Assembly (NCBI GenBank): GCA_003023785.1
Contig: PXRS01000076.1
Span: 1-64,000 of the forward strand
DNA from: Halobacteriales archaeon QS_5_68_33
GTDB lineage: Archaea; Halobacteriota; Halobacteria; Halobacteriales; Haloarculaceae
Direction: 5' to 3'
Length of the DNA: 64,000 nt
Part shown: piece by piece, positions 1 through 64,000 of the stretch
Numbering within the stretch: the stretch's first letter is position 1
Layout of the letters: each line of letters begins with the position of its first letter
Made by a program: the position numbers and the translations under genes
Notes under the pieces: generated by a model
The model's input: the letters and a program-made list of their open reading frames with translations, nothing else
What the model was told of the DNA's origin: nothing
Databases searched by the model: none

Positions 1-172
1 CGAGTAGAAACGGTTTAGTGTGGGAGCGCCGACCTTCGGGTGGGAACGCACGACCGCAAATCCGACTCGCCCCGCGGTTGCGGGGCTCCGGGATTGCGGC
101 CGTGTTCGCGCATCGCGCGCATCGCGGCGCCGCCGTCAGGCGGACAGCGGTACGTAGCGTTCCAACCAACAC

Positions 173-637
173 ATGGCACGAATGCACACGCGCCGTCGCG
201 GCTCGTCCGACTCGGACAAACCGGCGGCAACGGAACCACCGGCGTGGAGTGACGTCGACGAAAAGGCGATAGAGGAGCGGGTCGTCGAACTCGCCGAGGC
301 GGGCCACAGCCCCAGCGAGATCGGCGTAACGCTCCGCGACGAGGGCGTCGACGGGACGCCCGTCCCGGACGTCTCGCTGGCGACCGGCAAGAAGGTCACC
401 GAGATCCTCGAGGAACACGACGCCGAGCCCGAGATCCCGGAAGACCTCCGTAATCTCATGGAACGCGCGGTTCGCCTGCGCGAGCACATGGACGAGAACC
501 CGGGCGACCACCAGAACAAGCGGGCGCTCCAGAACTCGGAGGCGAAGATCCGCCGCCTCGTCGACTACTACCGCGGCGACGAACTCGACGAGGCGTTCAC
601 CTACAGCTACGACGCCGCCGTCGACCTGCTGGAGTAG
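173..637 (+). CDS. rps15: 30S ribosomal protein S15 (archaeal S15/S13e type)
   Basis: Small-subunit ribosomal protein of the archaeal/eukaryotic S13e class, which binds 16S rRNA near the central domain. The 154-residue product has the archaeal N-terminal extension beginning MARMHTRRRG, followed by the S15 helical core (about residues 75-154, with the helix ending RRLVDYYRGDEL). Length and architecture match haloarchaeal S15. The ATG at 173 gives the conserved MARMH start. The stop codon at 635-637 directly abuts the ATG of the next gene, so this is the first cistron of a rps15-recJ-like-pcc1-rps3ae operon, an order I recognise from other haloarchaea. Confidence 0.97.
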   Translation: MARMHTRRRGSSDSDKPAATEPPAWSDVDEKAIEERVVELAEAGHSPSEIGVTLRDEGVDGTPVPDVSLATGKKVTEILEEHDAEPEIPEDLRNLMERAVRLREHMDENPGDHQNKRALQNSEAKIRRLVDYYRGDELDEAFTYSYDAAVDLLE

Positions 638-1792
638 ATGTCCACCACCGGGCCCGAGCGCACCGACGCGGGCGAGCACGCCGCCAGCGACGTCGCCGGC
701 CGGATCCGCGAGGCCGAGTTCGTCCGTCTCGCGGGCGCGGCCACCGGCGACGGCCTCGCCGCCAGCGGCGTCCTCGCGCGAGCGCTCGCGGCGCTGGGCC
801 GGCCGTTCCAGGTCAGCCTCGCGCCGCTCGCGGCCGACGCGGCCCGCGGGACCGACGCCGACATGGCCGTCGCCGTCGGGCGCGCCGACGCGGCGGCCGA
901 CCTGCACCTGCCCGGCACCGCGCGCCCGGCCAGCGAGACGGCGCTCGCCGTCGCCCGCGAACTCGGGGCCGTCGAGGAGGCGGGGACCACCCTCCTCGCG
1001 CTCGCGTTCGCCGGCTGTCACGCCGACGGTCGCGTCGACGGCGACATCGCGGACCGCGCCGCGGCCGAGTTCGACCGCCGACCCGGCCTCGCGGTGCCGA
1101 CGGCCGACCCCGCCGACGGTCTGGCCCACTCGACGCTGGTCCACCTGCCCGTCTCGGGTGACCGGGACGCCGCGGCAGACCTGCTCGCCGAGCACGACCT
1201 TCCGACCGACGGAGCGCTCGACGAAGCGGACCGGCGTCGGCTCGCGTCGCTGGTCGCCATCGAGGCGGCCGGCGACGACGACGTCCCCCCGAGAGGCGGC
1301 GAAGCGGTCGAGCGGATCTGTCGCCCGTTCGCGGGCGGCCCCGTCGAGACGGTCGGCGGGTACGGCGACATCCTCGACGCCGTCGCCCGGGAGCGGCCCG
1401 GGACCGGCATCGCGCTGGCGCTGGGCCAGGACGTCCACGCGGACGCGCTGGCGGCCTGGCGCGAGCACGCCCGCCGCGCCCACGAGGCGGTCCGGGAGGC
1501 CGACACCGGCCGGTACGACGGCCTGTTCGTCGCCCGGCCGCCCGCACCGGACGCCCCCGTGGGAACGGTCGCGCGTCTCGTCCACGACTACCGCTCGCCC
1601 GAACCGGTCACGCTGGCCGCGGTCGACGGGACCGCCGCCGTCGTGGCCGACGACCGCGGTCTGGACTCGGTCGTCCGGACGGCGGCCTCGCGGCTGGACG
1701 GAACGGGCGAGGCGACCGGGACGACCGGCCGCGCCCGCTACGACGCCGAGGCGAGCGCGCTCGTCGCCGCTGTCAGGGAGGCCCTGGCATGA
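638..1792 (+). CDS. RecJ/Cdc45-like DHH-superfamily protein without a DHH motif
   Basis: The 384-residue product sits where haloarchaea usually encode a RecJ-like exonuclease, between rps15 and pcc1. It retains an N-terminal DHH-domain-like start (GDGLAASGVLARAL, about residues 33-46) but I cannot find the catalytic Asp-His-His motif or the neighbouring DxD aspartates. A nuclease-active RecJ is therefore doubtful. An inactivated, Cdc45-like structural role in replication (archaeal CMG) is a reasonable alternative, known for other archaeal RecJ paralogs. The start abuts the rps15 stop, and the end overlaps the pcc1 start (ATGA at 1789-1792), so translation is probably coupled. The family call rests on synteny plus weak motif similarity. 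Confidence 0.75.
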   Translation: MSTTGPERTDAGEHAASDVAGRIREAEFVRLAGAATGDGLAASGVLARALAALGRPFQVSLAPLAADAARGTDADMAVAVGRADAAADLHLPGTARPASETALAVARELGAVEEAGTTLLALAFAGCHADGRVDGDIADRAAAEFDRRPGLAVPTADPADGLAHSTLVHLPVSGDRDAAADLLAEHDLPTDGALDEADRRRLASLVAIEAAGDDDVPPRGGEAVERICRPFAGGPVETVGGYGDILDAVARERPGTGIALALGQDVHADALAAWREHARRAHEAVREADTGRYDGLFVARPPAPDAPVGTVARLVHDYRSPEPVTLAAVDGTAAVVADDRGLDSVVRTAASRLDGTGEATGTTGRARYDAEASALVAAVREALA

Positions 1793-2178
1793 CCGACGAG
1801 CACGACTCCGGGCGGACGACCCGGGCCGCGACCACCGACGAGGGGTCGACGGGCGACACGGGAACCGACGAGGAAACGGCGACCCGGGGTGCGACGGTCA
1901 CGACGACACACGGCGACGCGGCGGCGGCCGAGCGGGTCGCCGCGGCGCTCGACCCGGACAACACGGCGGAGATGGCGACCCGGACCGACGGCGACCGCGT
2001 GGTCACGACGGTCCGGCGGAACTCGACCGGCAGCCTGCGGTCGACAGTGGACGACTACGTCGTCAACGCGACGGTCGCGGACCGGCTCACGACCGACGAC
2101 GCCGGTGACGGACAGAGCGACACCGACGATACCGACGATATCGACGATACCGACACCAGCGACACCACACCAGCATGA
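1789..2178 (+). CDS. pcc1: KEOPS complex subunit Pcc1
   Basis: Small dimerisation subunit of the KEOPS complex, which makes the t6A modification of ANN-decoding tRNAs together with Kae1, Bud32 and Cgi121. The Pcc1 core lies at about residues 36-108, with RRNSTGSLRSTVDDYVVN matching the conserved helix. The 129-residue protein is longer than a minimal Pcc1 (about 80 residues) because of a Thr/Asp/Glu-rich N-terminus and an Asp/Thr repeat tail, both common low-complexity additions in haloarchaea. Its ATG overlaps the stop of the preceding gene, and its own stop overlaps the ATG of rps3ae (2175-2178). Confidence 0.88.
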   Translation: MTDEHDSGRTTRAATTDEGSTGDTGTDEETATRGATVTTTHGDAAAAERVAAALDPDNTAEMATRTDGDRVVTTVRRNSTGSLRSTVDDYVVNATVADRLTTDDAGDGQSDTDDTDDIDDTDTSDTTPA

Positions 2179-2816
2179 GCGACCGATCAGTTTCACGACG
2201 CAGAGAACAGAAGCGGTGGTACACCCTGCTCGCCCCCGAGCAGTTCGACCGGGCGGAGCTGGGCGAGACCATCGCGGAGGAACCGGACCAGGTGCTCGGG
2301 CGGACCATCGAGACGACGCTCGGCGACCTGCGAAACGACGCCAGCGAGAACAACACCAAGCTCACCTTCCAGGTGAACGAGGTGGCCTCGGACTCGGCGT
2401 ACACGGAGTTCGTCAAGCACGAACTGACGCGGGACTACCTGCGCTCGCTCGTGCGCAGGGGCTCCTCGAAGATCGAGGCCTACGTCACCGTGCTCACGGA
2501 GGACGACTACCGCGTCCAGATCCAGCCGGTGGCGCTGACGACGAAAAGCGCCGACGAGAGCCAGGAGAAGGCCATCCGCCGGACGATGATCGACCTCGTC
2601 GAGGAGTCTGCCCGCGAGCGCGCCTACGCCGACCTCGTCGACAGCGTCGTCGAGGGCCGGCTCTCCTCGGCCATCTACAACGAGGCCAAGACCATCTACC
2701 CGCTGCGCCGCGTCGAGGTCCAGAAGGCCACACTGGAGGCCCACCCCGAGGAAGTCGCCGCCGAAGAGGAGGCCAGCGTCGATGTCGACGAGGACGAGGT
2801 CGAAGCCGACGACTGA
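2175..2816 (+). CDS. rps3ae: 30S ribosomal protein S3ae
   Basis: Archaeal/eukaryotic-specific small-subunit ribosomal protein (S3Ae/S1e family), 213 residues. It starts MSDRSVSRRREQKRWYTLLA and contains the family-typical block QVNEVASDSAYTEFVKHEL and the basic stretch LVRRGSSKIEAY. The C-terminus is an acidic tail ending EVEADD, typical of halophiles. The ATG overlaps the pcc1 stop codon, completing the four-gene operon. The Pcc1-S3ae pairing is a conserved haloarchaeal neighbourhood. No terminator is obvious, but the following convergent halocyanin gene ends 78 nt downstream. Confidence 0.97.
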   Translation: MSDRSVSRRREQKRWYTLLAPEQFDRAELGETIAEEPDQVLGRTIETTLGDLRNDASENNTKLTFQVNEVASDSAYTEFVKHELTRDYLRSLVRRGSSKIEAYVTVLTEDDYRVQIQPVALTTKSADESQEKAIRRTMIDLVEESARERAYADLVDSVVEGRLSSAIYNEAKTIYPLRRVEVQKATLEAHPEEVAAEEEASVDVDEDEVEADD

Positions 2817-2893
2817 GCGCGTTCGAGTCCGAGGATTCTTTTCGGCGAGAAGTACTACCCGAGGAGCCAACCGGCTACCGCCCGAAGCCGGCG

Positions 2894-3322
2894 TCACTCG
2901 GACCCGGACGCCTCGACGGTGACGACGCCGACCATCCCGACCTCCTCGTGGGGGATGCAGAAGTAGCCGTGCTCGCCGGGGGTCTCGAACGTGTGTTCGA
3001 AGGTGTCCCCCTGGCCGAGGCGACCGCCGGCCCCGTCCATCCAGGCGTCCTCGGCGGCCGACTGGGAATCGGCATCTCCGCTGGCGAAGTAGTCGGCGCC
3101 GTCGGGGAGCTGGTCCCCGTAGGCGGTGACGGTGTGGCCCTGCTTGCTGGTGTTGCGCCAGACGACGGTCTCGCCGACCTCGACGGTGACGGTCTCGGGG
3201 CGAAACGCGTCGGTCGACATGCCGACGTCGTACTCCCCGCCGCCGCTCCCGCCCGCGGCACACCCGGCGAGCGCGGCCGCGGCGACGCCCGCCCCGGTCG
3301 CCAGGAAGGCTCTGCGGTCCAT
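2894..3322 (-). CDS. Halocyanin (type-1 copper, lipid-anchored)
   Basis: Membrane-anchored blue-copper protein, expected to carry electrons on the outer face of the cytoplasmic membrane. The 142-residue product starts MDRRAFLATGAG, a twin-arginine signal ending in the lipobox ALAGC with Cys21 as lipidation site. The plastocyanin-like domain follows. The copper ligands are visible as His63 (QGHTVTA) and the C-terminal Cys122, His125 and Met130 (FCIPHEEVGM). The open frame continues upstream of this ATG, but the Tat signal fixes the start at 3322. It is transcribed towards rps3ae and divergently from the HEAT-repeat gene. Confidence 0.93.
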   Translation of the reverse strand: MDRRAFLATGAGVAAAALAGCAAGGSGGGEYDVGMSTDAFRPETVTVEVGETVVWRNTSKQGHTVTAYGDQLPDGADYFASGDADSQSAAEDAWMDGAGGRLGQGDTFEHTFETPGEHGYFCIPHEEVGMVGVVTVEASGSE

Positions 3323-3458
3323 ATCGGGTTTTTGGACCCCCGCGACATATGGGGCTCGGTCCGTTCCCGGGGGCTGAGACTTCCGGGACCGCCCACCCGT
3401 CGCCACACGGGGACCGCGAATGAAAACGCCTTTGCCACGGAGAATCGCACACTCGGGT

Positions 3459-4790
3459 ATGAGCAACGGGGACGACGATGCCGGGGCGGGCGACGCCGAC
3501 GGCGCAGACGAACCCGAATCCGAGCCCGGAACGGACGCCGAACCCGAAGCCGAGTCCGAAACGGAGGGCGAGACCGAGGAGACGGCGCTCTCGGCCGACA
3601 CGCTGGACGAACGGCTGGCCGAGGCCGAAGCGGCCCTGGACGGGGCCGAGACCGAGGCCGACCTGGACGACGTCGAGGCCGACCTCGACGCCATCAGCGA
3701 GGACATCGAGGCCGCAGACCTGCCCGAACCCGACGAGGACGACGAGGACGCGGAGGACCCGCAGGCCGAACTCGAAGACCGGCTCTCGGACCTGCGCGAC
3801 CGGCTGGCGGACCAGCGCGGTCCCTACGCCGAGGACGTCAGCGGGTCCGTCGAGGGGACGGCCTCGACGGTCGCAAGCACCCGGTGGACCGACGACGGCC
3901 TGCCGGAGGTCGTCGACGCCGTCGAGGCGTTCCTCGGGACGGCCGCCGACCGCCTCGGCACCGCCTTCGCCGCGGACAGCGAGGACGCCGACGACCTCGC
4001 CGCCGCGCTGGAGGAGGCCGCCGACGCCATCGAGGACGCCGGTCTCGACCCCGACGACGACGCAGAGACCATCGGTGCGCTCCTCGAGGCGGCGGAAACG
4101 CTCGCCGACGACGTCGAGGCCGCCGAGGAGTGGGACGACCTCACGGTGCGGGAGCAGCTCGATATCCGAGGCTTTTACGACGTGCTGGAGTCGGAGAACC
4201 GCAAGGACTTCCCGCCGGAGTGGACCGCGATCAAGCTCTACGAGAAGCGGGGCGAGCCCGAACCCATCCTGCACGGCCTGGAGACGTTCGACTCCGATTT
4301 CATGGAGGAAAACATCCTCGACACGCTGACCCGGATGGCCCCCGAGGAGGCCTTCGAGCAGATCCACCAGCGCGCCCAGAAGCGCGACAGGAAGCCCGTC
4401 GAGATACTCGGGAAGATCGGCGACGAGCGCGCCTGCGAGACGCTCCACGAGTTCGTCGAGGGCGACGGCGACCCCGCCCTCCAGAAGGTGACCCTGCGGG
4501 CGCTGGGCGAGATCGGCAGCGAGGAATCGGTCCAGCCGGTCGCGAACCGCCTCGAGGCCGACAGCTACGAGGTCCGCAGTGCCGCCGCGCGCGCGCTCGG
4601 CCTGGTCGGTGACACCCGCGCCATCGACCCGCTCGCCGACGTCCTCGACGAGGACGAGGCCGACGAGGTGCGGGCGAGCGCCGCGTGGGCGCTCAACCGG
4701 ATCGGGACCGAACGGGCCCTGGAGGTCCTCGTCGACTACACCGACGACCGCGCCTACATCGTCCAGGCCGAAGCCCGGAAGGCGATCTGA
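3459..4790 (+). CDS. HEAT-repeat protein with acidic N-terminus
   Basis: Predicted 443-residue cytoplasmic protein. The first ~240 residues are very acidic (runs such as EPESEPGTDAEPE and DEDDEDAED) and likely contain coiled-coil. From about residue 310 to the end there are PBS/HEAT-type alpha-helical repeats, for example ALRALGEIGSEESVQPVANRL-like units ending in AARALGLVGD and AAWALNRIGT. Such domains are scaffolds for protein binding; no enzymatic motif is seen. An in-frame ATG exists 39 nt upstream, but MSNGDDD at 3459 is preferred because the upstream codons encode basic residues unlike the protein. Specific role unknown. Confidence 0.8.
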   Translation: MSNGDDDAGAGDADGADEPESEPGTDAEPEAESETEGETEETALSADTLDERLAEAEAALDGAETEADLDDVEADLDAISEDIEAADLPEPDEDDEDAEDPQAELEDRLSDLRDRLADQRGPYAEDVSGSVEGTASTVASTRWTDDGLPEVVDAVEAFLGTAADRLGTAFAADSEDADDLAAALEEAADAIEDAGLDPDDDAETIGALLEAAETLADDVEAAEEWDDLTVREQLDIRGFYDVLESENRKDFPPEWTAIKLYEKRGEPEPILHGLETFDSDFMEENILDTLTRMAPEEAFEQIHQRAQKRDRKPVEILGKIGDERACETLHEFVEGDGDPALQKVTLRALGEIGSEESVQPVANRLEADSYEVRSAAARALGLVGDTRAIDPLADVLDEDEADEVRASAAWALNRIGTERALEVLVDYTDDRAYIVQAEARKAI

Positions 4791-4878
4791 GTTCTCCCCC
4801 CGGTCTCTCCCTCCACTGTCGTCCCGGTCTCCCGTTCCCCCCGGAGGTTTATATCCGAACCCGCGACCAGCGACGGCC

Positions 4879-6535
4879 GTGTCGCGCCCCGGCTTTCGCA
4901 GTCTCGACGTGCTCGCCCTCGTGGTCCTGCTCTGTGCCGCTCTGCCCGTTGGGACCGTCCCGCACGTCGGGGCCGTCCCGTCCGTCGGGGGCGGTTCCGC
5001 GCTCGCGGGCGTCCAGGGCCCGGCGGCGACCGACTCGGCGGCGATGGCCGCCCCAGGGTCGGAGGCCGCCATCGTCGCGGTCTCTCCGAACCCCGTCGCC
5101 GACGGCGACCGCGGCGAGTTCGTCGTGCTGGACCTGCCCGCGGCGGGGCCGTACCACCTCGACGACGGCGAGGGTCGCGTGGCGCTCCCGAACGTCACCG
5201 GTCGGGTCGCGGTCACCGCCGCGCCGGCGCTCGTCCGGAACCTGAGCGACACGCGGGTGGTCGGCGTCGCGGGGATGCCAGCGCTCGCGAACGGCGGCGA
5301 GCGACTGCGGCTCCTGCGGGACGACGAGACGGTTGCGACGGCACGCTACCGGGACGCCCCCGAGGGGGAACTCGGCCGGTTCGACGAGCGCGGGGCGGTC
5401 ACCTGGCGCGCCGTCGGGCGGACCGACCGCCCGGTCGTGACCGGGTCCGGGGGGTCGGCGACGGCGTTCGTGTTGCCCGACGCGCCCGACGTCGCCGTCG
5501 AGACGATCCGCGACGCCGACGAGCGCGTCCTGCTGGCGGGGTACACGTTCAGTTCGCGACGCGTGGCGCGGGCGCTCGAGCGGGCGGCCGCTCGCGGCGT
5601 CCGGGTTCGGGTCCTCCTCGAGGGCGAACCCGTCGACGGACTCTCCCGCCGGGAGGCGCACCTCCTCGACTCGCTGGTCGCGGCGGGCGTCTCGGTCGAA
5701 CTCGTCGGCGGGCCTCCCGACCGGTACGCCTACCACCACGCGAAGTACGCCGTCGTCGACGACCGGGCGCTGGTCCTGACCGAGAACTGGAAACCCGCGG
5801 GGACCGGCGACCACGTTCCGTGCCGACGCGAACTGGACCGGCGTGCGGGGCTGGCGCGAGTTCCGCCGCGGGCGCTCGTTCACGACGCGGTCGGTCGCCA
5901 ACGGGTCATATCCCACGCGCCACGACCCCGCGACGGTCGCCGTCGAGCGCACGTCGCTGGTCGTCGCACCCGACAACGCCGAGCGGGCGGTCATCGACCT
6001 GCTGGACGACGCAACGGAATCCATCGACGTCGTGCAGTTGAACGTCGATGAACCCGACGGTGAGTTCCTGCGGACGACCGTCCGGGCGGCGCGGCGAGGC
6101 GTCGAGGTGCGGGTCCTGCTGAGCAGCGCGTGGTACGTCCGCGAGGAGAACCGTCGGATCGTCGAACGGTTGCGCGAACGCGCCGAGAGCGAGGACCTCC
6201 CCATCCGGGCGAAACTGGCCGCGCCCGAGGGCCGCTTCGAGAAGATCCACGCCAAGGGCGTCGTCGTCGACGGCGACCGCGTCCTGGTGGGAAGCCTCAA
6301 CTGGAACCGGGAAGCAGCCCGCGAGAACCGCGAAGTGATGCTCCTGCTGGAAGGGGAGACGGTCGCCGGCTACTACCGCGGGGTGTTCGAGAGCGACTGG
6401 GCAGCCGCGAGCGGCGACGACCCGCGGTCGCTTCCCGTCGGGTCGATACTCGCCGTCGCGGGCATCGTCGTCCTCGCGGTGCTGGTCGCACGTCGCGTCG
6501 AGTTCGGGGAGACGACCGGCGTGGGGCCCGGTTGA
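4879..6535 (+). pseudogene. Phospholipase D-like protein interrupted by a frame shift
   Basis: Two-HKD phospholipase-D-superfamily protein (phosphodiesterase/nuclease fold), predicted exported and anchored. A GTG at 4879 opens a signal-like hydrophobic segment (LDVLALVVLLCAALPVG). The first HKD motif is HHAKYAVVD near 5735-5760. The frame is then lost shortly after TENWKPAGTG (near 5805-5820). It resumes in the next phase with RADANWTGVRGW and runs to 6535, including the second motif IHAKGVVVD and a C-terminal membrane helix. From memory of the family, about 20-30 residues normally lie between these blocks, so the break looks like a small out-of-frame deletion rather than a single-base error. 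As read, only the N-terminal half would be made. A sequencing or assembly error is the alternative. Confidence 0.8.
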
Positions 6536-6598
6536 GCAAACACACGCCTGCTGTCCACAGGGCGCGTGGCCACCGATTCACGGTCTGCCCGGTCGTCG

Positions 6599-6674
6599 TA
6601 CGGTCGGTTGTACCGATTGACCGGTAGTTCGCCGACCGGTCGACGAAATCCGGGAACGATTACAGCCGACCGTA
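6599..6674. repeat. Dispersed palindromic element, family 1, copy A
   Basis: A 76-bp element with inverted ends TACGGTCGGTTGT and ACAGCCGACCGTA, and an inner imperfect hairpin around TTCGCCGACCGG/CGACGAAAT. It lies between the convergent ends of the phospholipase D-like gene and the RecJ-like nuclease gene, where it may also serve as a bidirectional terminator. Six related copies occur elsewhere in the window. Confidence 0.85.
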
Positions 6675-6785
6675 CCATAGTGTTTATCACGAGAGATTCG
6701 ACGATACCCCGCCAGTCCGGTCCGGAGAAACGCTCTCACCCGGTGACCCGACCGATTCACCGGTAAATGCTCGTGATAAACACTC

Positions 6786-8696
6786 TCAGTCCTCGAGGAC
6801 GGGCGTCGAACTGCCGAGTTCCTCGTCGAGTTCGGCGCGGGCCATCTTGTCGACGAGCGCCTCGATGACGCTGACGCGCATCCCGCGGACGAACTTGATC
6901 GACCCGACGACGAGGTGGCCGCCCCCGCCGACGCCGCCGCCCTCGATCTCTGCCTTGAGTTCCTCGACCATCTCCGGGATGTCGAGGCGGACGCCGTCCG
7001 ACCGCAGGACCGCGAAGTCGGGACCGTGGCCGATGGTGATGACGGGTTCGCCCGTCTCGGCGACCTTCCGGTCGTGGATCTTCCCGGTGGTCTTGCCCGG
7101 CGCCGGGTAGGTGAAGCGGTGGGCGTGGTTCTCGACGTCGATCCGGTAGAGGTGGGCGCCGTTGTCGAGGCGCTCGTGTTCGACGTGGTCCATCGCCACG
7201 TCGAGTTGCCGTTCGACGTCGCGCTCGGCCCGGTCGGCGAGGAACTCGACGAGTTCGCGGTGGCGCGTCCCGTCGTCGCAGTCGACGTTCAGCGCGTCGG
7301 TGACGAGTTGACCGCCGTCGTCGTAACGCAGCCAGAAGGTCACGTAGTCCAGCGCCTCCCCGACGTCGCGGAGTTCGCTCTCGTCGTAGCCCTCCGCCCT
7401 GGCGAGTTCGAGGTAGTCGGCCATCGCGTCGGCCTCCGAGCGGTCCGAGAGGCCCGCCACCGCCGGGACGTGCCGGATCTCGTCGGCGATATCCGGGTCT
7501 ATCATCCGCGCGAGTTCGACGCACAGCATCCCCGTGGTGATCCGGTAGTCCTCGTCGTGGAGGTAAGGGTTGACGTGTTCGTCGACGAGGTCCTCGACGG
7601 CCTCGGGGTCGGGGTGGTGGTGGTCGACGACGACAACGGGGATGTCGTAGTGCGCGAGGTTGCGATACGCGGGCGCGTCCTCCTCGGTCGACCCGTTGTC
7701 CAGCATCAGGAGCAGCGGGAGTTTCTGGCCGTGACGCTCCCTGTCTTCGAGCGCGAAGTTCAGGTCGCGGGTGACGTCCTCGATCTCGTAGTAGGGCGCC
7801 TTGCTCGGCAGGCGCTTGAGGAGGTGCCGGGGCGCCTCGGGGTCCTCGTAGGTCTCGCGGACGAACCGTTCCAGGGCGGTCTGGAGCGGGACGCTCGCAC
7901 AGATGCCGTCGCCGTCGGCGTGGTGGCGCATCCGGATCGGCCGGCCCTCCAACACCGTGCGGCGCAGTCGTGTCGCGACCGCTTCGAGGTCGTCCCACAT
8001 CTGTTCGAGGCCGTCCCACTCGACCAGCGGGTCGACCTCGTGGGGCGCGGCGAGGTCGTCGAGCGCCGCCGACTGTTCCTCTCGGACGGTCTCGGCCTGC
8101 TCGCCCTCCAGGACGGTGAGCGCGTCGACCTCGACCTGGACGGCGTCGTCGCGGGTCTCGGCGCGTCCCTCGATCCGGACAACGTCGTCGAGTTCCACGT
8201 CCGGGTGGGCGCGGACGCCCGCCTCCGCGAAGGCGGTACAGGGCGCGATGCCGGTCGCGTCCCGCACCTGGAAGACGGTGGGGCCGCCGGTCTGTTTGAT
8301 CTGGACGACCGCCCCGACGAGCGTGACGGACTCGCCGACGAGGTCGCCCAGGTCAGCGACATCGTCGCTCGCGGGTTCGACGCGTTCGACGGTGTACTCC
8401 TCGACGGTGACCTCGGCGAAGGCGACGTCGCCGTTCTCGCGGACCTCGTCGAGTTCGACGACGAGTTCGTCGCCCACCTCGTAGCTCCCCCGGAGGTTGG
8501 AACTGTGCACGAGGCCCGACACCTCGTCGGAGAGGTCGACGAAGACGCCGTACTCGACGATGCCGTTGACGGTGCCCAGGTAGCGCTCGCCCGGTTCGAC
8601 GTGCTCGAGGTCGCAGGTATCGGCGAGGTCGTAGGCGGTGGCCCCGCTGTCGGGGACCGCGACGCCGGAACCCCCGGCGTCGTCTGCAGGTGACAT
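6786..8696 (-). CDS. RecJ-like DHH/DHHA1 phosphoesterase with S1 and OB domains
   Basis: Predicted single-strand nuclease or nanoRNase-type phosphoesterase of the archaeal RecJ group, 636 residues. Domains in order are an S1 RNA-binding domain (about 36-100), an OB-fold (about 118-197), the DHH domain from about 253, and a C-terminal DHHA1 domain. Catalytic signatures include HHADGDG (258-264), LDNG (Asp333) and VDHHHP (Asp358-His-His). The C-terminus has the glycine-rich GGGGHLVVGSIKF typical of DHHA1. The ATG at 8696 gives MSPADDAGG; further upstream in-frame starts add residues preceding the S1 domain and are not preferred. Exact substrate is not deducible. Confidence 0.9.
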   Translation of the reverse strand: MSPADDAGGSGVAVPDSGATAYDLADTCDLEHVEPGERYLGTVNGIVEYGVFVDLSDEVSGLVHSSNLRGSYEVGDELVVELDEVRENGDVAFAEVTVEEYTVERVEPASDDVADLGDLVGESVTLVGAVVQIKQTGGPTVFQVRDATGIAPCTAFAEAGVRAHPDVELDDVVRIEGRAETRDDAVQVEVDALTVLEGEQAETVREEQSAALDDLAAPHEVDPLVEWDGLEQMWDDLEAVATRLRRTVLEGRPIRMRHHADGDGICASVPLQTALERFVRETYEDPEAPRHLLKRLPSKAPYYEIEDVTRDLNFALEDRERHGQKLPLLLMLDNGSTEEDAPAYRNLAHYDIPVVVVDHHHPDPEAVEDLVDEHVNPYLHDEDYRITTGMLCVELARMIDPDIADEIRHVPAVAGLSDRSEADAMADYLELARAEGYDESELRDVGEALDYVTFWLRYDDGGQLVTDALNVDCDDGTRHRELVEFLADRAERDVERQLDVAMDHVEHERLDNGAHLYRIDVENHAHRFTYPAPGKTTGKIHDRKVAETGEPVITIGHGPDFAVLRSDGVRLDIPEMVEELKAEIEGGGVGGGGHLVVGSIKFVRGMRVSVIEALVDKMARAELDEELGSSTPVLED

Positions 8697-8772
8697 TTGC
8701 TGTGGACTCGGCACCCACGCCAGTTTAACCCTCCGGAACGCTTCTCTCGGCCACCGGTGTGGCGTCGCGTTT

Positions 8773-8881
8773 TCCACCCAACCCGCGAAGGCGCGCGCTG
8801 TCGCGCGCGTTCATGCGCGCTCGCACGAGGGACGAGGAGCGCAGCGAGCGGAGTGACTCGACGGAACCCCGCTTGGGTGGA
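8773..8881. repeat. GC-rich segment bounded by 9-bp inverted repeats
   Basis: TCCACCCAA at 8773-8781 faces TTGGGTGGA at 8873-8881, enclosing about 91 bp with an internal hairpin (GCGCGCGCTGTCGCGCGCG). It lies just upstream of the RecJ-like gene. It could be a small non-coding mobile element or a structured leader/terminator. I see only one copy in the window. Confidence 0.45.
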
Positions 8882-8984
8882 GGACTGTCGGTGCTATAGC
8901 GTATTTGATTCGGGAGCGAGAAACGTCCGTTCTTCAGCTGTCTCTAGCTCGACGTGCCAAAAATATTTGCGAACAAAAACGTTC

Positions 8985-9281
8985 GGGGAATCCAGCGTCG
9001 ACCGCTACAACGTGTCCGTCGACGGGAGCAAGCGCACCGAATACGAGTTCTTCGTGACGGCAGTCGACGCTGCCGGGAACGAATCCGACGAGAGCAACCG
9101 CATCACCGTCCGGACGACCGGGCACCCCGGCCGTGGCGACGGCAGCGGCAAAGGGGCGGACGGCAACGACGAGGACGGCGACGGGTATGAGGACGACCAC
9201 GACGGGGCGGACGAGGAGGTAGCACGGCAGGACCGCCGGGAAGCACGCAACAACCGTCGCGCCGGCGGCCGTCAGCGCTGA
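8985..9281 (+). pseudogene. 3' remnant of a fibronectin type III-domain protein
   Basis: The frame encodes an FN3-like C-terminal strand set (YEFFVTAVDAAGNESDES, then NRITVRTT), followed by an Asp/Gly-rich and then basic tail to the stop at 9279-9281. No upstream domain, signal peptide or good start exists; the preceding DNA (8882-8984) is unusually AT-rich with AAAAATATTTGCG. It therefore looks like the end of an exported FN3 protein left after a rearrangement. The stop codon is immediately followed by repeat copy B. It could also be a fused short ORF that is still expressed, but nothing supports this. Confidence 0.55.
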
Positions 9282-9354
9282 TACGGTCGGTTGTCAGTCG
9301 TCTCCGGGATTCGCCCGTCCGGCGAATCACCAGTATACAGTTACAACCGACCGT
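9282..9354. repeat. Dispersed palindromic element, family 1, copy B
   Basis: A 73-bp divergent copy: left end TACGGTCGGTTGT, right end ACAACCGACCGT, with inner hairpin GATTCGCC/GGCGAATC. It starts directly after the TGA stop of the FN3 remnant and ends 3 nt before the transposase reading frame. Confidence 0.75.
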
Positions 9355-9357
9355 CGG

Positions 9358-9900
9358 ATGGGGCACCGTCTGCATGATCTGGCTCGACTGCACAGCATCC
9401 GTCTCGCAGAACTGTCTCTTTCGAATACTGTTTCGTTTCTCTATGTGTTCGGTGTCGACCGTGTTCGGTCCACCGTCCACAACCGGGTTCACAAGGCCGG
9501 TCTACGGCCCGAGACTGGCCGATCCCCGGATCACGTTGCGGTCGACGAAACCGTGATCCGCATCGGCGACGAGCAGTGCTGGCTGTGCGCCGCCGTCGAT
9601 CCTGATTCACGTGAATTACTCCATACGAAGCTCGAGCCCGCCGGAAGGGACGCGCTCGTAGAGGTCTTCTCCGGCGAACTCCGCGAGAAAGACGGGGCCG
9701 ACGATGCCGTGTTTCTCGTCGACGACGCCACCCCGCCGAAAGGGGTTTGCCGTCGACACGGTCTCGATTTCAGAGACGAACGCCACGGAGGTCGCAACAG
9801 TGTCGAACGTGTTTTTCGCGAGGTAAAAAGACGAACTGGTTCATTCTCAAACTGTTTCAGCGTGGCAAACACCCGCACAACACCGCGAGCGGGCGTGTAA
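9358..9900 (+). mobile_element. IS6-like transposase remnant
   Basis: The 180-residue frame resembles haloarchaeal IS6-type DDE transposases. The DDE triad is present as Asp63 (VAVDETVIRIG), Asp122 (VFLVDDA) and Glu150 (RNSVERVFREVKRRT). The usual N-terminal HTH segment is shortened, and after SFSNCF the sequence diverges from the family: the expected C-terminal helix is missing and the frame runs out at 9900. Clear terminal inverted repeats could not be identified around it. It is most likely an inactive insertion-sequence remnant. With the FN3 fragment and repeat copy B it forms a decayed island between two intact genes. Confidence 0.7.
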
Positions 9901-10093
9901 GCGTCAAACAGGGGCTCGCGTACCGGAACGTTTAAAACTCCGGCGCGCCGACCTGCGGGTACCAGAACGTCTCCGGCGTTCCGGCAGTACCGTACTTCGC
10001 CCAGCATGACAGGGAACCCTTGTTGTCGGCGTCAGCACACCGAGACGGGCACGACTGTCACGCGCCGGAGCAGTATGGCCCCGAGGTTCAATC

Positions 10094-10984
10094 ATGGCTG
10101 AATCGATAGACGAATCCAAGAACGCAACGGTAACAGACGACGACCTGGAGAACAGATCCAAGGGCGAGCTCATCAAGCTCGCCGGGCAGCTCCGGGACCG
10201 ACGAAACGAACTCAACCAGCTCGCCTCCGAGCGCGCCTCCGAGCGCGACGACCTGAACGCCGAGACCCGCGAGAAGGTCGACGAGGCCCAGGAACACCGC
10301 GAGAAACGCGACGAGCTCAACCAGCGGGTCCAGGAACACAAGGAAAAGCGCAACGAACTCAACGCCGAGGCCAACGAGCTCTTCGACGAGGTCGATCAAA
10401 AGCGAAACGAACTCGAACTCGACGAGGGCAAGGACATCGAGCAGCTCGAAAGCGAGATCGAGGACCTGGAGTTCAAACAGCAAACCGAGGTGCTCTCGGC
10501 CGAGGACGAGCGCGAACTCATCGAGAAGATCGAGGACAAGCGCGAGAAACTCGCCGAGAAAAAGGAGAAGCTCGACCAGGGTGACGACCTGGAGGCGCTC
10601 AAGGAGGAAGCCGAGGAGATCCGCTCCGAGGCCTCCCGGCACCACCAGAAGGTGACCGAACTCGCGGACGAGGCCCAGAAACACCACAACCAGATGATCG
10701 AGGCCTACCGCAAGGCCGACGAGATCCGCGACGAGGCCGACGAGATGCACGAGAAGTTCGTCGAGGCCCAGGAGGCCGCGGACCAGCACCACGAGGACTT
10801 CGTCCGCGTCCAGAAGCGCCTGCGCGAGCTGGACAAGAAGGAAGAAGAGGAGGAGCGCGAGGCCCGCAAAGAAAAGGAGGAAGCCGCCCGCGAGGAGGCC
10901 GAGGAGATCTACCAGAAGTTCAAGGAGGGCGAAACGCTCGACACCGAGGACCTGATGAAACTCCAGAACACGGGGCTGCTGTAG
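10094..10984 (+). CDS. Archaeal coiled-coil protein (COG1340-like)
   Basis: Predicted 296-residue, almost entirely alpha-helical coiled-coil protein, extremely rich in Glu, Lys, Arg and Asp. Heptad-like runs such as ELNQLASERASERDDLNAE extend from about residue 20 to 275, and the protein ends MKLQNTGLL. Neither a signal peptide nor a membrane segment is present. Its features match the widespread archaeal COG1340-type coiled-coil family, whose molecular role is not established. Start MAESIDESK at 10094 is the first ATG in frame. It stands alone, convergent with the oxidoreductase gene downstream. Confidence 0.8.
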   Translation: MAESIDESKNATVTDDDLENRSKGELIKLAGQLRDRRNELNQLASERASERDDLNAETREKVDEAQEHREKRDELNQRVQEHKEKRNELNAEANELFDEVDQKRNELELDEGKDIEQLESEIEDLEFKQQTEVLSAEDERELIEKIEDKREKLAEKKEKLDQGDDLEALKEEAEEIRSEASRHHQKVTELADEAQKHHNQMIEAYRKADEIRDEADEMHEKFVEAQEAADQHHEDFVRVQKRLRELDKKEEEEEREARKEKEEAAREEAEEIYQKFKEGETLDTEDLMKLQNTGLL

Positions 10985-11106
10985 TCGACGCCGACGCTTT
11001 CTACGTTTTAGTTGTAAATATTTTCGCACGACCGTATGAGCCGGTCCCTGGAGCCGGTGAAGTTGGGGGATCCACAGAACGTTATCTCGACGGTATCGTC
11101 CGGTCG

Positions 11107-11184
11107 TACTGCCGGCTGTGCGTCTGTCAAGAACTTCGCCGCTCCGGGGCGGTGAATGCCTTCACGAAGTTACAGCCGGCAGTA
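11107..11184. repeat. Dispersed palindromic element, family 1, divergent copy G
   Basis: A 78-bp element with perfect 13-bp inverted ends TACTGCCGGCTGT and ACAGCCGGCAGTA, and an inner hairpin TTCGCCGC/GCGGTGAA. The ends differ from the other copies at three positions (TACtGcCGGcTGT), but length and two-hairpin architecture are the same. It lies between convergent genes (coiled-coil protein and oxidoreductase). TGA immediately adjoins its right end on the minus strand. Confidence 0.65.
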
Positions 11185-11219
11185 TCAGGGCGGGTGTTGT
11201 ACCGCCCGGCTGAACGGGG

Positions 11220-12401
11220 TTATGATTCAGTCCGGATGTCGGCTGCTCGCCCGGTATCGAGGTCGAAAACGCCCGATTCGACCATCGCTTCGAGCGGGTT
11301 GTTCTCGATGTCGAGCGGGAAGTCGACGCGGCCGCGACGGCGCGCCGACTCCCAGGCGGCGAACGCGACCTCCGTCGCACGCAACGACCGCTCGCCGCTT
11401 ATCTCCGGTTCGCGTCCCTCTGCCATTGCGGTGACGACCTCTTCGATCGCGCGCTCGTAAAACGTCGGCCGGTCGAGTCGACCCTCGTCGACGACCGGTG
11501 CGCGCTCGAGTATCTTCATTGCACCGGCTCGGGCCAACCCCTTCTCCGGTCCGTGGATCGAGTCGGTCGTCTCGACGGTCGTCCAGCCACGTCCGTCGAC
11601 ACGGTATCGGAGCGCGGGCCCACCCTCGACGCCCAGTTCGATCACCCCGTCGGTCCCGACCAGCCGGAGGTAACACCCGACGAGGTCGGTCCCGAAGCCG
11701 TCGCCTTCTCCGGTTATCGCCAGGCCGGTGACGCCGTCGTCGTACTGCCACTGTGCGAGGCCCTGGTTCTCGTTATGCGTCCCGAACCAGCGGTTCTCCT
11801 CGCGATAGTCGATGTTCGCCAGAACCCACTCTACGGTCGCGTAGTCGGTGTAGTACCCGGCGAGGTCGAACTGGTGGACCCCGGCGTCGAAGAGGTTGAC
11901 TTCGCCGCACTCGATCCGTTCGAGCTCTCCGACGGTGCCGTTCGCGAGCAGTCGTTTCGCCTCGCGGAACGGCTCGCCGAACCGCCGCTGGTGGTCGATT
12001 GTCAGCTGGACGTCGGCCCTGGCACACGCCCGGACCATCCGCTGGCAGTCCTCCCAGGTCGTCGCCATCGGTTTTTCGCAGTGGACCGCGTCCGGGACGC
12101 CGCTCTTCGCGCACCCGACGACGATGTCCGCGTGGGTCGCCGGCGGCGTACAGATGCTGACGATATCGGGGTCCACCTCCGACAGCATCGCTTCGTAGTC
12201 CTCGAAGACGTTCTCCGGGGCGATGTCGAAATGTCCCGCGAACGCCTCGGCGTTCTCGCGAACGATGTCCACACAGGCGACGAGTTCGACGTCGTCGAGG
12301 CGCTCGTAGCCAGGTGCGTGTCTGTGCGCCATCGCGTAGCCGGTCCGGTCCCGGTCGTCGGGGTCGGCCCCGGTCCCAATGATCGCAGCGGTGTAGACCA
12401 T
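11220..12401 (-). CDS. Gfo/Idh/MocA-family oxidoreductase
   Basis: NAD(P)-dependent sugar oxidoreductase, 393 residues. The N-terminal Rossmann fold begins AAIIGTGADPDD (nucleotide-binding GxG). CEKPMATTWEDC carries the family's conserved EKP motif, with the catalytic Lys in the middle. The C-terminal alpha/beta domain includes NLFDAGVHQFDLAGYY, where the His is expected to act at the active site. The start MVYTAAIIG at 12401 places the Rossmann fold at the N-terminus; upstream in-frame codons overlap the neighbouring glycosyltransferase and are rejected. Its location at the edge of the polysaccharide cluster suggests oxidation or epimerisation of a nucleotide sugar, but the substrate is not evident. 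Confidence 0.9.
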   Translation of the reverse strand: MVYTAAIIGTGADPDDRDRTGYAMAHRHAPGYERLDDVELVACVDIVRENAEAFAGHFDIAPENVFEDYEAMLSEVDPDIVSICTPPATHADIVVGCAKSGVPDAVHCEKPMATTWEDCQRMVRACARADVQLTIDHQRRFGEPFREAKRLLANGTVGELERIECGEVNLFDAGVHQFDLAGYYTDYATVEWVLANIDYREENRWFGTHNENQGLAQWQYDDGVTGLAITGEGDGFGTDLVGCYLRLVGTDGVIELGVEGGPALRYRVDGRGWTTVETTDSIHGPEKGLARAGAMKILERAPVVDEGRLDRPTFYERAIEEVVTAMAEGREPEISGERSLRATEVAFAAWESARRRGRVDFPLDIENNPLEAMVESGVFDLDTGRAADIRTES

Positions 12402-12445
12402 CCCGCTTGTTCGATACCCCGACACCGACCAATAATATACTGTCC

Positions 12446-13711
12446 CTAACGGGACTGGCGGGCGTCGTCGCTCTCGTAGAGCCGGCGGGTCCGCCGACCG
12501 ATGGTCTCCCAATCGAACTGTTCGACGTACCGTCGGTTCGCTGCCCCCATCGCCGCCAGGTCGGCGTCCAGCGCCGTTTGCAGCGCGTCGGTCAGCCCGT
12601 CCGGGTCCGCCGGATCGTAGCAGACGTTCTCGCTCGCAGTGAGGAGTTCGCCGACACAGCCGGCTTTCGGAGCGACGACTGGCAGTCCGAACGACATTGC
12701 GAGCATCGCGGCACCCGACATGAGCGTCGTCCCGTAGGGCAACACGACGACGTCGGCGCTGTGCATGTACCGCTGTACCTCCTCGTCCGGGACGAATTCG
12801 AGGGTCGTTCGGACGCGGTCGTCCTGCTCGGCCGCCGACCGGATCGCCTCTGCGATGTCGTCGTCGAGCGGATTGCCGACGACGGACAGTCGCGCCCCGG
12901 GAGCCTCGACGCCGCTGAACGCCTCGAGCAGTTTCAGGACGTTCTTGTAGGGCCTGATGACCCCGAAGTAGAGAAACACCGTCTCGTCGGGGTCGTATCC
13001 CAGCGACTCGCGTGCCTCGGTGCGGTCGAGTTCGGCCGGGTAGCTGTCGACGTAGTGGCCGTGGGGGACCGCGACGACCGACTGTCGCTTGCTCTCCGAC
13101 AACCGGAGCGTGTCGGCGACTGTCTCGCTGGCCCTCTCACAGTGGGTGATGAGGACGTTGACGAGTCGAGACGCGAGCCGCTTGACGACCAGCTCGACGC
13201 GGGGGCACCGCCGCTCGTGTTCGAAGAGGTTGTGGACCGTCCAGACGACTCTGATCCCGGACAGTCGCAACACGGCCAGTTCGACCAACAGTCTGGCACC
13301 CCTCAGGGCCGTGGCCGAGCGATAACTGGTGACGAAGTGGGCGCTCAACCAGTGGAGGTGGACCACGTCGGGGCGATCACGCCCGCCCAGCACCGCCAGC
13401 AGTTTCCATCGGCTGTCGTATCTCGAAAGTTCGACAGTCACGTTCTCTTGCCCGAGCGCCTTCCCGAGTTCGTGCTGATAGGGGTTGCTGTCCGAGTAGT
13501 CGGTATACATCGAGGCCGAGAGGTGTCCCCGGGCGCGACTCTCCTCCTTCCGAGGCATGCCCGACGTGTTGTTCTTGGCCGTCGCGTCTCCGGTCTCCTG
13601 CCCTGACTGTGAGGCGTTTACCTCCAGGTTCCGGAAGGTGAGTATCGACAGTGCGCGCTCGACATACCGGCGGACGGTCTCCGGCAGCATGCGGCTGTTT
13701 CCTCTCATCAT
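12446..13711 (-). CDS. Glycosyltransferase family 4 (GT-B)
   Basis: Predicted cytoplasmic retaining glycosyltransferase, 421 residues. It has a donor-binding C-terminal half with YFGVIRPYKNVLKLLEAF and the E-x7-E region near SFGLPVVAPKAGCVGELL. The N-terminal acceptor half contains DVVHLHWLSAHF. The start is uncertain: two adjacent ATGs lie at 13711 and 13708, and another is at 13690; the residues before MLPETVRRY look poorly conserved. It is transcribed in the same direction as the oxidoreductase 44 nt downstream, so the two probably form a unit. The sugar transferred cannot be predicted. Confidence 0.88.
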   Translation of the reverse strand: MMRGNSRMLPETVRRYVERALSILTFRNLEVNASQSGQETGDATAKNNTSGMPRKEESRARGHLSASMYTDYSDSNPYQHELGKALGQENVTVELSRYDSRWKLLAVLGGRDRPDVVHLHWLSAHFVTSYRSATALRGARLLVELAVLRLSGIRVVWTVHNLFEHERRCPRVELVVKRLASRLVNVLITHCERASETVADTLRLSESKRQSVVAVPHGHYVDSYPAELDRTEARESLGYDPDETVFLYFGVIRPYKNVLKLLEAFSGVEAPGARLSVVGNPLDDDIAEAIRSAAEQDDRVRTTLEFVPDEEVQRYMHSADVVVLPYGTTLMSGAAMLAMSFGLPVVAPKAGCVGELLTASENVCYDPADPDGLTDALQTALDADLAAMGAANRRYVEQFDWETIGRRTRRLYESDDARQSR

Positions 13712-14216
13712 CCCCCTCGTTCGTCTCTTCGGGGCGGCCGGCGTCCCGCCGTCGGTCGCTGCCGGTCCCGACCGCTCGCGACACGTCCGGCCGACCGGTG
13801 ACGGCTGACACGCCCTGTTCCGAGAGCGCGGTCTATGGCCGGGGGGCTCGGTTCGCGGTCTCGCGGCGCCGTGTGACGGTCGACAGGTCGACTGTCCACC
13901 GTGACAGCGTCGGATTGACCGGCCCGCCACCCCGCAGTGCCACTCTCACATGGACGCGTCCTGTCTCCCGGAGACCATCCACGCATTGTGTCCACAAGTA
14001 GTAAGACAACAACTAAAGTAAAGATACCGTACCGCGGCCGAACTGGCGGACCGATCCCGTCTCCGGAAGGGAGCTGACAGGCCGTGGCCGACCGGAACGC
14101 CGAGTCGGGAGGTAACAGCGGCATAACGAAGTGATACCGAACCCCCGTCCGGAGTGTGAGAACCGACGGTGGCGTGATCCGACAGGCGAGCGGTTCCTCG
14201 GGAGGCGCGTGAGCCG
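13712..14216. other. Divergent intergenic region between two glycosyltransferase genes
   Basis: About 500 nt with no supportable gene. The only compositional feature is an AT-rich patch near 13990-14030 (AACTAAAGTAAAGATA), which could supply promoter elements, although it is about 190 nt from the plus-strand start at 14217 and about 280 nt from the minus-strand start. Open frames here are shadows typical of GC-rich DNA. Confidence 0.5.
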
Positions 14217-15152
14217 ATGGCTGACCGGGAGTCGGAGTCACCGCTCGTATCGGTCGTGATCCCGACGCACTACCGGAACGATGTGCTGGTCGAGACGGTC
14301 CGAAGCGTCCTAGCCCAGTCGTACTCACCGATCGAGACCATCGTCGTCGACGATTCAGGGGAGGGACACGCCGCCCCCGTCGTCGAACGATTCGACGAGG
14401 TTGACTACGTCGCCTTCGACGAGAACCGCGGGGCAAACGCCGCTCGAACCGCCGGGGCCAGGCGTGCGCGCGGGAGGTACGTTCACTTTCTCGACGACGA
14501 CGACAGGATGTTCGACTCGAAGGTCGAACGCCAGGTACGCCGCTTCGAGGAGGTCGACGGCACCGGCGTCGTCTACACCGGCCTCCGGAAGAAAGGCGAC
14601 CAGACCGACCTGCCCGACCCGGACGTTCAGGGGGATGTCCTCGAGGCCGCGCTCACATTCGACATGTGGCCGTGTATGACCTCAACAATGCTCATCGACA
14701 GCGATGTCCTGGCAGCGGTTCTCCCGCTCTCCGACAGGGCGGCCGCACAGGACCTGGAGCTGATGATCCAGCTCGCGCGACGGACGGCGTTCGAGTTCGT
14801 CGACGCGCCGCTCCTGTACAAGCGCATCGACATGGACTCGCTGGGATCCTCGATGACCGCGGTCGATTGCCGCAGACAGCTCGTGATCGACTATGCGGAC
14901 CTCTACGCGGAGCATCCACCCCGGATTCGGAAGACAGCGATGGCGAAGAACTACGAGGCCGAAGCCGCGCTACTGCTGCGAAAGCGCGGGTGGTCGACAG
15001 GAGCGATCGGGTCCCTGTTGCGACATTGTTACTATGTCCCCGACCAGCGGCTGCAGTCGGTCGTCAAGGTCCTCGCCGGTTGTTTCGGGAAACCCGGGTG
15101 GACCGCTCTCGACCGCGTGAACCGACTCATCACCGCGGTCACCGTCCTGTGA
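14217..15152 (+). CDS. Glycosyltransferase family 2 (GT-A)
   Basis: Inverting GT-A glycosyltransferase, 311 residues. The nucleotide-sugar-binding start is SPLVSVVIPTHYRND, the GT2 signature VVDDSGEG follows, and the metal-binding motif is HFLDDDDRM (DxD). No transmembrane segments are seen, so it acts on the cytoplasmic face on a lipid-linked acceptor. It is the only plus-strand gene in this part of the cluster and convergent with the following GT4 gene. The ATG at 14217 is the first with the Rossmann-like strand close behind. Donor and acceptor unknown. Confidence 0.92.
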   Translation: MADRESESPLVSVVIPTHYRNDVLVETVRSVLAQSYSPIETIVVDDSGEGHAAPVVERFDEVDYVAFDENRGANAARTAGARRARGRYVHFLDDDDRMFDSKVERQVRRFEEVDGTGVVYTGLRKKGDQTDLPDPDVQGDVLEAALTFDMWPCMTSTMLIDSDVLAAVLPLSDRAAAQDLELMIQLARRTAFEFVDAPLLYKRIDMDSLGSSMTAVDCRRQLVIDYADLYAEHPPRIRKTAMAKNYEAEAALLLRKRGWSTGAIGSLLRHCYYVPDQRLQSVVKVLAGCFGKPGWTALDRVNRLITAVTVL

Positions 15153-15198
15153 CGCTGCCGGAACGGTCGCTGTCCCGCGTCTGTGCGTTCGACGGGCG

Positions 15199-16347
15199 TC
15201 ACTGCACCGCGTCGTAGACGCGCATGTACGAGCGGGCGGTCTTCTGGATAGTGAACTCGCTGCGCGAGCGCTCGTACCCGTTCTTTCCCATCCGCTTGCG
15301 ACGGCTGTCGTCGGTCATTCGGCGCAGTCCCTCCGCCAGGTCCGCGGGGTCTGTCGATGCGGTTATGACGCCGGTCTCCCCGTCGACGACGGCCTCCTCG
15401 GTGCCGGGTGCGGGGGTCCCGACGACTGGGAGGCCCGCCGCCATGGCTTCGAGCAACACGACGCTCAACCCCTCCGTTGTCGACGGGAGGACGAAGGCGT
15501 CCGCCGTCGAGTAGTAGTCGGCAACGGAGTCGACCCGTCCCGTGACCGAGACGTTGTCGGCGATACCGTGTCGGGCTGCGGTGTCGCGCAGTTCGTCTCC
15601 GAGCGGTCCCCAGCCGACGACGAAGAGGTGTGCATCCGGCCAGTCGTCGACGAGTTCCGCCATCGCCCGGACGAGGTTGCGCTGGTTTTTCACCTCGGTG
15701 TACCGACCGACGTTCAGGAAGACGGGACCGTCGCCGACGTCGTACTCGGCGTACAGCGGTTCCGCGTCGGCTTCCGCCACCCGCGCTCTGAACGCCTCGA
15801 CGTCGATCCCGTTGTGGACCGTGTAGGTCGGCCGGTCGAGCCCGTCCTGGCCGAGTTCGTACCGTCTCGCGGACCCGGCGAACGACCGCTCGACGTCCTC
15901 CGAGACGGCGATGTCGACCGCGCTCAACGGCCGCGTGACGCGTTCCATCACCCGCGTTCCGGGGTGGTAACTGTCGCTGACGTTGTGGAAGGTCCCGACC
16001 ACCGGGACGCCGGCCAGCCGTCCACAGACCCGCGCGACGAGAAAGAGATACAGCGAGCCGTGGACGTGGAGCACGTCGAACCCCTCCTCGCGGAGGAAGC
16101 CGGCGATCCGCCGGAGAACAAGCGGGGAGAACTGAGCGACCGGGCTGTCCGACCCCGTCTGCAGGTCGACGACGCGCGCGCCGGCCGCCTCGAAGTCCGA
16201 CCGCATCGCCGTCTCCCCACCGATGTACCCCACGGTGTACGCTGCCTCGTCGTCCGGCGTCGCCTCGACGATCCGGAGCAGCTGGGTCTGCAGGCCGCCG
16301 AGCGCGAGCTGGTGGACGAGGTGGCAGATCCGATTCCGGGCCGTCAT
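15199..16347 (-). CDS. Glycosyltransferase family 4 (GT-B)
   Basis: Predicted retaining glycosyltransferase, 382 residues. The N-terminal domain starts RICHLVHQLALGGLQTQLL, with the GGLQT loop typical of GT4. The C-terminal domain has NVGRYTEVKNQRNLVRAM and the E-x7-E motif around PSTTEGLSVVLLEAMAAGLP. The ATG at 16347 is chosen because the preceding in-frame codons lack family character. It follows the minus-strand six-gene operon after a 196-nt gap and may be its last member or have its own promoter. Substrate unknown. Confidence 0.92.
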   Translation of the reverse strand: MTARNRICHLVHQLALGGLQTQLLRIVEATPDDEAAYTVGYIGGETAMRSDFEAAGARVVDLQTGSDSPVAQFSPLVLRRIAGFLREEGFDVLHVHGSLYLFLVARVCGRLAGVPVVGTFHNVSDSYHPGTRVMERVTRPLSAVDIAVSEDVERSFAGSARRYELGQDGLDRPTYTVHNGIDVEAFRARVAEADAEPLYAEYDVGDGPVFLNVGRYTEVKNQRNLVRAMAELVDDWPDAHLFVVGWGPLGDELRDTAARHGIADNVSVTGRVDSVADYYSTADAFVLPSTTEGLSVVLLEAMAAGLPVVGTPAPGTEEAVVDGETGVITASTDPADLAEGLRRMTDDSRRKRMGKNGYERSRSEFTIQKTARSYMRVYDAVQ

Positions 16348-16543
16348 CGTCCCCCCATCAGTCGGGCACACTCCCGAGCGCAAACCTGTAGCGGCACCCC
16401 TCCCCTCCGCGGGTCGACCGCTACCGTCTCCGGCGCCGCACTGTCGAGACCTGTGCGCCGATGTTGAGCATCGTGACCTGTGGCCCCGCCCGCGTGTCCG
16501 AGCCGTGATGCGAACCGGGGTGGGCGCCCGTGTTTCGAGGCGG

Positions 16544-18769
16544 TCATGTGGTTTCGTTGTCGGCCGCGTCGGGGCGGTCAGGCTCGTACATCACGAACGT
16601 ATCGGTGTTGTCGTAAACGACGTTCCGGCCGTCCGGGTTGAGGTCGATACCGTCGGCCGAGACGGGGTCGAGGACCCTGATCGTCTCCTCGCCGTCGTAG
16701 GCCGCGGAACCGGGCGGGCGGACCAGCACCTTGATCCGCCCCTCCCGGAGCGACGTCCGTTCGACGACGGTGAGTCCCGGTTGCGCCTCCGGGCTGCCGT
16801 CGGTGATCCGCATCCGGCCGAACCGGGAGGACCGCTTCGCGGTCGGACCCGTCCAGTCCTCGTGGATGAGATACCCCGAGAACGAGTGGGACGCGTAGAC
16901 CGGTGTATCGCTCGTGTGCTCCAGGACGTAGTCGGCGGCGGCGAGGTCGCCGGTGGTGAAGTGGTCGCGGGCCCCCTTGTCGTAGCCGAAACTGTTGGAC
17001 AGCGATGGGTCGGTGAACCCGCCGCCGACCGAGACGAAGGCCGCCGTCACCACGAGCAGCGACACTGCGACGATGCCGGCCGTCCGTCTGTGGTCGTCGA
17101 CCCGCGCGAGGCCGAGCGCGACGACGGGGAGGAGAAACAGGAGCGTCATGATCCCCCACCGGTTCAACGCCGCGAGGCCCCGCGCGAGCGCCCACGTCGG
17201 GTTCGGGATGTACAGCGGGACTGCCACGAGAAACCCCGCGATCACCTTCGGGAAGACCCGACTCGGCATCGTCCCGTTGGGTCGGACGATGGTCCAGAGC
17301 CCGTACCCGCCCACGCCCAGAAACAGCGCGTAGTGGACGTTGTCGAGGAGGAACGGCACGGACGCCAGCATCAACTCGACGGGGTCGGTGTAGGTCTGTA
17401 TCACGAACTGCTCGGTCGGCAACCCCGACGATGCGGACGGACTCGTTTGCGTGATCCACCGGATCGGCACTTGGACGAGGTCGGTGAGCCACCAGTAGAC
17501 GGCCACGGAGACAGTCAGGATCATGTACTGGTGGAGCGGCCGCTGGATACTGTCGCCGTCTGCGTGTCTCGCCGCCAGGATCCAGGCCGTCCCTGCGATC
17601 GTCCAGACGGCGATCAACACGACCGACATGAACACGCTGAGGTGGTGGGTTATCGTCCAGGCGACGACGATGAAGACCGAGACCACAGTGTACCTGATGT
17701 CCCTGGCCAGTTTGCTGAGCAACAGCAGGAAGACGGCGAGAAAGAAGAAACTCAGCGACTGGACGTGTGCCTGAACGCCCCACCGGATGAACTCCGGGTT
17801 GACGGCCGCGAACGCCGCGGCGTAGAACCCGATTTTCCTCGACCCCGTGACGTTCCGCACGATGGCGTACGCGGCGACGACCACGACCGAAAAGAGGACG
17901 GCGACGAGGACGCCAATGACCGTCCGCGGGGCGACCGGCGACAGCTGGACGAAAACGCTCGAAAGCGTGTGAAACACCGGCAGATTGGTGTATCGGGTAC
18001 CGATCGTCGGGACAAGCGACCCCGCGTCAGCGATCCGCCGGGCGAGCGCCGTGTGGTACACAGTGTCCAGTGTCTCGACGTAGTACGGGCCTGTCAGCAC
18101 CTGCGCTGCCAGAACTGTGCCCGCGGCCACGACAAGCAACGCGAGGCTCGACAGGATCGGCGCGTATCGCTCGTCGGTGAGATAGACGTTCACCACCAGC
18201 GACCCAACGAAGACGGACACACACAGGAAGTACGCCAGGCCCCGTCCGAGCGTGGCCAGGACGATGACGCTCGAGAGCAGCGCGCTCACCGCGAATCGCC
18301 GGTCCCGCAGGACCACCCACAGCAGCTCGGTCCGCACGAGCAGCGACTCCTCGCTCCCGACCAACCGCCGGAACACCAGCAGGTCGACGAGTCCGACGGT
18401 CAACAGGCCGATGACGGCCATCCCGAAATACCGCGTCCGGCCGATCGAGAGCGCCAGAACCGTGCCGCCGCCGACGGCCACGGTGAGCACAGCGAGCGTG
18501 GCGTTCAGTATCTCGTTACGGGGACGATACCGTGCAGTGACGATCCGTTGTGTCGGGACAGCGGCGAAAACGTGTGAGTTCGTGATCGCCGCCCCGACCG
18601 CCTGTGTGCTGCTGGCGAGCGCGTGTTCGACAACGTACACGACCCTGTAGGTCACGTATCCGAGGAGCATCCCGAAGACGACCAGAACGGGGATTGCCTC
18701 GGCGAGCGGTGCATCGGGGACCTCCCAGGGGATCTGAACCGGCATGCCCACGATGTCCGGGAGACTCAT
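16544..18769 (-). CDS. Large polytopic membrane protein, GT-C-like
   Basis: A 741-residue integral membrane protein with roughly a dozen hydrophobic segments between residues 15 and 530, and a C-terminal soluble domain of about 170 residues (from about FGYDKGARDHF). The first large loop contains TLDTVYHTALARRIADAG, reminiscent of the acidic first-loop motif of GT-C glycosyltransferases that use polyprenyl-phosphate sugars, so it may transfer sugars or be an oligosaccharide polymerase on the outer face. That is inference. Its ATG overlaps the stop of the upstream phosphatase-family gene (18766-18769), making it the last of six overlapping genes in the operon. Confidence 0.75.
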   Translation of the reverse strand: MSLPDIVGMPVQIPWEVPDAPLAEAIPVLVVFGMLLGYVTYRVVYVVEHALASSTQAVGAAITNSHVFAAVPTQRIVTARYRPRNEILNATLAVLTVAVGGGTVLALSIGRTRYFGMAVIGLLTVGLVDLLVFRRLVGSEESLLVRTELLWVVLRDRRFAVSALLSSVIVLATLGRGLAYFLCVSVFVGSLVVNVYLTDERYAPILSSLALLVVAAGTVLAAQVLTGPYYVETLDTVYHTALARRIADAGSLVPTIGTRYTNLPVFHTLSSVFVQLSPVAPRTVIGVLVAVLFSVVVVAAYAIVRNVTGSRKIGFYAAAFAAVNPEFIRWGVQAHVQSLSFFFLAVFLLLLSKLARDIRYTVVSVFIVVAWTITHHLSVFMSVVLIAVWTIAGTAWILAARHADGDSIQRPLHQYMILTVSVAVYWWLTDLVQVPIRWITQTSPSASSGLPTEQFVIQTYTDPVELMLASVPFLLDNVHYALFLGVGGYGLWTIVRPNGTMPSRVFPKVIAGFLVAVPLYIPNPTWALARGLAALNRWGIMTLLFLLPVVALGLARVDDHRRTAGIVAVSLLVVTAAFVSVGGGFTDPSLSNSFGYDKGARDHFTTGDLAAADYVLEHTSDTPVYASHSFSGYLIHEDWTGPTAKRSSRFGRMRITDGSPEAQPGLTVVERTSLREGRIKVLVRPPGSAAYDGEETIRVLDPVSADGIDLNPDGRNVVYDNTDTFVMYEPDRPDAADNETT

Positions 18770-20052
18770 ACGTACCCCAGTTCCTCGAGCCGGTCCTCGA
18801 CGTCGTCGTCGAGGCCCGTCTTCCGTTCTCGGATGACGTCGAGGTCGACGTCCGACCTGGCCAGGAAGGCGTCGACCGTCGATTCGAGATCCGTCATCGC
18901 TTCGGGGTCTTCGACCGACGTCGACTCCTCCGGGTCGGTTCGGAGGTCGTACAGCTCGCGGTTCTCGACCGTCCAGCGCTCGTCGTGGTAGGATCTGATG
19001 AACTTGTGACGGTCGGTCCGGACGCCGGCGTAGCTCCGCTCGTGCAGTGGGGAGTGGTTCAGCAGTATCGCGCGCCGACTCGTTCCATCGACCGGTTCCC
19101 CCTCCCAGTTGTCGGGGACCGACAGGCCCAGTTCCCGCAGAATCGTCGGCGCGAGGTCGATGTGTCGGACGTTGCTCTCCGTGACGGGGCGGTCCAGGTT
19201 CCTGGTGAAAAGCGGTGTCATCACGCACTCGTCGTACAGTTGGGCGTGGCCGTGGTAGCCGTGGCCGAACTCCTCGCCGTGGTCGCCGGTCACCACGACA
19301 ACCGCCTCGTCGTCGATGAACTCAAGGACCGTCGACAGCCGCTCGTCCAGCCGCTTGACACACTGGTCGTAGAGCTCTCGCAGCGTCGCCAGTATCGACG
19401 GGGTACACCTGTCGCGGACGTGGTAGTCGACCAGCGTCCGGTAGGTCTCGTACAGTCCGACCCCCCGTGCCTTCCTGACCCCTGTGAAGTAGGGGCCGTG
19501 GAGGTCCATGAGGTGGACCCACAGGAATCGCGGTCCGCCCTGTCGCCGGTACCACCGCCGCGCCCGGGTCGCGACGTCGGTCGCGTTGACCCGCTGTTTC
19601 AACCGTACCAGTCGCTGTGCCCGGTCGAACACGCTGTAGCGCGGCCCCGCCAGGTCCATCTCGGTCGTCATCCCGTCGTTCCAGAAGTGGTCGAAGTGAC
19701 CGTCCCACTTCGCCAGAAACGGGTTCGACGCGACGACGCCTCCCGTCGCGTACCCCTGTTCGCCGAGGATCGCCGGCAACGATCGCGTACCCGACCGGAC
19801 CAGTCCATCCGGGTCGTAGGCTTGGACGAGGTGCTGGCTCGCCAGCAACGGCGGGAACGCGCCGTTGGTCGAGGCCGAGTGGCTGACGGCCGTCGACCGC
19901 TCGTACGCCCCGTCTTCGGCCATCGCGCGGAGCGCCGGCATGTCCGCGACCGCGTCAGCCCGCCAGGCGTCGACCGTGACGAGGACGACGTCTCTGGCGT
20001 TGCGGGGTTCGCGCTCCTCGCTCATGGTTTTTTCCCGTGGTGTGTCGTTCAT
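18766..20052 (-). CDS. Alkaline-phosphatase-superfamily (sulfatase-like) enzyme
   Basis: Sulfatase/phosphodiesterase-fold hydrolase, 428 residues. Metal-binding landmarks are VLVTVDAWRAD near the N-terminus and VVVTGDHGEEFGHGYHGH (Asp-His metal site). The nucleophile position lies in SASTNGAFPPLL: there is no C/S-x-P-x-R sulfatase signature, so formylglycine-dependent sulfatase activity is unlikely; phosphodiesterase or phospho-group transferase activity is more plausible. It ends RLEELGYV, a tail shared with three other proteins in the cluster. The ATG at 20052 overlaps the stop of the upstream gene; MSEEREP at 20025 is an alternative start. It likely tailors the surface glycan. Confidence 0.85.
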   Translation of the reverse strand: MNDTPREKTMSEEREPRNARDVVLVTVDAWRADAVADMPALRAMAEDGAYERSTAVSHSASTNGAFPPLLASQHLVQAYDPDGLVRSGTRSLPAILGEQGYATGGVVASNPFLAKWDGHFDHFWNDGMTTEMDLAGPRYSVFDRAQRLVRLKQRVNATDVATRARRWYRRQGGPRFLWVHLMDLHGPYFTGVRKARGVGLYETYRTLVDYHVRDRCTPSILATLRELYDQCVKRLDERLSTVLEFIDDEAVVVVTGDHGEEFGHGYHGHAQLYDECVMTPLFTRNLDRPVTESNVRHIDLAPTILRELGLSVPDNWEGEPVDGTSRRAILLNHSPLHERSYAGVRTDRHKFIRSYHDERWTVENRELYDLRTDPEESTSVEDPEAMTDLESTVDAFLARSDVDLDVIRERKTGLDDDVEDRLEELGYV

Positions 20053-21674
20053 TCGAGATACCCGAGTCCGCGTAGTTGCTCGCGGACGTCTTCGCTCTCT
20101 GCCTCGGAGTACTCCCGGCGGGTCCCGTGCTCGTCGTGGGTCCGCCGGCACGTGACGTCGAAATTCCCCGCCAGTCGGTCCGACGGCAACTCGCCATCGA
20201 AGTTCTCCGGGACCGCCACGTCGGCCAGGGCGAGAACCAAGGGGAACACGTCGAGGACGCTCCTCTCGGCGACGTCGTCCGTTCGCGCGAACGACTCCCC
20301 GGCCGTGATGAGTGTCCCGAACGGGCGGTGTTCGCTCCACTCGTCGCGGGCGAACAGTTCCCCGTCGTTGAAACTCGTCTGGATACCGACCTGCATGTCG
20401 TCAGCGATCGGGATCACGTCGGGCGCCCCGTCCACAAAGGGCCCCCTGAACACCTCTTCCTTGCGACGGATCTCCGTCATCAGCGGATCGTCGCGGTCCG
20501 GTGCGGGGTGAGTCACCGTTTCGAGCCCGGCGACGAGGTCCGCGCGCAACTCGCCGGCGCGCGCCTCGTCGACGGTTCCGGACGGGTGCGTCCCGGCCCC
20601 GTTGAGGTAGACGACGTTCTGGTCGGGGGAGTAGGCGACCGTCTCTGACCAGTCGACCCGGGCCGAGTCGAACCCCTCGCTGCGTTCGTCCGCGGGCGGG
20701 ACTACCCGCTGAAGCAGGTCCAGCACGGGCTGGGGCAGGCGACCCCGCACGTCCTCGGCCCCGAGCGCGCGCTTGGCGGCGACCAGCCGCTCGCGCGTGA
20801 ACCCGACCCGTCTGAGCAGGGATCGGGTGTCGAAGCCCGACGCGTCGGTCACCGAGAGGTAGCCGTTCTCACGGAGCCACTCGTTGATGTGGAAGTTCCA
20901 GTCGCTCGCTGCCGCGTGGCCGTGGTCGCTCATGACGATCGTGTCGACGTCGTCGGGACAGGCCGCCAGCAACTCGGCGAGCGCCCGGTCCTGTTCGACG
21001 TACAGTTTCCGGAGCAGGTCGGGGTTGCGCCCGAGGTAGTGGCCCGCGACGTCGGTCGCCATGAACACGCAGAAAAAGACCTCGACGTCCGTCTCCCGGA
21101 CGAGCGTCTCGAAGGCCCGCTCGTGGTGCCACAGGCCCTCGGTGACGTCCGCGAGCACCTCCTCGTCGCCCGCCTGCATGAGCTCCGGGCCCACGCTGAA
21201 CGGGTTGACCCGGTAGCGCTCGCCGGTCTCGTGCTCGACGGTTTCGATGACCTCGGGCGGGTTGCTCACCGCCGCGCGGTTGGGGCTCGGCCAGCCGGCG
21301 ACGACGTACCCGTGGTCGAGGTCGCTCGGCGGGTAAGTCAGCGGGACGTTCGCGATGCCACAGGCGACACCGGCGGCGTCGAGCACCTCCCACAGCGACT
21401 CGGCGTTGACGTCGCTGTAGTTGACGGGCTCCCAGCTGTAGTCGTCGAATTCGCGCTTGGTGAAGCTGAAACAGCCGTGTTTGCCGCCCTGCTTCCCCGT
21501 GTAGATCCACGGCCAGGCCGGCACCGACAGCGGTGGATCGGCGGACCTGATGCGACCGAACGACCCGCTGGTCCGGAGGTTCCGGAGCGTGGGGAGGTCC
21601 GCCGACCAGCGCCGGACGAGGCTGGGTTCGAGCCCGTCCAGCCCGACAACGACGATGCTTGGTCCCTCAGACAT
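20049..21674 (-). CDS. Alkaline-phosphatase-superfamily phosphodiesterase (NPP-like)
   Basis: A 541-residue AP-superfamily protein, close in style to type-I phosphodiesterase/nucleotide pyrophosphatases. The first metal site is VVVGLDGLEPSLV. The presumed nucleophile region is DPPLSVPAWPWIYTG. The second metal site is TIVMSDHGHAAA. It ends EQLRGLGYLE. No signal peptide is visible, so either it is cytoplasmic or export is unconventional. The start MSEGPSIVVVGLDG at 21674 overlaps the upstream glycosyltransferase gene by 8 nt, and its stop overlaps the next gene's ATG. Possible roles are hydrolysis of nucleotide sugars or removal/addition of a phospho-substituent on the glycan. Confidence 0.87.
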   Translation of the reverse strand: MSEGPSIVVVGLDGLEPSLVRRWSADLPTLRNLRTSGSFGRIRSADPPLSVPAWPWIYTGKQGGKHGCFSFTKREFDDYSWEPVNYSDVNAESLWEVLDAAGVACGIANVPLTYPPSDLDHGYVVAGWPSPNRAAVSNPPEVIETVEHETGERYRVNPFSVGPELMQAGDEEVLADVTEGLWHHERAFETLVRETDVEVFFCVFMATDVAGHYLGRNPDLLRKLYVEQDRALAELLAACPDDVDTIVMSDHGHAAASDWNFHINEWLRENGYLSVTDASGFDTRSLLRRVGFTRERLVAAKRALGAEDVRGRLPQPVLDLLQRVVPPADERSEGFDSARVDWSETVAYSPDQNVVYLNGAGTHPSGTVDEARAGELRADLVAGLETVTHPAPDRDDPLMTEIRRKEEVFRGPFVDGAPDVIPIADDMQVGIQTSFNDGELFARDEWSEHRPFGTLITAGESFARTDDVAERSVLDVFPLVLALADVAVPENFDGELPSDRLAGNFDVTCRRTHDEHGTRREYSEAESEDVREQLRGLGYLE

Positions 21675-22995
21675 CGTCGCCCTCCGAGAGCAGCCGGTAG
21701 TACTCGTCGACCGACTGTTCCTTGGTGAACTGTGCCTCGAACGCCTCGCGGGCGTTGGCTCCCTGGCGTGCCACCAAGTCAGGGTCGGTCCGCCACCGCT
21801 CGATGGCCCGTCGCATCCCCTCGACGTCGCCCTGCGTGACCTGTTCGCCGGCGTCGTATCGCTCGACGATTCGCGCCTCATCGTCGTCGGGATGGGATAT
21901 CACCAGCACGGGCTGGCCGGCCGCCAGGGAGGTGTACAGTTTGCTCGAGACACAGAGGCCTCTCATGCCCTCGCTGACGGAGACGACCGAGACGTCACCG
22001 CAGGTCAGGGTGTGGGGGAGAATATCGATGTCCTGATACGGCAGGAACCGCACGGTGTCGTCGGTGAGACCGTGCAGTTCCGCCCGGTCGACGACCGCGT
22101 CTTTCCCATCGCCCTCCCCGATGATGAGAAACCGCACGGGGTCGTCCTCGAAGGCAGTCGCGGCCTCGACGACCGTCGCCAGGTCGTGGTTCGCGCCGAT
22201 GTTCCCCGAATAGACGAGGGTGAACCGATCGACGAGCCCGTGTTCCTCGCTGAACGGGTTTTCCGCCTTCGCCTTCGGTTCGATGAACTCGCCGTCGGCC
22301 CAGTTGTCGATGACCGCGACCTTCCCGGCGTCGAACCCCTCGCCCGCGGCCGTCGCGATCCGGTCACGCATGACTTCTCCGAGCGCGACGACGCTGGCGG
22401 CGTTCCGGAAGACGTAGCTGTTCACGGCCGTCCAGGATCGATAGACGAGGCCGCTGTCGCTGATGTACCCCGCCGCGGCGATCACGTCCGGGTAGAGGTC
22501 ATAGACGACGTACGTGTACTCCCACCCCTTGTACCGGCAGAGCAGCCACATTGCCGGCGGCAAAAACGGGGGGTTCGAGACGAAGAGGAGTTCGCGGTCG
22601 TCCGTCCGGTCGCGGGCGAGCTGGCAGGTCATCCAGACGGTGAACACGACCCAGTTGAACAGCCGCCGGGGGAGCGACGTCTGCCGGACCTGCGGTGCAC
22701 GGATGCGCCGTACCTCGACGCCCTCGTGGAAGTCCCGCACCGGCTGTTTCTCGTAGTCGCCGCTGTGGTAGTTGGGCTGGCCCGTGTAGACCGTCAGGTC
22801 CAGTCCGCGCTCGGCGAGCCCGGTCGCCAGGTCGGTCATGAGCTGTCCCGTCGAGGCCGTGTCGGGGTGGAAGTACTCTGTGACGAGGACGAACTCCGTC
22901 GACCCCGCGTCGGTGCGCTCAACGTCCTCGTTATCGCTCGTGGAGGAGCGTGTGGAGGTTCTCTCTGACGTAGTCTCTGTCGCGGTTCGTGACAT
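21667..22995 (-). CDS. Glycosyltransferase family 4, WbuB/WcaI-like
   Basis: A 442-residue GT-B transferase. After a Ser/Thr-rich lead of about 33 residues it has the subfamily-typical FVLVTEYFHPDTASTGQL, then VYTGQPNYHSGDY and SNPPFLPPAMW, which resemble WbuB/WcaI-type enzymes adding amino- or deoxy-sugars. The donor domain has LVYSGNIGANHDLATVVEAA. The start at 22995 overlaps the upstream epimerase gene by 65 nt. I checked and found no later ATG or GTG before the conserved strand, so the long overlap appears real. It is third in the six-gene operon. Confidence 0.9.
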   Translation of the reverse strand: MSRTATETTSERTSTRSSTSDNEDVERTDAGSTEFVLVTEYFHPDTASTGQLMTDLATGLAERGLDLTVYTGQPNYHSGDYEKQPVRDFHEGVEVRRIRAPQVRQTSLPRRLFNWVVFTVWMTCQLARDRTDDRELLFVSNPPFLPPAMWLLCRYKGWEYTYVVYDLYPDVIAAAGYISDSGLVYRSWTAVNSYVFRNAASVVALGEVMRDRIATAAGEGFDAGKVAVIDNWADGEFIEPKAKAENPFSEEHGLVDRFTLVYSGNIGANHDLATVVEAATAFEDDPVRFLIIGEGDGKDAVVDRAELHGLTDDTVRFLPYQDIDILPHTLTCGDVSVVSVSEGMRGLCVSSKLYTSLAAGQPVLVISHPDDDEARIVERYDAGEQVTQGDVEGMRRAIERWRTDPDLVARQGANAREAFEAQFTKEQSVDEYYRLLSEGDDV

Positions 22996-23950
22996 ACCAA
23001 TCGATAGTTTCGTCGAGGCCGTCCTGCAGCGTGTACTGCGGTTCCCAGCCGAGCAGTTCCTCCGCGCGGCTCGTGTCGGCGGCCCGGTGTCGGACGCCGA
23101 CCGGCTTGTCGGTCATTCGGTCGATCTCCTCGGGCTCCCGGTCGAGGGCTTGGAAGATCGATTCGGCGACTTCGTTGATAGTTATGTACCGACTGATGCC
23201 CGCGTTGACCGGGGTCGCATCGGTGACGTTCTCGGCAGCCAGCCGCAGCGCTCGCGTGATGTCTTTCACGTAGGTGAAGTTACGTGTCTGCTCGCCGTCC
23301 CCCCAGATCCGGAACGGATCCTGGCCGGCGTAGGCCTTGGCCAGCAGTGCGATTATCGCGTGGGTCTCGTTCTCGCGGGGGCCGTAAGCAGTGAAGATGC
23401 GGACGATGCTCGCGTCGATGTCGTGTTGCTCGCTGTAGGCCATCAGCGAGCGTTCGCCCATGAGTTTCGCCCAGCCGTACACCTCGTCGGCATAGGCGCC
23501 CCCGCGCTCCTCGAAGCTCACCATGTCCTCGCGCAGGCGCCGCTTTTCCTGCTGGATGTCCGTCGGATATGTACACGCCGAGGAAGCGAACCCGATCCGG
23601 TCGACGCCGTTTCGCGCGGCCGCCTCGAAGACAACGTTGTCCAGCGCCATGTTCGTCGCACAGTTGGCCGGGTAGTTCGCGATGTACCCTCGCCCACCGT
23701 GGTCCGCGGCAAGGTGGAACACGGTGTCGATCCCCTCGGTGGCCTCCTCGGCGACGCTCATCCGCTTGAGGTTTCCTTCGAGGACCTCGATCTCACCGTC
23801 GAGCGCGGCCAGGTTCTCGCGCTCACCGCTGGAGAAGTCGTCAGCGACGCGGACCTCCGCGCCTTCCGCGGCGAGGTCCTCGACGAGGTGGGACCCGATG
23901 AACGACGCGCCGCCGGTCACGAGGACGTGCTCGTCGGTCCACTCGCTCAT
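22931..23950 (-). CDS. NAD-dependent nucleotide-sugar epimerase/dehydratase (extended SDR) I
   Basis: Extended short-chain dehydrogenase, 339 residues. NAD-binding motif VTGGASFIGSHL lies at the N-terminus. Catalytic residues are in SSACTYP (Ser) and VYGWAKLMGE (Tyr-x3-Lys). The SSACxYP and YGxxK context resembles GDP-mannose 3,5-epimerases and UDP-hexose 4-epimerases. ATG at 23950 overlaps the stop of the upstream paralog (ATGA), so the pair is probably translated together. It likely makes a nucleotide-sugar donor for the adjoining glycosyltransferases; exact sugar unknown. Confidence 0.92.
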   Translation of the reverse strand: MSEWTDEHVLVTGGASFIGSHLVEDLAAEGAEVRVADDFSSGERENLAALDGEIEVLEGNLKRMSVAEEATEGIDTVFHLAADHGGRGYIANYPANCATNMALDNVVFEAAARNGVDRIGFASSACTYPTDIQQEKRRLREDMVSFEERGGAYADEVYGWAKLMGERSLMAYSEQHDIDASIVRIFTAYGPRENETHAIIALLAKAYAGQDPFRIWGDGEQTRNFTYVKDITRALRLAAENVTDATPVNAGISRYITINEVAESIFQALDREPEEIDRMTDKPVGVRHRAADTSRAEELLGWEPQYTLQDGLDETIDWYVTNRDRDYVRENLHTLLHER

Positions 23951-24963
23951 CGTGCACCCCCGTCGGCGGCCAGCGCAGCACGGGTCCCCTCGAGTTCGGC
24001 CTCGGCCCACCGGTAAACCGTCCGGAGTCCCTCCTCGAGCGGAACCCGGGGCTCCCAGTCGAACTCCTCGCGCATCCTCGTCATGTCGCAGGCGTACTTG
24101 TCGGTGCCCGTCGGTTTCGACCGGTCGTGCTCGATGCTGAGGTCCTTGCCGCTGATATCGATGATCGTCTCGGCGAGTTCGTTCATCGAGACGACCTCCT
24201 TCGAGTTCCCCAGGTTGATCGCCTCACCGTCGCCCTTTTGCTCGATCGTCTCGACCATGCCCTCGACGAGGTCGGTCACGTAGATGAACCCGCGCTGCTG
24301 GGTGCCGTCGCCGAACAGTTCGATCGCGTCGCCGTCTTCGGCCTCGATGACCTTGCGACACAGCGACGGGATGACGTGGCTGCTGTCGGGGTCGAGGCTC
24401 TCCCGGGGGCCATAGCAGTTGAAGATGCGCACGCTGCTGGTGGCGATGTCGCAGTCCTCGCTGTAGGCCCGGCAGGCGACTTCGCCCAGGACCTTTGCCC
24501 ACCCGTAGGTGCTGTGTGGGTTCGCCGGGACCGCCTGGTCCTCGCTGAAGAGATGCAGGTCGTCGTTTTGCTGGCGGTAGATACAGGCGCTGGAAGCAAA
24601 CAGGAAGCGGTCGACGTCAGTGACGCGGGCGGCTTCGAGCATGTGCTGGTTCATGAGCACGCTCGGGGTGAGACCGCCGACGTTCTCGCGTTTGATGTAG
24701 TGGATACCCCCGACGCTGGCCGCGAGGTGAAAGACATGGTCGACGCCCTCGACGGCCCGGAGACACCCTCTCTGGGTTGTCAGATCGACCGGTCGGACCT
24801 CGATATCGTGCTCGAGGTGGTCGATGTTTTCGCGGTCGCCCCGCGAGAAGTTATCGGCCACGACGACGTCCATACCGCGGTCGACGAGCCGCTCCGTCAA
24901 GTGTGATCCGATGAATCCCGCGCCGCCCGTTATCACTGCGCTTCCGTTTTCGAGCGTTGGCAT
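23947..24963 (-). CDS. NAD-dependent nucleotide-sugar epimerase/dehydratase (extended SDR) II
   Basis: Extended SDR, 338 residues, paralogous to the following gene. It has VITGGAGFIGSHL for NAD binding, SSACIYR and TYGWAKVLGE as the Ser-Tyr-Lys catalytic set, and RIFNCYGPRESL, typical of GDP-mannose epimerase or UDP-glucose/glucuronate epimerase families. First gene of the six-gene overlapping minus-strand operon. The start MPTLENGSAVITGG at 24963 places the Rossmann strand directly at the N-terminus. Two related SDRs in tandem suggest consecutive steps or two alternative donors. Confidence 0.92.
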   Translation of the reverse strand: MPTLENGSAVITGGAGFIGSHLTERLVDRGMDVVVADNFSRGDRENIDHLEHDIEVRPVDLTTQRGCLRAVEGVDHVFHLAASVGGIHYIKRENVGGLTPSVLMNQHMLEAARVTDVDRFLFASSACIYRQQNDDLHLFSEDQAVPANPHSTYGWAKVLGEVACRAYSEDCDIATSSVRIFNCYGPRESLDPDSSHVIPSLCRKVIEAEDGDAIELFGDGTQQRGFIYVTDLVEGMVETIEQKGDGEAINLGNSKEVVSMNELAETIIDISGKDLSIEHDRSKPTGTDKYACDMTRMREEFDWEPRVPLEEGLRTVYRWAEAELEGTRAALAADGGAR

Positions 24964-25381
24964 CGTTCCACACAGCGTCCCTATCGGGAAAGAGTATGCG
25001 CCTATTACCCGCTCGGCTTCCCGGGCTCGTCGGTTTAGACGCCCGTTTACCGTCGCCCGGTTTCGCTCCGTATGACGACGTGCCTGCCGGGGATCTGGTC
25101 CGTCTCGGGCCCTGACCGCCACGCCCTGGGAGCCGGTGGGGTCCGGACGCGGGTTCCCGGCGGTTCCCGTGACGCCGTCCGGGTGCGCTCAATCGCGCCC
25201 CGGGGCCCGGGATGGGGAGTCGTGGGTCGAGTTTCGACGGCCCGGTCGTCCACGGGCACCGGATCTACCCGGATCCCGCCGCTTTCGGTCCCCGGGACCC
25301 ACGGCTCGTAGCGCCCGGCCTCGTTGGTTAATTCAGGCATAACTTACCGTGTGATCGGCCAACTGATGCGATACAGCAGAG
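24964..25381. other. Divergent intergenic region upstream of the epimerase operon
   Basis: About 420 nt between the minus-strand operon and the plus-strand FG-GAP gene. It must contain promoters for both directions, but I cannot point to a convincing TATA box. It is GC-rich. A 97-codon minus-strand frame (25047-25340) has no recognisable domain and biased Arg/Pro composition, so I do not call it. Confidence 0.5.
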
Positions 25382-26533
25382 ATGTCGATGGACTTCAGAC
25401 ACGAACGAGTCGACGGGAATCCGCCGGCCGGACGCATGACGAACCTGCACGCGACGGACATCACCGGCAACGGGAAACCGGACATCGTCGTCACTGCACT
25501 CGGCGTGAACCCGCGTGTCACGGTCCCCGGCATCGGCGAACTGCAGCTCCGGTACACATCGGGTGTGATGCGACTGATCCCCTATCTCGAGACGAACGTG
25601 TTCTGGTACGAGAACGCCAGCTGGGAGCGCCACGCCGTCTCGACGACGCGGGACCTCCAGATAGGTGTTGGAAGCGCGACATGTGAGTTCGGGGAGGACG
25701 GTCGGCCGGGGCTGGTCGCGGGACAGGGGACTGGCGAGTCCGACGTCTACTGGTTCGAGTCGGGCCCGGACCCCCGCGAGCCCTGGGACCGGTACACCAT
25801 CACCGACGCTTTCCAGAAGTACCACGACTTGGCGGTGGCCGACGTGGACGACGACGGCGAACCCGAACTGGTAGGTCTCTCACAGGAGAGCGACACCCTG
25901 TTTTACTGCGATGTCCCTGCAGACCCGCGTCGCTCGCCCTGGCCCGCGGAGTGTCTGCACGTCGTCGACGACGATATCCACGCCGAGGGACTCGCAGTCG
26001 TCGATATCGACGGTGACGGCAGGACTGAAATCGTCGCCGGCCCCGCCCTCTATCACCGGACTGACGCCGGTTCCTGGGAGCGCGAGACCATCGCGACCGG
26101 TTGGGAGTATACGCGAGTTGCCGTGGGTGACCTTGACGGCGACGGTGAGCACGAGGTCGTCCTCTCGGAAGGGGACTCCCCCGCACTCGGGACTCGGCCG
26201 GGACGCGTCGCGGTGCTGGACCCGCCGGACTGGGAGCCGACGTTCCTGCGCGAGGGGATGTACTGCCCGCACAGCCTCCAGGTCGCTGACTTCGACGGCG
26301 ACGGCCGCCTCGACGTCTTCGTGGCCGAGATGGGACTGTTCGACAACGACGACCCCGCGGGGCTGGTCTTTCGGAACCTGGACGACGGCGAATTCGAGGA
26401 GCACGTCGTCAGTCGCGGGATTCCGACGCACGAGGCGAAGGCGGTCGACCTGACGGGTGACGGCAGCCCGGACATCGTCGGTAAATCCTACGAACCGACC
26501 GCACACGTCGACGTCTGGTACAACGAAACCTGA
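25382..26533 (+). CDS. FG-GAP/VCBS-repeat beta-propeller protein
   Basis: A 383-residue protein with multiple FG-GAP/VCBS-type repeats, each with a calcium-binding-like D-x-D-x-D-G loop: DITGNGKPDIV, ADVDDDGEPELVG, VDIDGDGRTEIVAG, GDLDGDGEHEVV, ADFDGDGRLDVF and VDLTGDGSPDIVG. These build an integrin-like beta-propeller. No signal peptide is seen at either nearby ATG (25382 or 25388), unusual for a fold normally found outside the cell. It may bind polysaccharide or another protein. It is divergent from the epimerase operon and precedes the DUF1616 gene. Confidence 0.85.
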   Translation: MSMDFRHERVDGNPPAGRMTNLHATDITGNGKPDIVVTALGVNPRVTVPGIGELQLRYTSGVMRLIPYLETNVFWYENASWERHAVSTTRDLQIGVGSATCEFGEDGRPGLVAGQGTGESDVYWFESGPDPREPWDRYTITDAFQKYHDLAVADVDDDGEPELVGLSQESDTLFYCDVPADPRRSPWPAECLHVVDDDIHAEGLAVVDIDGDGRTEIVAGPALYHRTDAGSWERETIATGWEYTRVAVGDLDGDGEHEVVLSEGDSPALGTRPGRVAVLDPPDWEPTFLREGMYCPHSLQVADFDGDGRLDVFVAEMGLFDNDDPAGLVFRNLDDGEFEEHVVSRGIPTHEAKAVDLTGDGSPDIVGKSYEPTAHVDVWYNET

Positions 26534-26767
26534 CCGGCTCGACCGGACTGTCGCCATTGCGGACCGTTCCGCGGCGATGTCGCCTCCGCGGACGCCGTTC
26601 GACGGTCGACGGCCCTCCGTGCGACGGTTTCTCCGCGTCGTCGGTCCCGAGCGACCGACATCCGGGGCGCGACAGTGGTGGTCCGGAAACGTCGGGGTTC
26701 GACCTGTCCGACACCGGACCAGTAAGCGGGCGTCTAACCATGTGTGTGGAGAGCCTGGGGTCGGAAC

Positions 26768-27808
26768 GTGTCGGGTCTCAGATCAGTCGGTCGCGGAGAC
26801 GGCCGCGCGGTCCCCGTCGACCTCGTGGCGGTCCTCGCGCTCGTGCTCGCGGCGAACATGGTGGTCGTCTGGACAGGGGTGGGAGCGGGAACGCTCTCGC
26901 TCCTCGTCGGCTTCGTTTTTTTCCTGTTCGCGCCCGGGTACGCCTTCGTTGCGGCGCTGTTCCCCGAGGCCGGCGGAGATCTCTCGACCCGGACGGTCGG
27001 CACGGGTGAGACCGCCCGGTTCGACAGCGACGTCGGTCTGCCAGGCCGGCTTCGCGAGCGCGGGGTAGACGGCGTTGAACGGTTCGTCTTCGCCGTCGGG
27101 ACGAGCGTCGCGGTCCTGCCGCTCTGTGCCTTTCTGGTCAACGCCACCGACTGGGGCATCCGTCCCGAGCCGATGACGCTCGCGCTGAGTGCGTTCACGC
27201 TCGTCGCCACGGGCGTCGCGCTCGTCCGGCGGCTGCGGACCCCGCCTGAAGACCGCTACCGGGTCCCGCTCCGCGAGTGGGTACCCGCTCGCCCCGCGTT
27301 CGCCGACCAGAACCGGATCGACATGGCTCTGAACGCGCTGTTGGTCTGCTCGCTGCTGCTCGCCGCGGGGAGCGCGGGCTACGTCGTCGTCACGCCACCG
27401 GCGGGGGACACCGAGTTTGCGATGCTCACCCAGAACGAGACCGGCGCCCTCGTGGCCGGGGGGTACCCGACCGAGTTCGAGCGCGGACAGAGCAAGCCGG
27501 TCGTCCTCAGCATCGCCAACCAGGAACACGAGACCGTCGAATACACCGTCGTGGTCAAACTCCAGCGGGTTCGCACGGCCGGCGGGTCGATAACCGTCGA
27601 GGCGACGCGCGAACTCCAGCGGATCACGACCCGGGTCGAGCACGGCGGGACTTGGCGTGGCCGGTACGATATCACACCGACGCTGACGGGAGAGCGCTTT
27701 CGCATGGTGTTTCTCCTGTATCGCGGCGACACTCCCGATCGACCGACCGTCGACAATGCCGACCGACGCCTCCAGCTGTGGATCAACGTCTCCGGTGGCG
27801 GCGTGTGA
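26768..27808 (+). CDS. DUF1616 membrane protein
   Basis: Predicted membrane protein of about 347 residues. Two N-terminal hydrophobic segments (LVAVLALVLAANMVVVWTG and LLVGFVFFLFAPGYAFVAAL) are followed by two more around residues 105-150. A further segment (ALLVCSLLLAAGSAGYVVV) leads into an external beta-rich domain ending LQLWINVSGGGV. This arrangement matches the archaeal DUF1616 family, common in haloarchaeal surface-glycan clusters but without a known activity. No ATG suits the start; I use GTG at 26768, with GTG 26744 as an alternative. An ATG at 26740 is out of frame. Confidence 0.8.
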   Translation: MSGLRSVGRGDGRAVPVDLVAVLALVLAANMVVVWTGVGAGTLSLLVGFVFFLFAPGYAFVAALFPEAGGDLSTRTVGTGETARFDSDVGLPGRLRERGVDGVERFVFAVGTSVAVLPLCAFLVNATDWGIRPEPMTLALSAFTLVATGVALVRRLRTPPEDRYRVPLREWVPARPAFADQNRIDMALNALLVCSLLLAAGSAGYVVVTPPAGDTEFAMLTQNETGALVAGGYPTEFERGQSKPVVLSIANQEHETVEYTVVVKLQRVRTAGGSITVEATRELQRITTRVEHGGTWRGRYDITPTLTGERFRMVFLLYRGDTPDRPTVDNADRRLQLWINVSGGGV

Positions 27809-27853
27809 GTTCCGGGCAGGGCCAATGTCTCCGGCGGTGGTGTGTCGACTCCG

Positions 27854-28798
27854 TCAGACGTAGCCGAGTTTCTCCAGTTGCTCCTCGACGTCCCGTTTCG
27901 CCTCCTGGACCTCCGTCCGCTCCTGTTCAAACGTGGGTTCGTACTCGCCGGTATCCGTTGCGGTCGTCTCGATCCACGGGACCTCTCGGAGGACTCGCAG
28001 CGGGATCCCGTAGTGCCCGTAAATCCCCCACTCGCCGATGGCCTCGCCGTGGTCGGAACTGATGACGACCGAGTCGGCCGAGATACTGCTGAGGAGCACC
28101 TCGACGTAATCGAGCACGTAGCGGAGGTTCTCGCGGTACCCCTGCCACTTTTCCTCCCTCGAGACGCGGCCGATCCGGATGTCGCGCCACTGGTTGAGCC
28201 ACTTCTGGTGGAGTTCGGACTCGAAGCCGTCGAACTGGGGCAGGAACGGGTGGTGGGGCTGCATGTAGTGGACGACGAGCCGGTCCGGGTCGAGGTTCCG
28301 CTTGACCGAGACCGCGCGGTCGGTTATGTACCGGGGTTCGAACAGTTCGTCCTCGTCCTCCCAGCCGTAGCGCCACACCTCGTCCAGCAACAGGAAGTCC
28401 TCCGCGTCCAAGTACGTCCCCGTGTGGGGGTTGCCTGTGACCATCGCGGTCTCGGCTTTCTCCTCGGCGAACTCGTCGGTGAAGTTGCTCTCGAGCCACT
28501 CCCCGGAGTTGCTGCCCAGGGACGTGTGTCGCGAGTACGGTTCCAGAAAGGGGTACTCGTCGCGATGGTCACAGGCGACCTCGTCCATGAGGTCGACGCG
28601 ACAGGCGTCGAGGATGACCAGCACGTCCCAGTCGCGCTCGTAGACAGGGACTCCGACGTCGTCCTCGAAGCGGTCGAAGAGCAGGCGAACCGTCTCAGCG
28701 TGTGCGTCGTACGTGACGCGTTTCGTCGCTGTGACCGGGTCCTCGTTCCGATAGTATTTGACTGTCCTGTCGACTCCCTGCCGGAGACGGTCGATCAT
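27854..28798 (-). CDS. Alkaline-phosphatase-superfamily (sulfatase-like) protein, short form
   Basis: A 314-residue AP-fold protein. The metal-site strand is VLVILDACRVDLM and the second site SVVISSDHGEAIGEWGIYGH. The nucleophile region reads HTSLGSNSGEWL rather than a sulfatase Cys motif, so phosphoester chemistry is more likely. Residues PDRLVVHYMQPHHPFLPQF give additional metal-binding histidines. It ends QLEKLGYV, matching the tail of the other three family members here. Start MIDRLRQGVDRTV at 28798. It is shorter than typical sulfatases, probably lacking part of the C-terminal subdomain. Confidence 0.85.
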   Translation of the reverse strand: MIDRLRQGVDRTVKYYRNEDPVTATKRVTYDAHAETVRLLFDRFEDDVGVPVYERDWDVLVILDACRVDLMDEVACDHRDEYPFLEPYSRHTSLGSNSGEWLESNFTDEFAEEKAETAMVTGNPHTGTYLDAEDFLLLDEVWRYGWEDEDELFEPRYITDRAVSVKRNLDPDRLVVHYMQPHHPFLPQFDGFESELHQKWLNQWRDIRIGRVSREEKWQGYRENLRYVLDYVEVLLSSISADSVVISSDHGEAIGEWGIYGHYGIPLRVLREVPWIETTATDTGEYEPTFEQERTEVQEAKRDVEEQLEKLGYV

Positions 28799-28907
28799 AT
28801 GTGTGTCACTGCCCCGTCGCTTGGCCTAAGTATACCCTGCGTAACCGCCGGAGTCGATACGCTTCGCAGGAGTCTCCGAGCCGGCCGGAACTCCGGTGAC
28901 GGCCCCG

Positions 28908-29471
28908 TCAACGGCTCCCCTGGCCGCCGGCCGAGTCGTAGATGTAGCGACCGACTTCGACGGCGACTGGTAACCCGTCGTCGATCCAGACGACGATGAC
29001 CAGCAAGACCATAGCAGTTCTGTACGACAGCGTCGTCAGGTAGACTTCCGGGGTCATGAGTACGTCCAGCATGCGCTGGAACGCGGTCCCCATCCCGGGG
29101 GTCGCGGGGTAGACCGGCCACAGGAGGAACCTGGTGCTACCGTAGTGTCCCTCGATTACAGCCGGGAGCGCATCACCCAGAAGATGAGAGAGATACCCGA
29201 TCGTGAACGCGACCCCCAACGCGAACCGGTCCCGTCGTATCGCGGCGACGAGGACGATGAGACAGAGCGGTGCGGCGACGAGCAGAGAGTGGGTGAGGCT
29301 CCTGGCCGCCGGTAACGCGCCCAGATGATACAGCGGTCTGTCGACGAGGTCGGGGAACTGGGTGCCGGCTGCCACCGCCATCACGAGCAGCCCGTTTCGT
29401 TTCCGGTCCGAAAGCCGCCAGGCGACCGAAACGATCAGATATCCGAGTGCAAGATGTTCCCAGGGCCACAT
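28908..29471 (-). CDS. DUF457/YdjM-like membrane-bound metal-dependent hydrolase
   Basis: A 187-residue membrane protein with about four hydrophobic segments. Conserved His/Asp positions of the LexA-regulated YdjM/DUF457 family are seen in WEHLALGYL, GTQFPDLVDRP, SLTHSLLVAAP and GYLSHLLGDALP. These presumably bind a metal ion at the membrane. Substrate is unknown for the family; within a polysaccharide locus a lipid-linked intermediate is possible but unproven. Start MWPWEHLALG at 29471. It is transcribed in line with the phosphatase-family gene 109 nt downstream. Confidence 0.83.
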   Translation of the reverse strand: MWPWEHLALGYLIVSVAWRLSDRKRNGLLVMAVAAGTQFPDLVDRPLYHLGALPAARSLTHSLLVAAPLCLIVLVAAIRRDRFALGVAFTIGYLSHLLGDALPAVIEGHYGSTRFLLWPVYPATPGMGTAFQRMLDVLMTPEVYLTTLSYRTAMVLLVIVVWIDDGLPVAVEVGRYIYDSAGGQGSR

Positions 29472-29517
29472 GGTGGAGGACGCTCGTCACGCACTCAAAG
29501 AGCCTCCAGCCACTTGA

Positions 29518-29594
29518 TACGGTCGGTTGTGGATCAGTTCCGGATTCGTCGGACCGGTCGGCGAAATACCGGTAAACCGGTCCAACCGACCGTA
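29518..29594. repeat. Dispersed palindromic element, family 1, copy C
   Basis: A 77-bp element with ends TACGGTCGGTTGT and CCAACCGACCGTA. Its interior is inverted relative to copies A, D and F (GGATCAGTTCCGGATTCG on the left side). TGA directly precedes the left end. It lies between divergent genes, so termination is not its only possible role. Confidence 0.85.
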
Positions 29595-29804
29595 CGAGGC
29601 GTCCCAGGCACGGCTCCGCCGACAGCCGGTACGGCAGACCTCGACCGGGTCTCGGCGGTAGATCGCACGTCGCCATTCACGCCCCGTAGCCGGCGTCCGA
29701 ACTGAGCCCTTCCAGGTTATGCGGTGTCTAATAATGAGGTCTGTGCAGGAAAAGCGAACACCGAGACTCGATGAGTGCTATTGAGTACGGGACAGTCGCG
29801 ATCG

Positions 29805-29840
29805 TCGAGCACGGACGAGTCATTGAGCACGGGCGAGTCA
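29805..29840. repeat. Short 18-bp tandem repeat
   Basis: Two adjacent 18-bp units, TCGAGCACGGACGAGTCA and TTGAGCACGGGCGAGTCA, differ at two positions. A weaker third unit starts about 25 bp upstream. They lie about 190 nt before the flippase start and could be an operator or simple slippage product. Confidence 0.4.
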
Positions 29841-30024
29841 ACTTTCCGCGTGTGCGTGAGGCGGTGGGATCTGTCGGTCATACCGGATCTCCGGCAGGGG
29901 TCCCACAGTTGCGACAGCAGTCGTCCGACCGGACGACGAGAGCAGACGTGGTCATCGACAGCCGTAAAGGTGTGACGTCGGACCGTACTTGTATCACCGG
30001 GAACGGGACCGGATACCGAGAGCG

Positions 30025-31527
30025 ATGAGGGACCGATTGCGGTCGTTTATCAGGCGACTGGTTCCGAGGGGGGATGTCCTCGAGCAGACAATAATGAGCG
30101 GCGCGTGGGGCGGGTTGCTGAACGTCTTCTCGCGGGGACTGCAACTGGGGATGCTGGTCCTGCTCGCGAACCTCCTCAAACCGGCGGATTTTGGACTGCT
30201 CGGGATCGGCTTGTTGGTGTTGAGCGGTCTGCGGAACTTCACCACGATGGGGTTGGACGAGGCGGTCATTCAGCGCGAGGAGGACGACGTCAACCGATAT
30301 CTGAACACGGTATGGGGGCTGGAACTGCTCCGCGGGTCCCTGCTCGCGGCGGTGCTCCTGGCGCTCGCGCCGGTCATCGGGTCGGTGTTCGGTGAACCGC
30401 GCGCGCCGGATGTCGTTCGGGTGCTCGCGGCCTCGCCGCTGTTGATGGCGCTTCGTAACCCCGCTGTGGTGTATTTCAGGAAGCGACTCGACTTCCACCG
30501 GGAGTTCGCCTACCAGATGAGCGGCTCCGTCTCGCGCTTCGTCGTTTCCGTCGGGTGGGCGCTGGTTTCCCCGACGGTGTGGGCACTCGTGTTCGGGCTG
30601 CTTGCGTCCGAGGCCATCAAATCGGTCTTTTCGTTCGTCGCTCACGAATACCGGCCGCGGCCGGCGCTCGACCGCGAGCGGGCGGCGGAACTCATCGGCT
30701 ACGGCAAGTGGCTCACGGGTAATTCGATCCTGTATTTTCTCTACAGCGAGGGCGATGACGCCGTCGTCGGGTGGCTCCTCACGTCGACGATGCTCGGGTT
30801 CTACCAGACCGCCTACCGGCTGTCGAACGCGCCGGCGACCGAGATCTCGCAGGTGATCGGCAAGGTCATGTTTCCGGCATTCTCGACGTTGCAGGACGAC
30901 CCCGCAGCGCTCCGTATGGCCTACTACCGGGTGTTACAGACGTCGATGTTCGTCGCCTGCCCGCTCGCGTTCGGTATCGTCGCCGTCGCCGAGGTGTTCG
31001 TCCCGACGTTCATGGGCGAGGAATGGCTGCCGATGATCACGGCGATGCAGCTTCTGGCGGTCTACGGCCTCCTCAGGTCGCTCGGGAAGACGATGAGCCC
31101 GCTCTGGAAAGCGATCGGCCGTCCGGACTACGTCACGAAACTCTCGCTGTTGCGGGTCACACTCATAGCCGTGTTGATCGTTCCGGTGACGAACGCTTAC
31201 GGCATCGAAGGGGTTGCGGGGCTCATCGTCGGGATATTCGTGTTCCCCATGATCCCGCTGGACACGTACCTGATAATCGAGTCGATCGACGGATCCTACC
31301 GGCGGTTCGTCCGGGAACTCGCGTATCCCATGGTCGCAAGCGTTCTCATGTACGGTGCGGTCACGGCTGTCCGCGAGGAGCTGGCCCTCGGCGCGGGCGT
31401 TCTCGAGTTCGTGTTGCTCGTCGTCGTGGGCATCGTCTCTTACGTGGCGGTCGTCGTCGCGCTCGCGTTCAAGTTCGAGTGGGGCATCGAGGACAACATC
31501 CGGGAGATCGTCGACACCGTCGGGTGA
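30025..31527 (+). CDS. Oligosaccharide flippase (Wzx/PST family)
   Basis: Polysaccharide-transporter/MOP-superfamily flippase that moves lipid-linked oligosaccharides across the cytoplasmic membrane, 500 residues. About 12-14 hydrophobic segments are visible. The N-terminus IMSGAWGGLLNVFSRGLQL and the following LKPADFGLLGIGLLVLSG are typical for the family. A central block reads VGWLLTSTMLGFYQTAYRL. The ATG at 30025 (MRDRLRSFIRR) is preferred; an upstream in-frame start adds only a basic, non-conserved dodecapeptide. It is the key export step expected of a cluster with several cytoplasmic glycosyltransferases and is the only flippase in the window. Confidence 0.93.
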   Translation: MRDRLRSFIRRLVPRGDVLEQTIMSGAWGGLLNVFSRGLQLGMLVLLANLLKPADFGLLGIGLLVLSGLRNFTTMGLDEAVIQREEDDVNRYLNTVWGLELLRGSLLAAVLLALAPVIGSVFGEPRAPDVVRVLAASPLLMALRNPAVVYFRKRLDFHREFAYQMSGSVSRFVVSVGWALVSPTVWALVFGLLASEAIKSVFSFVAHEYRPRPALDRERAAELIGYGKWLTGNSILYFLYSEGDDAVVGWLLTSTMLGFYQTAYRLSNAPATEISQVIGKVMFPAFSTLQDDPAALRMAYYRVLQTSMFVACPLAFGIVAVAEVFVPTFMGEEWLPMITAMQLLAVYGLLRSLGKTMSPLWKAIGRPDYVTKLSLLRVTLIAVLIVPVTNAYGIEGVAGLIVGIFVFPMIPLDTYLIIESIDGSYRRFVRELAYPMVASVLMYGAVTAVREELALGAGVLEFVLLVVVGIVSYVAVVVALAFKFEWGIEDNIREIVDTVG

Positions 31528-31550
31528 CGGTGCGGTCGGCAGGGCAGCTC

Positions 31551-31630
31551 TACTGGTCGACAGAGGCCCTGATAGATATTCGCCGAGACGTGGCGGGGGC
31601 GAATTCTATCAACCGTTCTGTCGACCAGTA
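31551..31630. repeat. Inverted-end element, family 2, copy 1
   Basis: An 80-bp element with perfect 14-bp inverted ends (TACTGGTCGACAGA and TCTGTCGACCAGTA). It matches the copy at 49494-49574 with two substitutions and a one-base difference in a G-run. It lies 23 nt after the flippase stop. No reading frame, so a MITE-like element is likely. Confidence 0.85.
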
Positions 31631-31691
31631 TCATAGAGGTCACCGGGCGCCGACGTCACCGATGTCTCTCACCTGCGTGGCCGCCGTCTCA

Positions 31692-31769
31692 TACGGTCGG
31701 TTGTACCGGTGTACCGGTATTTCGCCGACCGATTCGACGAAATCCGGAACTGATTGACAACCGACCGTA
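31692..31769. repeat. Dispersed palindromic element, family 1, copy D
   Basis: A 78-bp, near-consensus copy with ends TACGGTCGGTTGT and ACAACCGACCGTA. Its right end directly abuts the TGA stop codon of the minus-strand GH26/alginate-lyase gene (31770-31772). It lies between that gene and the convergent flippase gene, 61 bp from the family-2 element. Confidence 0.9.
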
Positions 31770-34700
31770 TCACTCGGCGCCGTGAGTCAGTGTGACATGT
31801 CCCAGAAGCCGAATGTCGTAGTGGGGACGGCCACTGATCTCCGAGGGGTTGTCGATAGCGCCCTTGAACTCGCCCCAGTGGGCGTAGGCAAGTTCGAACG
31901 TTGAGGTGGATTCCTCGACCGACGAACCGGCGAGTCGCTCGTCGTTCCACGACCACGCCGAGGTGTCCTCCGTGTACTCCTCCAACCAGTTGAACGCTTT
32001 CCACAGCGAGGAGCCGCTTTTCCTGTCGCTCGGCGCGTTGTAGTCGTACAGTTGCGTATCGTCGTACCGCTCGAAGACCAGCAGCGACATCATCATCGCC
32101 TTCAGGTTGTAGGCGCTGTATCCGAACGCGCCGCTCCGGTGCAGTTCGTGTGTGAATACACCGTTCCTGTTCGGGTCGGCGCTTCCGTCGTAGGCGCGGC
32201 CGTCCCTGTAGTTGTTTACGAAGTCGTTCCACGGTCGCTGTTTGCCGTCGTCACACGTCCGGCACTGCCCTTTCCACATGCAACGTGCCGTCTCCATCCT
32301 GGCGTCGTCCTGGAGATACGCCGCGGACACGGTCCTGTCGGCGATGCGCCAGGCCCATTTGTTGTTGTACTCACAGAGGTCACTGTCCGGATACGGCTCG
32401 GACGCGGTGAAGGTGTCGTGTCGGTCGCTGACCCACTGCTGGAGCGCGGACTCGGCGTCGGGCGAGTCGCCACCATCCCACGGGCGTGACCCGTCATAGT
32501 TGTTCCAGGCGGCGTGGCCGCGGACGAGCGCCGCCGCGTACACGAAGGCGGGGATCGTGATGTGTTGTTCGATGGTCGTCTTGTTGTTGACGATGTCCGT
32601 CGTCGGCTCCATGTAGGTGTCATCGGCGAGACACCAGTGGTGGAGGATTTCGACGGTACGCTCGGCGTATCTGTCCTCGCCGGTGAACTGATACGCGAGG
32701 CCGCAGTCACGGGCCCACTCTGACATCCTGATGGCGTTCAGGTAGTCGTCGCGGTCGGTCGTCTGCTTGAAACGGTGGTCGCCGCCGTCGTCAGTCACCG
32801 ACCGGAGCGTGGTCGACAGCGCGGCCTTCGCGTCCGAGATGAGCTCGTCGTACGCGTCTTCCCAGGGCTGTTGCCCGTTGTCGACGCGCTGTTTCTGCGT
32901 CTGGAGCTCGCTCTCCGTAACGAAGACGTAGTTCGATGACGTGGTTTCGGTGCCGTCATCGGTGTTACCCCCGTCGTCGAAGTCTGTGGATGCGCCGCCG
33001 AAGGTACCACGGTATCGCTCCGCCGCCGCGCCGAAGTCGAACTCGCCCGCGTCAGCGAGTTCGTGGGCCGTCCCTGGCGTGTCGTGCTCGAAGTACGCGT
33101 GGAACAGCACCTCGTGGTCCTGCATCCAGTCGTACATCTTCTGGACGAAGGTGGGGTTTACGTCGCCACCCCACTCCTCCTCGTCGTTGCTGAGCCCCCA
33201 CTCGGGGATGGCAATAGGGCTGTTGACGTCCGTGGCGAGGTCCGCGATGTCGTTCAGCCCGACGCCGTCGGATCCCCACTTGTTCCCTCGACAATGATTC
33301 TCCTCCCAGACGTACTCCTGGACGGTTTTCCGGTCGGTGTCGCTCGCGGTGTCGTAATCGATCCCACCCGGCGCTTGCGCGGGCTTCTCGTAGGCGGGTG
33401 CGGAATCGTAGATGTCCGCGCCGACGATGGCGTACTCCGCGCCGGGATAGTGGGCGAGAACCTCGCTGGTCGGCATCTGTGCGGAGTGGACCAGCGGTGC
33501 CCAGACAGTCTCCAGGTCGTCGCCAAGCACCTCCCGGCAGGACTCGACGACCTGTCGGTATCCTTCGGCCCACGTCTCGGGAGACACGTCGGTACCGACC
33601 GGCGAGTACGGCGCGACCTCGATATTGAATTCGTTCCCGATCCGGAGAACCAGCGTCTCCGACGTGAACCCGTCGGCCGCGAAGTTCTCCGCCATCTCTC
33701 GGAACCTGTCGTTGTGCTCTCCGGCAGCGAGGTCGCGAAGCGCAGTCGCCTGCCCGACGTCGTCAACTTCCTCGTTGGGAAGCATCGGAATGTGGGGCAG
33801 GAATATCCGGTTTTTCCCGTTTGCGACCCACTCCGGGAAGTCACGTGTGTCGAAGTCGACGAAATTATGCCACTTGCGTTTGCCGTGACCGACCGAAGCT
33901 GCCTGTGCCTCCTCGTCGAACCACGACTCGTACGGGCCGAACTGCTCGGCGTACCAGCGCCACGCGCCGTTCGAGACGGTCCCGGGGTCAAAGACGTCGC
34001 TGTTCGACCTGTCGTTCTCGCTGTCGTCGGGCCCGCAGTCGCCGCTGGATGGGTCGAGGACGTCGCTGGTCTCGCCGGAGGGCGGGGACTGCGCCAGCCA
34101 GCCGATGAAATGCCAGTTGCCGTCGCTACTGCCCGAGTAGAACCCGCGCCCTTTCTCGTGGCTCTCGTCCTCGATGAACGCAAGGTGGTGGTCCGAGGGG
34201 TCGTGTTTGTTCAGGTGTTTGGGTTTCATGACCTGGACAAGGCGCTCGTCCGAACGGTCACTGTTTTTCTTCGGGCTGATGGATCCGCTGGTCGTCTCCG
34301 CTGGCCGACTCTGTTCGAGCCATCCGACGAAATACCACTTCCCGTTGCCGCCGGTGTAGAATCCGCGCCCCTTCTCGTGGCTCTCGTCCTCGATGAGCGC
34401 GAAGTCGTGGTCACCCGGCACGTACTGTTTCAGGTCCTCCGGCCGGTAGACCTGGATCAGACGATGCGTGGTTTCGGTTGCATCCTTCGCCGGCGTAACT
34501 GTCCCGGAAGCCGTCTCTTCCGGGCGGGTCTGTGAGAGCCACCCGGTGAATGCCCACCGGCTGGAGCTGGTTCCGGAGTAGAAGCCGCGACCACGTTCGT
34601 GCTCGTTCCGCTCGATCAACGCGAGGTGGTGGTCGCTGGGAGCGCTTCCACACAGGCCACTCGGTTTGGGCACCTGCCGCAGCCGGTGTCCATCGCTCGC

Positions 34701-34928
34701 CGAAGCCACCCCCGTTCCGATGGTCGCGATGCCTGCCGACGCACTGATTAATTTGAGCATACTTCGCCGGGATGCTCCCGACGGACTGGTTTCAGGCCCA
34801 CGAGAGGCCTGTTCGGTCCCGCTCGCGTTCAGCCGGTCTGACCCGTTGAAAGTACTGTTTAGGATACCGTTACCAAAACCGACTGTATCGATAAGCTCTT
34901 CCAACTGACGGATACGACTTCCATCCAT
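31770..34928 (-). CDS. Secreted fusion: three novel repeats, GH26-like domain, alginate lyase domain
   Basis: A 1052-residue exported protein. A twin-arginine signal (RRSMLKLISASAG, Arg54-Arg55) follows an unusual 50-residue lead. Three ~73-residue repeats begin near residues 83, 157 and 230, each with HHLA-IE--EHE-GRGFY-G then FxGWL-Q. I do not recognise this repeat; carbohydrate binding is a guess. Residues about 320-645 resemble a GH26-type (beta/alpha)8 domain, with candidate acid/base Glu433 (RIGNEFN) and nucleophile Glu576 (IPEWGLS). Residues about 667-1050 resemble the alginate-lyase family domain (ADRTVSAAYLQDD, LYDYNAPSDRKSG), also present in the gene at 35411. It likely cleaves a mannose- or uronate-containing polysaccharide outside the cell. 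The stop codon abuts repeat copy D. Confidence 0.8.
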   Translation of the reverse strand: MDGSRIRQLEELIDTVGFGNGILNSTFNGSDRLNASGTEQASRGPETSPSGASRRSMLKLISASAGIATIGTGVASASDGHRLRQVPKPSGLCGSAPSDHHLALIERNEHERGRGFYSGTSSSRWAFTGWLSQTRPEETASGTVTPAKDATETTHRLIQVYRPEDLKQYVPGDHDFALIEDESHEKGRGFYTGGNGKWYFVGWLEQSRPAETTSGSISPKKNSDRSDERLVQVMKPKHLNKHDPSDHHLAFIEDESHEKGRGFYSGSSDGNWHFIGWLAQSPPSGETSDVLDPSSGDCGPDDSENDRSNSDVFDPGTVSNGAWRWYAEQFGPYESWFDEEAQAASVGHGKRKWHNFVDFDTRDFPEWVANGKNRIFLPHIPMLPNEEVDDVGQATALRDLAAGEHNDRFREMAENFAADGFTSETLVLRIGNEFNIEVAPYSPVGTDVSPETWAEGYRQVVESCREVLGDDLETVWAPLVHSAQMPTSEVLAHYPGAEYAIVGADIYDSAPAYEKPAQAPGGIDYDTASDTDRKTVQEYVWEENHCRGNKWGSDGVGLNDIADLATDVNSPIAIPEWGLSNDEEEWGGDVNPTFVQKMYDWMQDHEVLFHAYFEHDTPGTAHELADAGEFDFGAAAERYRGTFGGASTDFDDGGNTDDGTETTSSNYVFVTESELQTQKQRVDNGQQPWEDAYDELISDAKAALSTTLRSVTDDGGDHRFKQTTDRDDYLNAIRMSEWARDCGLAYQFTGEDRYAERTVEILHHWCLADDTYMEPTTDIVNNKTTIEQHITIPAFVYAAALVRGHAAWNNYDGSRPWDGGDSPDAESALQQWVSDRHDTFTASEPYPDSDLCEYNNKWAWRIADRTVSAAYLQDDARMETARCMWKGQCRTCDDGKQRPWNDFVNNYRDGRAYDGSADPNRNGVFTHELHRSGAFGYSAYNLKAMMMSLLVFERYDDTQLYDYNAPSDRKSGSSLWKAFNWLEEYTEDTSAWSWNDERLAGSSVEESTSTFELAYAHWGEFKGAIDNPSEISGRPHYDIRLLGHVTLTHGAE

Positions 34929-35410
34929 GCGTTAGCGAATCATTAAACACCTGTTATGAGGGTTCTGCCGAGTTGGTTGCCGGTAAATATTCTTTCCATT
35001 TCATTTTTGCCTCATTCTCTCACCGATTGGGATTATTTCAGTACCAGATGGTTGTATTATTACACTTCATAATGTGGAATAATGTCGAATTACTTGAGCC
35101 GCGATTGCGGAATAGGTTTGTAGTATCTTTTTGCTCGCCGCTCTGGTAGGGATAATCCGGCGAAACCCCCTACGATTCCGGCCGCTCGGACGGGTCTAAC
35201 TCGGGACAGGTCTCATACCGGGCGAACATCGGGCAAATTCCGGTACCGGGGTTAGGAGGGCGAGACCGGTGACGGAGGAACGGGGAGCGTTTGGGTGGGG
35301 TCCGCTACCGGTCATGTCGTTGCCAGGGGGACCCCCGCTTGCGGCGGTCGAAACACTGGAACTGTGCTCACCTATGGCAGGGGCGGCAACTCGCGCCGGG
35401 TTGTCCGGGG
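34929..35410. other. AT-rich intergenic region
   Basis: About 480 nt between two minus-strand lyase genes. The part at 34960-35160 is markedly AT-rich compared with everything around it (for example GTAAATATTCTTTCCATTTC and ATTATTACACTTCATAATG) and must include the promoter of the large fusion gene. No gene is supported. The composition suggests recent acquisition or a strong regulatory region. Confidence 0.6.
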
Positions 35411-36871
35411 TTATCCGTCCGAGAGGTCGAATCGGTTCGCGTGAGTCAGCGAGGTCCAGCCGAGGTGTCTGATGTCGTACGTCGGTCGACCGGCCGACCG
35501 AACCACGCTGAGGTACTCGGGGCTTTCCCACAGCGAGTGGGCGATCTCGAACACCGATGCGTAGGTTTTCATCTCGAAGTTCGTCACGCTGTCCGACCCT
35601 TTCCCCCACTGCCACCGCGAAGGTAATTTCATGTACGGGCTCATGAATTCGAACAGCTTTCTAAGCGTCGACCCGTCTCCCGGGTCCGTCGGTGCGTTGT
35701 AGCCGTACAGGTCGACGTCGTGCTGTCGTGCGACCTCCGCGGTCATCGTCAGCGCCTTCATGCCGTAGACGTGATAGCCGAACCCGTCTTCACGCGCCAG
35801 CTCGCGTTTGAGATACCCTTTCCCGGACAAGGACGGTCTGTACTGGCTCCAGGGCCGGGGTCGCTCCTTGTCGTGGGCGACGGTTTCGCACTTCCCTCGC
35901 CACATGCAAAACGCCTTCTCCAGGCGAGACTGGTCGTCGAGATAGCTCGCCGCACTCGCGAGCGTGGCGATGCGCCACGCCCATATATTGTTGTACTGGT
36001 AGTACTTCGGAGCGGGGATCGAACTGACGAACGAGCCGACCCAGTCGGCAAACGTCGCTTCGAGGTCGTCGCCGGTCTTCTCCGTCCAGTACGGGTGGCC
36101 GTCGAGGAAGGCGGCACCGTACCACAGCTTCGGTATCGTGACGAACAGCTCGATCCCGGTGTTGTTGTCCGCCATGTTGCCGTCGGGTTTCATCCGCGTT
36201 TCCGGGTCGTGACACCAGTGGTACAGCAGGTCGATGGCCCGTTCGGCGTACTCGTCCTGTCCCGTGAACCAGTAGGCGAGTGCCGTGTCCCGGACGGCCG
36301 TGGTCATGTCGATCGCCGCGTGGTAGTCGTGGCGGTTCTCGTCTTTCCCGAACCTGTGTGGGTCGTCCCAGTTCGGGGCGCCGTCGTCAACGACGCTGCG
36401 CGCCTCCATCTCGAGCGCCTCGTCGGCGTCACGGATCGCCCGGGTGTACGCGTTGACCCACGGTTTCCGGCCGTCCCTGACGCGCTCGGCGACGGCCTTC
36501 AGCTCGTCGTGCCCGACGTACACGTAGTGGTCGCGAGACGGCACGGGCGTCAGTGTCGGTGTCGGCGTCGGCGACTGTCTTCCCGTCCGGCTATTCGAAC
36601 GGGTTCCGGACGTTGACGTCGGCGTCCCTGTCAGTTCCGTCTCCAGCGGGGTCGGCCGCTGGCTCTCTCCGCCGGAACCGACCCCGAAACAGCCGGTGAG
36701 ACCGGCCGTTCCTGAAGCGAGGAAGGCGAGCACCGAACGCCGACTCCTCGCGTTGTCCGATCCCCCGTCGTCCTCACCCGCTCGTTCACTCCCCGAACGC
36801 CGGTCGGTTTCTAGCTCTGCCTGGCCCCCCTCGCGACTGCTCTCCAGTTCCCGAGGGATCCCGTCGGTCAT
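35411..36871 (-). CDS. Alginate-lyase-family lipoprotein
   Basis: A 486-residue predicted lipoprotein. A Tat signal (ARSRRSVLAFLASG) ends in the lipobox GLTGC with Cys61, after an acidic lead of about 40 residues. A Thr/Pro-rich linker (TPTPTLTPVPS) precedes an alginate-lyase-family alpha/alpha-barrel domain at about residues 115-480. The domain has YWFTGQDEYAERAIDLLYHW, IWAWRIATLASAASYLDD and LYGYNAPTDPGDGSTL, and closely parallels the C-terminal domain of the fusion at 31770. Expected to degrade or edit an acidic polysaccharide at the cell surface. It shares the long pre-signal N-terminus with the fusion protein. Confidence 0.85.
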   Translation of the reverse strand: MTDGIPRELESSREGGQAELETDRRSGSERAGEDDGGSDNARSRRSVLAFLASGTAGLTGCFGVGSGGESQRPTPLETELTGTPTSTSGTRSNSRTGRQSPTPTPTLTPVPSRDHYVYVGHDELKAVAERVRDGRKPWVNAYTRAIRDADEALEMEARSVVDDGAPNWDDPHRFGKDENRHDYHAAIDMTTAVRDTALAYWFTGQDEYAERAIDLLYHWCHDPETRMKPDGNMADNNTGIELFVTIPKLWYGAAFLDGHPYWTEKTGDDLEATFADWVGSFVSSIPAPKYYQYNNIWAWRIATLASAASYLDDQSRLEKAFCMWRGKCETVAHDKERPRPWSQYRPSLSGKGYLKRELAREDGFGYHVYGMKALTMTAEVARQHDVDLYGYNAPTDPGDGSTLRKLFEFMSPYMKLPSRWQWGKGSDSVTNFEMKTYASVFEIAHSLWESPEYLSVVRSAGRPTYDIRHLGWTSLTHANRFDLSDG

Positions 36872-37115
36872 ACCACGGACTACGTCCGGGCCGGCAAGAG
36901 TAATTGTTGATTACCGGGTTCCAGGCGACTGCACGAACGACGGACGACCGGAAAGCGCTTGCTATCCCGGGGGTTGCGAACCCGGACAAGTGGCGACCGA
37001 TGGATGCCGATTTTCGCCTCTCCCCGGGGTTGGGCCGCATGGACCGGGAGAAAGAGGCTCCTAACCGGGCGGTATTCGCCATACACTAATACCCGGGGCG
37101 CTGGAACGGCCTGCG

Positions 37116-38318
37116 ATGCGAATCGCAGTCCTGTCACCTCGAAACCCGGTTCCGGTTTACACTGGGCTTCTGGAGCGGACCTACCAGACGTGTCGTTTCC
37201 TCGGTGAACGACACACGGTGAACGTCTTCTTTCCCGACGAACCGGGACGACAGGACGAGGAAGGACGAGTGCCTGACCACCAGCCGTTCGAACGGACGAA
37301 GCTAGAGTCCCCGGTCCTGGACGTTCTCGGACGCGCTGTTCCGGATTACTCCGCGCTGAAGGGGCTGTACCATACACACCCTTGGCTCTACGGGTCACTC
37401 CGCTCGACCCTCCAGCGGTTCGATCCGGACTTACTCGTCGTCGAGTTCCCATACCTGATGCCGCTGACGCGGGCTGCCAGCCGCGGCTTCGACTGTCCCG
37501 TGATCCTCAGCGAGCACAACGTGGAGTACAAGTTCGCCGAGCGACTCGATATCCCGCTGTGGCGGTTGCTCCGCCGGTTCGAGGTGCACGCTTGCAACCA
37601 GGCCGACGCCGTGTTTACCGTCTCGGAGACGGACCGCGACACCCTCGCCGCGCAACTGGACGGTGGCACCGAGGTCGGCGTCGCACCCAACGGCGTTGAC
37701 GTCGGCCGCTACCGCCCCGCCAGGGAGCGTGATTCGGCCCTCGTCCGCGAGCGGTACCAGCTCACCTCGCCGGTACTCGTGTTCCACGGCAACCTCGGGA
37801 ACGCACAGAACGCTGAGGTAGTCGACCTCCTCGTCGAGGACGTCTTCCCGGCGGTCAGGCGCGAGTTTGACGACGCCAGTCTGATGCTCCTCGGGGCCGA
37901 CCCGCCCGAGGAGACGCCTCCCGGCGTCGTCACGACCGGCGTCGTCGACGATCTCCCCGCCCACATCGCCGCGGCCGACGTCGCGGTCGCGCCCATGCTC
38001 TCGGGGTCCGGCACGAACCTGAAGATCCTGGAGTACCTGGCCACCGGCGTGCCGGTCGTGACTACACGGATCGGCGCGGAGGGACTCCCCCTCCGGCATG
38101 GGGAGACCGCGGCTCTCGCCGACCCGGCCGACGTGCCCGCGGCGACGGTGCGGTTGCTCCGCGACCCGGACCGCCGGGAGACGCTGGGGACGAACGGACG
38201 CGACCTCGCGGTATCGGAGTTCAGTTGGTCGCGGACGCTCGAACCGTACGAGCGGGCCATCGAGCGGCTGCTGGACACACACCGCGCGAGCGAAGGCATG
38301 AGGACCACGAACGCATGA
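37116..38318 (+). CDS. Glycosyltransferase family 4 (GT-B)
   Basis: A 400-residue GT-B transferase. N-terminal domain: MRIAVLSPRNPVPVYTGLLE and ILSEHNVEYKFAERL. C-terminal domain: PVLVFHGNLGNAQNAEVVDL and the pocket LSGSGTNLKILEYLATGVPV, which resembles GT4 enzymes of TIGR03087/Stp2-like type. Its stop overlaps the ATG of the next gene (ATGA at 38315), so the two form a transcriptional and translational unit. The start ATG at 37116 begins the first beta strand directly. Confidence 0.92.
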   Translation: MRIAVLSPRNPVPVYTGLLERTYQTCRFLGERHTVNVFFPDEPGRQDEEGRVPDHQPFERTKLESPVLDVLGRAVPDYSALKGLYHTHPWLYGSLRSTLQRFDPDLLVVEFPYLMPLTRAASRGFDCPVILSEHNVEYKFAERLDIPLWRLLRRFEVHACNQADAVFTVSETDRDTLAAQLDGGTEVGVAPNGVDVGRYRPARERDSALVRERYQLTSPVLVFHGNLGNAQNAEVVDLLVEDVFPAVRREFDDASLMLLGADPPEETPPGVVTTGVVDDLPAHIAAADVAVAPMLSGSGTNLKILEYLATGVPVVTTRIGAEGLPLRHGETAALADPADVPAATVRLLRDPDRRETLGTNGRDLAVSEFSWSRTLEPYERAIERLLDTHRASEGMRTTNA

Positions 38319-39658
38319 ACGTCCTGCTCATCACCGTCGATTCGCTGCGCAAAGACGCCGCTCCCCAGTTCGGGTTCGGGCGGGAACTGTTCGCGGAGAC
38401 GCTCGGCGAGGACATCCCCGAGACCCGGTTCGAGCGCGCGTTTGCGACCGGACCCGGAACCACGCCGTCGTTCCCCGCGCTCCTATCCGGCACGATGCCG
38501 CTGTCTTACGGGGGGCTGGGCCCGCTGTCTACCGACCGGCCGCGGGTGTCGTCGTTCCTGGCCGAGTCCGGCTACGGGACTGCGGGGTTTCAGTGCAACC
38601 CGTTCCTCTCGACACACTTCGAATACGACAGGGGATTCGACACCTTCGAGGACTACCAGAACCCCCTCATGGGGCTGGCGACGAAGGTGTTCCCCCGCGG
38701 CATCGAAATCAACAACCCCCGTCTCAGGCGGGTCGACGACTACCTCCACCTCACGGACGGCATTCGGAAGGGTTACCAGCTCGTCCGGGGCAAACCGCGT
38801 CCGTACGTGAGCGCGGACGTCATCACGGACGACACCATCGACTGGCTGGACCGCGCCGAGTCACCGTTTTTCTGCTGGACCCACTACATGGATGTCCACC
38901 ACCCCTGTTACCCCCCCGACGAGTACCGCGACCGCTTCGGTGTCGGTTCCGTGACCCAGTCCGATGTCGGGGAGTGGTACTCGGCGGTGCTCGACGACCC
39001 GTCGATGCTCGACGACGAACAGACCGACGCGCTCCGTCGCCTCTATCGGGCCGCGATCGCCTACACCGCGGACCAGGTGCGGCGGATCCTGACCCACCTG
39101 CGTGAGACCGGCCGCCACGAGGAGACGCTGGTCGTTCTGACCTCCGACCACGGGGAACTGTTCGGCGACTGGGGGCAGTACGGCAAACCCGAGCGGATGT
39201 ACGACGAACTCCTCCACGTGCCGCTCGTCGTCGCCAACGGCCCGGACTACCTCGACGACGCGGTCGGGGACCTGGTCAGCCTGCTCGACGTGCCGCCGCT
39301 GGTTCACGACGCCATCGGACTGCCGGTCCCCGACGCCTACGACGGCCGGCGACCGGGCGTCGACGAATCGCGGGCGTACGTCCTCGCCGAACACGAGGTG
39401 GAAGGCGACGTCGTGGTCGGCGCGCGCTCCCGAGACTGGCTCTACGAACAGGACGAGGTCCGGGACGAACGCAGACTGTACGACCTCCGGGGCGACGGCT
39501 GTCGGAGCGTCCCCGTCGAGGCACACGCAGACGCGTCCCGAACGGTCAGGCGGGCGGTCTCCGAACGGTTCGCCGACCTCGAGCTGGGAACGGACCGGTG
39601 GGAAGCGGATATCGACGGCGACGTCGAGGGCCGACTCGAGGACCTCGGATACCTCTGA
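38315..39658 (+). CDS. Sulfatase-like alkaline-phosphatase-superfamily enzyme
   Basis: A 447-residue AP-superfamily protein. The first metal strand is MNVLLITVDSLRKDAAP. The active-site turn is GPGTTPSFPALLSGTMPL, with Thr where true sulfatases have Cys or Ser followed by x-P-x-R; the formylglycine signature is absent. The second metal site is LVVLTSDHGELFGDWGQYG. It ends GRLEDLGYL, the same tail seen in three other cluster proteins. A phosphotransferase or phosphodiesterase acting on the glycan is more likely than a sulfatase. Translationally coupled to the upstream glycosyltransferase by the ATGA overlap. Confidence 0.88.
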   Translation: MNVLLITVDSLRKDAAPQFGFGRELFAETLGEDIPETRFERAFATGPGTTPSFPALLSGTMPLSYGGLGPLSTDRPRVSSFLAESGYGTAGFQCNPFLSTHFEYDRGFDTFEDYQNPLMGLATKVFPRGIEINNPRLRRVDDYLHLTDGIRKGYQLVRGKPRPYVSADVITDDTIDWLDRAESPFFCWTHYMDVHHPCYPPDEYRDRFGVGSVTQSDVGEWYSAVLDDPSMLDDEQTDALRRLYRAAIAYTADQVRRILTHLRETGRHEETLVVLTSDHGELFGDWGQYGKPERMYDELLHVPLVVANGPDYLDDAVGDLVSLLDVPPLVHDAIGLPVPDAYDGRRPGVDESRAYVLAEHEVEGDVVVGARSRDWLYEQDEVRDERRLYDLRGDGCRSVPVEAHADASRTVRRAVSERFADLELGTDRWEADIDGDVEGRLEDLGYL

Positions 39659-39691
39659 CAGTGCGGCCGGAGCAGCCGATGGCGCCCCGAA

Positions 39692-41116
39692 TCAGCTGCC
39701 GGTCGTCTCGTCGGCATACCAGCGGTGAACCATCCCTTCCTCGTCTTTGAACAGCAGCGCGGCGCTCCCGTCGTCGCCCGACTCAATAGCGAACTCACCG
39801 CCGGAGAGGCCCGTGGATGTGGCGTCGGCGTAGCGGGTGAGCCCGGAATCGACCGCCGGTCCGGGACTGCCGCCTTCGCCGTCGTAGCGCTGCATGTCGC
39901 CGAACGTCCAGATATCGCCGGTAGCGTTCGGGGAGACGGCGACGTCCGAGGACGGGCCGAAATAGTACGACGGGCCGGCCGCGTCCTTGGTTACCTCGAT
40001 CTTGGCGTTACGGACCGTCCCGTTGTTGCGCAGCAAGCCGATGATAGTGTTCCCGTTGTTGAACTCCAGCTGGACCATCGACTCCACCTCGGAGTTGGTG
40101 TTCTGGACGTAATCGAGTCGGGTGGACGCGTCGCCCTGGACCGAGACGATGGGTCCGGAAACCGACCTGACCGGTTCGAAATTGATGCCGCCGACATGGA
40201 GGTGTCCGTTGCTGCTGGCCTTGATGCGGATCGCCCGGCCCGCGGACCCGCCGATGTTGATGAATCCGATGTTGGCCTTCACTCCGCCGAAATCCGTGTA
40301 GAATACCGTATCTCCCGTTGCGTTTCCGGCGTCGATGTATCCGATCTGTGTCCCGAGGAGTGATTGCTCGCGTTCGACGAGGAACTCGCGGCCGTGGTTG
40401 GCGTCGTACCCGAAGTCAAGGTGGCCCCAGCTGGAGCCGAACGGCGACCCCCGCTCGCAGTGAACCACCGGGTCGATCCAGTCGCGAAAGGCGAGGTTCC
40501 CGATGTTGAACTGCTTCGGGTGGACTCCGCTGTCGTTGGCGAAGTGGAGTGCGGACCCGCCCGTCCGGCGCTCCGCGTCACCACCGCTTATCGTGAACGC
40601 GTCCAGCAACACGAACTTCCCGTCGGTCAGGTGAGTCACCCTGAAACCGTCGCGCTCGAGGTTGGTGAACGTGATCTCGCTCGTGTGTGCCCCCCAGCCG
40701 ACGAACTCGACGAACTGCGAGGGGACGAGCGGTTTCGCCTCCTCAACCTCCGTCGGCGGCAGGAGGACGGTCCCGTACCCTTCGCGGTCGCCGACGGCGT
40801 CGATGGCTGCGAGGGCGTCCGCGACCGGCGTCGCCGTCTCCGCCGGGTCGACCGCGTCTCCCGGGCCCAGTCCCGGCGCGATCGGCACGACGAACCCGTT
40901 CCTGGCTCGTTTGACCGTCGGATCGGTGGGCGTTTGCTGGCTGTCGGCACCCGACGACTGCAACCCGCCGTTCCCGTCGTCAGTCGCCGTCGAGGTGTCA
41001 CGGGACGTCTCGGTCTGTCCCTCGTTCGAAAGCCACTGGCCACACCCAGCGAGCCCTGCCATCGACCCGGTCAGAACTCCGAGAAAGGAGCGCCGTCCCG
41101 GATGTCCCCTTCGCAT
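39692..41116 (-). CDS. Lipoprotein with pectin-lyase-like beta-helix
   Basis: A 474-residue predicted lipoprotein. The Tat signal RRSFLGVLTGSMAG ends in lipobox GLAGC (Cys25), followed by a Thr/Ser/Asp linker. From about residue 70 to 400 the sequence has the regular short beta strands of a right-handed parallel beta-helix, for example IGNLAFRDWIDPVVHCERG and FVLLDAFTISGGDAE. No definite catalytic residues are recognised, so it may be a lyase, an epimerase or a binding protein. A C-terminal segment, SAALLFKDEEGMVHRWY, resembles tail modules of surface proteins. Last gene of the polysaccharide region, convergent with the sulfatase-like gene. Confidence 0.75.
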   Translation of the reverse strand: MRRGHPGRRSFLGVLTGSMAGLAGCGQWLSNEGQTETSRDTSTATDDGNGGLQSSGADSQQTPTDPTVKRARNGFVVPIAPGLGPGDAVDPAETATPVADALAAIDAVGDREGYGTVLLPPTEVEEAKPLVPSQFVEFVGWGAHTSEITFTNLERDGFRVTHLTDGKFVLLDAFTISGGDAERRTGGSALHFANDSGVHPKQFNIGNLAFRDWIDPVVHCERGSPFGSSWGHLDFGYDANHGREFLVEREQSLLGTQIGYIDAGNATGDTVFYTDFGGVKANIGFINIGGSAGRAIRIKASSNGHLHVGGINFEPVRSVSGPIVSVQGDASTRLDYVQNTNSEVESMVQLEFNNGNTIIGLLRNNGTVRNAKIEVTKDAAGPSYYFGPSSDVAVSPNATGDIWTFGDMQRYDGEGGSPGPAVDSGLTRYADATSTGLSGGEFAIESGDDGSAALLFKDEEGMVHRWYADETTGS

Positions 41117-41323
41117 GCGTACACCTGTGAGGTCAATTATTTAATTACAGCCTTGCTACCGGGATTAACCCTCTATTTCTGTCGGTTCCCGGCGAAACAC
41201 GCCAGCAGTCGGTCACCGGGGTAGCGAACGAAAACATCTCGGTACCGGGTAGCGCCTCTCGGACCGTCCGTCGTGGCCGCTCGCCCCCTCTGTCCGGGGA
41301 GTCTCCGAAAAGTCCGCGGCCCG

Positions 41324-42466
41324 CTACAGCCCCAGTTCCCGCCCGAGGACGAGCCGCTGGATCTCGCTGGTCCCCTCGCCGATCTCCATGAGTTTCGCGT
41401 CCCGGAAAAAGCGCTGTGGCGCGAAGTCGGTGGTGTAGCCGTACCCGCCCAGCACCTGGACGGCGTCCTCGGCCACCTCCCGCGAGATTTCGCTGGCGTC
41501 GAGTTTGGCCATCGAGGACAGGCGCGTCAGGTCCTCGCCGCCGCGGTCGTATTCGATGGCGGCCTTCTGGGTGAGCAGGCGCGCCCGCTCGATCTTGCGG
41601 TCCATCGCGACGAGCATGTCCCGGACGGCGTCGAACTCCCCGATGGGCTGGCCGAACTGCTCGCGCTCCTTCGCGTAGGAGAGGGCGGCCTCGAACGCGC
41701 CCTGTGCCAGCCCCACCGAGAGCGCGGCGATGGAGACCCGGCCGCCGTCGAGGGTCTTCCTGGTCTGGTCCCAGCCGTCGCCGGGGTCGCCCAGCAGGCG
41801 GTCCGCCGGGACGCGAACGTCGTTCAGCCGGATCTCGCAGGTGGGGGAGGCGTTGAGCCCCATCTTGTCCCACACCGTCGAGACCTCGAAGCCGTCGTCC
41901 GCGGGGTCGACGACGAACGTCGAAATGGCGCCGTACCCGCCGTCGGGTTCGGTGACGGCCTTCACCAGGACCGACCCCGCGACGTTCGCGTTGGTGATGA
42001 ACTGCTTGGTCCCGTTCAGGACCCACTCGTCGCCCTCTTTCCTGGCGGTCGTGTCCATGTCGGAGGCGTCCGACCCCGACCCGGGTTCGGTCAGCGCCCA
42101 CGCGCCCAGGTGCTCGCCCGTGGCCAGCGGGCGGAGCCACTGCTCTCGCTGCTCGTCGGTGCCGAACAGCTCGATCGGTTTGGCCCCCAGCGAGACGTGA
42201 GCGGCGTACGAGAGCCCGACAGCGCCCGAAACGCGGCCCAGCTCCTCCGTGACGAGGGCGTACATGAGCTGGTCGCCGCCCAGCCCGCCCCATTTCTCGT
42301 CGATGGGCACGCCCATCACGTCCAGTTCGGCCAGCCGGTCGAACACCTCGGCGGGGAACCGGTGTTCGTCCTCGATCTCCTGGGCGATGGGGGCGACCTC
42401 CGCGTCACAGAACTCCCGGACGGAGTCCCGGATCATCCGGTGTTCCTCGGGGAGGGTGAAGTCCAT
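41324..42466 (-). CDS. Acyl-CoA dehydrogenase
   Basis: FAD-dependent acyl-CoA dehydrogenase of fatty-acid or branched-chain acid oxidation, 380 residues. Family signatures: WALTEPGSGSDASDM (FAD/substrate region), QFGQPIGEFDAV, and near the C-terminus QVLGGYGYTTDFAPQRFFRD and IGEGTSEIQRLVLGREL, where the Glu before GTSE is the expected catalytic base. ATG at 42466 (MDFTLPEEHRM) is the normal family start; a TTG six nt upstream is not preferred. It is divergent from the kinase gene and outside the polysaccharide region. No electron-transfer flavoprotein genes are nearby. Confidence 0.95.
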   Translation of the reverse strand: MDFTLPEEHRMIRDSVREFCDAEVAPIAQEIEDEHRFPAEVFDRLAELDVMGVPIDEKWGGLGGDQLMYALVTEELGRVSGAVGLSYAAHVSLGAKPIELFGTDEQREQWLRPLATGEHLGAWALTEPGSGSDASDMDTTARKEGDEWVLNGTKQFITNANVAGSVLVKAVTEPDGGYGAISTFVVDPADDGFEVSTVWDKMGLNASPTCEIRLNDVRVPADRLLGDPGDGWDQTRKTLDGGRVSIAALSVGLAQGAFEAALSYAKEREQFGQPIGEFDAVRDMLVAMDRKIERARLLTQKAAIEYDRGGEDLTRLSSMAKLDASEISREVAEDAVQVLGGYGYTTDFAPQRFFRDAKLMEIGEGTSEIQRLVLGRELGL

Positions 42467-42611
42467 GCGCAAAACTTGCCGCGTGTCGGAATAAAGACTG
42501 TGGCGGGTCGGGCGGTCGCGGTGAGCCCCGGCGGGGCGGCTTCGACACCGCGGGAACGACCGCCAGCGCCGACAGAACGACTAAACCCGTGGCGTCCGTC
42601 CGGGAAACCGG

Positions 42612-43409
42612 ATGGCGTTCAGGCGGCTCATGCGCGGGACAGTGCCCTGGCCGACACTGGAAGGTGTCATCAGGGAGGTCGTGGACCGCTACGATATCGA
42701 CACCGCCCGCGTGGAGTTTCTGGACGCCGACAACTGGCTGTCGACGCCCTGCGTCGTCAACGACCGCCTGTTCGTGAAGGTGGTCACCGAGCAGAACTCG
42801 CTCGTGCAGGCGCTGTTGACGGCGGGCCGGAACCTCGGCGCCTTCTCCAGCGGCCGCGAGGGCTTTTTCGAGCGGTTCGACGCGCCCATCGAGATGGCCG
42901 AGCACGAACTCGACGCCAACCGGCGGATGCGCGAGCTGGGCATCAACGCGCCCGAACCCAAGGAGGCCTTCGAGCACGAGGACGTCGCGGTGATGGTCCT
43001 GGCGTACCTGCCCGACTTCCGGGCGCTCGGGGACCTCCCGCCCGCGGCGGTCCGGGACCACGCCGTCGACCTCTTCCGGGCGCTGGAGGTGATGCACGAC
43101 GCCAACCTCGCGCACGGCGACCTCCAGCGCGAGAACGTCCTCGTCGCCGGCGGGGAACTGTACTTCATCGACGCGACGAACGTCCAGGACGGGGCCATCG
43201 ACGACGCCCGGTGGTACGACACTGCCTGCGCGCTCGGCGCGCTCGAACCCGCCATCGGCGCCCGCGACGCCGTCGCCGCCGCCCTCGAAGTCCACGACGC
43301 CCGCGACCTGCTGGAGGCCCGCGAGTTCCTCGACTTCGTCGCGATCCGCCCCGAACACGAGTTCGACGCCGCCGCGCTCAAGGGCGAGATCGAGAAACAC
43401 GCCGCCTGA
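42612..43409 (+). CDS. RIO1-like protein kinase
   Basis: A 265-residue atypical protein kinase. The C-terminal kinase core has catalytic loop HGDLQRENVLV (Asp as base, Asn as metal ligand) and metal-binding FIDATNVQDG, where an Asp-Phe-Gly-like Asp is expected. The ATP-binding Lys may be in DRLFVKVVTEQNS. The layout suits haloarchaeal RIO1-type/Bud32-like kinases of about 260 residues. The N-terminal 45 residues (VIREVVDRYDIDTARVEFL) are conserved in this group. Cellular target unknown. ATG at 42612 has the expected N-terminus; downstream gene convergent. Confidence 0.8.
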   Translation: MAFRRLMRGTVPWPTLEGVIREVVDRYDIDTARVEFLDADNWLSTPCVVNDRLFVKVVTEQNSLVQALLTAGRNLGAFSSGREGFFERFDAPIEMAEHELDANRRMRELGINAPEPKEAFEHEDVAVMVLAYLPDFRALGDLPPAAVRDHAVDLFRALEVMHDANLAHGDLQRENVLVAGGELYFIDATNVQDGAIDDARWYDTACALGALEPAIGARDAVAAALEVHDARDLLEAREFLDFVAIRPEHEFDAAALKGEIEKHAA

Positions 43410-43444
43410 CGGGGCCGTCGGCCCCGCCCGGCGGTTTCGGCCGT

Positions 43445-44356
43445 TCAGCCGGTCTGTCGACCGCGGGTCGTCACGGCGATGCCCGCCAGCACGACGGCCC
43501 CGCCGACGACCGTCCACGGTCCGGGGATCTCGGCGAGCAGGACCATCGCCAGCAGGGTGCTCCCGACCGGTTCGCCCAGCAGCGAGACGCTCACCACTGC
43601 GGGCTCGACGTGTTCGAGCGCCCAGTTGAGCGCCGTGTGCCCGAACACGCCCGGCCCGGCGGCCATCGCGAGGAAGAGCCCCCACTCGACGGGCGGGTAG
43701 CCCAGCAGGGCGACGTCCTGGACGAGCGCGACCCCCAGCAGTCCCGCCGCACAGACCGAGTAGACGACGGTGACGTACGGGACCAGCGGCACGCGCACCC
43801 GGAGCGACCGGCCGGCGAGGACGTAGGCGGCCATCGTCACCGCGCCGACGACGGCCAGCGCGTTCCCGGCGAGCGGGCGCGGGCCGACCAGGGCGCCGCC
43901 CAGCAGGTCGCCCGCCGACATCACGGCCATCCCCGCCACCGCGAGGAGGATCCCCCCGAGTTTCCGGGCGCCGAGGCGCTCGTCGAGCAGTGCCCACGCG
44001 CCGACGGCGACGAACAGCGGCTGGGCCTGGACGAGCGTGACGGAGGCGGCGACGCTCGTCCACTCGACGGACTGGAACCAGGCGGCGAAGTGGGCCGCCA
44101 GCGCCAGCCCCGTCGCGCCCGCCGCCAGCGCGTCGCGCCCGCCCAGCGAGCGCAGGTGCTCGCCGTGGCGGGTAAAGGCGAGGGGCGCGAGCAGCCCCGT
44201 CGTGAACAGCACGCGGTAGAAGGCGGCGACGGTCGGCGGCGCCCCGCTCCAGCGGATGAGAACGGCGCTGGTCGAGACGGCGAACACCGCCACCGCGAGC
44301 GCGGCCATCGGGGACACCCGCCCCTCCAGGCGCGTCGTCAGCGTCTCGCCGGCCAT
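43445..44356 (-). CDS. EamA/DMT-family transporter
   Basis: Drug/metabolite-transporter superfamily permease, 303 residues, with ten predicted transmembrane helices formed by two EamA halves. First half: VFAVSTSAVLIRWSGAPPTVAAFYR and SVEWTSVAASVTLVQAQPLFVA-type helices. Second half begins around LAVVGAVTMAAYVLAGR and ends ALEHVEPAVVSVSLLGEPV, the family's conserved penultimate helix. Substrate cannot be predicted. It lies just downstream of gltB in the same orientation, but repeat copy E separates the two, so independent transcription is likely. Confidence 0.9.
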   Translation of the reverse strand: MAGETLTTRLEGRVSPMAALAVAVFAVSTSAVLIRWSGAPPTVAAFYRVLFTTGLLAPLAFTRHGEHLRSLGGRDALAAGATGLALAAHFAAWFQSVEWTSVAASVTLVQAQPLFVAVGAWALLDERLGARKLGGILLAVAGMAVMSAGDLLGGALVGPRPLAGNALAVVGAVTMAAYVLAGRSLRVRVPLVPYVTVVYSVCAAGLLGVALVQDVALLGYPPVEWGLFLAMAAGPGVFGHTALNWALEHVEPAVVSVSLLGEPVGSTLLAMVLLAEIPGPWTVVGGAVVLAGIAVTTRGRQTG

Positions 44357-44451
44357 CGTCCCGCGTTACGACAGCCGCGACTTTCCTCTTGTGGTCCGGA
44401 CAGCGGGTCCGCGCCGCAAAAAGGTGGGTCGGTCACACGGTCGGTCGTACA

Positions 44452-49047
<4,596 letters not shown>

Positions 49048-49079
49048 CCTCGGACAGTATCGGCCCCCCCGATAAGAGC

Positions 49080-49125
49080 GTGTCCCTCAAGGCCTATTGG
49101 GACACACTAACACAATTAAGGGGAT
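49080..49125 (-). promoter_or_regulatory. Putative gltB promoter with palindromic operator
   Basis: On the minus strand a TATA-like TTATATCCCC (about 49114-49124) lies about 70 nt before the gltB ATG. A perfect interrupted palindrome GTGTCCC-N12-GGGACAC (49080-49105) lies at the expected transcription start. A dyad in this position is typical of a repressor site. The regulator is unknown; nitrogen control would be logical. Confidence 0.45.
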
Positions 49126-49320
49126 ATAATGGATATGTGTCTCGTCGAACCGTCGCGGCGACGGTGAGCCGGACGGGATCGAAAGAACGTCTCTTTTGCG
49201 GCGCTATTTCGTGGTTTCTTTTATCGTTTTCCGGGCCTGACGTCCGACGATACAAGCCAACCGGACATAAATCAAACGGTCGGGTGCAGTATTCGCGACC
49301 GGTCGGGCAGGCGGATCGTG

Positions 49321-49391
49321 ATACTGTCGGACACAAGTGATGCCACCGCTCCGGTGACTGTTTCGGGGTCTTCGAGATGCATGTCCCCGAA
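49321..49391 (+). repeat. Family-3 element fragment, upstream of gltB
   Basis: Left end ATACTGTCGGACACAAG (49321-49337) runs directly into the 56-bp core (49336-49391) that is inverted and identical at 44555-44610. The element stops abruptly at 49391, lacking the far end found in the downstream copy. The two cores form a perfect inverted repeat around gltB. Confidence 0.75.
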
Positions 49392-49493
49392 GAGTCTGAC
49401 GACGTTTTATGTCATCCGCCGCGCCAGTCGGTGATGCCGTGGGCGCGGTACGGTCACACGCTCCCGTTCCCCGCCTCCGGCGGACCCATCCTG

Positions 49494-49574
49494 TACTGGT
49501 CGACAGAGGCCCTGATAGATATTCGTCGAGACGCGGCGGGGGGCGAATTCTATCAACCGTTCTGTCGACCAGTA
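49494..49574. repeat. Inverted-end element, family 2, copy 2
   Basis: An 81-bp near-identical copy of 31551-31630, with the same 14-bp inverted ends TACTGGTCGACAGA and TCTGTCGACCAGTA. It lies in the intergenic DNA between gltB and the TrkA-type gene. No obvious target-site duplication at either copy. Confidence 0.85.
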
Positions 49575-49677
49575 TATCCATCCCTCGGTTCCGTGACTTC
49601 TCGCTCGTCGAGCGACGCCGCTGTCGGGAGCGCGACCGCTGTCGAGGGCGCGACCGCAAGAACTGCCCGGTCCCGGG

Positions 49678-50346
49678 TCAGGCGGCGGCTTCCTCGCCGC
49701 GGAGGAACGTGCGGATCGCGGAGAGGTCGTCGTGGCTGGCCAGGATCGCCACCTCGTCGCCGGGTTCGATCACCGTCCGGGGCAGCGGGATGGACATGGA
49801 TTCGTTGCGGCGGCCGTGGGCGTAGATGCGGGCGTCGCCTTCGAGTTCGACGCCGACGACGCGTTCGCCGATGGCCGGGGAGCCCTCCGGGATCCGGACC
49901 GTCGCGACGGAGAGTTCGTCGGTCAGGTCCGCGAGCACGTTGAAGTCGCCGCCCATGAGCGCGGTCTTGGCGCCGGCCGCGCCCAGGCGCTCGGGATAGA
50001 TGATCTCGTCGACGTCCTCGGCGTACTTCTCGAAGATCTCCTGGCGGTAGTCCTCGTCGATGCGCAGGACCGTCCGCAGGCCGTAGTGCTTGCCGAGCAT
50101 GCACGCCGAGAAGTTGGTGTTCAGGTTACCCGTCAGCGCGGCGATGGCGTCGGCGTCGGCGATCCCCGCTTCCTCCAGGACGGACTCCTCGGCGCCGTCC
50201 CCCTCGACGATGTCGAACCCCTCGGCCTCCGCCCGCCGGATCTTCTCGGGGTCGTTCTCGACGAGGACGAGGTCGTGGCCCTCGCTCTGAAGGATCCGGG
50301 CGACGCGCATCCCCACGCGACCGAACCCGACGATGACAAACTCCAT
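49678..50346 (-). CDS. TrkA-type NAD-binding potassium regulatory protein
   Basis: A 222-residue protein with an N-terminal RCK-N Rossmann domain (MEFVIVGFGRVGMRVA, GxGxxG dinucleotide motif; acidic LVLVENDPEK after strand 2) and a C-terminal TrkA-C domain (about residues 140-215, ending AILASHDDLSAIRTFL). Such proteins gate Trk/Ktr-type K+ channels in response to nucleotides, important for potassium accumulation in salt-in halophiles. No channel subunit is adjacent. The ATG at 50346 is preferred because the glycine-rich strand starts immediately; an upstream in-frame start adds nine residues. Confidence 0.9.
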   Translation of the reverse strand: MEFVIVGFGRVGMRVARILQSEGHDLVLVENDPEKIRRAEAEGFDIVEGDGAEESVLEEAGIADADAIAALTGNLNTNFSACMLGKHYGLRTVLRIDEDYRQEIFEKYAEDVDEIIYPERLGAAGAKTALMGGDFNVLADLTDELSVATVRIPEGSPAIGERVVGVELEGDARIYAHGRRNESMSIPLPRTVIEPGDEVAILASHDDLSAIRTFLRGEEAAA

Positions 50347-50541
50347 GCTATCGGGTTCGGCACCCGTCCCCATAACTGCTGTCGTGGTCGGGCCCCCGCG
50401 TCGACGCGGATCACCGGACCGTCTCGCCGGCGGGCGAGAACTCCGACCCGCGCTCGGCGTCGAACCCGTCCGGTTCGTCGTCGCGCGTCCCGGCGTCGGC
50501 CGTAGCGTCCCTCCGACCGTCCGACCGCTCCGCCTCGTGTA

Positions 50542-53500
50542 TCAGTCTTCGAGCGCGAGCGACGCGAGCATCGCCTCCAGCTGGACGCGTTCGCTGGCGC
50601 CGCGGGTGATGCGGTACTCCGTCTCGCCGATGCGGTCGAGCAGCCTGACCGCGGCCTCGTCGTCGAGGTCGAACTCCCAGACGCCGCGGTGGAGCTGGTC
50701 GATGACGTCGCCGCCGGCGATACCCTCCTCGGTCAGCAGGCGGTCGAGCGTCGACCGCGCGGCGGTGAAGTCGCCGTCCAGGGCCTGCTCGACCATCTCG
50801 TGGACCGCCTCCGGGCGCGCCGTGGAGGTCAGCGCGTAGACGGCCTCCTCGTCGACCACCTCGCCCGTGACCGAGGCGGCCTGCAGCGCGTTGATCGCCT
50901 TGCGCATGTCGCCGTCGGCCGCGTAGACCAGCGCGTCCACGCCGCCCTCGGTGAGTTCTATTCCCTCCGCGTCGGCGATGTGGCGCATTTCCTCGGCGAC
51001 CGCCTCGTCCGACAGCGGCGAGAACCGGAAGACCGCACAGCGGGACTGGATCGGGTCGATGATCCGGCTGGAGTAGTTACACGAGAGGATGAACCGGACG
51101 TTGTTCGAGAACTGCTCCATCGTCCGGCGGAGCGCGGATTGTGCGTCGCTCGTGTTGTGAGTCAGGATCCCGTTGGCGAGCATGAAGTTCGGCGTGCCCT
51201 TCATGGTGATGTTGTAGGCCTTCCCCCGGTGGCTGTATTCGATATTGCGTACCGTCGCTGTCTGGACTGGTTGTAGCCCACCGTCGGATACGAGAGCGGG
51301 TTCGAACTCGTCTCTCGTGTAGTGTTCGTGGTGAGGGAGTTCACCGTCCCCAACGACGATGAATCTGTAGTCGTCACCGTACGTTTCGAGGAATTCTTCT
51401 ACCTTCTCGGTCTGCCCCCACAACTTTGCAACGCCCTTGACTTCGATCACGATATCGTCGATCAGGAAGTCAGGGTGGAAGACCGAATCCGACAGTTCGA
51501 ACTCCGGTTCGTATTCGTATTCAACCCCGGCGTCCTGTAGCGCCTTCGCAACCTCGTATTCCCAGCCTGAGCGGACGAGGTGGCTGAGTTCCTCACTGTA
51601 TCTGGTGTTCCCACCCGTCGGTTCATGCCCCATCAGCGCTTCCGAAACCTTCTGTGCGACTTCGGGGTTGCGCATCGGGTTGTTGTCGCCGGTAATGTCA
51701 CAGACGGGATAGTCACAGTTTTCGGTGGCCTTCTCGACCAGTTCGGCTTTCCGGTCGTCGTATAGGTCGTCCCACCACTCGGCGGAACTTCGTCCGATCT
51801 GTTCTTTTACTGCTTCGGGGTTCGCGTCAACGACCCACTCTTCCCACGGAGTTCCGGAGCGCCGCTTGCTGATCTTCTCGCGGAACCGATCGATGGCTTC
51901 CTCGTCCATCTCCCAGACGGAAACACCGTGGAACTCCCCTCCGTAATTCGGGTTGTTCTCGCCCGCAAGCCTCCCGTCGGAGAGCGTCTCGACTATCTTC
52001 TCTCGGCGTTCGTCCGACCACTCCGTCCCGTACATCGGGTTGCTCTCCCCCTGCATCTCGCGACTGTGGCCTTCGTTCTTACAGTCGACGGAGCAGAACC
52101 TCCCCGCGGTCCAGTCTCCACAGGTGTCACACCGTGACACACCGATCTCGTCTCCAAAATCGGCGATCTCGTCCCCGGGAGATAGCTCTCGAAGTTCTTT
52201 CTCGACGAGTCTACCGTCGTCTCCGACCACGAAAAACGGGTGCCCGAGGCTCGCGAGCATCGTCCGTCCGTCGTCCAGTTCCAACTCGAAGAAGTCGGCC
52301 ACGCCCGAATCGACGAGCTTTCCTTTGTCCGACTGAACCTCGTTCGTCTCGAAGTCGACGGAGGGAATCGGTTCTCCGTCTTCGCTCACCTCTTCTATCG
52401 GCTTCACTTCGGGAGAGGACGGATACCCGGTCACGACTTCCGTCCCCGGTGGGACACACAGTGCGTCGGCCTCGTCGAGGAAGATGATCCGGTGGTCGAC
52501 GCCGCCGAAGGAGGTGCGCGCGAAGCTCTTGATCCGGTCGCGGACCACGTCGATGCCGCGTTCGTCCGAGGCGTTGAGTTCGAGGAAGTTGTCTTCCCAG
52601 TCCTCGCCGTAGAGTTCGCGAGCGATGGCCGAGGCGCAGGTGGTGTTGTGCATCACCGTCGGAACATGACCGGCGACGTAGTTTCGGGACTTCGGGACGG
52701 TGAGGTCGTAGACGCGACGGCTGTCCTGCTCGTGTTCGACACCGGTCACCTCGTCGAAGTAGAGGGAACTCTCGACGAGGCGGTCGAGCGTCCGGATGTC
52801 TTCGAGGACGTCCATCGAGAGCATCTCCGTCGCGACTGTTTCGAGCCGTGACGCGACGGTCGCGAATCGCGGGAACGACCGGAGCTGGATGTCGTCGTCG
52901 TTGAGCAGGTTCGAGACGTCGGTACCGAGCATGTGCGTTCCGTCCGTGACCTGTTCGTGGGTGACAGCCAGTGCGTCGATCGCGTCCCGGAGTGTCTGCT
53001 GGACTCGATCCGTGTCCGGTAACTCCTCGTCGGCGACCAAACCGACGAGACGCTCCGCCCGCTCGGCGTACGGCGTCCGCCGACCGTCTGCGTATTCGAG
53101 GAGGCGGTCCTTCCGGATCCCGGTTTCCGATTCGACCTCGCGCCGCGTCTCGATCGGCTCCAGTTCCGGTCGTGTCTCCGTCCAGACGACCGGAACCTTG
53201 TCCGTCGCAGTCAGGTCCGCTTCGAGACGGGACAACGCTTCGATGACCTCCTGTGTCCGTTCGATCCTGTCGGTAGCCGATTCGAGGACGGCCACGAGGT
53301 CGTCCTCGTAGTTCTCCCGTCCCGGGGTGTCGGGGTTGAGCGACGCCGTACAGAGTTCGGATTTCGAGAGGTGAAGCGCGTCACACAGGTCGTCGACGGC
53401 GCGCTGGACGGGAACGGTGTCGTGATTGGGATTTCCGTCTCTGGCCGCGTTGGACTCCAGTCGGGTCGATTTCGGTTCGACCGTGAATCCGATTTCGTCT

Positions 53501-54939
53501 GCGAAGCGAGCGAGGTGGGTCGAACCGGAGACGTAGAGCGTGTGGTACTCGCGTTCGACGTCGCTGCCGTTCGTCGGAGCTTTCCGTTCCCGTTTCCGAC
53601 GGGACGGGATCCCGAAGTCCGCCAGCAGGTACGAGAGGAGAGTGATCAGGCCCCCGTCCTTCTGGGTGAGTTCGATGATGCCCGATTCGGTGACGTGTCC
53701 CTCCGCGTCGAACACCGCCCGGAGGAAGGCGCTTCGGCTGTCGACATCGGCACGGAGTATCGTCGATCCGAACGGGCTGTCGCCCTCCCCGTCGACCGCC
53801 TTCGCGAACACGTCGAAACACGAGGACAGGTACTCCGTCAGCGTCCTGCTGTTGAGTTCGACGTACGGGACCCCCTGCTGTGTGCCACGTTTCGGCTCGA
53901 CGGCGAACAGGTCTCGTGCGGCCGTCTCGAACTGGTTCAGCAGCGTCTCGTCGGTGTTGTAGAACTTGATCCGACCGTCCGAAACCCGTGCTTCGCTGAT
54001 CGCGAGGCCGACGAACCGGGTCAATTCGGGCGTTACCTCCCACGGCGGAGTCACAGACGGTGACCGGTTGTTGTTCGTCGGGGACACCCACTGGATCGCA
54101 TCGATATGGCGTCGGAGTTCGTCTCCGGAGACATCGAGGGACCGGACCGCCGAGAGCGGGCAAGTCGTACTCGTCGCGTCGAGCGCGTCGTCCGATACCT
54201 GCCGGTTGACTGCCAGCACGTACTTGCGGGGTGCATCGACAGCCGCCACCGCATCGTCGACCGTCTCCTCGCGCCGGATCGCCCGCAGGATCTTCTTTTT
54301 CTGCCCGACGTGGCCGGCCTCGTAGGGGATCTCGTATTCCCGTGCGAACTCGTCGGTGACGTGGACGAACGTGCGTTCGCCGTCCATTTCGTGAAACCAG
54401 TCGAGTTTCGAGTCGCTCTCCGGGAGGGGCGCTTCGAGCGGTCGAGCGACCCGGTCTCCCTCCTCGAGACCTTCCGCGTTTCGCCACTCCAGCCCTTCGC
54501 TCGTGACGACGAGCAGTCGATGTTCCGGCGTCACCGTCATCTCTCCCCCGTCCCGCGTCCGAACGGTCACGACCTCGTCTGCCGTTTTGCCGAATCGGTA
54601 GCTCGGCGACGTGTACTCGAACTCACCCCGGTCGGTCAGTGTAAGGACTTCGAGTCCGTCGTCAGCCCGTTCGAATCCCTCGATGTCGCCCGCGACTGTC
54701 TCCATTCGTGACAGTCCTTCGCTCGTGAGAACCGGTGTCTCTCCCGTGACGCACTTCCCGACGCCCGCCGGCCCCGAGAAGAGGAGGTGGGGCAGGTCGC
54801 GGCGCTCGACGTAGCTCCGGAGGCGTTCGACGCTGTCCTCCTGCCCGACCACCTCCTCTAAGGTCTGCGGGCGGTACTTCTCGATCCAGACCGCGTCCCG
54901 TCCGGCCCGCGCCTCCGCCTCCGCGTCGGCCTCGCTCAT
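50542..54939 (-). CDS. rfcS: Replication factor C small subunit with two inteins
   Basis: AAA+ clamp-loader subunit that loads PCNA, encoded as a 1465-residue precursor. Joined exteins (residues 1-62, 766-827, 1263-1465) total 327 residues, the normal RfcS length. The N-extein has [16 protein letters not shown] and Walker A GPAGVGK, interrupted before [11 protein letters not shown]. Walker B is [10 protein letters not shown], interrupted before [10 protein letters not shown]. The C-extein has the [14 protein letters not shown] block. Both inteins sit at the ATP-binding site, so splicing is needed for activity. The ATG at 54939 ([10 protein letters not shown]) is chosen by comparison with family starts. 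Both inteins retain splice residues (Cys1, terminal His-Asn, Thr+1). Confidence 0.95.
51154..52458 (-). other. RfcS intein 2 with PD-(D/E)xK nuclease
   Basis: A 435-residue intein (precursor residues 828-1262) at the Walker B site, starting [12 protein letters not shown] and ending ILTHN before Thr+1. Splicing blocks: LASLGHPFF (block B) and [18 protein letters not shown] (block F). Between them are a CxxC...CxxxC zinc-knuckle-like unit (Cys937, 940, 949, 953) and NUMOD3-like repeats ([33 protein letters not shown]). A nuclease domain follows, with Glu1127 ([10 protein letters not shown]), Asp1157 and Glu1166-x-Lys1168 ([13 protein letters not shown]), fitting PD-x8-ExK. No LAGLIDADG. Base composition is visibly less GC-rich than the host gene. 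Confidence 0.9.
52645..54753 (-). other. RfcS intein 1 with LAGLIDADG domain
   Basis: A 703-residue intein (precursor residues 63-765) inside Walker A, between GVGK and TTCAS. It begins [13 protein letters not shown] and ends GHVPTVMHN, with penultimate His and terminal Asn. Block B is [10 protein letters not shown]. Homing endonuclease motifs of LAGLIDADG type lie at about residues 307-318 ([12 protein letters not shown], somewhat degenerate) and 404-415 ([12 protein letters not shown]). About 250 residues between the second motif and the C-terminal splicing blocks are less familiar, making this intein long. Confidence 0.9.
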
Positions 54940-55053
54940 GTCCGGACGGAGGCGACGCCCGTCCGTAAACCTACCGAGAGGACCCCGGCGCGGGGGTCGC
55001 TGCGCCGACGGCGCGGGCGACACGCTCAAGACGCGGCGGGCGAACACCCGGGT

Positions 55054-55254
55054 ATGCACGTCACGGTGTCGGTCGTCGGCGAGGACACCCGCGAGGTCAG
55101 CGTCGCGGAGGGCGACACCTACGCCGACCTGCTCGCAGGGCTGGCTTACAGCCCCCACGAGGTGTCCGTGCTGGTCGACGGCCGGCCCGTCCCCGCGGAC
55201 CGGCCGGTCGACGCCGACCGCGTCGAGGTGCTCCGCCTCGTCAAGGGCGGGTAG
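55054..55254 (+). CDS. samp2: Small archaeal modifier protein 2 (ubiquitin-like)
   Basis: Ubiquitin-fold protein of 66 residues ending VKGG; the terminal di-glycine is adenylated by UbaA and joined to lysines (sampylation) or thiocarboxylated for tRNA wobble-uridine thiolation. It closely resembles Haloferax SAMP2 as I recall it, including [16 protein letters not shown]-like and [11 protein letters not shown] segments. ATG at 55054 gives the expected length. It is divergent from rfcS and stands alone. Start, length and di-glycine all fit. Confidence 0.93.
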
Positions 55255-55405
55255 CTCGGGGTTTCCGGTACGCCGGACGCGTTCGCCGCGGCTCCGGTGT
55301 CGGAATCCTCATATCTCTCGCGGATCAAACACGCTTGGTAGGTCGCCCCGCGGAAGTTCGCCGGTGACACAGCCGTTTTGACGCCGGCCGCCGTATCCGG
55401 ACACG

Positions 55406-55927
55406 ATGAGCGACCGCCAGGTGGCGCCCTCCTTCGAGCTGCCGAACGTCGGGCCGGGACCCGACCCGTGTTCGCTGTCGGCGCTCGCCAGCGGCAGCGA
55501 GTTCCTCGTCTGCTTTTTCCACCGGGACAGCGAGTGCGCCGAGTGCCGGACGCAGGCAAAGCGGGTCCGGGACCGCTACGACGCGTTCCGGGCGCGCGGC
55601 GCCGTCGCCGTCTTGGTCCTCCCGGACCTGCCCGAGGACGCCCGGGACTGGCAGCGGTTCGACCTCCCGTTTCCCCTCCTGGCCGACCCCGACCACGAGG
55701 CCGCCGACGCCTACGGCCAGCCCGCCCACCTGAGGTTCGCCGACGACTGGAGCGATTTCTTCGGCCGAATGCCGACGGTAGCCGTCGTCGACGCCCGCGG
55801 GGCCGACTCCCGCATCGCCTGGCGGCACGCAGCCAAGGCGGCCTGGGACCGCCCGGCGACGAACGACGTTCTCGGCGCCGTCGACGACTGCCGAAAAACC
55901 GACCCGCCGCGTGCGACCGGAACGTGA
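55406..55927 (+). CDS. Peroxiredoxin-like (AhpC/TSA) protein
   Basis: Thioredoxin-fold antioxidant protein, 173 residues. Begins APSFELPNVGPG, typical of redoxin N-termini. The redox centre is FFHRDSECAECRTQ, with Cys44 and Cys47 spaced as CxxC, unlike the classical single-Cys PxxxTxxC motif, so it may be an AhpC/TSA2-like variant. The core FPLLADPDHEAADAYG is the conserved peroxiredoxin strand-turn. Its stop overlaps the start of the following broken acetyltransferase gene (GTGA at 55924-55927). Confidence 0.85.
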   Translation: MSDRQVAPSFELPNVGPGPDPCSLSALASGSEFLVCFFHRDSECAECRTQAKRVRDRYDAFRARGAVAVLVLPDLPEDARDWQRFDLPFPLLADPDHEAADAYGQPAHLRFADDWSDFFGRMPTVAVVDARGADSRIAWRHAAKAAWDRPATNDVLGAVDDCRKTDPPRATGT

Positions 55928-56306
55928 CCCCCTCCGACGGTCCCCGAGAGACCGCCACGCCCGACGGCGTGAGCGTCCGCGAGGCGACTCCTCGGGACCT
56001 GGCCGCGGTCCTCAGCGTCCTCGACGCCGCCGCGCTCGAAACCGATGCCGACCGGGTCCAGTCAGGCACCGACGACGGGGACGTTCTCGTGGCGGCGTCA
56101 GGGAACGAAACCGTCGTCGGCGCGCTCGTCCTCGACGGCGACGAGGTGGCGAACGTCGCGGTCCGCCGGCGCCGGCGAGGGCAGGGGATCGGCACCGCGC
56201 TCGTGGCCGCGGCGGCCGCCCGCCGCGCGCCTTCTACGGGTCGCTGGGTTTCGCCGTCGAACCGCTGTCCGACGGGCGATTCCGGGGGACACTCGACGCC
56301 GAGTGA
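55924..56306 (+). pseudogene. GNAT acetyltransferase with frame break
   Basis: From the GTG at 55924 the frame encodes a GNAT start (GVSVREATPRDLAAVLSVLD), strand EVANVAVRRRRRGQGIGTAL (acetyl-CoA-binding R-x2-G-x-G) and then loses the family pattern after AAAARR, near 56220-56235. The remaining family sequence (FYGSLGFAVEPLSDGRFRGTL) continues in another phase to 56306. Compared with typical GNATs a stretch is missing between these blocks, so an out-of-frame deletion is likely. In the original frame the product would have an unrelated tail. A sequencing error is possible. Confidence 0.7.
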
Positions 56307-56330
56307 CAGGGCGGTGTGCCCCGGGCCGGC

Positions 56331-57743
56331 TCAGACCAGCGGTTCCACGAGGTTCCGGCCGGCGTCGAGCAACTCGCCGACGCGCTCGGCCGACCGCGCC
56401 TCGGCGTACACCCGGAGCTTGGGTTCGGTCCCGCTGGGCCGGACCAGCGTCCACGAGCTGTCTTCGAGGAAGACCTTGAACCCGTCCACCGTGGAGACGC
56501 GCTCGACGCTCGACCCGGCCATCGCGTCGGGCAGCGCGTCGTCGAGTTCGTCGAGGACAGGGGCTTTGCGCTCTTCGGGACAGTCGATGCTGACGCGGTC
56601 CTGGTGGATCTCGCCGTGCTCGTCGAGCAGGGCGGCGACGCGCTCGTCGTAGGGACGCTCGGCGGCGACTGCGGCGGCGACCAGTGCCAGCAGGACACCG
56701 TCCTTGTTCCGGAGGTGGGTGGTGAGCCCGAACCCGCCGCTCTCCTCGCCGCCCATCAGCGCGTCGCCCTCGGCCATCGCCGCCGCGACGTGTTTGAATC
56801 CGACCGGCGTCTCGTGGACTCCCTGCCCGTGGGCCTCGGCGACGCGGTCGACGATGGAACTCGTCGAGACGGTGCGAACGACGTCGCCGCTCCGGTGGTA
56901 GGCCGCCGGGTCAGAGAGCGCCTCGCCCGCGAGGAGCGCGTCGTAGGTGGCCGCGAAGAAGAGGTTGGGGTCGAGCGCCCCTCGCCCGGGAGTGACGACC
57001 GTGATGCGGTCGGCATCGCCGTCGTTGGCGACGCCGAGCGTCGCGTCCGTTGCCGCGACCCGCTCGACCAGTGCTTCGAGGCGTTCGGGCGCGGGTTCGG
57101 GGGATTCCCCGCCGAAGGTGGGGTCCGTCTCACAGCGCAGACGCTCGACGTCCGCGTCCGCCCGTTCGAGCAGGCGGTCGGTCACGCCGCGGCCGCTGCC
57201 GTGCATCGCGTCGTAGACGACCGTCGCGCCCGACAGGTCGGCCTCGACCGTCGCGAGGGCGTGCTCGACGTACGGTTCGACGAGGTCGACCGCTGATATC
57301 TCGCCCCGCTCGGACTCGGGGAGCGTCTCGGGGGGCGCGAGGCCGGCCTCGATGCGCTCGGTCGTTTTCGGGGGCGCGGGCGCGCCCTCAGGCGGGAGGA
57401 ACTTCACGCCGTTGTATTCGGGGGGGTTGTGCGATGCCGTCACCATCAGCGCGCCCGAGAGACCCCGGTTGCGGACGGTCCAGGCGACGACCGGCGTCGG
57501 GACGTCCCGTTCGGGGACGAGCACGTCGAACCCGTTGCCCGCGAGCACGCCGGCGAGGTCCTCGGCGAAGTCCGGCGAGGAGTCGCGGGCATCGTAGCCG
57601 ACGACGACGGTGCCGGGCCGGTCGAGGACGTCGGCGACTGCCTGGCCGACCATGCGCAGTCGCTCGGACGTGAACTCCGCTAGCGTCGCTCGCCACCCGT
57701 CGGTTCCGAACGCGATCGCGTCGGCTTCGGCGTCGTGGTCCAT
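56331..57743 (-). CDS. Phosphohexomutase (phosphoglucomutase/phosphomannomutase) I
   Basis: Alpha-D-phosphohexomutase, 470 residues, interconverting hexose-6-P and hexose-1-P. Domain 1 has the phosphoserine loop TASHNPPEYNGVKF. Domain 2 has the metal site GVANDGDADRITVV. Domain 3 has the sugar-binding GGEESGGFG. Domain 4 has the phosphate-binding RPSGTEPKLRVYAEA. The start MDHDAEADAIAFGTDGWR at 57743 leads directly into the family FGTDGWR block. The GEESGG loop is typical of enzymes acting on glucose or mannose phosphates. A second mutase lies 3.3 kb away; both could feed nucleotide-sugar supply for the polysaccharide region. Confidence 0.95.
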   Translation of the reverse strand: MDHDAEADAIAFGTDGWRATLAEFTSERLRMVGQAVADVLDRPGTVVVGYDARDSSPDFAEDLAGVLAGNGFDVLVPERDVPTPVVAWTVRNRGLSGALMVTASHNPPEYNGVKFLPPEGAPAPPKTTERIEAGLAPPETLPESERGEISAVDLVEPYVEHALATVEADLSGATVVYDAMHGSGRGVTDRLLERADADVERLRCETDPTFGGESPEPAPERLEALVERVAATDATLGVANDGDADRITVVTPGRGALDPNLFFAATYDALLAGEALSDPAAYHRSGDVVRTVSTSSIVDRVAEAHGQGVHETPVGFKHVAAAMAEGDALMGGEESGGFGLTTHLRNKDGVLLALVAAAVAAERPYDERVAALLDEHGEIHQDRVSIDCPEERKAPVLDELDDALPDAMAGSSVERVSTVDGFKVFLEDSSWTLVRPSGTEPKLRVYAEARSAERVGELLDAGRNLVEPLV

Positions 57744-57780
57744 ACGCGAAGGCTCCGCGGCCGGGAGCAAAAAATCCCGG

Positions 57781-58038
57781 TTACCGCCGCGGGACGGTCC
57801 CCACCTGTTCCTCCTGGACCGGCTGGACGTAGACTGTCTGTCCCGAACGGACGAGGACCCGTAGTCCGGCATACGAGAAGGTGACCGTTACGTCCTGTGA
57901 CGGGTCGGAGACGACCGCATCGAGGGCGTCGAGAGAGACGGACTCCGAGAGCGGCGGCAGGTCCTCGACCCCACACCCCAGTGCGTCGGACGCGGCCTCG
58001 ACGACCGGCACTGTTATTTCGCTCGAAGGCTGATCCAT
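57781..58038 (-). CDS. HalOD1 output domain protein
   Basis: An 85-residue single-domain protein with the HalOD1 pattern found in haloarchaea: PVVEAASDALGCGVEDLPPL followed by LDALDAVVSD and a beta hairpin DVTVTFSYAGLRVLVR. HalOD1 is usually the output module of two-component or sensory proteins, but many genes encode it alone, and its biochemical action is unknown. Start at 58038, 37 nt downstream of which the phosphohexomutase gene follows in the same direction. Confidence 0.8.
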   Translation of the reverse strand: MDQPSSEITVPVVEAASDALGCGVEDLPPLSESVSLDALDAVVSDPSQDVTVTFSYAGLRVLVRSGQTVYVQPVQEEQVGTVPRR

Positions 58039-58160
58039 GTGCGCTCACTGGGTATCCGCACTTTTAGTAACACGTCCCGGATCGAGCGGGTTTTCCGAGG
58101 TTACTCGACCGCGGAACGCCGGATAACCACGCTTACCGCCGTATGGCCGTGCTTACGCCG

Positions 58161-58475
58161 TCAGGTTCTCTCCTCGACCAGTCCCGTCGGGAGAGCGACC
58201 CAGTCGGGGACGCCGCCGGCGTCGACGACCCGCTCCTTCGCGGCGCGGGGCAACTCTTTGAGTTCGTACTCGCGGGACATCGCCGCCGAGCGGCCGTCGA
58301 ACCGCTCGGCGTGGACCAGAACGACCGGGGTCCGACCGCGGGTGTACTTGGCGCCTTCGCCGGCAGCGTGCTCCCGGACGCGGCGCTCGACGTCGGTGGT
58401 GTAGCCCGTATAAAGGGAGTCGTCGGCACACCGCAGAACGTAGACGCAGTGGTCGGGCGACCCGCGGTCGGTCAT
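58161..58475 (-). CDS. GIY-YIG nuclease-family protein
   Basis: A 104-residue YhbQ-like protein. The GIY-YIG core is read as CVYVLRCADDSLYTGYT, followed by ERRVREHAAGEGAKYTRGR, where Arg and His of the active site are expected, and by REYELKELPRAAKE, with the catalytic Glu. Small stand-alone GIY-YIG proteins may act in DNA repair or nucleotide metabolism; function in archaea is unknown. It starts 12 nt after the stop of the upstream zinc-finger gene, so the two may be co-transcribed. Confidence 0.9.
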   Translation of the reverse strand: MTDRGSPDHCVYVLRCADDSLYTGYTTDVERRVREHAAGEGAKYTRGRTPVVLVHAERFDGRSAAMSREYELKELPRAAKERVVDAGGVPDWVALPTGLVEERT

Positions 58476-58487
58476 CGGGCGCTGCTG

Positions 58488-58637
58488 TCAGGCTTCGGGG
58501 GCGCGCTCTCTGGCGACTTCGGCGATGCCAGCGTTCGCAGAGCAGCTCGGACAGGCGCGGACGCGACCCCGCTCGTCGGCGAAGACGCGGGCGAACTGGT
58601 CCGAGACGTGCGCGCCGCAGTGGTCACACGTTGGCAT
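58488..58637 (-). CDS. Small zinc-finger protein (DUF7563-like) I
   Basis: A 49-residue protein starting MPTCDHCGAHVSDQFARVF, with four zinc ligands as CxxC pairs (Cys4/Cys7 and Cys29/Cys32, ACPSC). It closely resembles another small protein in this window at 62490-62648, including the CGAxV...ARVF core. Such haloarchaeal zinc micro-proteins are common but uncharacterised; nucleic-acid or protein binding is plausible. The ATG at 58637 is set by the conserved MPxC start. Confidence 0.8.
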   Translation of the reverse strand: MPTCDHCGAHVSDQFARVFADERGRVRACPSCSANAGIAEVARERAPEA

Positions 58638-58753
58638 GTGTTGCTGCCGGCTCCGAACCGGTACCAGCCCCTTAACCCGGCCCTGATAAAGTCGGTGTAC
58701 CAACACTGTTCGGTAACGCTGGCGACACCTGTGGCGCCGTCGCTCACGCCGTC

Positions 58754-59518
58754 TCACCCCCTCGCATCGTCGAGCCGTCTGGCGATCAGTCCGGCCTGTG
58801 CGCCCGCGGTGAACCCCGCGTCGACGTTGACCACCGAGAGGGCGGTACAGGACTGGAGCATCCCCGCGAGGGCGGCCTCGCCCTCGCCGCCATGGCCGTA
58901 GCCCGTCGAGACGGGGAGGCCGACGAGGGGAACGTCGACGAGGCCGGCGACGACGGTGGGGAGCGCCCCCTCGCGGCCGGCGGCGACCACGAGGACGTCC
59001 TGGTCGCGCAAGGCGTCGACCGCGTCGAGGGTGCGGGCCAGCGACGCGACGCCGACGTCGTCAACGCGTTCGACGGTCGCGCCCATCTCGCGGGCGACGG
59101 TCGCCGCCTCCGTCGCGGGCACCGCGTCGGAGGTGCCCGCCGTCACGACGCCGACGCGGGCATCCAGGTCCGACGGGTCGAAATCGGCGGCGTGGACGAC
59201 CACCATGCCGGCCCGCTCCTCGACGGTCAGTTCGGCGCCGGGGTGCTCGGCCTCGACGCGTTCGCGTACGGCGGCGCGGTCGTCGGCGTCGCTGCGAGTG
59301 ACAACCGCGCGCCCGGTCGTCTCCAGGGCCGTCGCGGTCAGCGCCGCGACCTCCGCGGGCGTCTTGCCGTCGGCGAGCACCGCCTCGGGGAGTCCCGCCC
59401 GGGCCTCGCGCGCGGCGTCGAAGCGCCCGGCCTCGCCGGTCACGTAGCCCGAAAGCTCTGCCTCGGCCTGTGCGGGCGAGAGGTCGCCCGCGGCCACCGC
59501 CTCCAGGATCTCGCGCAT
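58754..59518 (-). CDS. larB: Nickel-pincer cofactor biosynthesis protein LarB
   Basis: Carboxylase/hydrolase acting on nicotinic acid adenine dinucleotide in the first step of the nickel-pincer nucleotide pathway (lactate racemase cofactor), 254 residues. The PurE-like C-terminal domain has ARVGVVTAGTSDAVPATEAA, VVAAGREGALPTVVAGL and GLPVSTGYGHGGEGEAAL. The N-terminal half has the LarB-typical VTGEAGRFDAAREARAGLPE. LarC and LarE are not nearby. A TATA-like TTTAAGTA about 50 nt upstream on the minus strand (59566-59573) could be its promoter. Confidence 0.93.
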   Translation of the reverse strand: MREILEAVAAGDLSPAQAEAELSGYVTGEAGRFDAAREARAGLPEAVLADGKTPAEVAALTATALETTGRAVVTRSDADDRAAVRERVEAEHPGAELTVEERAGMVVVHAADFDPSDLDARVGVVTAGTSDAVPATEAATVAREMGATVERVDDVGVASLARTLDAVDALRDQDVLVVAAGREGALPTVVAGLVDVPLVGLPVSTGYGHGGEGEAALAGMLQSCTALSVVNVDAGFTAGAQAGLIARRLDDARG

Positions 59519-59651
59519 ACACCCACTCCGCCCCGGTCGTACTTGACCGGTCGGGCCCCACAAAGTACTTAAATCCACCGTCTTCCTCGGTCGGCACCGA
59601 CGGCGAACGGCCCGCAGACCCCCGAGAGAGCGACCGAGAGCGGGTAATTTT

Positions 59652-59690
59652 GGGAAAGTTTATAAGGGATCCATCTGAATGCGGGAGTGT
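59652..59690 (+). promoter_or_regulatory. BRE/TATA promoter of the histone-like gene
   Basis: GGGAAAG followed by TTTATAAGG (59659-59667) lies about 25-30 nt before the ATG at 59691. This is the textbook archaeal BRE-TATA spacing for a leaderless or near-leaderless transcript. Confidence 0.7.
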
Positions 59691-59858
59691 ATGGCAGACC
59701 TCATTGTCAAGAACTCGGTCAAGGAAGAGCTCGACGACATGAACGTGTCCCGCGACTTCTACGATGCGCTCGACGAGGAAGTCGCCGACCTCCTCGACGA
59801 CGCGGCACGGCGCGCGCAGGCCAACGACCGCAAGACGGTCCAGCCGCGCGACCTGTAG
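59691..59858 (+). CDS. Histone-fold-like small protein (DUF1931-type)
   Basis: A 55-residue protein, MADLIVKNSVKEELDDMNVS, then a helix DFYDALDEEVADLLDDAARR and the tail ANDRKTVQPRDL. The ending NDRKTVQPRDL matches the final helix of archaeal histone-fold proteins (…RKTVmprDl), so it is a short histone-like or DUF1931-type factor with only one complete long helix. It may form dimers and bind DNA or proteins. The strong BRE/TATA just upstream indicates high expression. It is distinct from a full-length archaeal histone (about 67 residues). Confidence 0.85.
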   Translation: MADLIVKNSVKEELDDMNVSRDFYDALDEEVADLLDDAARRAQANDRKTVQPRDL

Positions 59859-59909
59859 ACCCGGTCGAACCTTCTCCGTTTTTTGACCAGTCCCCAGCGG
59901 CACGACTCC

Positions 59910-60596
59910 TCACGGTTCGAACACGGACACGTCCGTTTCCGTCCCCAAGTGGACGGCGTCGGCCGCGTCCACGAACAGGCCGTGCTCGACGACGCCCGGG
60001 AGCGCCGCGAGGTCCCGCGCTAACCCGCCGGGGTCGGGCATCGCCCCGAAGTCACAGTCCAGGACGAGGTTGCCGTTGTCGGTCACGAGGGGCCCGCTTT
60101 TCGCCTCGGCCCGGCGCAGTTCGGGCTGGCCGTCCAGTTCGCGGACGGCCGCCGCGACGGGCGCCCGCGCGTCGGGCAGCACCTCCACCGGGACGGGGCG
60201 GTCGAGGACGTCGGCCTCCTTGGTGGGGTCGACGACGACCACCAGCCTGTCGGCGGCCGTGTCGACGAGTTTCTCGCGGGCGTGGGCGCCGCCGCCGCCC
60301 TTCACGAGGTGGGGGCCCGCGAACTGGTCGGCGCCGTCGATGGCCACGTCGAGTCGGCCGTCCGTTTCGTCGAGCGTCGTCAACTCGACCCCCGCCTCGA
60401 CGGCGACCTCGCGCGCCTGGAAGGAGGTGGGCACGCCCAGCACGTCCAGGCCGGCCTCGACCTCGCGCCCGAGCGCCCGAACGGCGTGGGCGGCGGTGCT
60501 CCCGCTGCCGAGGCCGACGCGGGCGCCATCCGCGACGGTCGCGGCCGCGCTCTCGCCCGCCCGGCGCTTGGCCGCCTCGCGGTCACTCCGGTTCAT
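59910..60596 (-). CDS. rpiA: Ribose-5-phosphate isomerase A
   Basis: Interconverts ribose-5-phosphate and ribulose-5-phosphate, 228 residues. Signature motifs: VGLGSGSTAAHAV (phosphate loop), DVAIDGADQFAG (catalytic DGAD with Asp) and LVKGGGGAHAREKLVD (Lys and Glu). Haloarchaea use it in pentose supply for nucleotides. The ATG at 60596 (MNRSDREAAKRRAGE) is the expected start; the in-frame extension upstream is Gly/Thr-rich and not conserved. It is convergent with the histone-like gene. Confidence 0.96.
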   Translation of the reverse strand: MNRSDREAAKRRAGESAAATVADGARVGLGSGSTAAHAVRALGREVEAGLDVLGVPTSFQAREVAVEAGVELTTLDETDGRLDVAIDGADQFAGPHLVKGGGGAHAREKLVDTAADRLVVVVDPTKEADVLDRPVPVEVLPDARAPVAAAVRELDGQPELRRAEAKSGPLVTDNGNLVLDCDFGAMPDPGGLARDLAALPGVVEHGLFVDAADAVHLGTETDVSVFEP

Positions 60597-60802
60597 GTCA
60601 GGGTTGTGGCCGCCCCCCGTCAAAACGCTACCCCACGACGCCCCGGGCCCCGCCGTATCCGCTGCTCCCGTTCCCGGCTCCGTCACACCGGTTGCCCCGT
60701 CGCCGGCGGCTCCCCTCGGGCCGACCACCACGCTCCATCACCTTATATTCTAGAAATAGCATAATAGGAAGCGTTAACAACGTTCGTCCATTTCTCCCGG
60801 TG

Positions 60803-60931
60803 ATGGCAGCGCAACCCCGATCGATATTCGAATCGTACCGGTGCCCGGACTGCGTCGGCGCGGTCACGTGGGAAGGCAAGGGCTGGCAGTGTGCGGACTG
60901 TGGCACGGTCCTGCGCCACGGTTCGGACTGA
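60803..60931 (+). CDS. Zinc-ribbon micro-protein
   Basis: A 42-residue protein, MAAQPRSIFESYRCPDCVGA, then a second knuckle WQCADCGTVLRHGSD. The two CxxC pairs (Cys14/Cys17 and Cys30/Cys33) form a rubredoxin-like zinc ribbon. AT-rich DNA with TTATATTC at about 60742-60749 precedes the ATG. Its TGA stop is immediately followed by repeat copy F. Function unknown; many haloarchaeal zinc micro-proteins are of this size. Confidence 0.75.
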   Translation: MAAQPRSIFESYRCPDCVGAVTWEGKGWQCADCGTVLRHGSD

Positions 60932-60994
60932 TACGGTCGGTTGTACCGATGTACCGGTATTTCGCCGACCGGGTCGATGAAATCCGGAACTGAT
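60932..60994. repeat. Dispersed palindromic element, family 1, truncated copy F
   Basis: Left end and interior match copy D closely (TACGGTCGGTTGTACCGATG, then TATTTCGCCGACCGGGTCGA), but the right inverted end is missing after GGAACTGATT. It abuts the stop of the zinc-ribbon gene and ends 29 nt before the next ATG, in the position of that gene's promoter or leader. Confidence 0.85.
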
Positions 60995-61023
60995 TTTTGT
61001 CGGTGCCGCGCGAGCGCACAGGC

Positions 61024-62331
61024 ATGTTCGGAACCAGCGGTATCCGGGGACCGGTCGGCGACGAGGTGACTGCGGCGCTCGCGCTCTCGGTCGGGCGGGC
61101 GCTGGGCGCCGACGCCGACCGGGTCGTCGTCGGCCGGGACGCCCGCGAGAGCGGGCGGGCGCTCGTGGACGCGTTGACCGCCGGCCTCCGCGAGACGGGG
61201 ACCGACGCCGTCGACCTCGGGCTCGCGGCGACGCCGACCGTCGCCCGGTCGGTCGGGTGGCGCGACGCCGACGCCGGCGCCGTCGTCACGGCGAGTCACA
61301 ACCCCCCCGCGGACAACGGCATCAAACTCTGGCAGCCTTCCGGCCAGGCCTTCGACGGCGACCAGCGGGCGGCTATCGCCGAGCGGGTCGAGGCCGATGA
61401 CCCCCCGTTCGCGTCGTGGGACGCCTTCGGCGACCGGGTCCACCGGTCGGGCCGCGAGCGCCACGTCGCGGCGCTGGTCTCGGCCGTCGACCTCGACCGC
61501 CCGCTCTCGGTCGTCGTCGACGCCGGCAACGGCACCGGGGGCGTCACCGCCGACGCGCTCGCCCGCCTCGGCTGCGAGGTCGAGACGCTCAACGCCCGGC
61601 CCGACGGCGCGTTCCCGGGTCGGCCCAGCGAGCCGACGGCCGGCAACTGCGGGTCGCTGGCGACGCTCGCCGGCGAGACGGACGCCGACGTCGGCATCGC
61701 TCACGACGGCGACGCCGACCGGATGCGCGCGGCGACGGCCGCTGGCGAGTTCCTGTCGGGGGACGTGACGCTCGCGCTGCTGGCGCGGGCGGCCGCGAGC
61801 GAGGGCGACCACGTCGCCGCGCCGGTCGACACGAGCCTCGCCGTCGACGACCACCTCGCCGCGGCGGGAGTCGAGGTCACCCGGACCCGGGTGGGCGACG
61901 TCTACGTCGCCGAGCGAGCCAGCGAGGACCGCGTCGCGTTCGGCGGCGAACCCAGCGGCGCGTGGATCTGGCCGGGCGAGACGCTCTGTCCCGACGGTCC
62001 GCTGGCGGCGTGCAAACTCGTCGCCCTGGCGAGCGAGCGCCCGCTGGCCGCCCGAGCGAGCGACGTCGAGACCTACCCGATCCGCCGGGACAGCGTCGAG
62101 ACCGACGAGAAGGCGGCGGTCATGGAGCGGGTGGGCGAGCGGGTCACCGCCGAGTACGACGACGTTTCGACGCTGGACGGCGTCCGGGTCGACCTGGGCG
62201 ACGCGTGGTTCCTGTTGCGGGCCAGCGGCACCGAACCGGTCGTCAGGATCACGGCGGAGGCCCGGGACGCCGACCGCGCCGAGGCGGTTTTCGCGGAGGC
62301 GCGTGACCTCCTGACCGACGCGACCCGCTGA
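61024..62331 (+). CDS. Phosphohexomutase (phosphomannomutase/phosphoglucosamine mutase) II
   Basis: Alpha-D-phosphohexomutase, 435 residues. Domain 1 phosphoserine loop TASHNPPADNGIKLW, domain 2 metal site GIAHDGDADRMRAA, domain 3 FGGEPSGAWIWP and domain 4 RASGTEPVVRITAEA. The FGTSGIRGPVG start and GEPSG loop resemble phosphoglucosamine mutases (GlmM-like) or PMM/PGM more than the paralog at 56331, which has GEESGG. Likely provides glucosamine-1-P or mannose-1-P. The upstream 29 nt contain the end of a truncated repeat, which may have replaced promoter sequence. Confidence 0.93.
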   Translation: MFGTSGIRGPVGDEVTAALALSVGRALGADADRVVVGRDARESGRALVDALTAGLRETGTDAVDLGLAATPTVARSVGWRDADAGAVVTASHNPPADNGIKLWQPSGQAFDGDQRAAIAERVEADDPPFASWDAFGDRVHRSGRERHVAALVSAVDLDRPLSVVVDAGNGTGGVTADALARLGCEVETLNARPDGAFPGRPSEPTAGNCGSLATLAGETDADVGIAHDGDADRMRAATAAGEFLSGDVTLALLARAAASEGDHVAAPVDTSLAVDDHLAAAGVEVTRTRVGDVYVAERASEDRVAFGGEPSGAWIWPGETLCPDGPLAACKLVALASERPLAARASDVETYPIRRDSVETDEKAAVMERVGERVTAEYDDVSTLDGVRVDLGDAWFLLRASGTEPVVRITAEARDADRAEAVFAEARDLLTDATR

Positions 62332-62489
62332 CGCAGTCGCTGCCGGCGCGACGTCGGTGAGAAGGGGGCCAGGCGAGGGGGCGGCGAGCGGGTCGCCCGG
62401 TTGTCACCAGCGGGCGACAGCAACGTCGGGTTTCGGCGGGGTCGGCCCCCCCGTCCGCCGGAACCGACCCTCGATCGGAAGGCGATACG

Positions 62490-62648
62490 TCAGCCGCGAC
62501 GCGTGGACCGTGCCTCGCGGACATCGGCCCCGTCGCGGATCTTGTCCTCGCACTGGGGACAGACCCGGGGTGACTCGACCCCGTTCGGCGTGAAAACGCG
62601 CGCGTAATCCGCGGTAACGAAGGCACCGCAGTTCTGGCATTCCGGCAT
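62490..62648 (-). CDS. Small zinc-finger protein (DUF7563-like) II
   Basis: A 52-residue protein starting MPECQNCGAFVTADYARVF with Cys4/Cys7 and Cys30/Cys33 (VCPQCEDKIRDG). It is a clear paralog of the protein at 58488-58637, with the same start, the same CGAxV core and the same Cys spacing. Function unknown; zinc binding is expected. It is divergent from the following sulfotransferase-like gene. Confidence 0.8.
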   Translation of the reverse strand: MPECQNCGAFVTADYARVFTPNGVESPRVCPQCEDKIRDGADVREARSTRRG

Positions 62649-62750
62649 ACGTCTCGACTGTCCGAGTATAGGGTCTTAACGGTTGGTGATCTGGTAGCAG
62701 CGGCCGGTCGACCCGTCGGAGAACGGTACGGTTATCCGTCCCTGTCTATC

Positions 62751-64000
62751 ATGGACCGACAACCGCCCGAGCCATTCCGCATGGACCGACCGCTCTCCGA
62801 TCTCACGCGCCTGGGACTCGCCCGCCTGGTCGTGGTCGCCCTCGTCGTCGCGTTGCTGGTCCCCGCGGCGGCGTCGGCGCTCACGCACGACCCCGTCGAC
62901 GTCGAGGCCGGCACGATCCGCGAACCCGCCAACGGGTCGACCGTGGTCTCCGCGCAGGGGTTCGAGGCGCGGGCCGCCAACGCCTCCCTGAAGTCGACGC
63001 GACTCGTCGAGGTCAACGGCGAGGGCGAGTTCATGCGCGAGTACGACCTCGACATCGGCAGCGGCTACTTCTACGACGTCGACCCGCTGCCCGACGGAAC
63101 GGTGCTCATCTCGGCGGGCAAGCACAACTCCTCGTTCATCAAATACGACCCGGAGACGGGCCAGCGGGCCTGGACCGAACAGCTGGGCACCGACGACACG
63201 CACGACGCCGACCTCATCAACGACGACGAGCTGCTCGTCGCGGACATGCGCAACTACAACGAGACAGCCGACGTCAACGAGGACCGGATCTTCGTCTACA
63301 ACCGCACCCGCGACGAGGTCGTCTGGGAGTTCGAGTTCGAGCGGATCTACGACCGCGAGAACGGCGACGACTACACCGACGACTGGACCCACGTCAACGA
63401 CGTCGACAAGGTCGGCGAGGGGCTGTACATGGCCTCGCCGCGCAACATGGACCAGGTCGTCCTCATCAACCGCTCGACGAAAGAGGTCGAATGGGCGCTG
63501 GGCGCGGACGAGAACCACTCGGTCATGTACGAGCAGCACAACCCCACCTACATCGAGGGCGAGGACGGGACGCCGACGGTGCTGGTCGCGGACAGCGAGA
63601 ACGACCGGGTCGTCGAGTACGCCCGGACGAACGGCACCTGGGAGCGGACCTGGGAACTGGGCGTGGGCGGGAACCTGAACTGGCCCCGCGACGCCGACCG
63701 CCTCCCCAACGGCAACACCCTCGTCGTGGACTCGCTCAACCACCGCGCCATGGAGGTCACCCCCGAGGGCGAGGTGGTCCGGGAGCACTACGTCTCCTGG
63801 GGGACCTACGACGCCGAGCGGACGGCGCTGGGCGACGAACCCGGCGGGCCGACCATCCGCGAGCAGAACGCGACCGGCCGCTACGCGCTCAACGGCAGCG
63901 CCTCACTCACCCCGGGGACGAACGACCGCCAAACCTTCGCGGAGTGGCTCTCGGCGACGTTCGCCGGTACCCCGCTCTCGGGACCGGTTGGCTGGTTCGC
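62751..64000 (+). CDS. Arylsulfotransferase-like (ASST) membrane/exported protein, incomplete
   Basis: Open to the window edge, so only the first ~416 residues are visible. An N-terminal hydrophobic segment (LVVVALVVALLVPAAASAL) suggests a signal anchor. The visible part resembles a six-bladed beta-propeller of the arylsulfotransferase (ASST) family: YDVDPLPDGTVLISAG, HDADLINDDELLVAD, DWTHVNDVDKVG and NWPRDADRLPNGNTLVVDS. The active His usually found in ASST lies in one of these HxxD blades. ATG 62751 and ATG 62781 are both possible; the latter is nearer the signal segment. Possibly transfers sulfate or acts as a surface propeller. Confidence 0.8.
   Translation, partial: MDRQPPEPFRMDRPLSDLTRLGLARLVVVALVVALLVPAAASALTHDPVDVEAGTIREPANGSTVVSAQGFEARAANASLKSTRLVEVNGEGEFMREYDLDIGSGYFYDVDPLPDGTVLISAGKHNSSFIKYDPETGQRAWTEQLGTDDTHDADLINDDELLVADMRNYNETADVNEDRIFVYNRTRDEVVWEFEFERIYDRENGDDYTDDWTHVNDVDKVGEGLYMASPRNMDQVVLINRSTKEVEWALGADENHSVMYEQHNPTYIEGEDGTPTVLVADSENDRVVEYARTNGTWERTWELGVGGNLNWPRDADRLPNGNTLVVDSLNHRAMEVTPEGEVVREHYVSWGTYDAERTALGDEPGGPTIREQNATGRYALNGSASLTPGTNDRQTFAEWLSATFAGTPLSGPVGWF

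Follow-up and report, generated by a model that had tools for sequence, protein, structure and literature searches.

What does a predicted exported protein that joins two polysaccharide-degrading domains to three copies of an orphan repeat do within an exopolysaccharide (EPS) locus of a haloarchaeon? How archaea shorten, release or recycle exopolysaccharides is poorly known, and archaeal EPS pathways have been described in cited work as largely undelineated. We analyzed a 64,000-nt stretch of DNA from Halobacteriales archaeon QS_5_68_33 (hereafter, the window) in which one ORF encodes such a fusion. An earlier interpretation made from the letters alone (the sequence-only reading) had proposed a dedicated system that edits or recycles the cell's own acidic, possibly mannuronate- or mannose-containing polysaccharide. 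We favor, with a probability of roughly 0.6, a secreted, EPS-retained hydrolase and lyase that would cut the cell's own acidic polymer in the manner of AlgL or PslG. The locus offers a hydrolase–lyase pair that is open to testing and linked to conserved assembly genes. The fusion and its parts are as follows.

31770–34928, minus strand: putatively secreted repeat-GH26-PL fusion exoprotein of 1052 aa, defined by its ORF and by a full-length ortholog (P0002, 61% identical)
34695–34772, minus strand: Tat-type signal, aa 53–78 (SRRSMLKLISASAGIATIGTGVASA), with no lipobox Cys; 65% identical in the ortholog
34467–34688, minus strand: repeat 1, aa 81–154, 59% identical to repeat 1 of the ortholog
34248–34466, minus strand: repeat 2, aa 155–227, 53% identical to repeat 2 of the ortholog
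34041–34247, minus strand: repeat 3, aa 228–296, 65% identical to repeat 3 of the ortholog
32991–33980, minus strand: GH26-like catalytic domain, aa 317–646, from profile matches to GH26 structures and from relatives that pass PF02156
33630–33632, minus strand: E433, predicted acid/base, aligned with E109 of CtLic26A (17-row alignment and profile)
33201–33203, minus strand: E576, predicted nucleophile, aligned with E222 of CtLic26A (17-row alignment and profile)
31773–32933, minus strand: polysaccharide-lyase domain (PF05426, PL38/PL5-like), aa 666–1052, from Pfam and structure-profile matches
32358–32363, minus strand: N856, kept, and K857 at the position of the NNH-motif histidine (alignments)
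32118–32138, minus strand: R931 to Y937, equivalents of R292/Y298 in BoPL38 and R249/Y256 in AlgL (alignments; PMC8829089, PMC13169297)

From the N to the C terminus, the ORF encodes a long n-region, the Tat-type motif, three repeats, an acidic linker, the GH26-like domain, a short linker and the PF05426 domain. The twin-arginine motif, SRRSMLKL, can be read directly from aa 53 and is followed by no lipobox Cys, so the protein is probably set free rather than lipid-anchored. Three repeats of ~73 residues do precede two enzyme domains, as first described, and the two glutamates stand where they had been placed, in GNEFN at 431 and IPEWG at 574. The ortholog, found in a genome of another genus in the same family (G201), is 61% identical over its full length and has the same architecture, with all three repeats and both glutamates, which argues that the arrangement is more than chance. 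Identity between the two proteins is 53–65% in the repeats, 68% in the GH domain and 66% in the PL domain, and falls to 25–36% in the linkers and N terminus. The fusion is thus confirmed as a real, unusual architecture kept in two genera.

We call the first enzyme domain GH26-like because its own sequence misses PF02156 (Glyco_hydro_26) while its relatives pass: the window domain has no Pfam match to this family and the ortholog reaches only E 0.022, below the cut-off, but the four relatives tested (L012, L013, L016, L060) all exceed it. An alignment of 17 GH26-like proteins has six invariant columns, and both E433 and E576 are among them. The profile built from these 17 rows matches CtLic26A (2bvd) along its length (E 2.9e-28), with E433 opposite E109 and E576 opposite E222, which we take to be the acid/base and nucleophile of GH26, respectively; in this alignment the start of the ortholog row was mis-set, and several rows lie nearer to CtLic26A than the window domain does. 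Both glutamates are still invariant in a narrower, corrected nine-row alignment, whose listed matches are all GH26 (best, mannanase 4yn5, E 7.1e-12). The printed nine-row matches mostly end before the nucleophile, so that E576 is assigned from the 17-row alignment and the conserved PEWG motif. The GH26-like domain with its two glutamates is accordingly borne out through relatives, not by Pfam on the protein alone. The similarity is remote, the best characterized matches being a lichenase and mannanases. The domain resembles CtLic26A and the GH26 beta-mannanases in its full-length profile match and in the superposition of both glutamates, but differs from them in this remoteness, in the residue that precedes the acid/base (Asn in place of His) and in lying in an EPS locus rather than a foraging one. 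Among haloarchaeal GH26 proteins, a large clade has been noted whose homology to proven mannanases is very low (PMC10963439). As a separate observation, two haloarchaeal GH26-like proteins (L016 and L015) carry N-terminal repeated domains, which in L016 include an H-type lectin domain recognized by Pfam, another fusion to a binding module.

The module ahead of the enzyme domains had been called unrecognized, and a profile search with the repeat alone agrees: nothing in Pfam, PHROGs or PDB sequences matched it significantly. Repeats 2 and 3 are 47–50% identical to the first in protein but only 62–67% in DNA, so the triplication is old. Because the best partner of each repeat in the pairwise table of window against G201 is its positional counterpart (62, 63 and 68% identical there), all three were present before the two lineages split. 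Among 394 haloarchaeal genomes drawn from across the class, two carry it (the window genome and G201, where the repeat scores E 3e-33), and in 148 genomes of the family no further carrier was found. The repeat is therefore not a widespread new module. Pattern scans of viral contigs and GTDB contigs, which miss divergent copies, confirmed nothing. Candidate assignments to SHIRT or StrS-aminotransferase were rejected as matches below cut-off or by chance; matches at E 0.006–8 in relatives were short fragments in unrelated frames and were likewise taken as chance. Structure prediction was applied to the repeat: a single repeat modeled by AlphaFold2 from three sequences formed a beta-meander at pLDDT 67, with a best Foldseek hit of E 0.49 and no PDB fold match, and the three repeats together reached pLDDT 41.5, neither amounting to a confident fold. 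Our guess, from conserved aromatic and acidic residues and from the place of the repeats in an exported, unanchored enzyme, is that they bind the polymer or the surface; this orphan repeat may bind an acidic glycan in high salt. A resemblance to tail-fiber-type beta hairpins, and to the C terminus of the protein encoded at 39692–41116, is only an impression.

The sequence-only reading had also placed the fusion beside a glycan-assembly cluster. The surroundings hold up as such, with transferases, epimerases and a flippase:

11220–25122, no strand assigned: Gfo/Idh, GT4 and GT2 transferases, a sulfatase, PF01663 and two NAD-dependent epimerase-family genes of the EPS locus
25382–26533, plus strand: FG-GAP repeat protein; its counterpart adjoins the lyase in Halorubrum
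29989–31527, plus strand: PST-type flippase (PF13440), with a 65% identical ortholog beside the fusion in G201
35411–36871, minus strand: second PF05426 lyase (PL2), Tat lipoprotein-like (RSRRSV...TGC), Pfam E 5.7e-34, 56% identical to its G201 ortholog
37116–38318, plus strand: GT4 glycosyltransferase (annotation and comparison with the G201 locus)
38225–39658, plus strand: sulfatase-family protein (PF00884; annotation and comparison with the G201 locus)
39692–41116, minus strand: Tat lipoprotein-like gene, beside the fusion in G201 and about 57% identical there

Most genes of the EPS locus, which also holds a DUF1616 gene, have counterparts in G201, in rearranged order. The 39692–41116 protein has no Pfam or PDB match, and a suspected beta-helix fold found support from neither. 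Separately, an 894-aa ORF on the minus strand (16544–19228) is kept in G201 at 46% identity and has no Pfam match. Consecutive same-strand genes for a flippase, an FG-GAP protein, a lyase and a PF01663 protein occur in Halorubrum sodomense, Halorubrum coriense and Halorubrum cibi, where there is no fusion protein, and the same string recurs, its frames broken, in Halorubrum sp. CBA1125. Two of the Halorubrum loci were searched for a GH26 domain, and neither has one. From these strings it follows that the lyase belongs with polymer assembly. The fusion can then be described as an elaboration on an EPS-assembly lyase, seen so far in two genera. In the Halorubrum strings (L094, L095, L097, L098) the lyase is a lipoprotein. 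The L094 string continues into a beta-helix lipoprotein-like protein and a 1035-aa Tat-type beta-helix protein, recalling polymer modification of the AlgG/AlgL style.

An enzyme with these domains might instead digest foreign polysaccharide for food, be it algal or plant mannan, an alginate-like polymer or the EPS of other microbes. The GH26 mannanases of mannan-growing haloarchaea are indeed exported foraging enzymes (PMC10963439), and the window's own genome encodes a GH88-family protein elsewhere (G000:C78:5613-6566). However, the fusion gene lies within a polymer-assembly locus conserved as a block, and the annotated stretch showed neither a transporter nor a gene for uronate catabolism. 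Of the two catabolic routes searched, KduI is absent from both carrier genomes (71% complete for the window, 99% for G201) and GH88 is absent from the more complete one, which weakly disfavors feeding. We consider foraging unlikely. By comparison, synthase-dependent EPS operons each include an enzyme that degrades the polymer under synthesis (PMC8829089); here, likewise, a Tat-type motif and assembly genes occur in the same locus.

The second enzyme domain, proposed at the outset to be of alginate-lyase type, is recognized by Pfam as Alginate_lyase (PF05426, aa 706–992, E 2.8e-24), scoring 86.5 bits against a curated cut-off of 22.2. A profile of nine haloarchaeal lyase sequences matches 3nfv best (E 8.9e-26), followed by the PL38 enzyme BoPL38 (8bdq, E 1.7e-20) and, more weakly, PL5. 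N856, R931 and Y937 align with N242, R292 and Y298 of BoPL38, as counted by hand on the printed profile alignment. R931 and Y937 do not vary among 30 haloarchaeal sequences, and none of the 30 has the NNH-motif histidine, whose position is taken by Lys in the fusion and by Ile, Gln, Met or Lys in the rest. Three bacterial relatives, from Photobacterium, Vibrio and a Verrucomicrobia MAG, keep the histidine. In a midpoint-rooted tree of 15 rows, of which three are bacterial and one of those long, a branch with full support sets the haloarchaeal lyases apart on one side; this is suggestive, though not proof, of a single loss of the histidine.

In BoPL38, Y298 serves syn elimination on mannuronate and H243 is the base for anti elimination on guluronate (PMC13169297). 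A histidine of the catalytic cavity is reported to be conserved across PL5/15/17/38/39 alginate lyases and was required for the alginate activity of GAGase III (PMC12088678); by our own alignment, it would correspond to the NNH histidine. Given these roles, the missing histidine and the retained tyrosine, we infer a Tyr-driven D-uronate lyase in preference to a generic alginate lyase. Its substrate would be a D-uronate of GlcA or ManA configuration, cut by syn elimination, and an EPS containing GlcA or ManA is more likely than alginate or mannuronate.

The Lys at the histidine position could reflect a weakened or inactive lyase domain. Extended to the whole protein, this would make the fusion an EPS-binding or scaffold protein that has lost the activity of one or both catalytic domains, most probably of the lyase; the three repeats and the FG-GAP proteins of the same locus fit such a role. 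Nevertheless, both orthologs keep the two GH glutamates and the lyase Asn, Arg and Tyr, and their catalytic domains have diverged far less than their linkers and N termini (66–68% versus 25–36% identity). Moreover, the loss of the histidine is common to all haloarchaeal relatives, which fits altered specificity better than isolated decay, and we regard a purely structural role as improbable. Least probable is the view of the sequence-only reading that the domains are a true alginate or polymannuronate lyase and a mannanase acting on a mannuronate-rich self polymer, for although the PF05426 family name, the PL38/PL5 homology and the Tyr syn route that BoPL38 uses on mannuronate (PMC13169297) speak for it, the NNH histidine is found in 0 of 30 haloarchaeal sequences and 3 of 3 bacterial relatives compared, and the uronate of characterized haloarchaeal EPS is GlcA (PMC9943897).

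The reading that we prefer, cleavage of the cell's own acidic polymer, thus retains the self-polymer part of the original proposal, through the conserved locus and the Halorubrum strings, and gives up its mannuronate part. The locus would make and flip an acidic exopolysaccharide, and the fusion would leave the cell by Tat. The GH26-like domain is predicted to hydrolyze a beta-glycosidic bond of mannosyl or glucosyl type via E433 and E576, and the PL38/PL5-like domain to cleave beside a D-uronate (GlcA likelier than ManA) through a syn beta-elimination driven by Tyr937 and Arg931. All three repeats are small and beta-rich, and would probably retain the otherwise unanchored protein within the polymer or the surface layer. 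Together with the lipid-anchored lyase PL2 (35411–36871), the fusion may trim, clear or release the polymer. One haloarchaeal acidic EPS of known composition, that of Haloarcula hispanica, contains much GlcA and Man and carries heavy sulfation (PMC9943897, PMC5467301). Both a GH26-like hydrolase and a D-uronate lyase could plausibly act on a polymer of this composition. The haloarchaeal clade that lacks the NNH histidine is also a lead for a new uronate specificity. A bolder version, which we hold only tentatively, takes the repeat for a new carbohydrate-binding module and credits the His-less PF05426 clade with a new lyase specificity, for archaeal EPS that contains glucuronate; the two would combine with the GH26-like domain into a dedicated self-polysaccharide editor.

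PslG, PelA and BcsZ belong to GH families other than GH26. The fusion resembles them as a polymer-degrading enzyme encoded within a biosynthesis locus (PMC8829089), and differs from them in that they are bacterial and lack a fused lyase. In its proposed way of acting, the fusion comes closest to enzymes that cut the product of their own operon, such as AlgL and PslG. AlgL, the PL5 enzyme of the Pseudomonas alginate operon, clears alginate and needs R249 and Y256: the fusion too is a predicted exported lyase in a polymer-synthesis locus, and the required Arg and Tyr are kept (PMC8829089). Unlike the present protein, AlgL consists of a single domain, retains the NNH histidine and works in a periplasmic, synthase-dependent system; here, a GH26-like domain and repeats are fused to the lyase, the locus is archaeal and of flippase type, and the histidine is absent. 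BoPL38 and 3nfv are the best PDB matches of the lyase profile, and the positions of N242, R292 and Y298 are kept. In contrast, H243 of BoPL38 is replaced by Lys, and the context of BoPL38 is bacterial gut foraging.

A palindromic element of ~85–98 nt also lies near the fusion gene, at 31682–31779, with an inverted copy at 29515–29605; its ends are ATACGGTCGGTTGT and ACAACCGACCGTAT. Its predicted RNA fold has an energy of −50.8 kcal/mol (z −6.6). The window's own genome holds 40 distinct scored copies, drawn from 438 first-look candidates, and none was found in G201. The element at 31682 overlaps the fusion gene at its stop, and the flippase gene lies between the two inverted copies. The element looks like a MITE or REP-type sequence.
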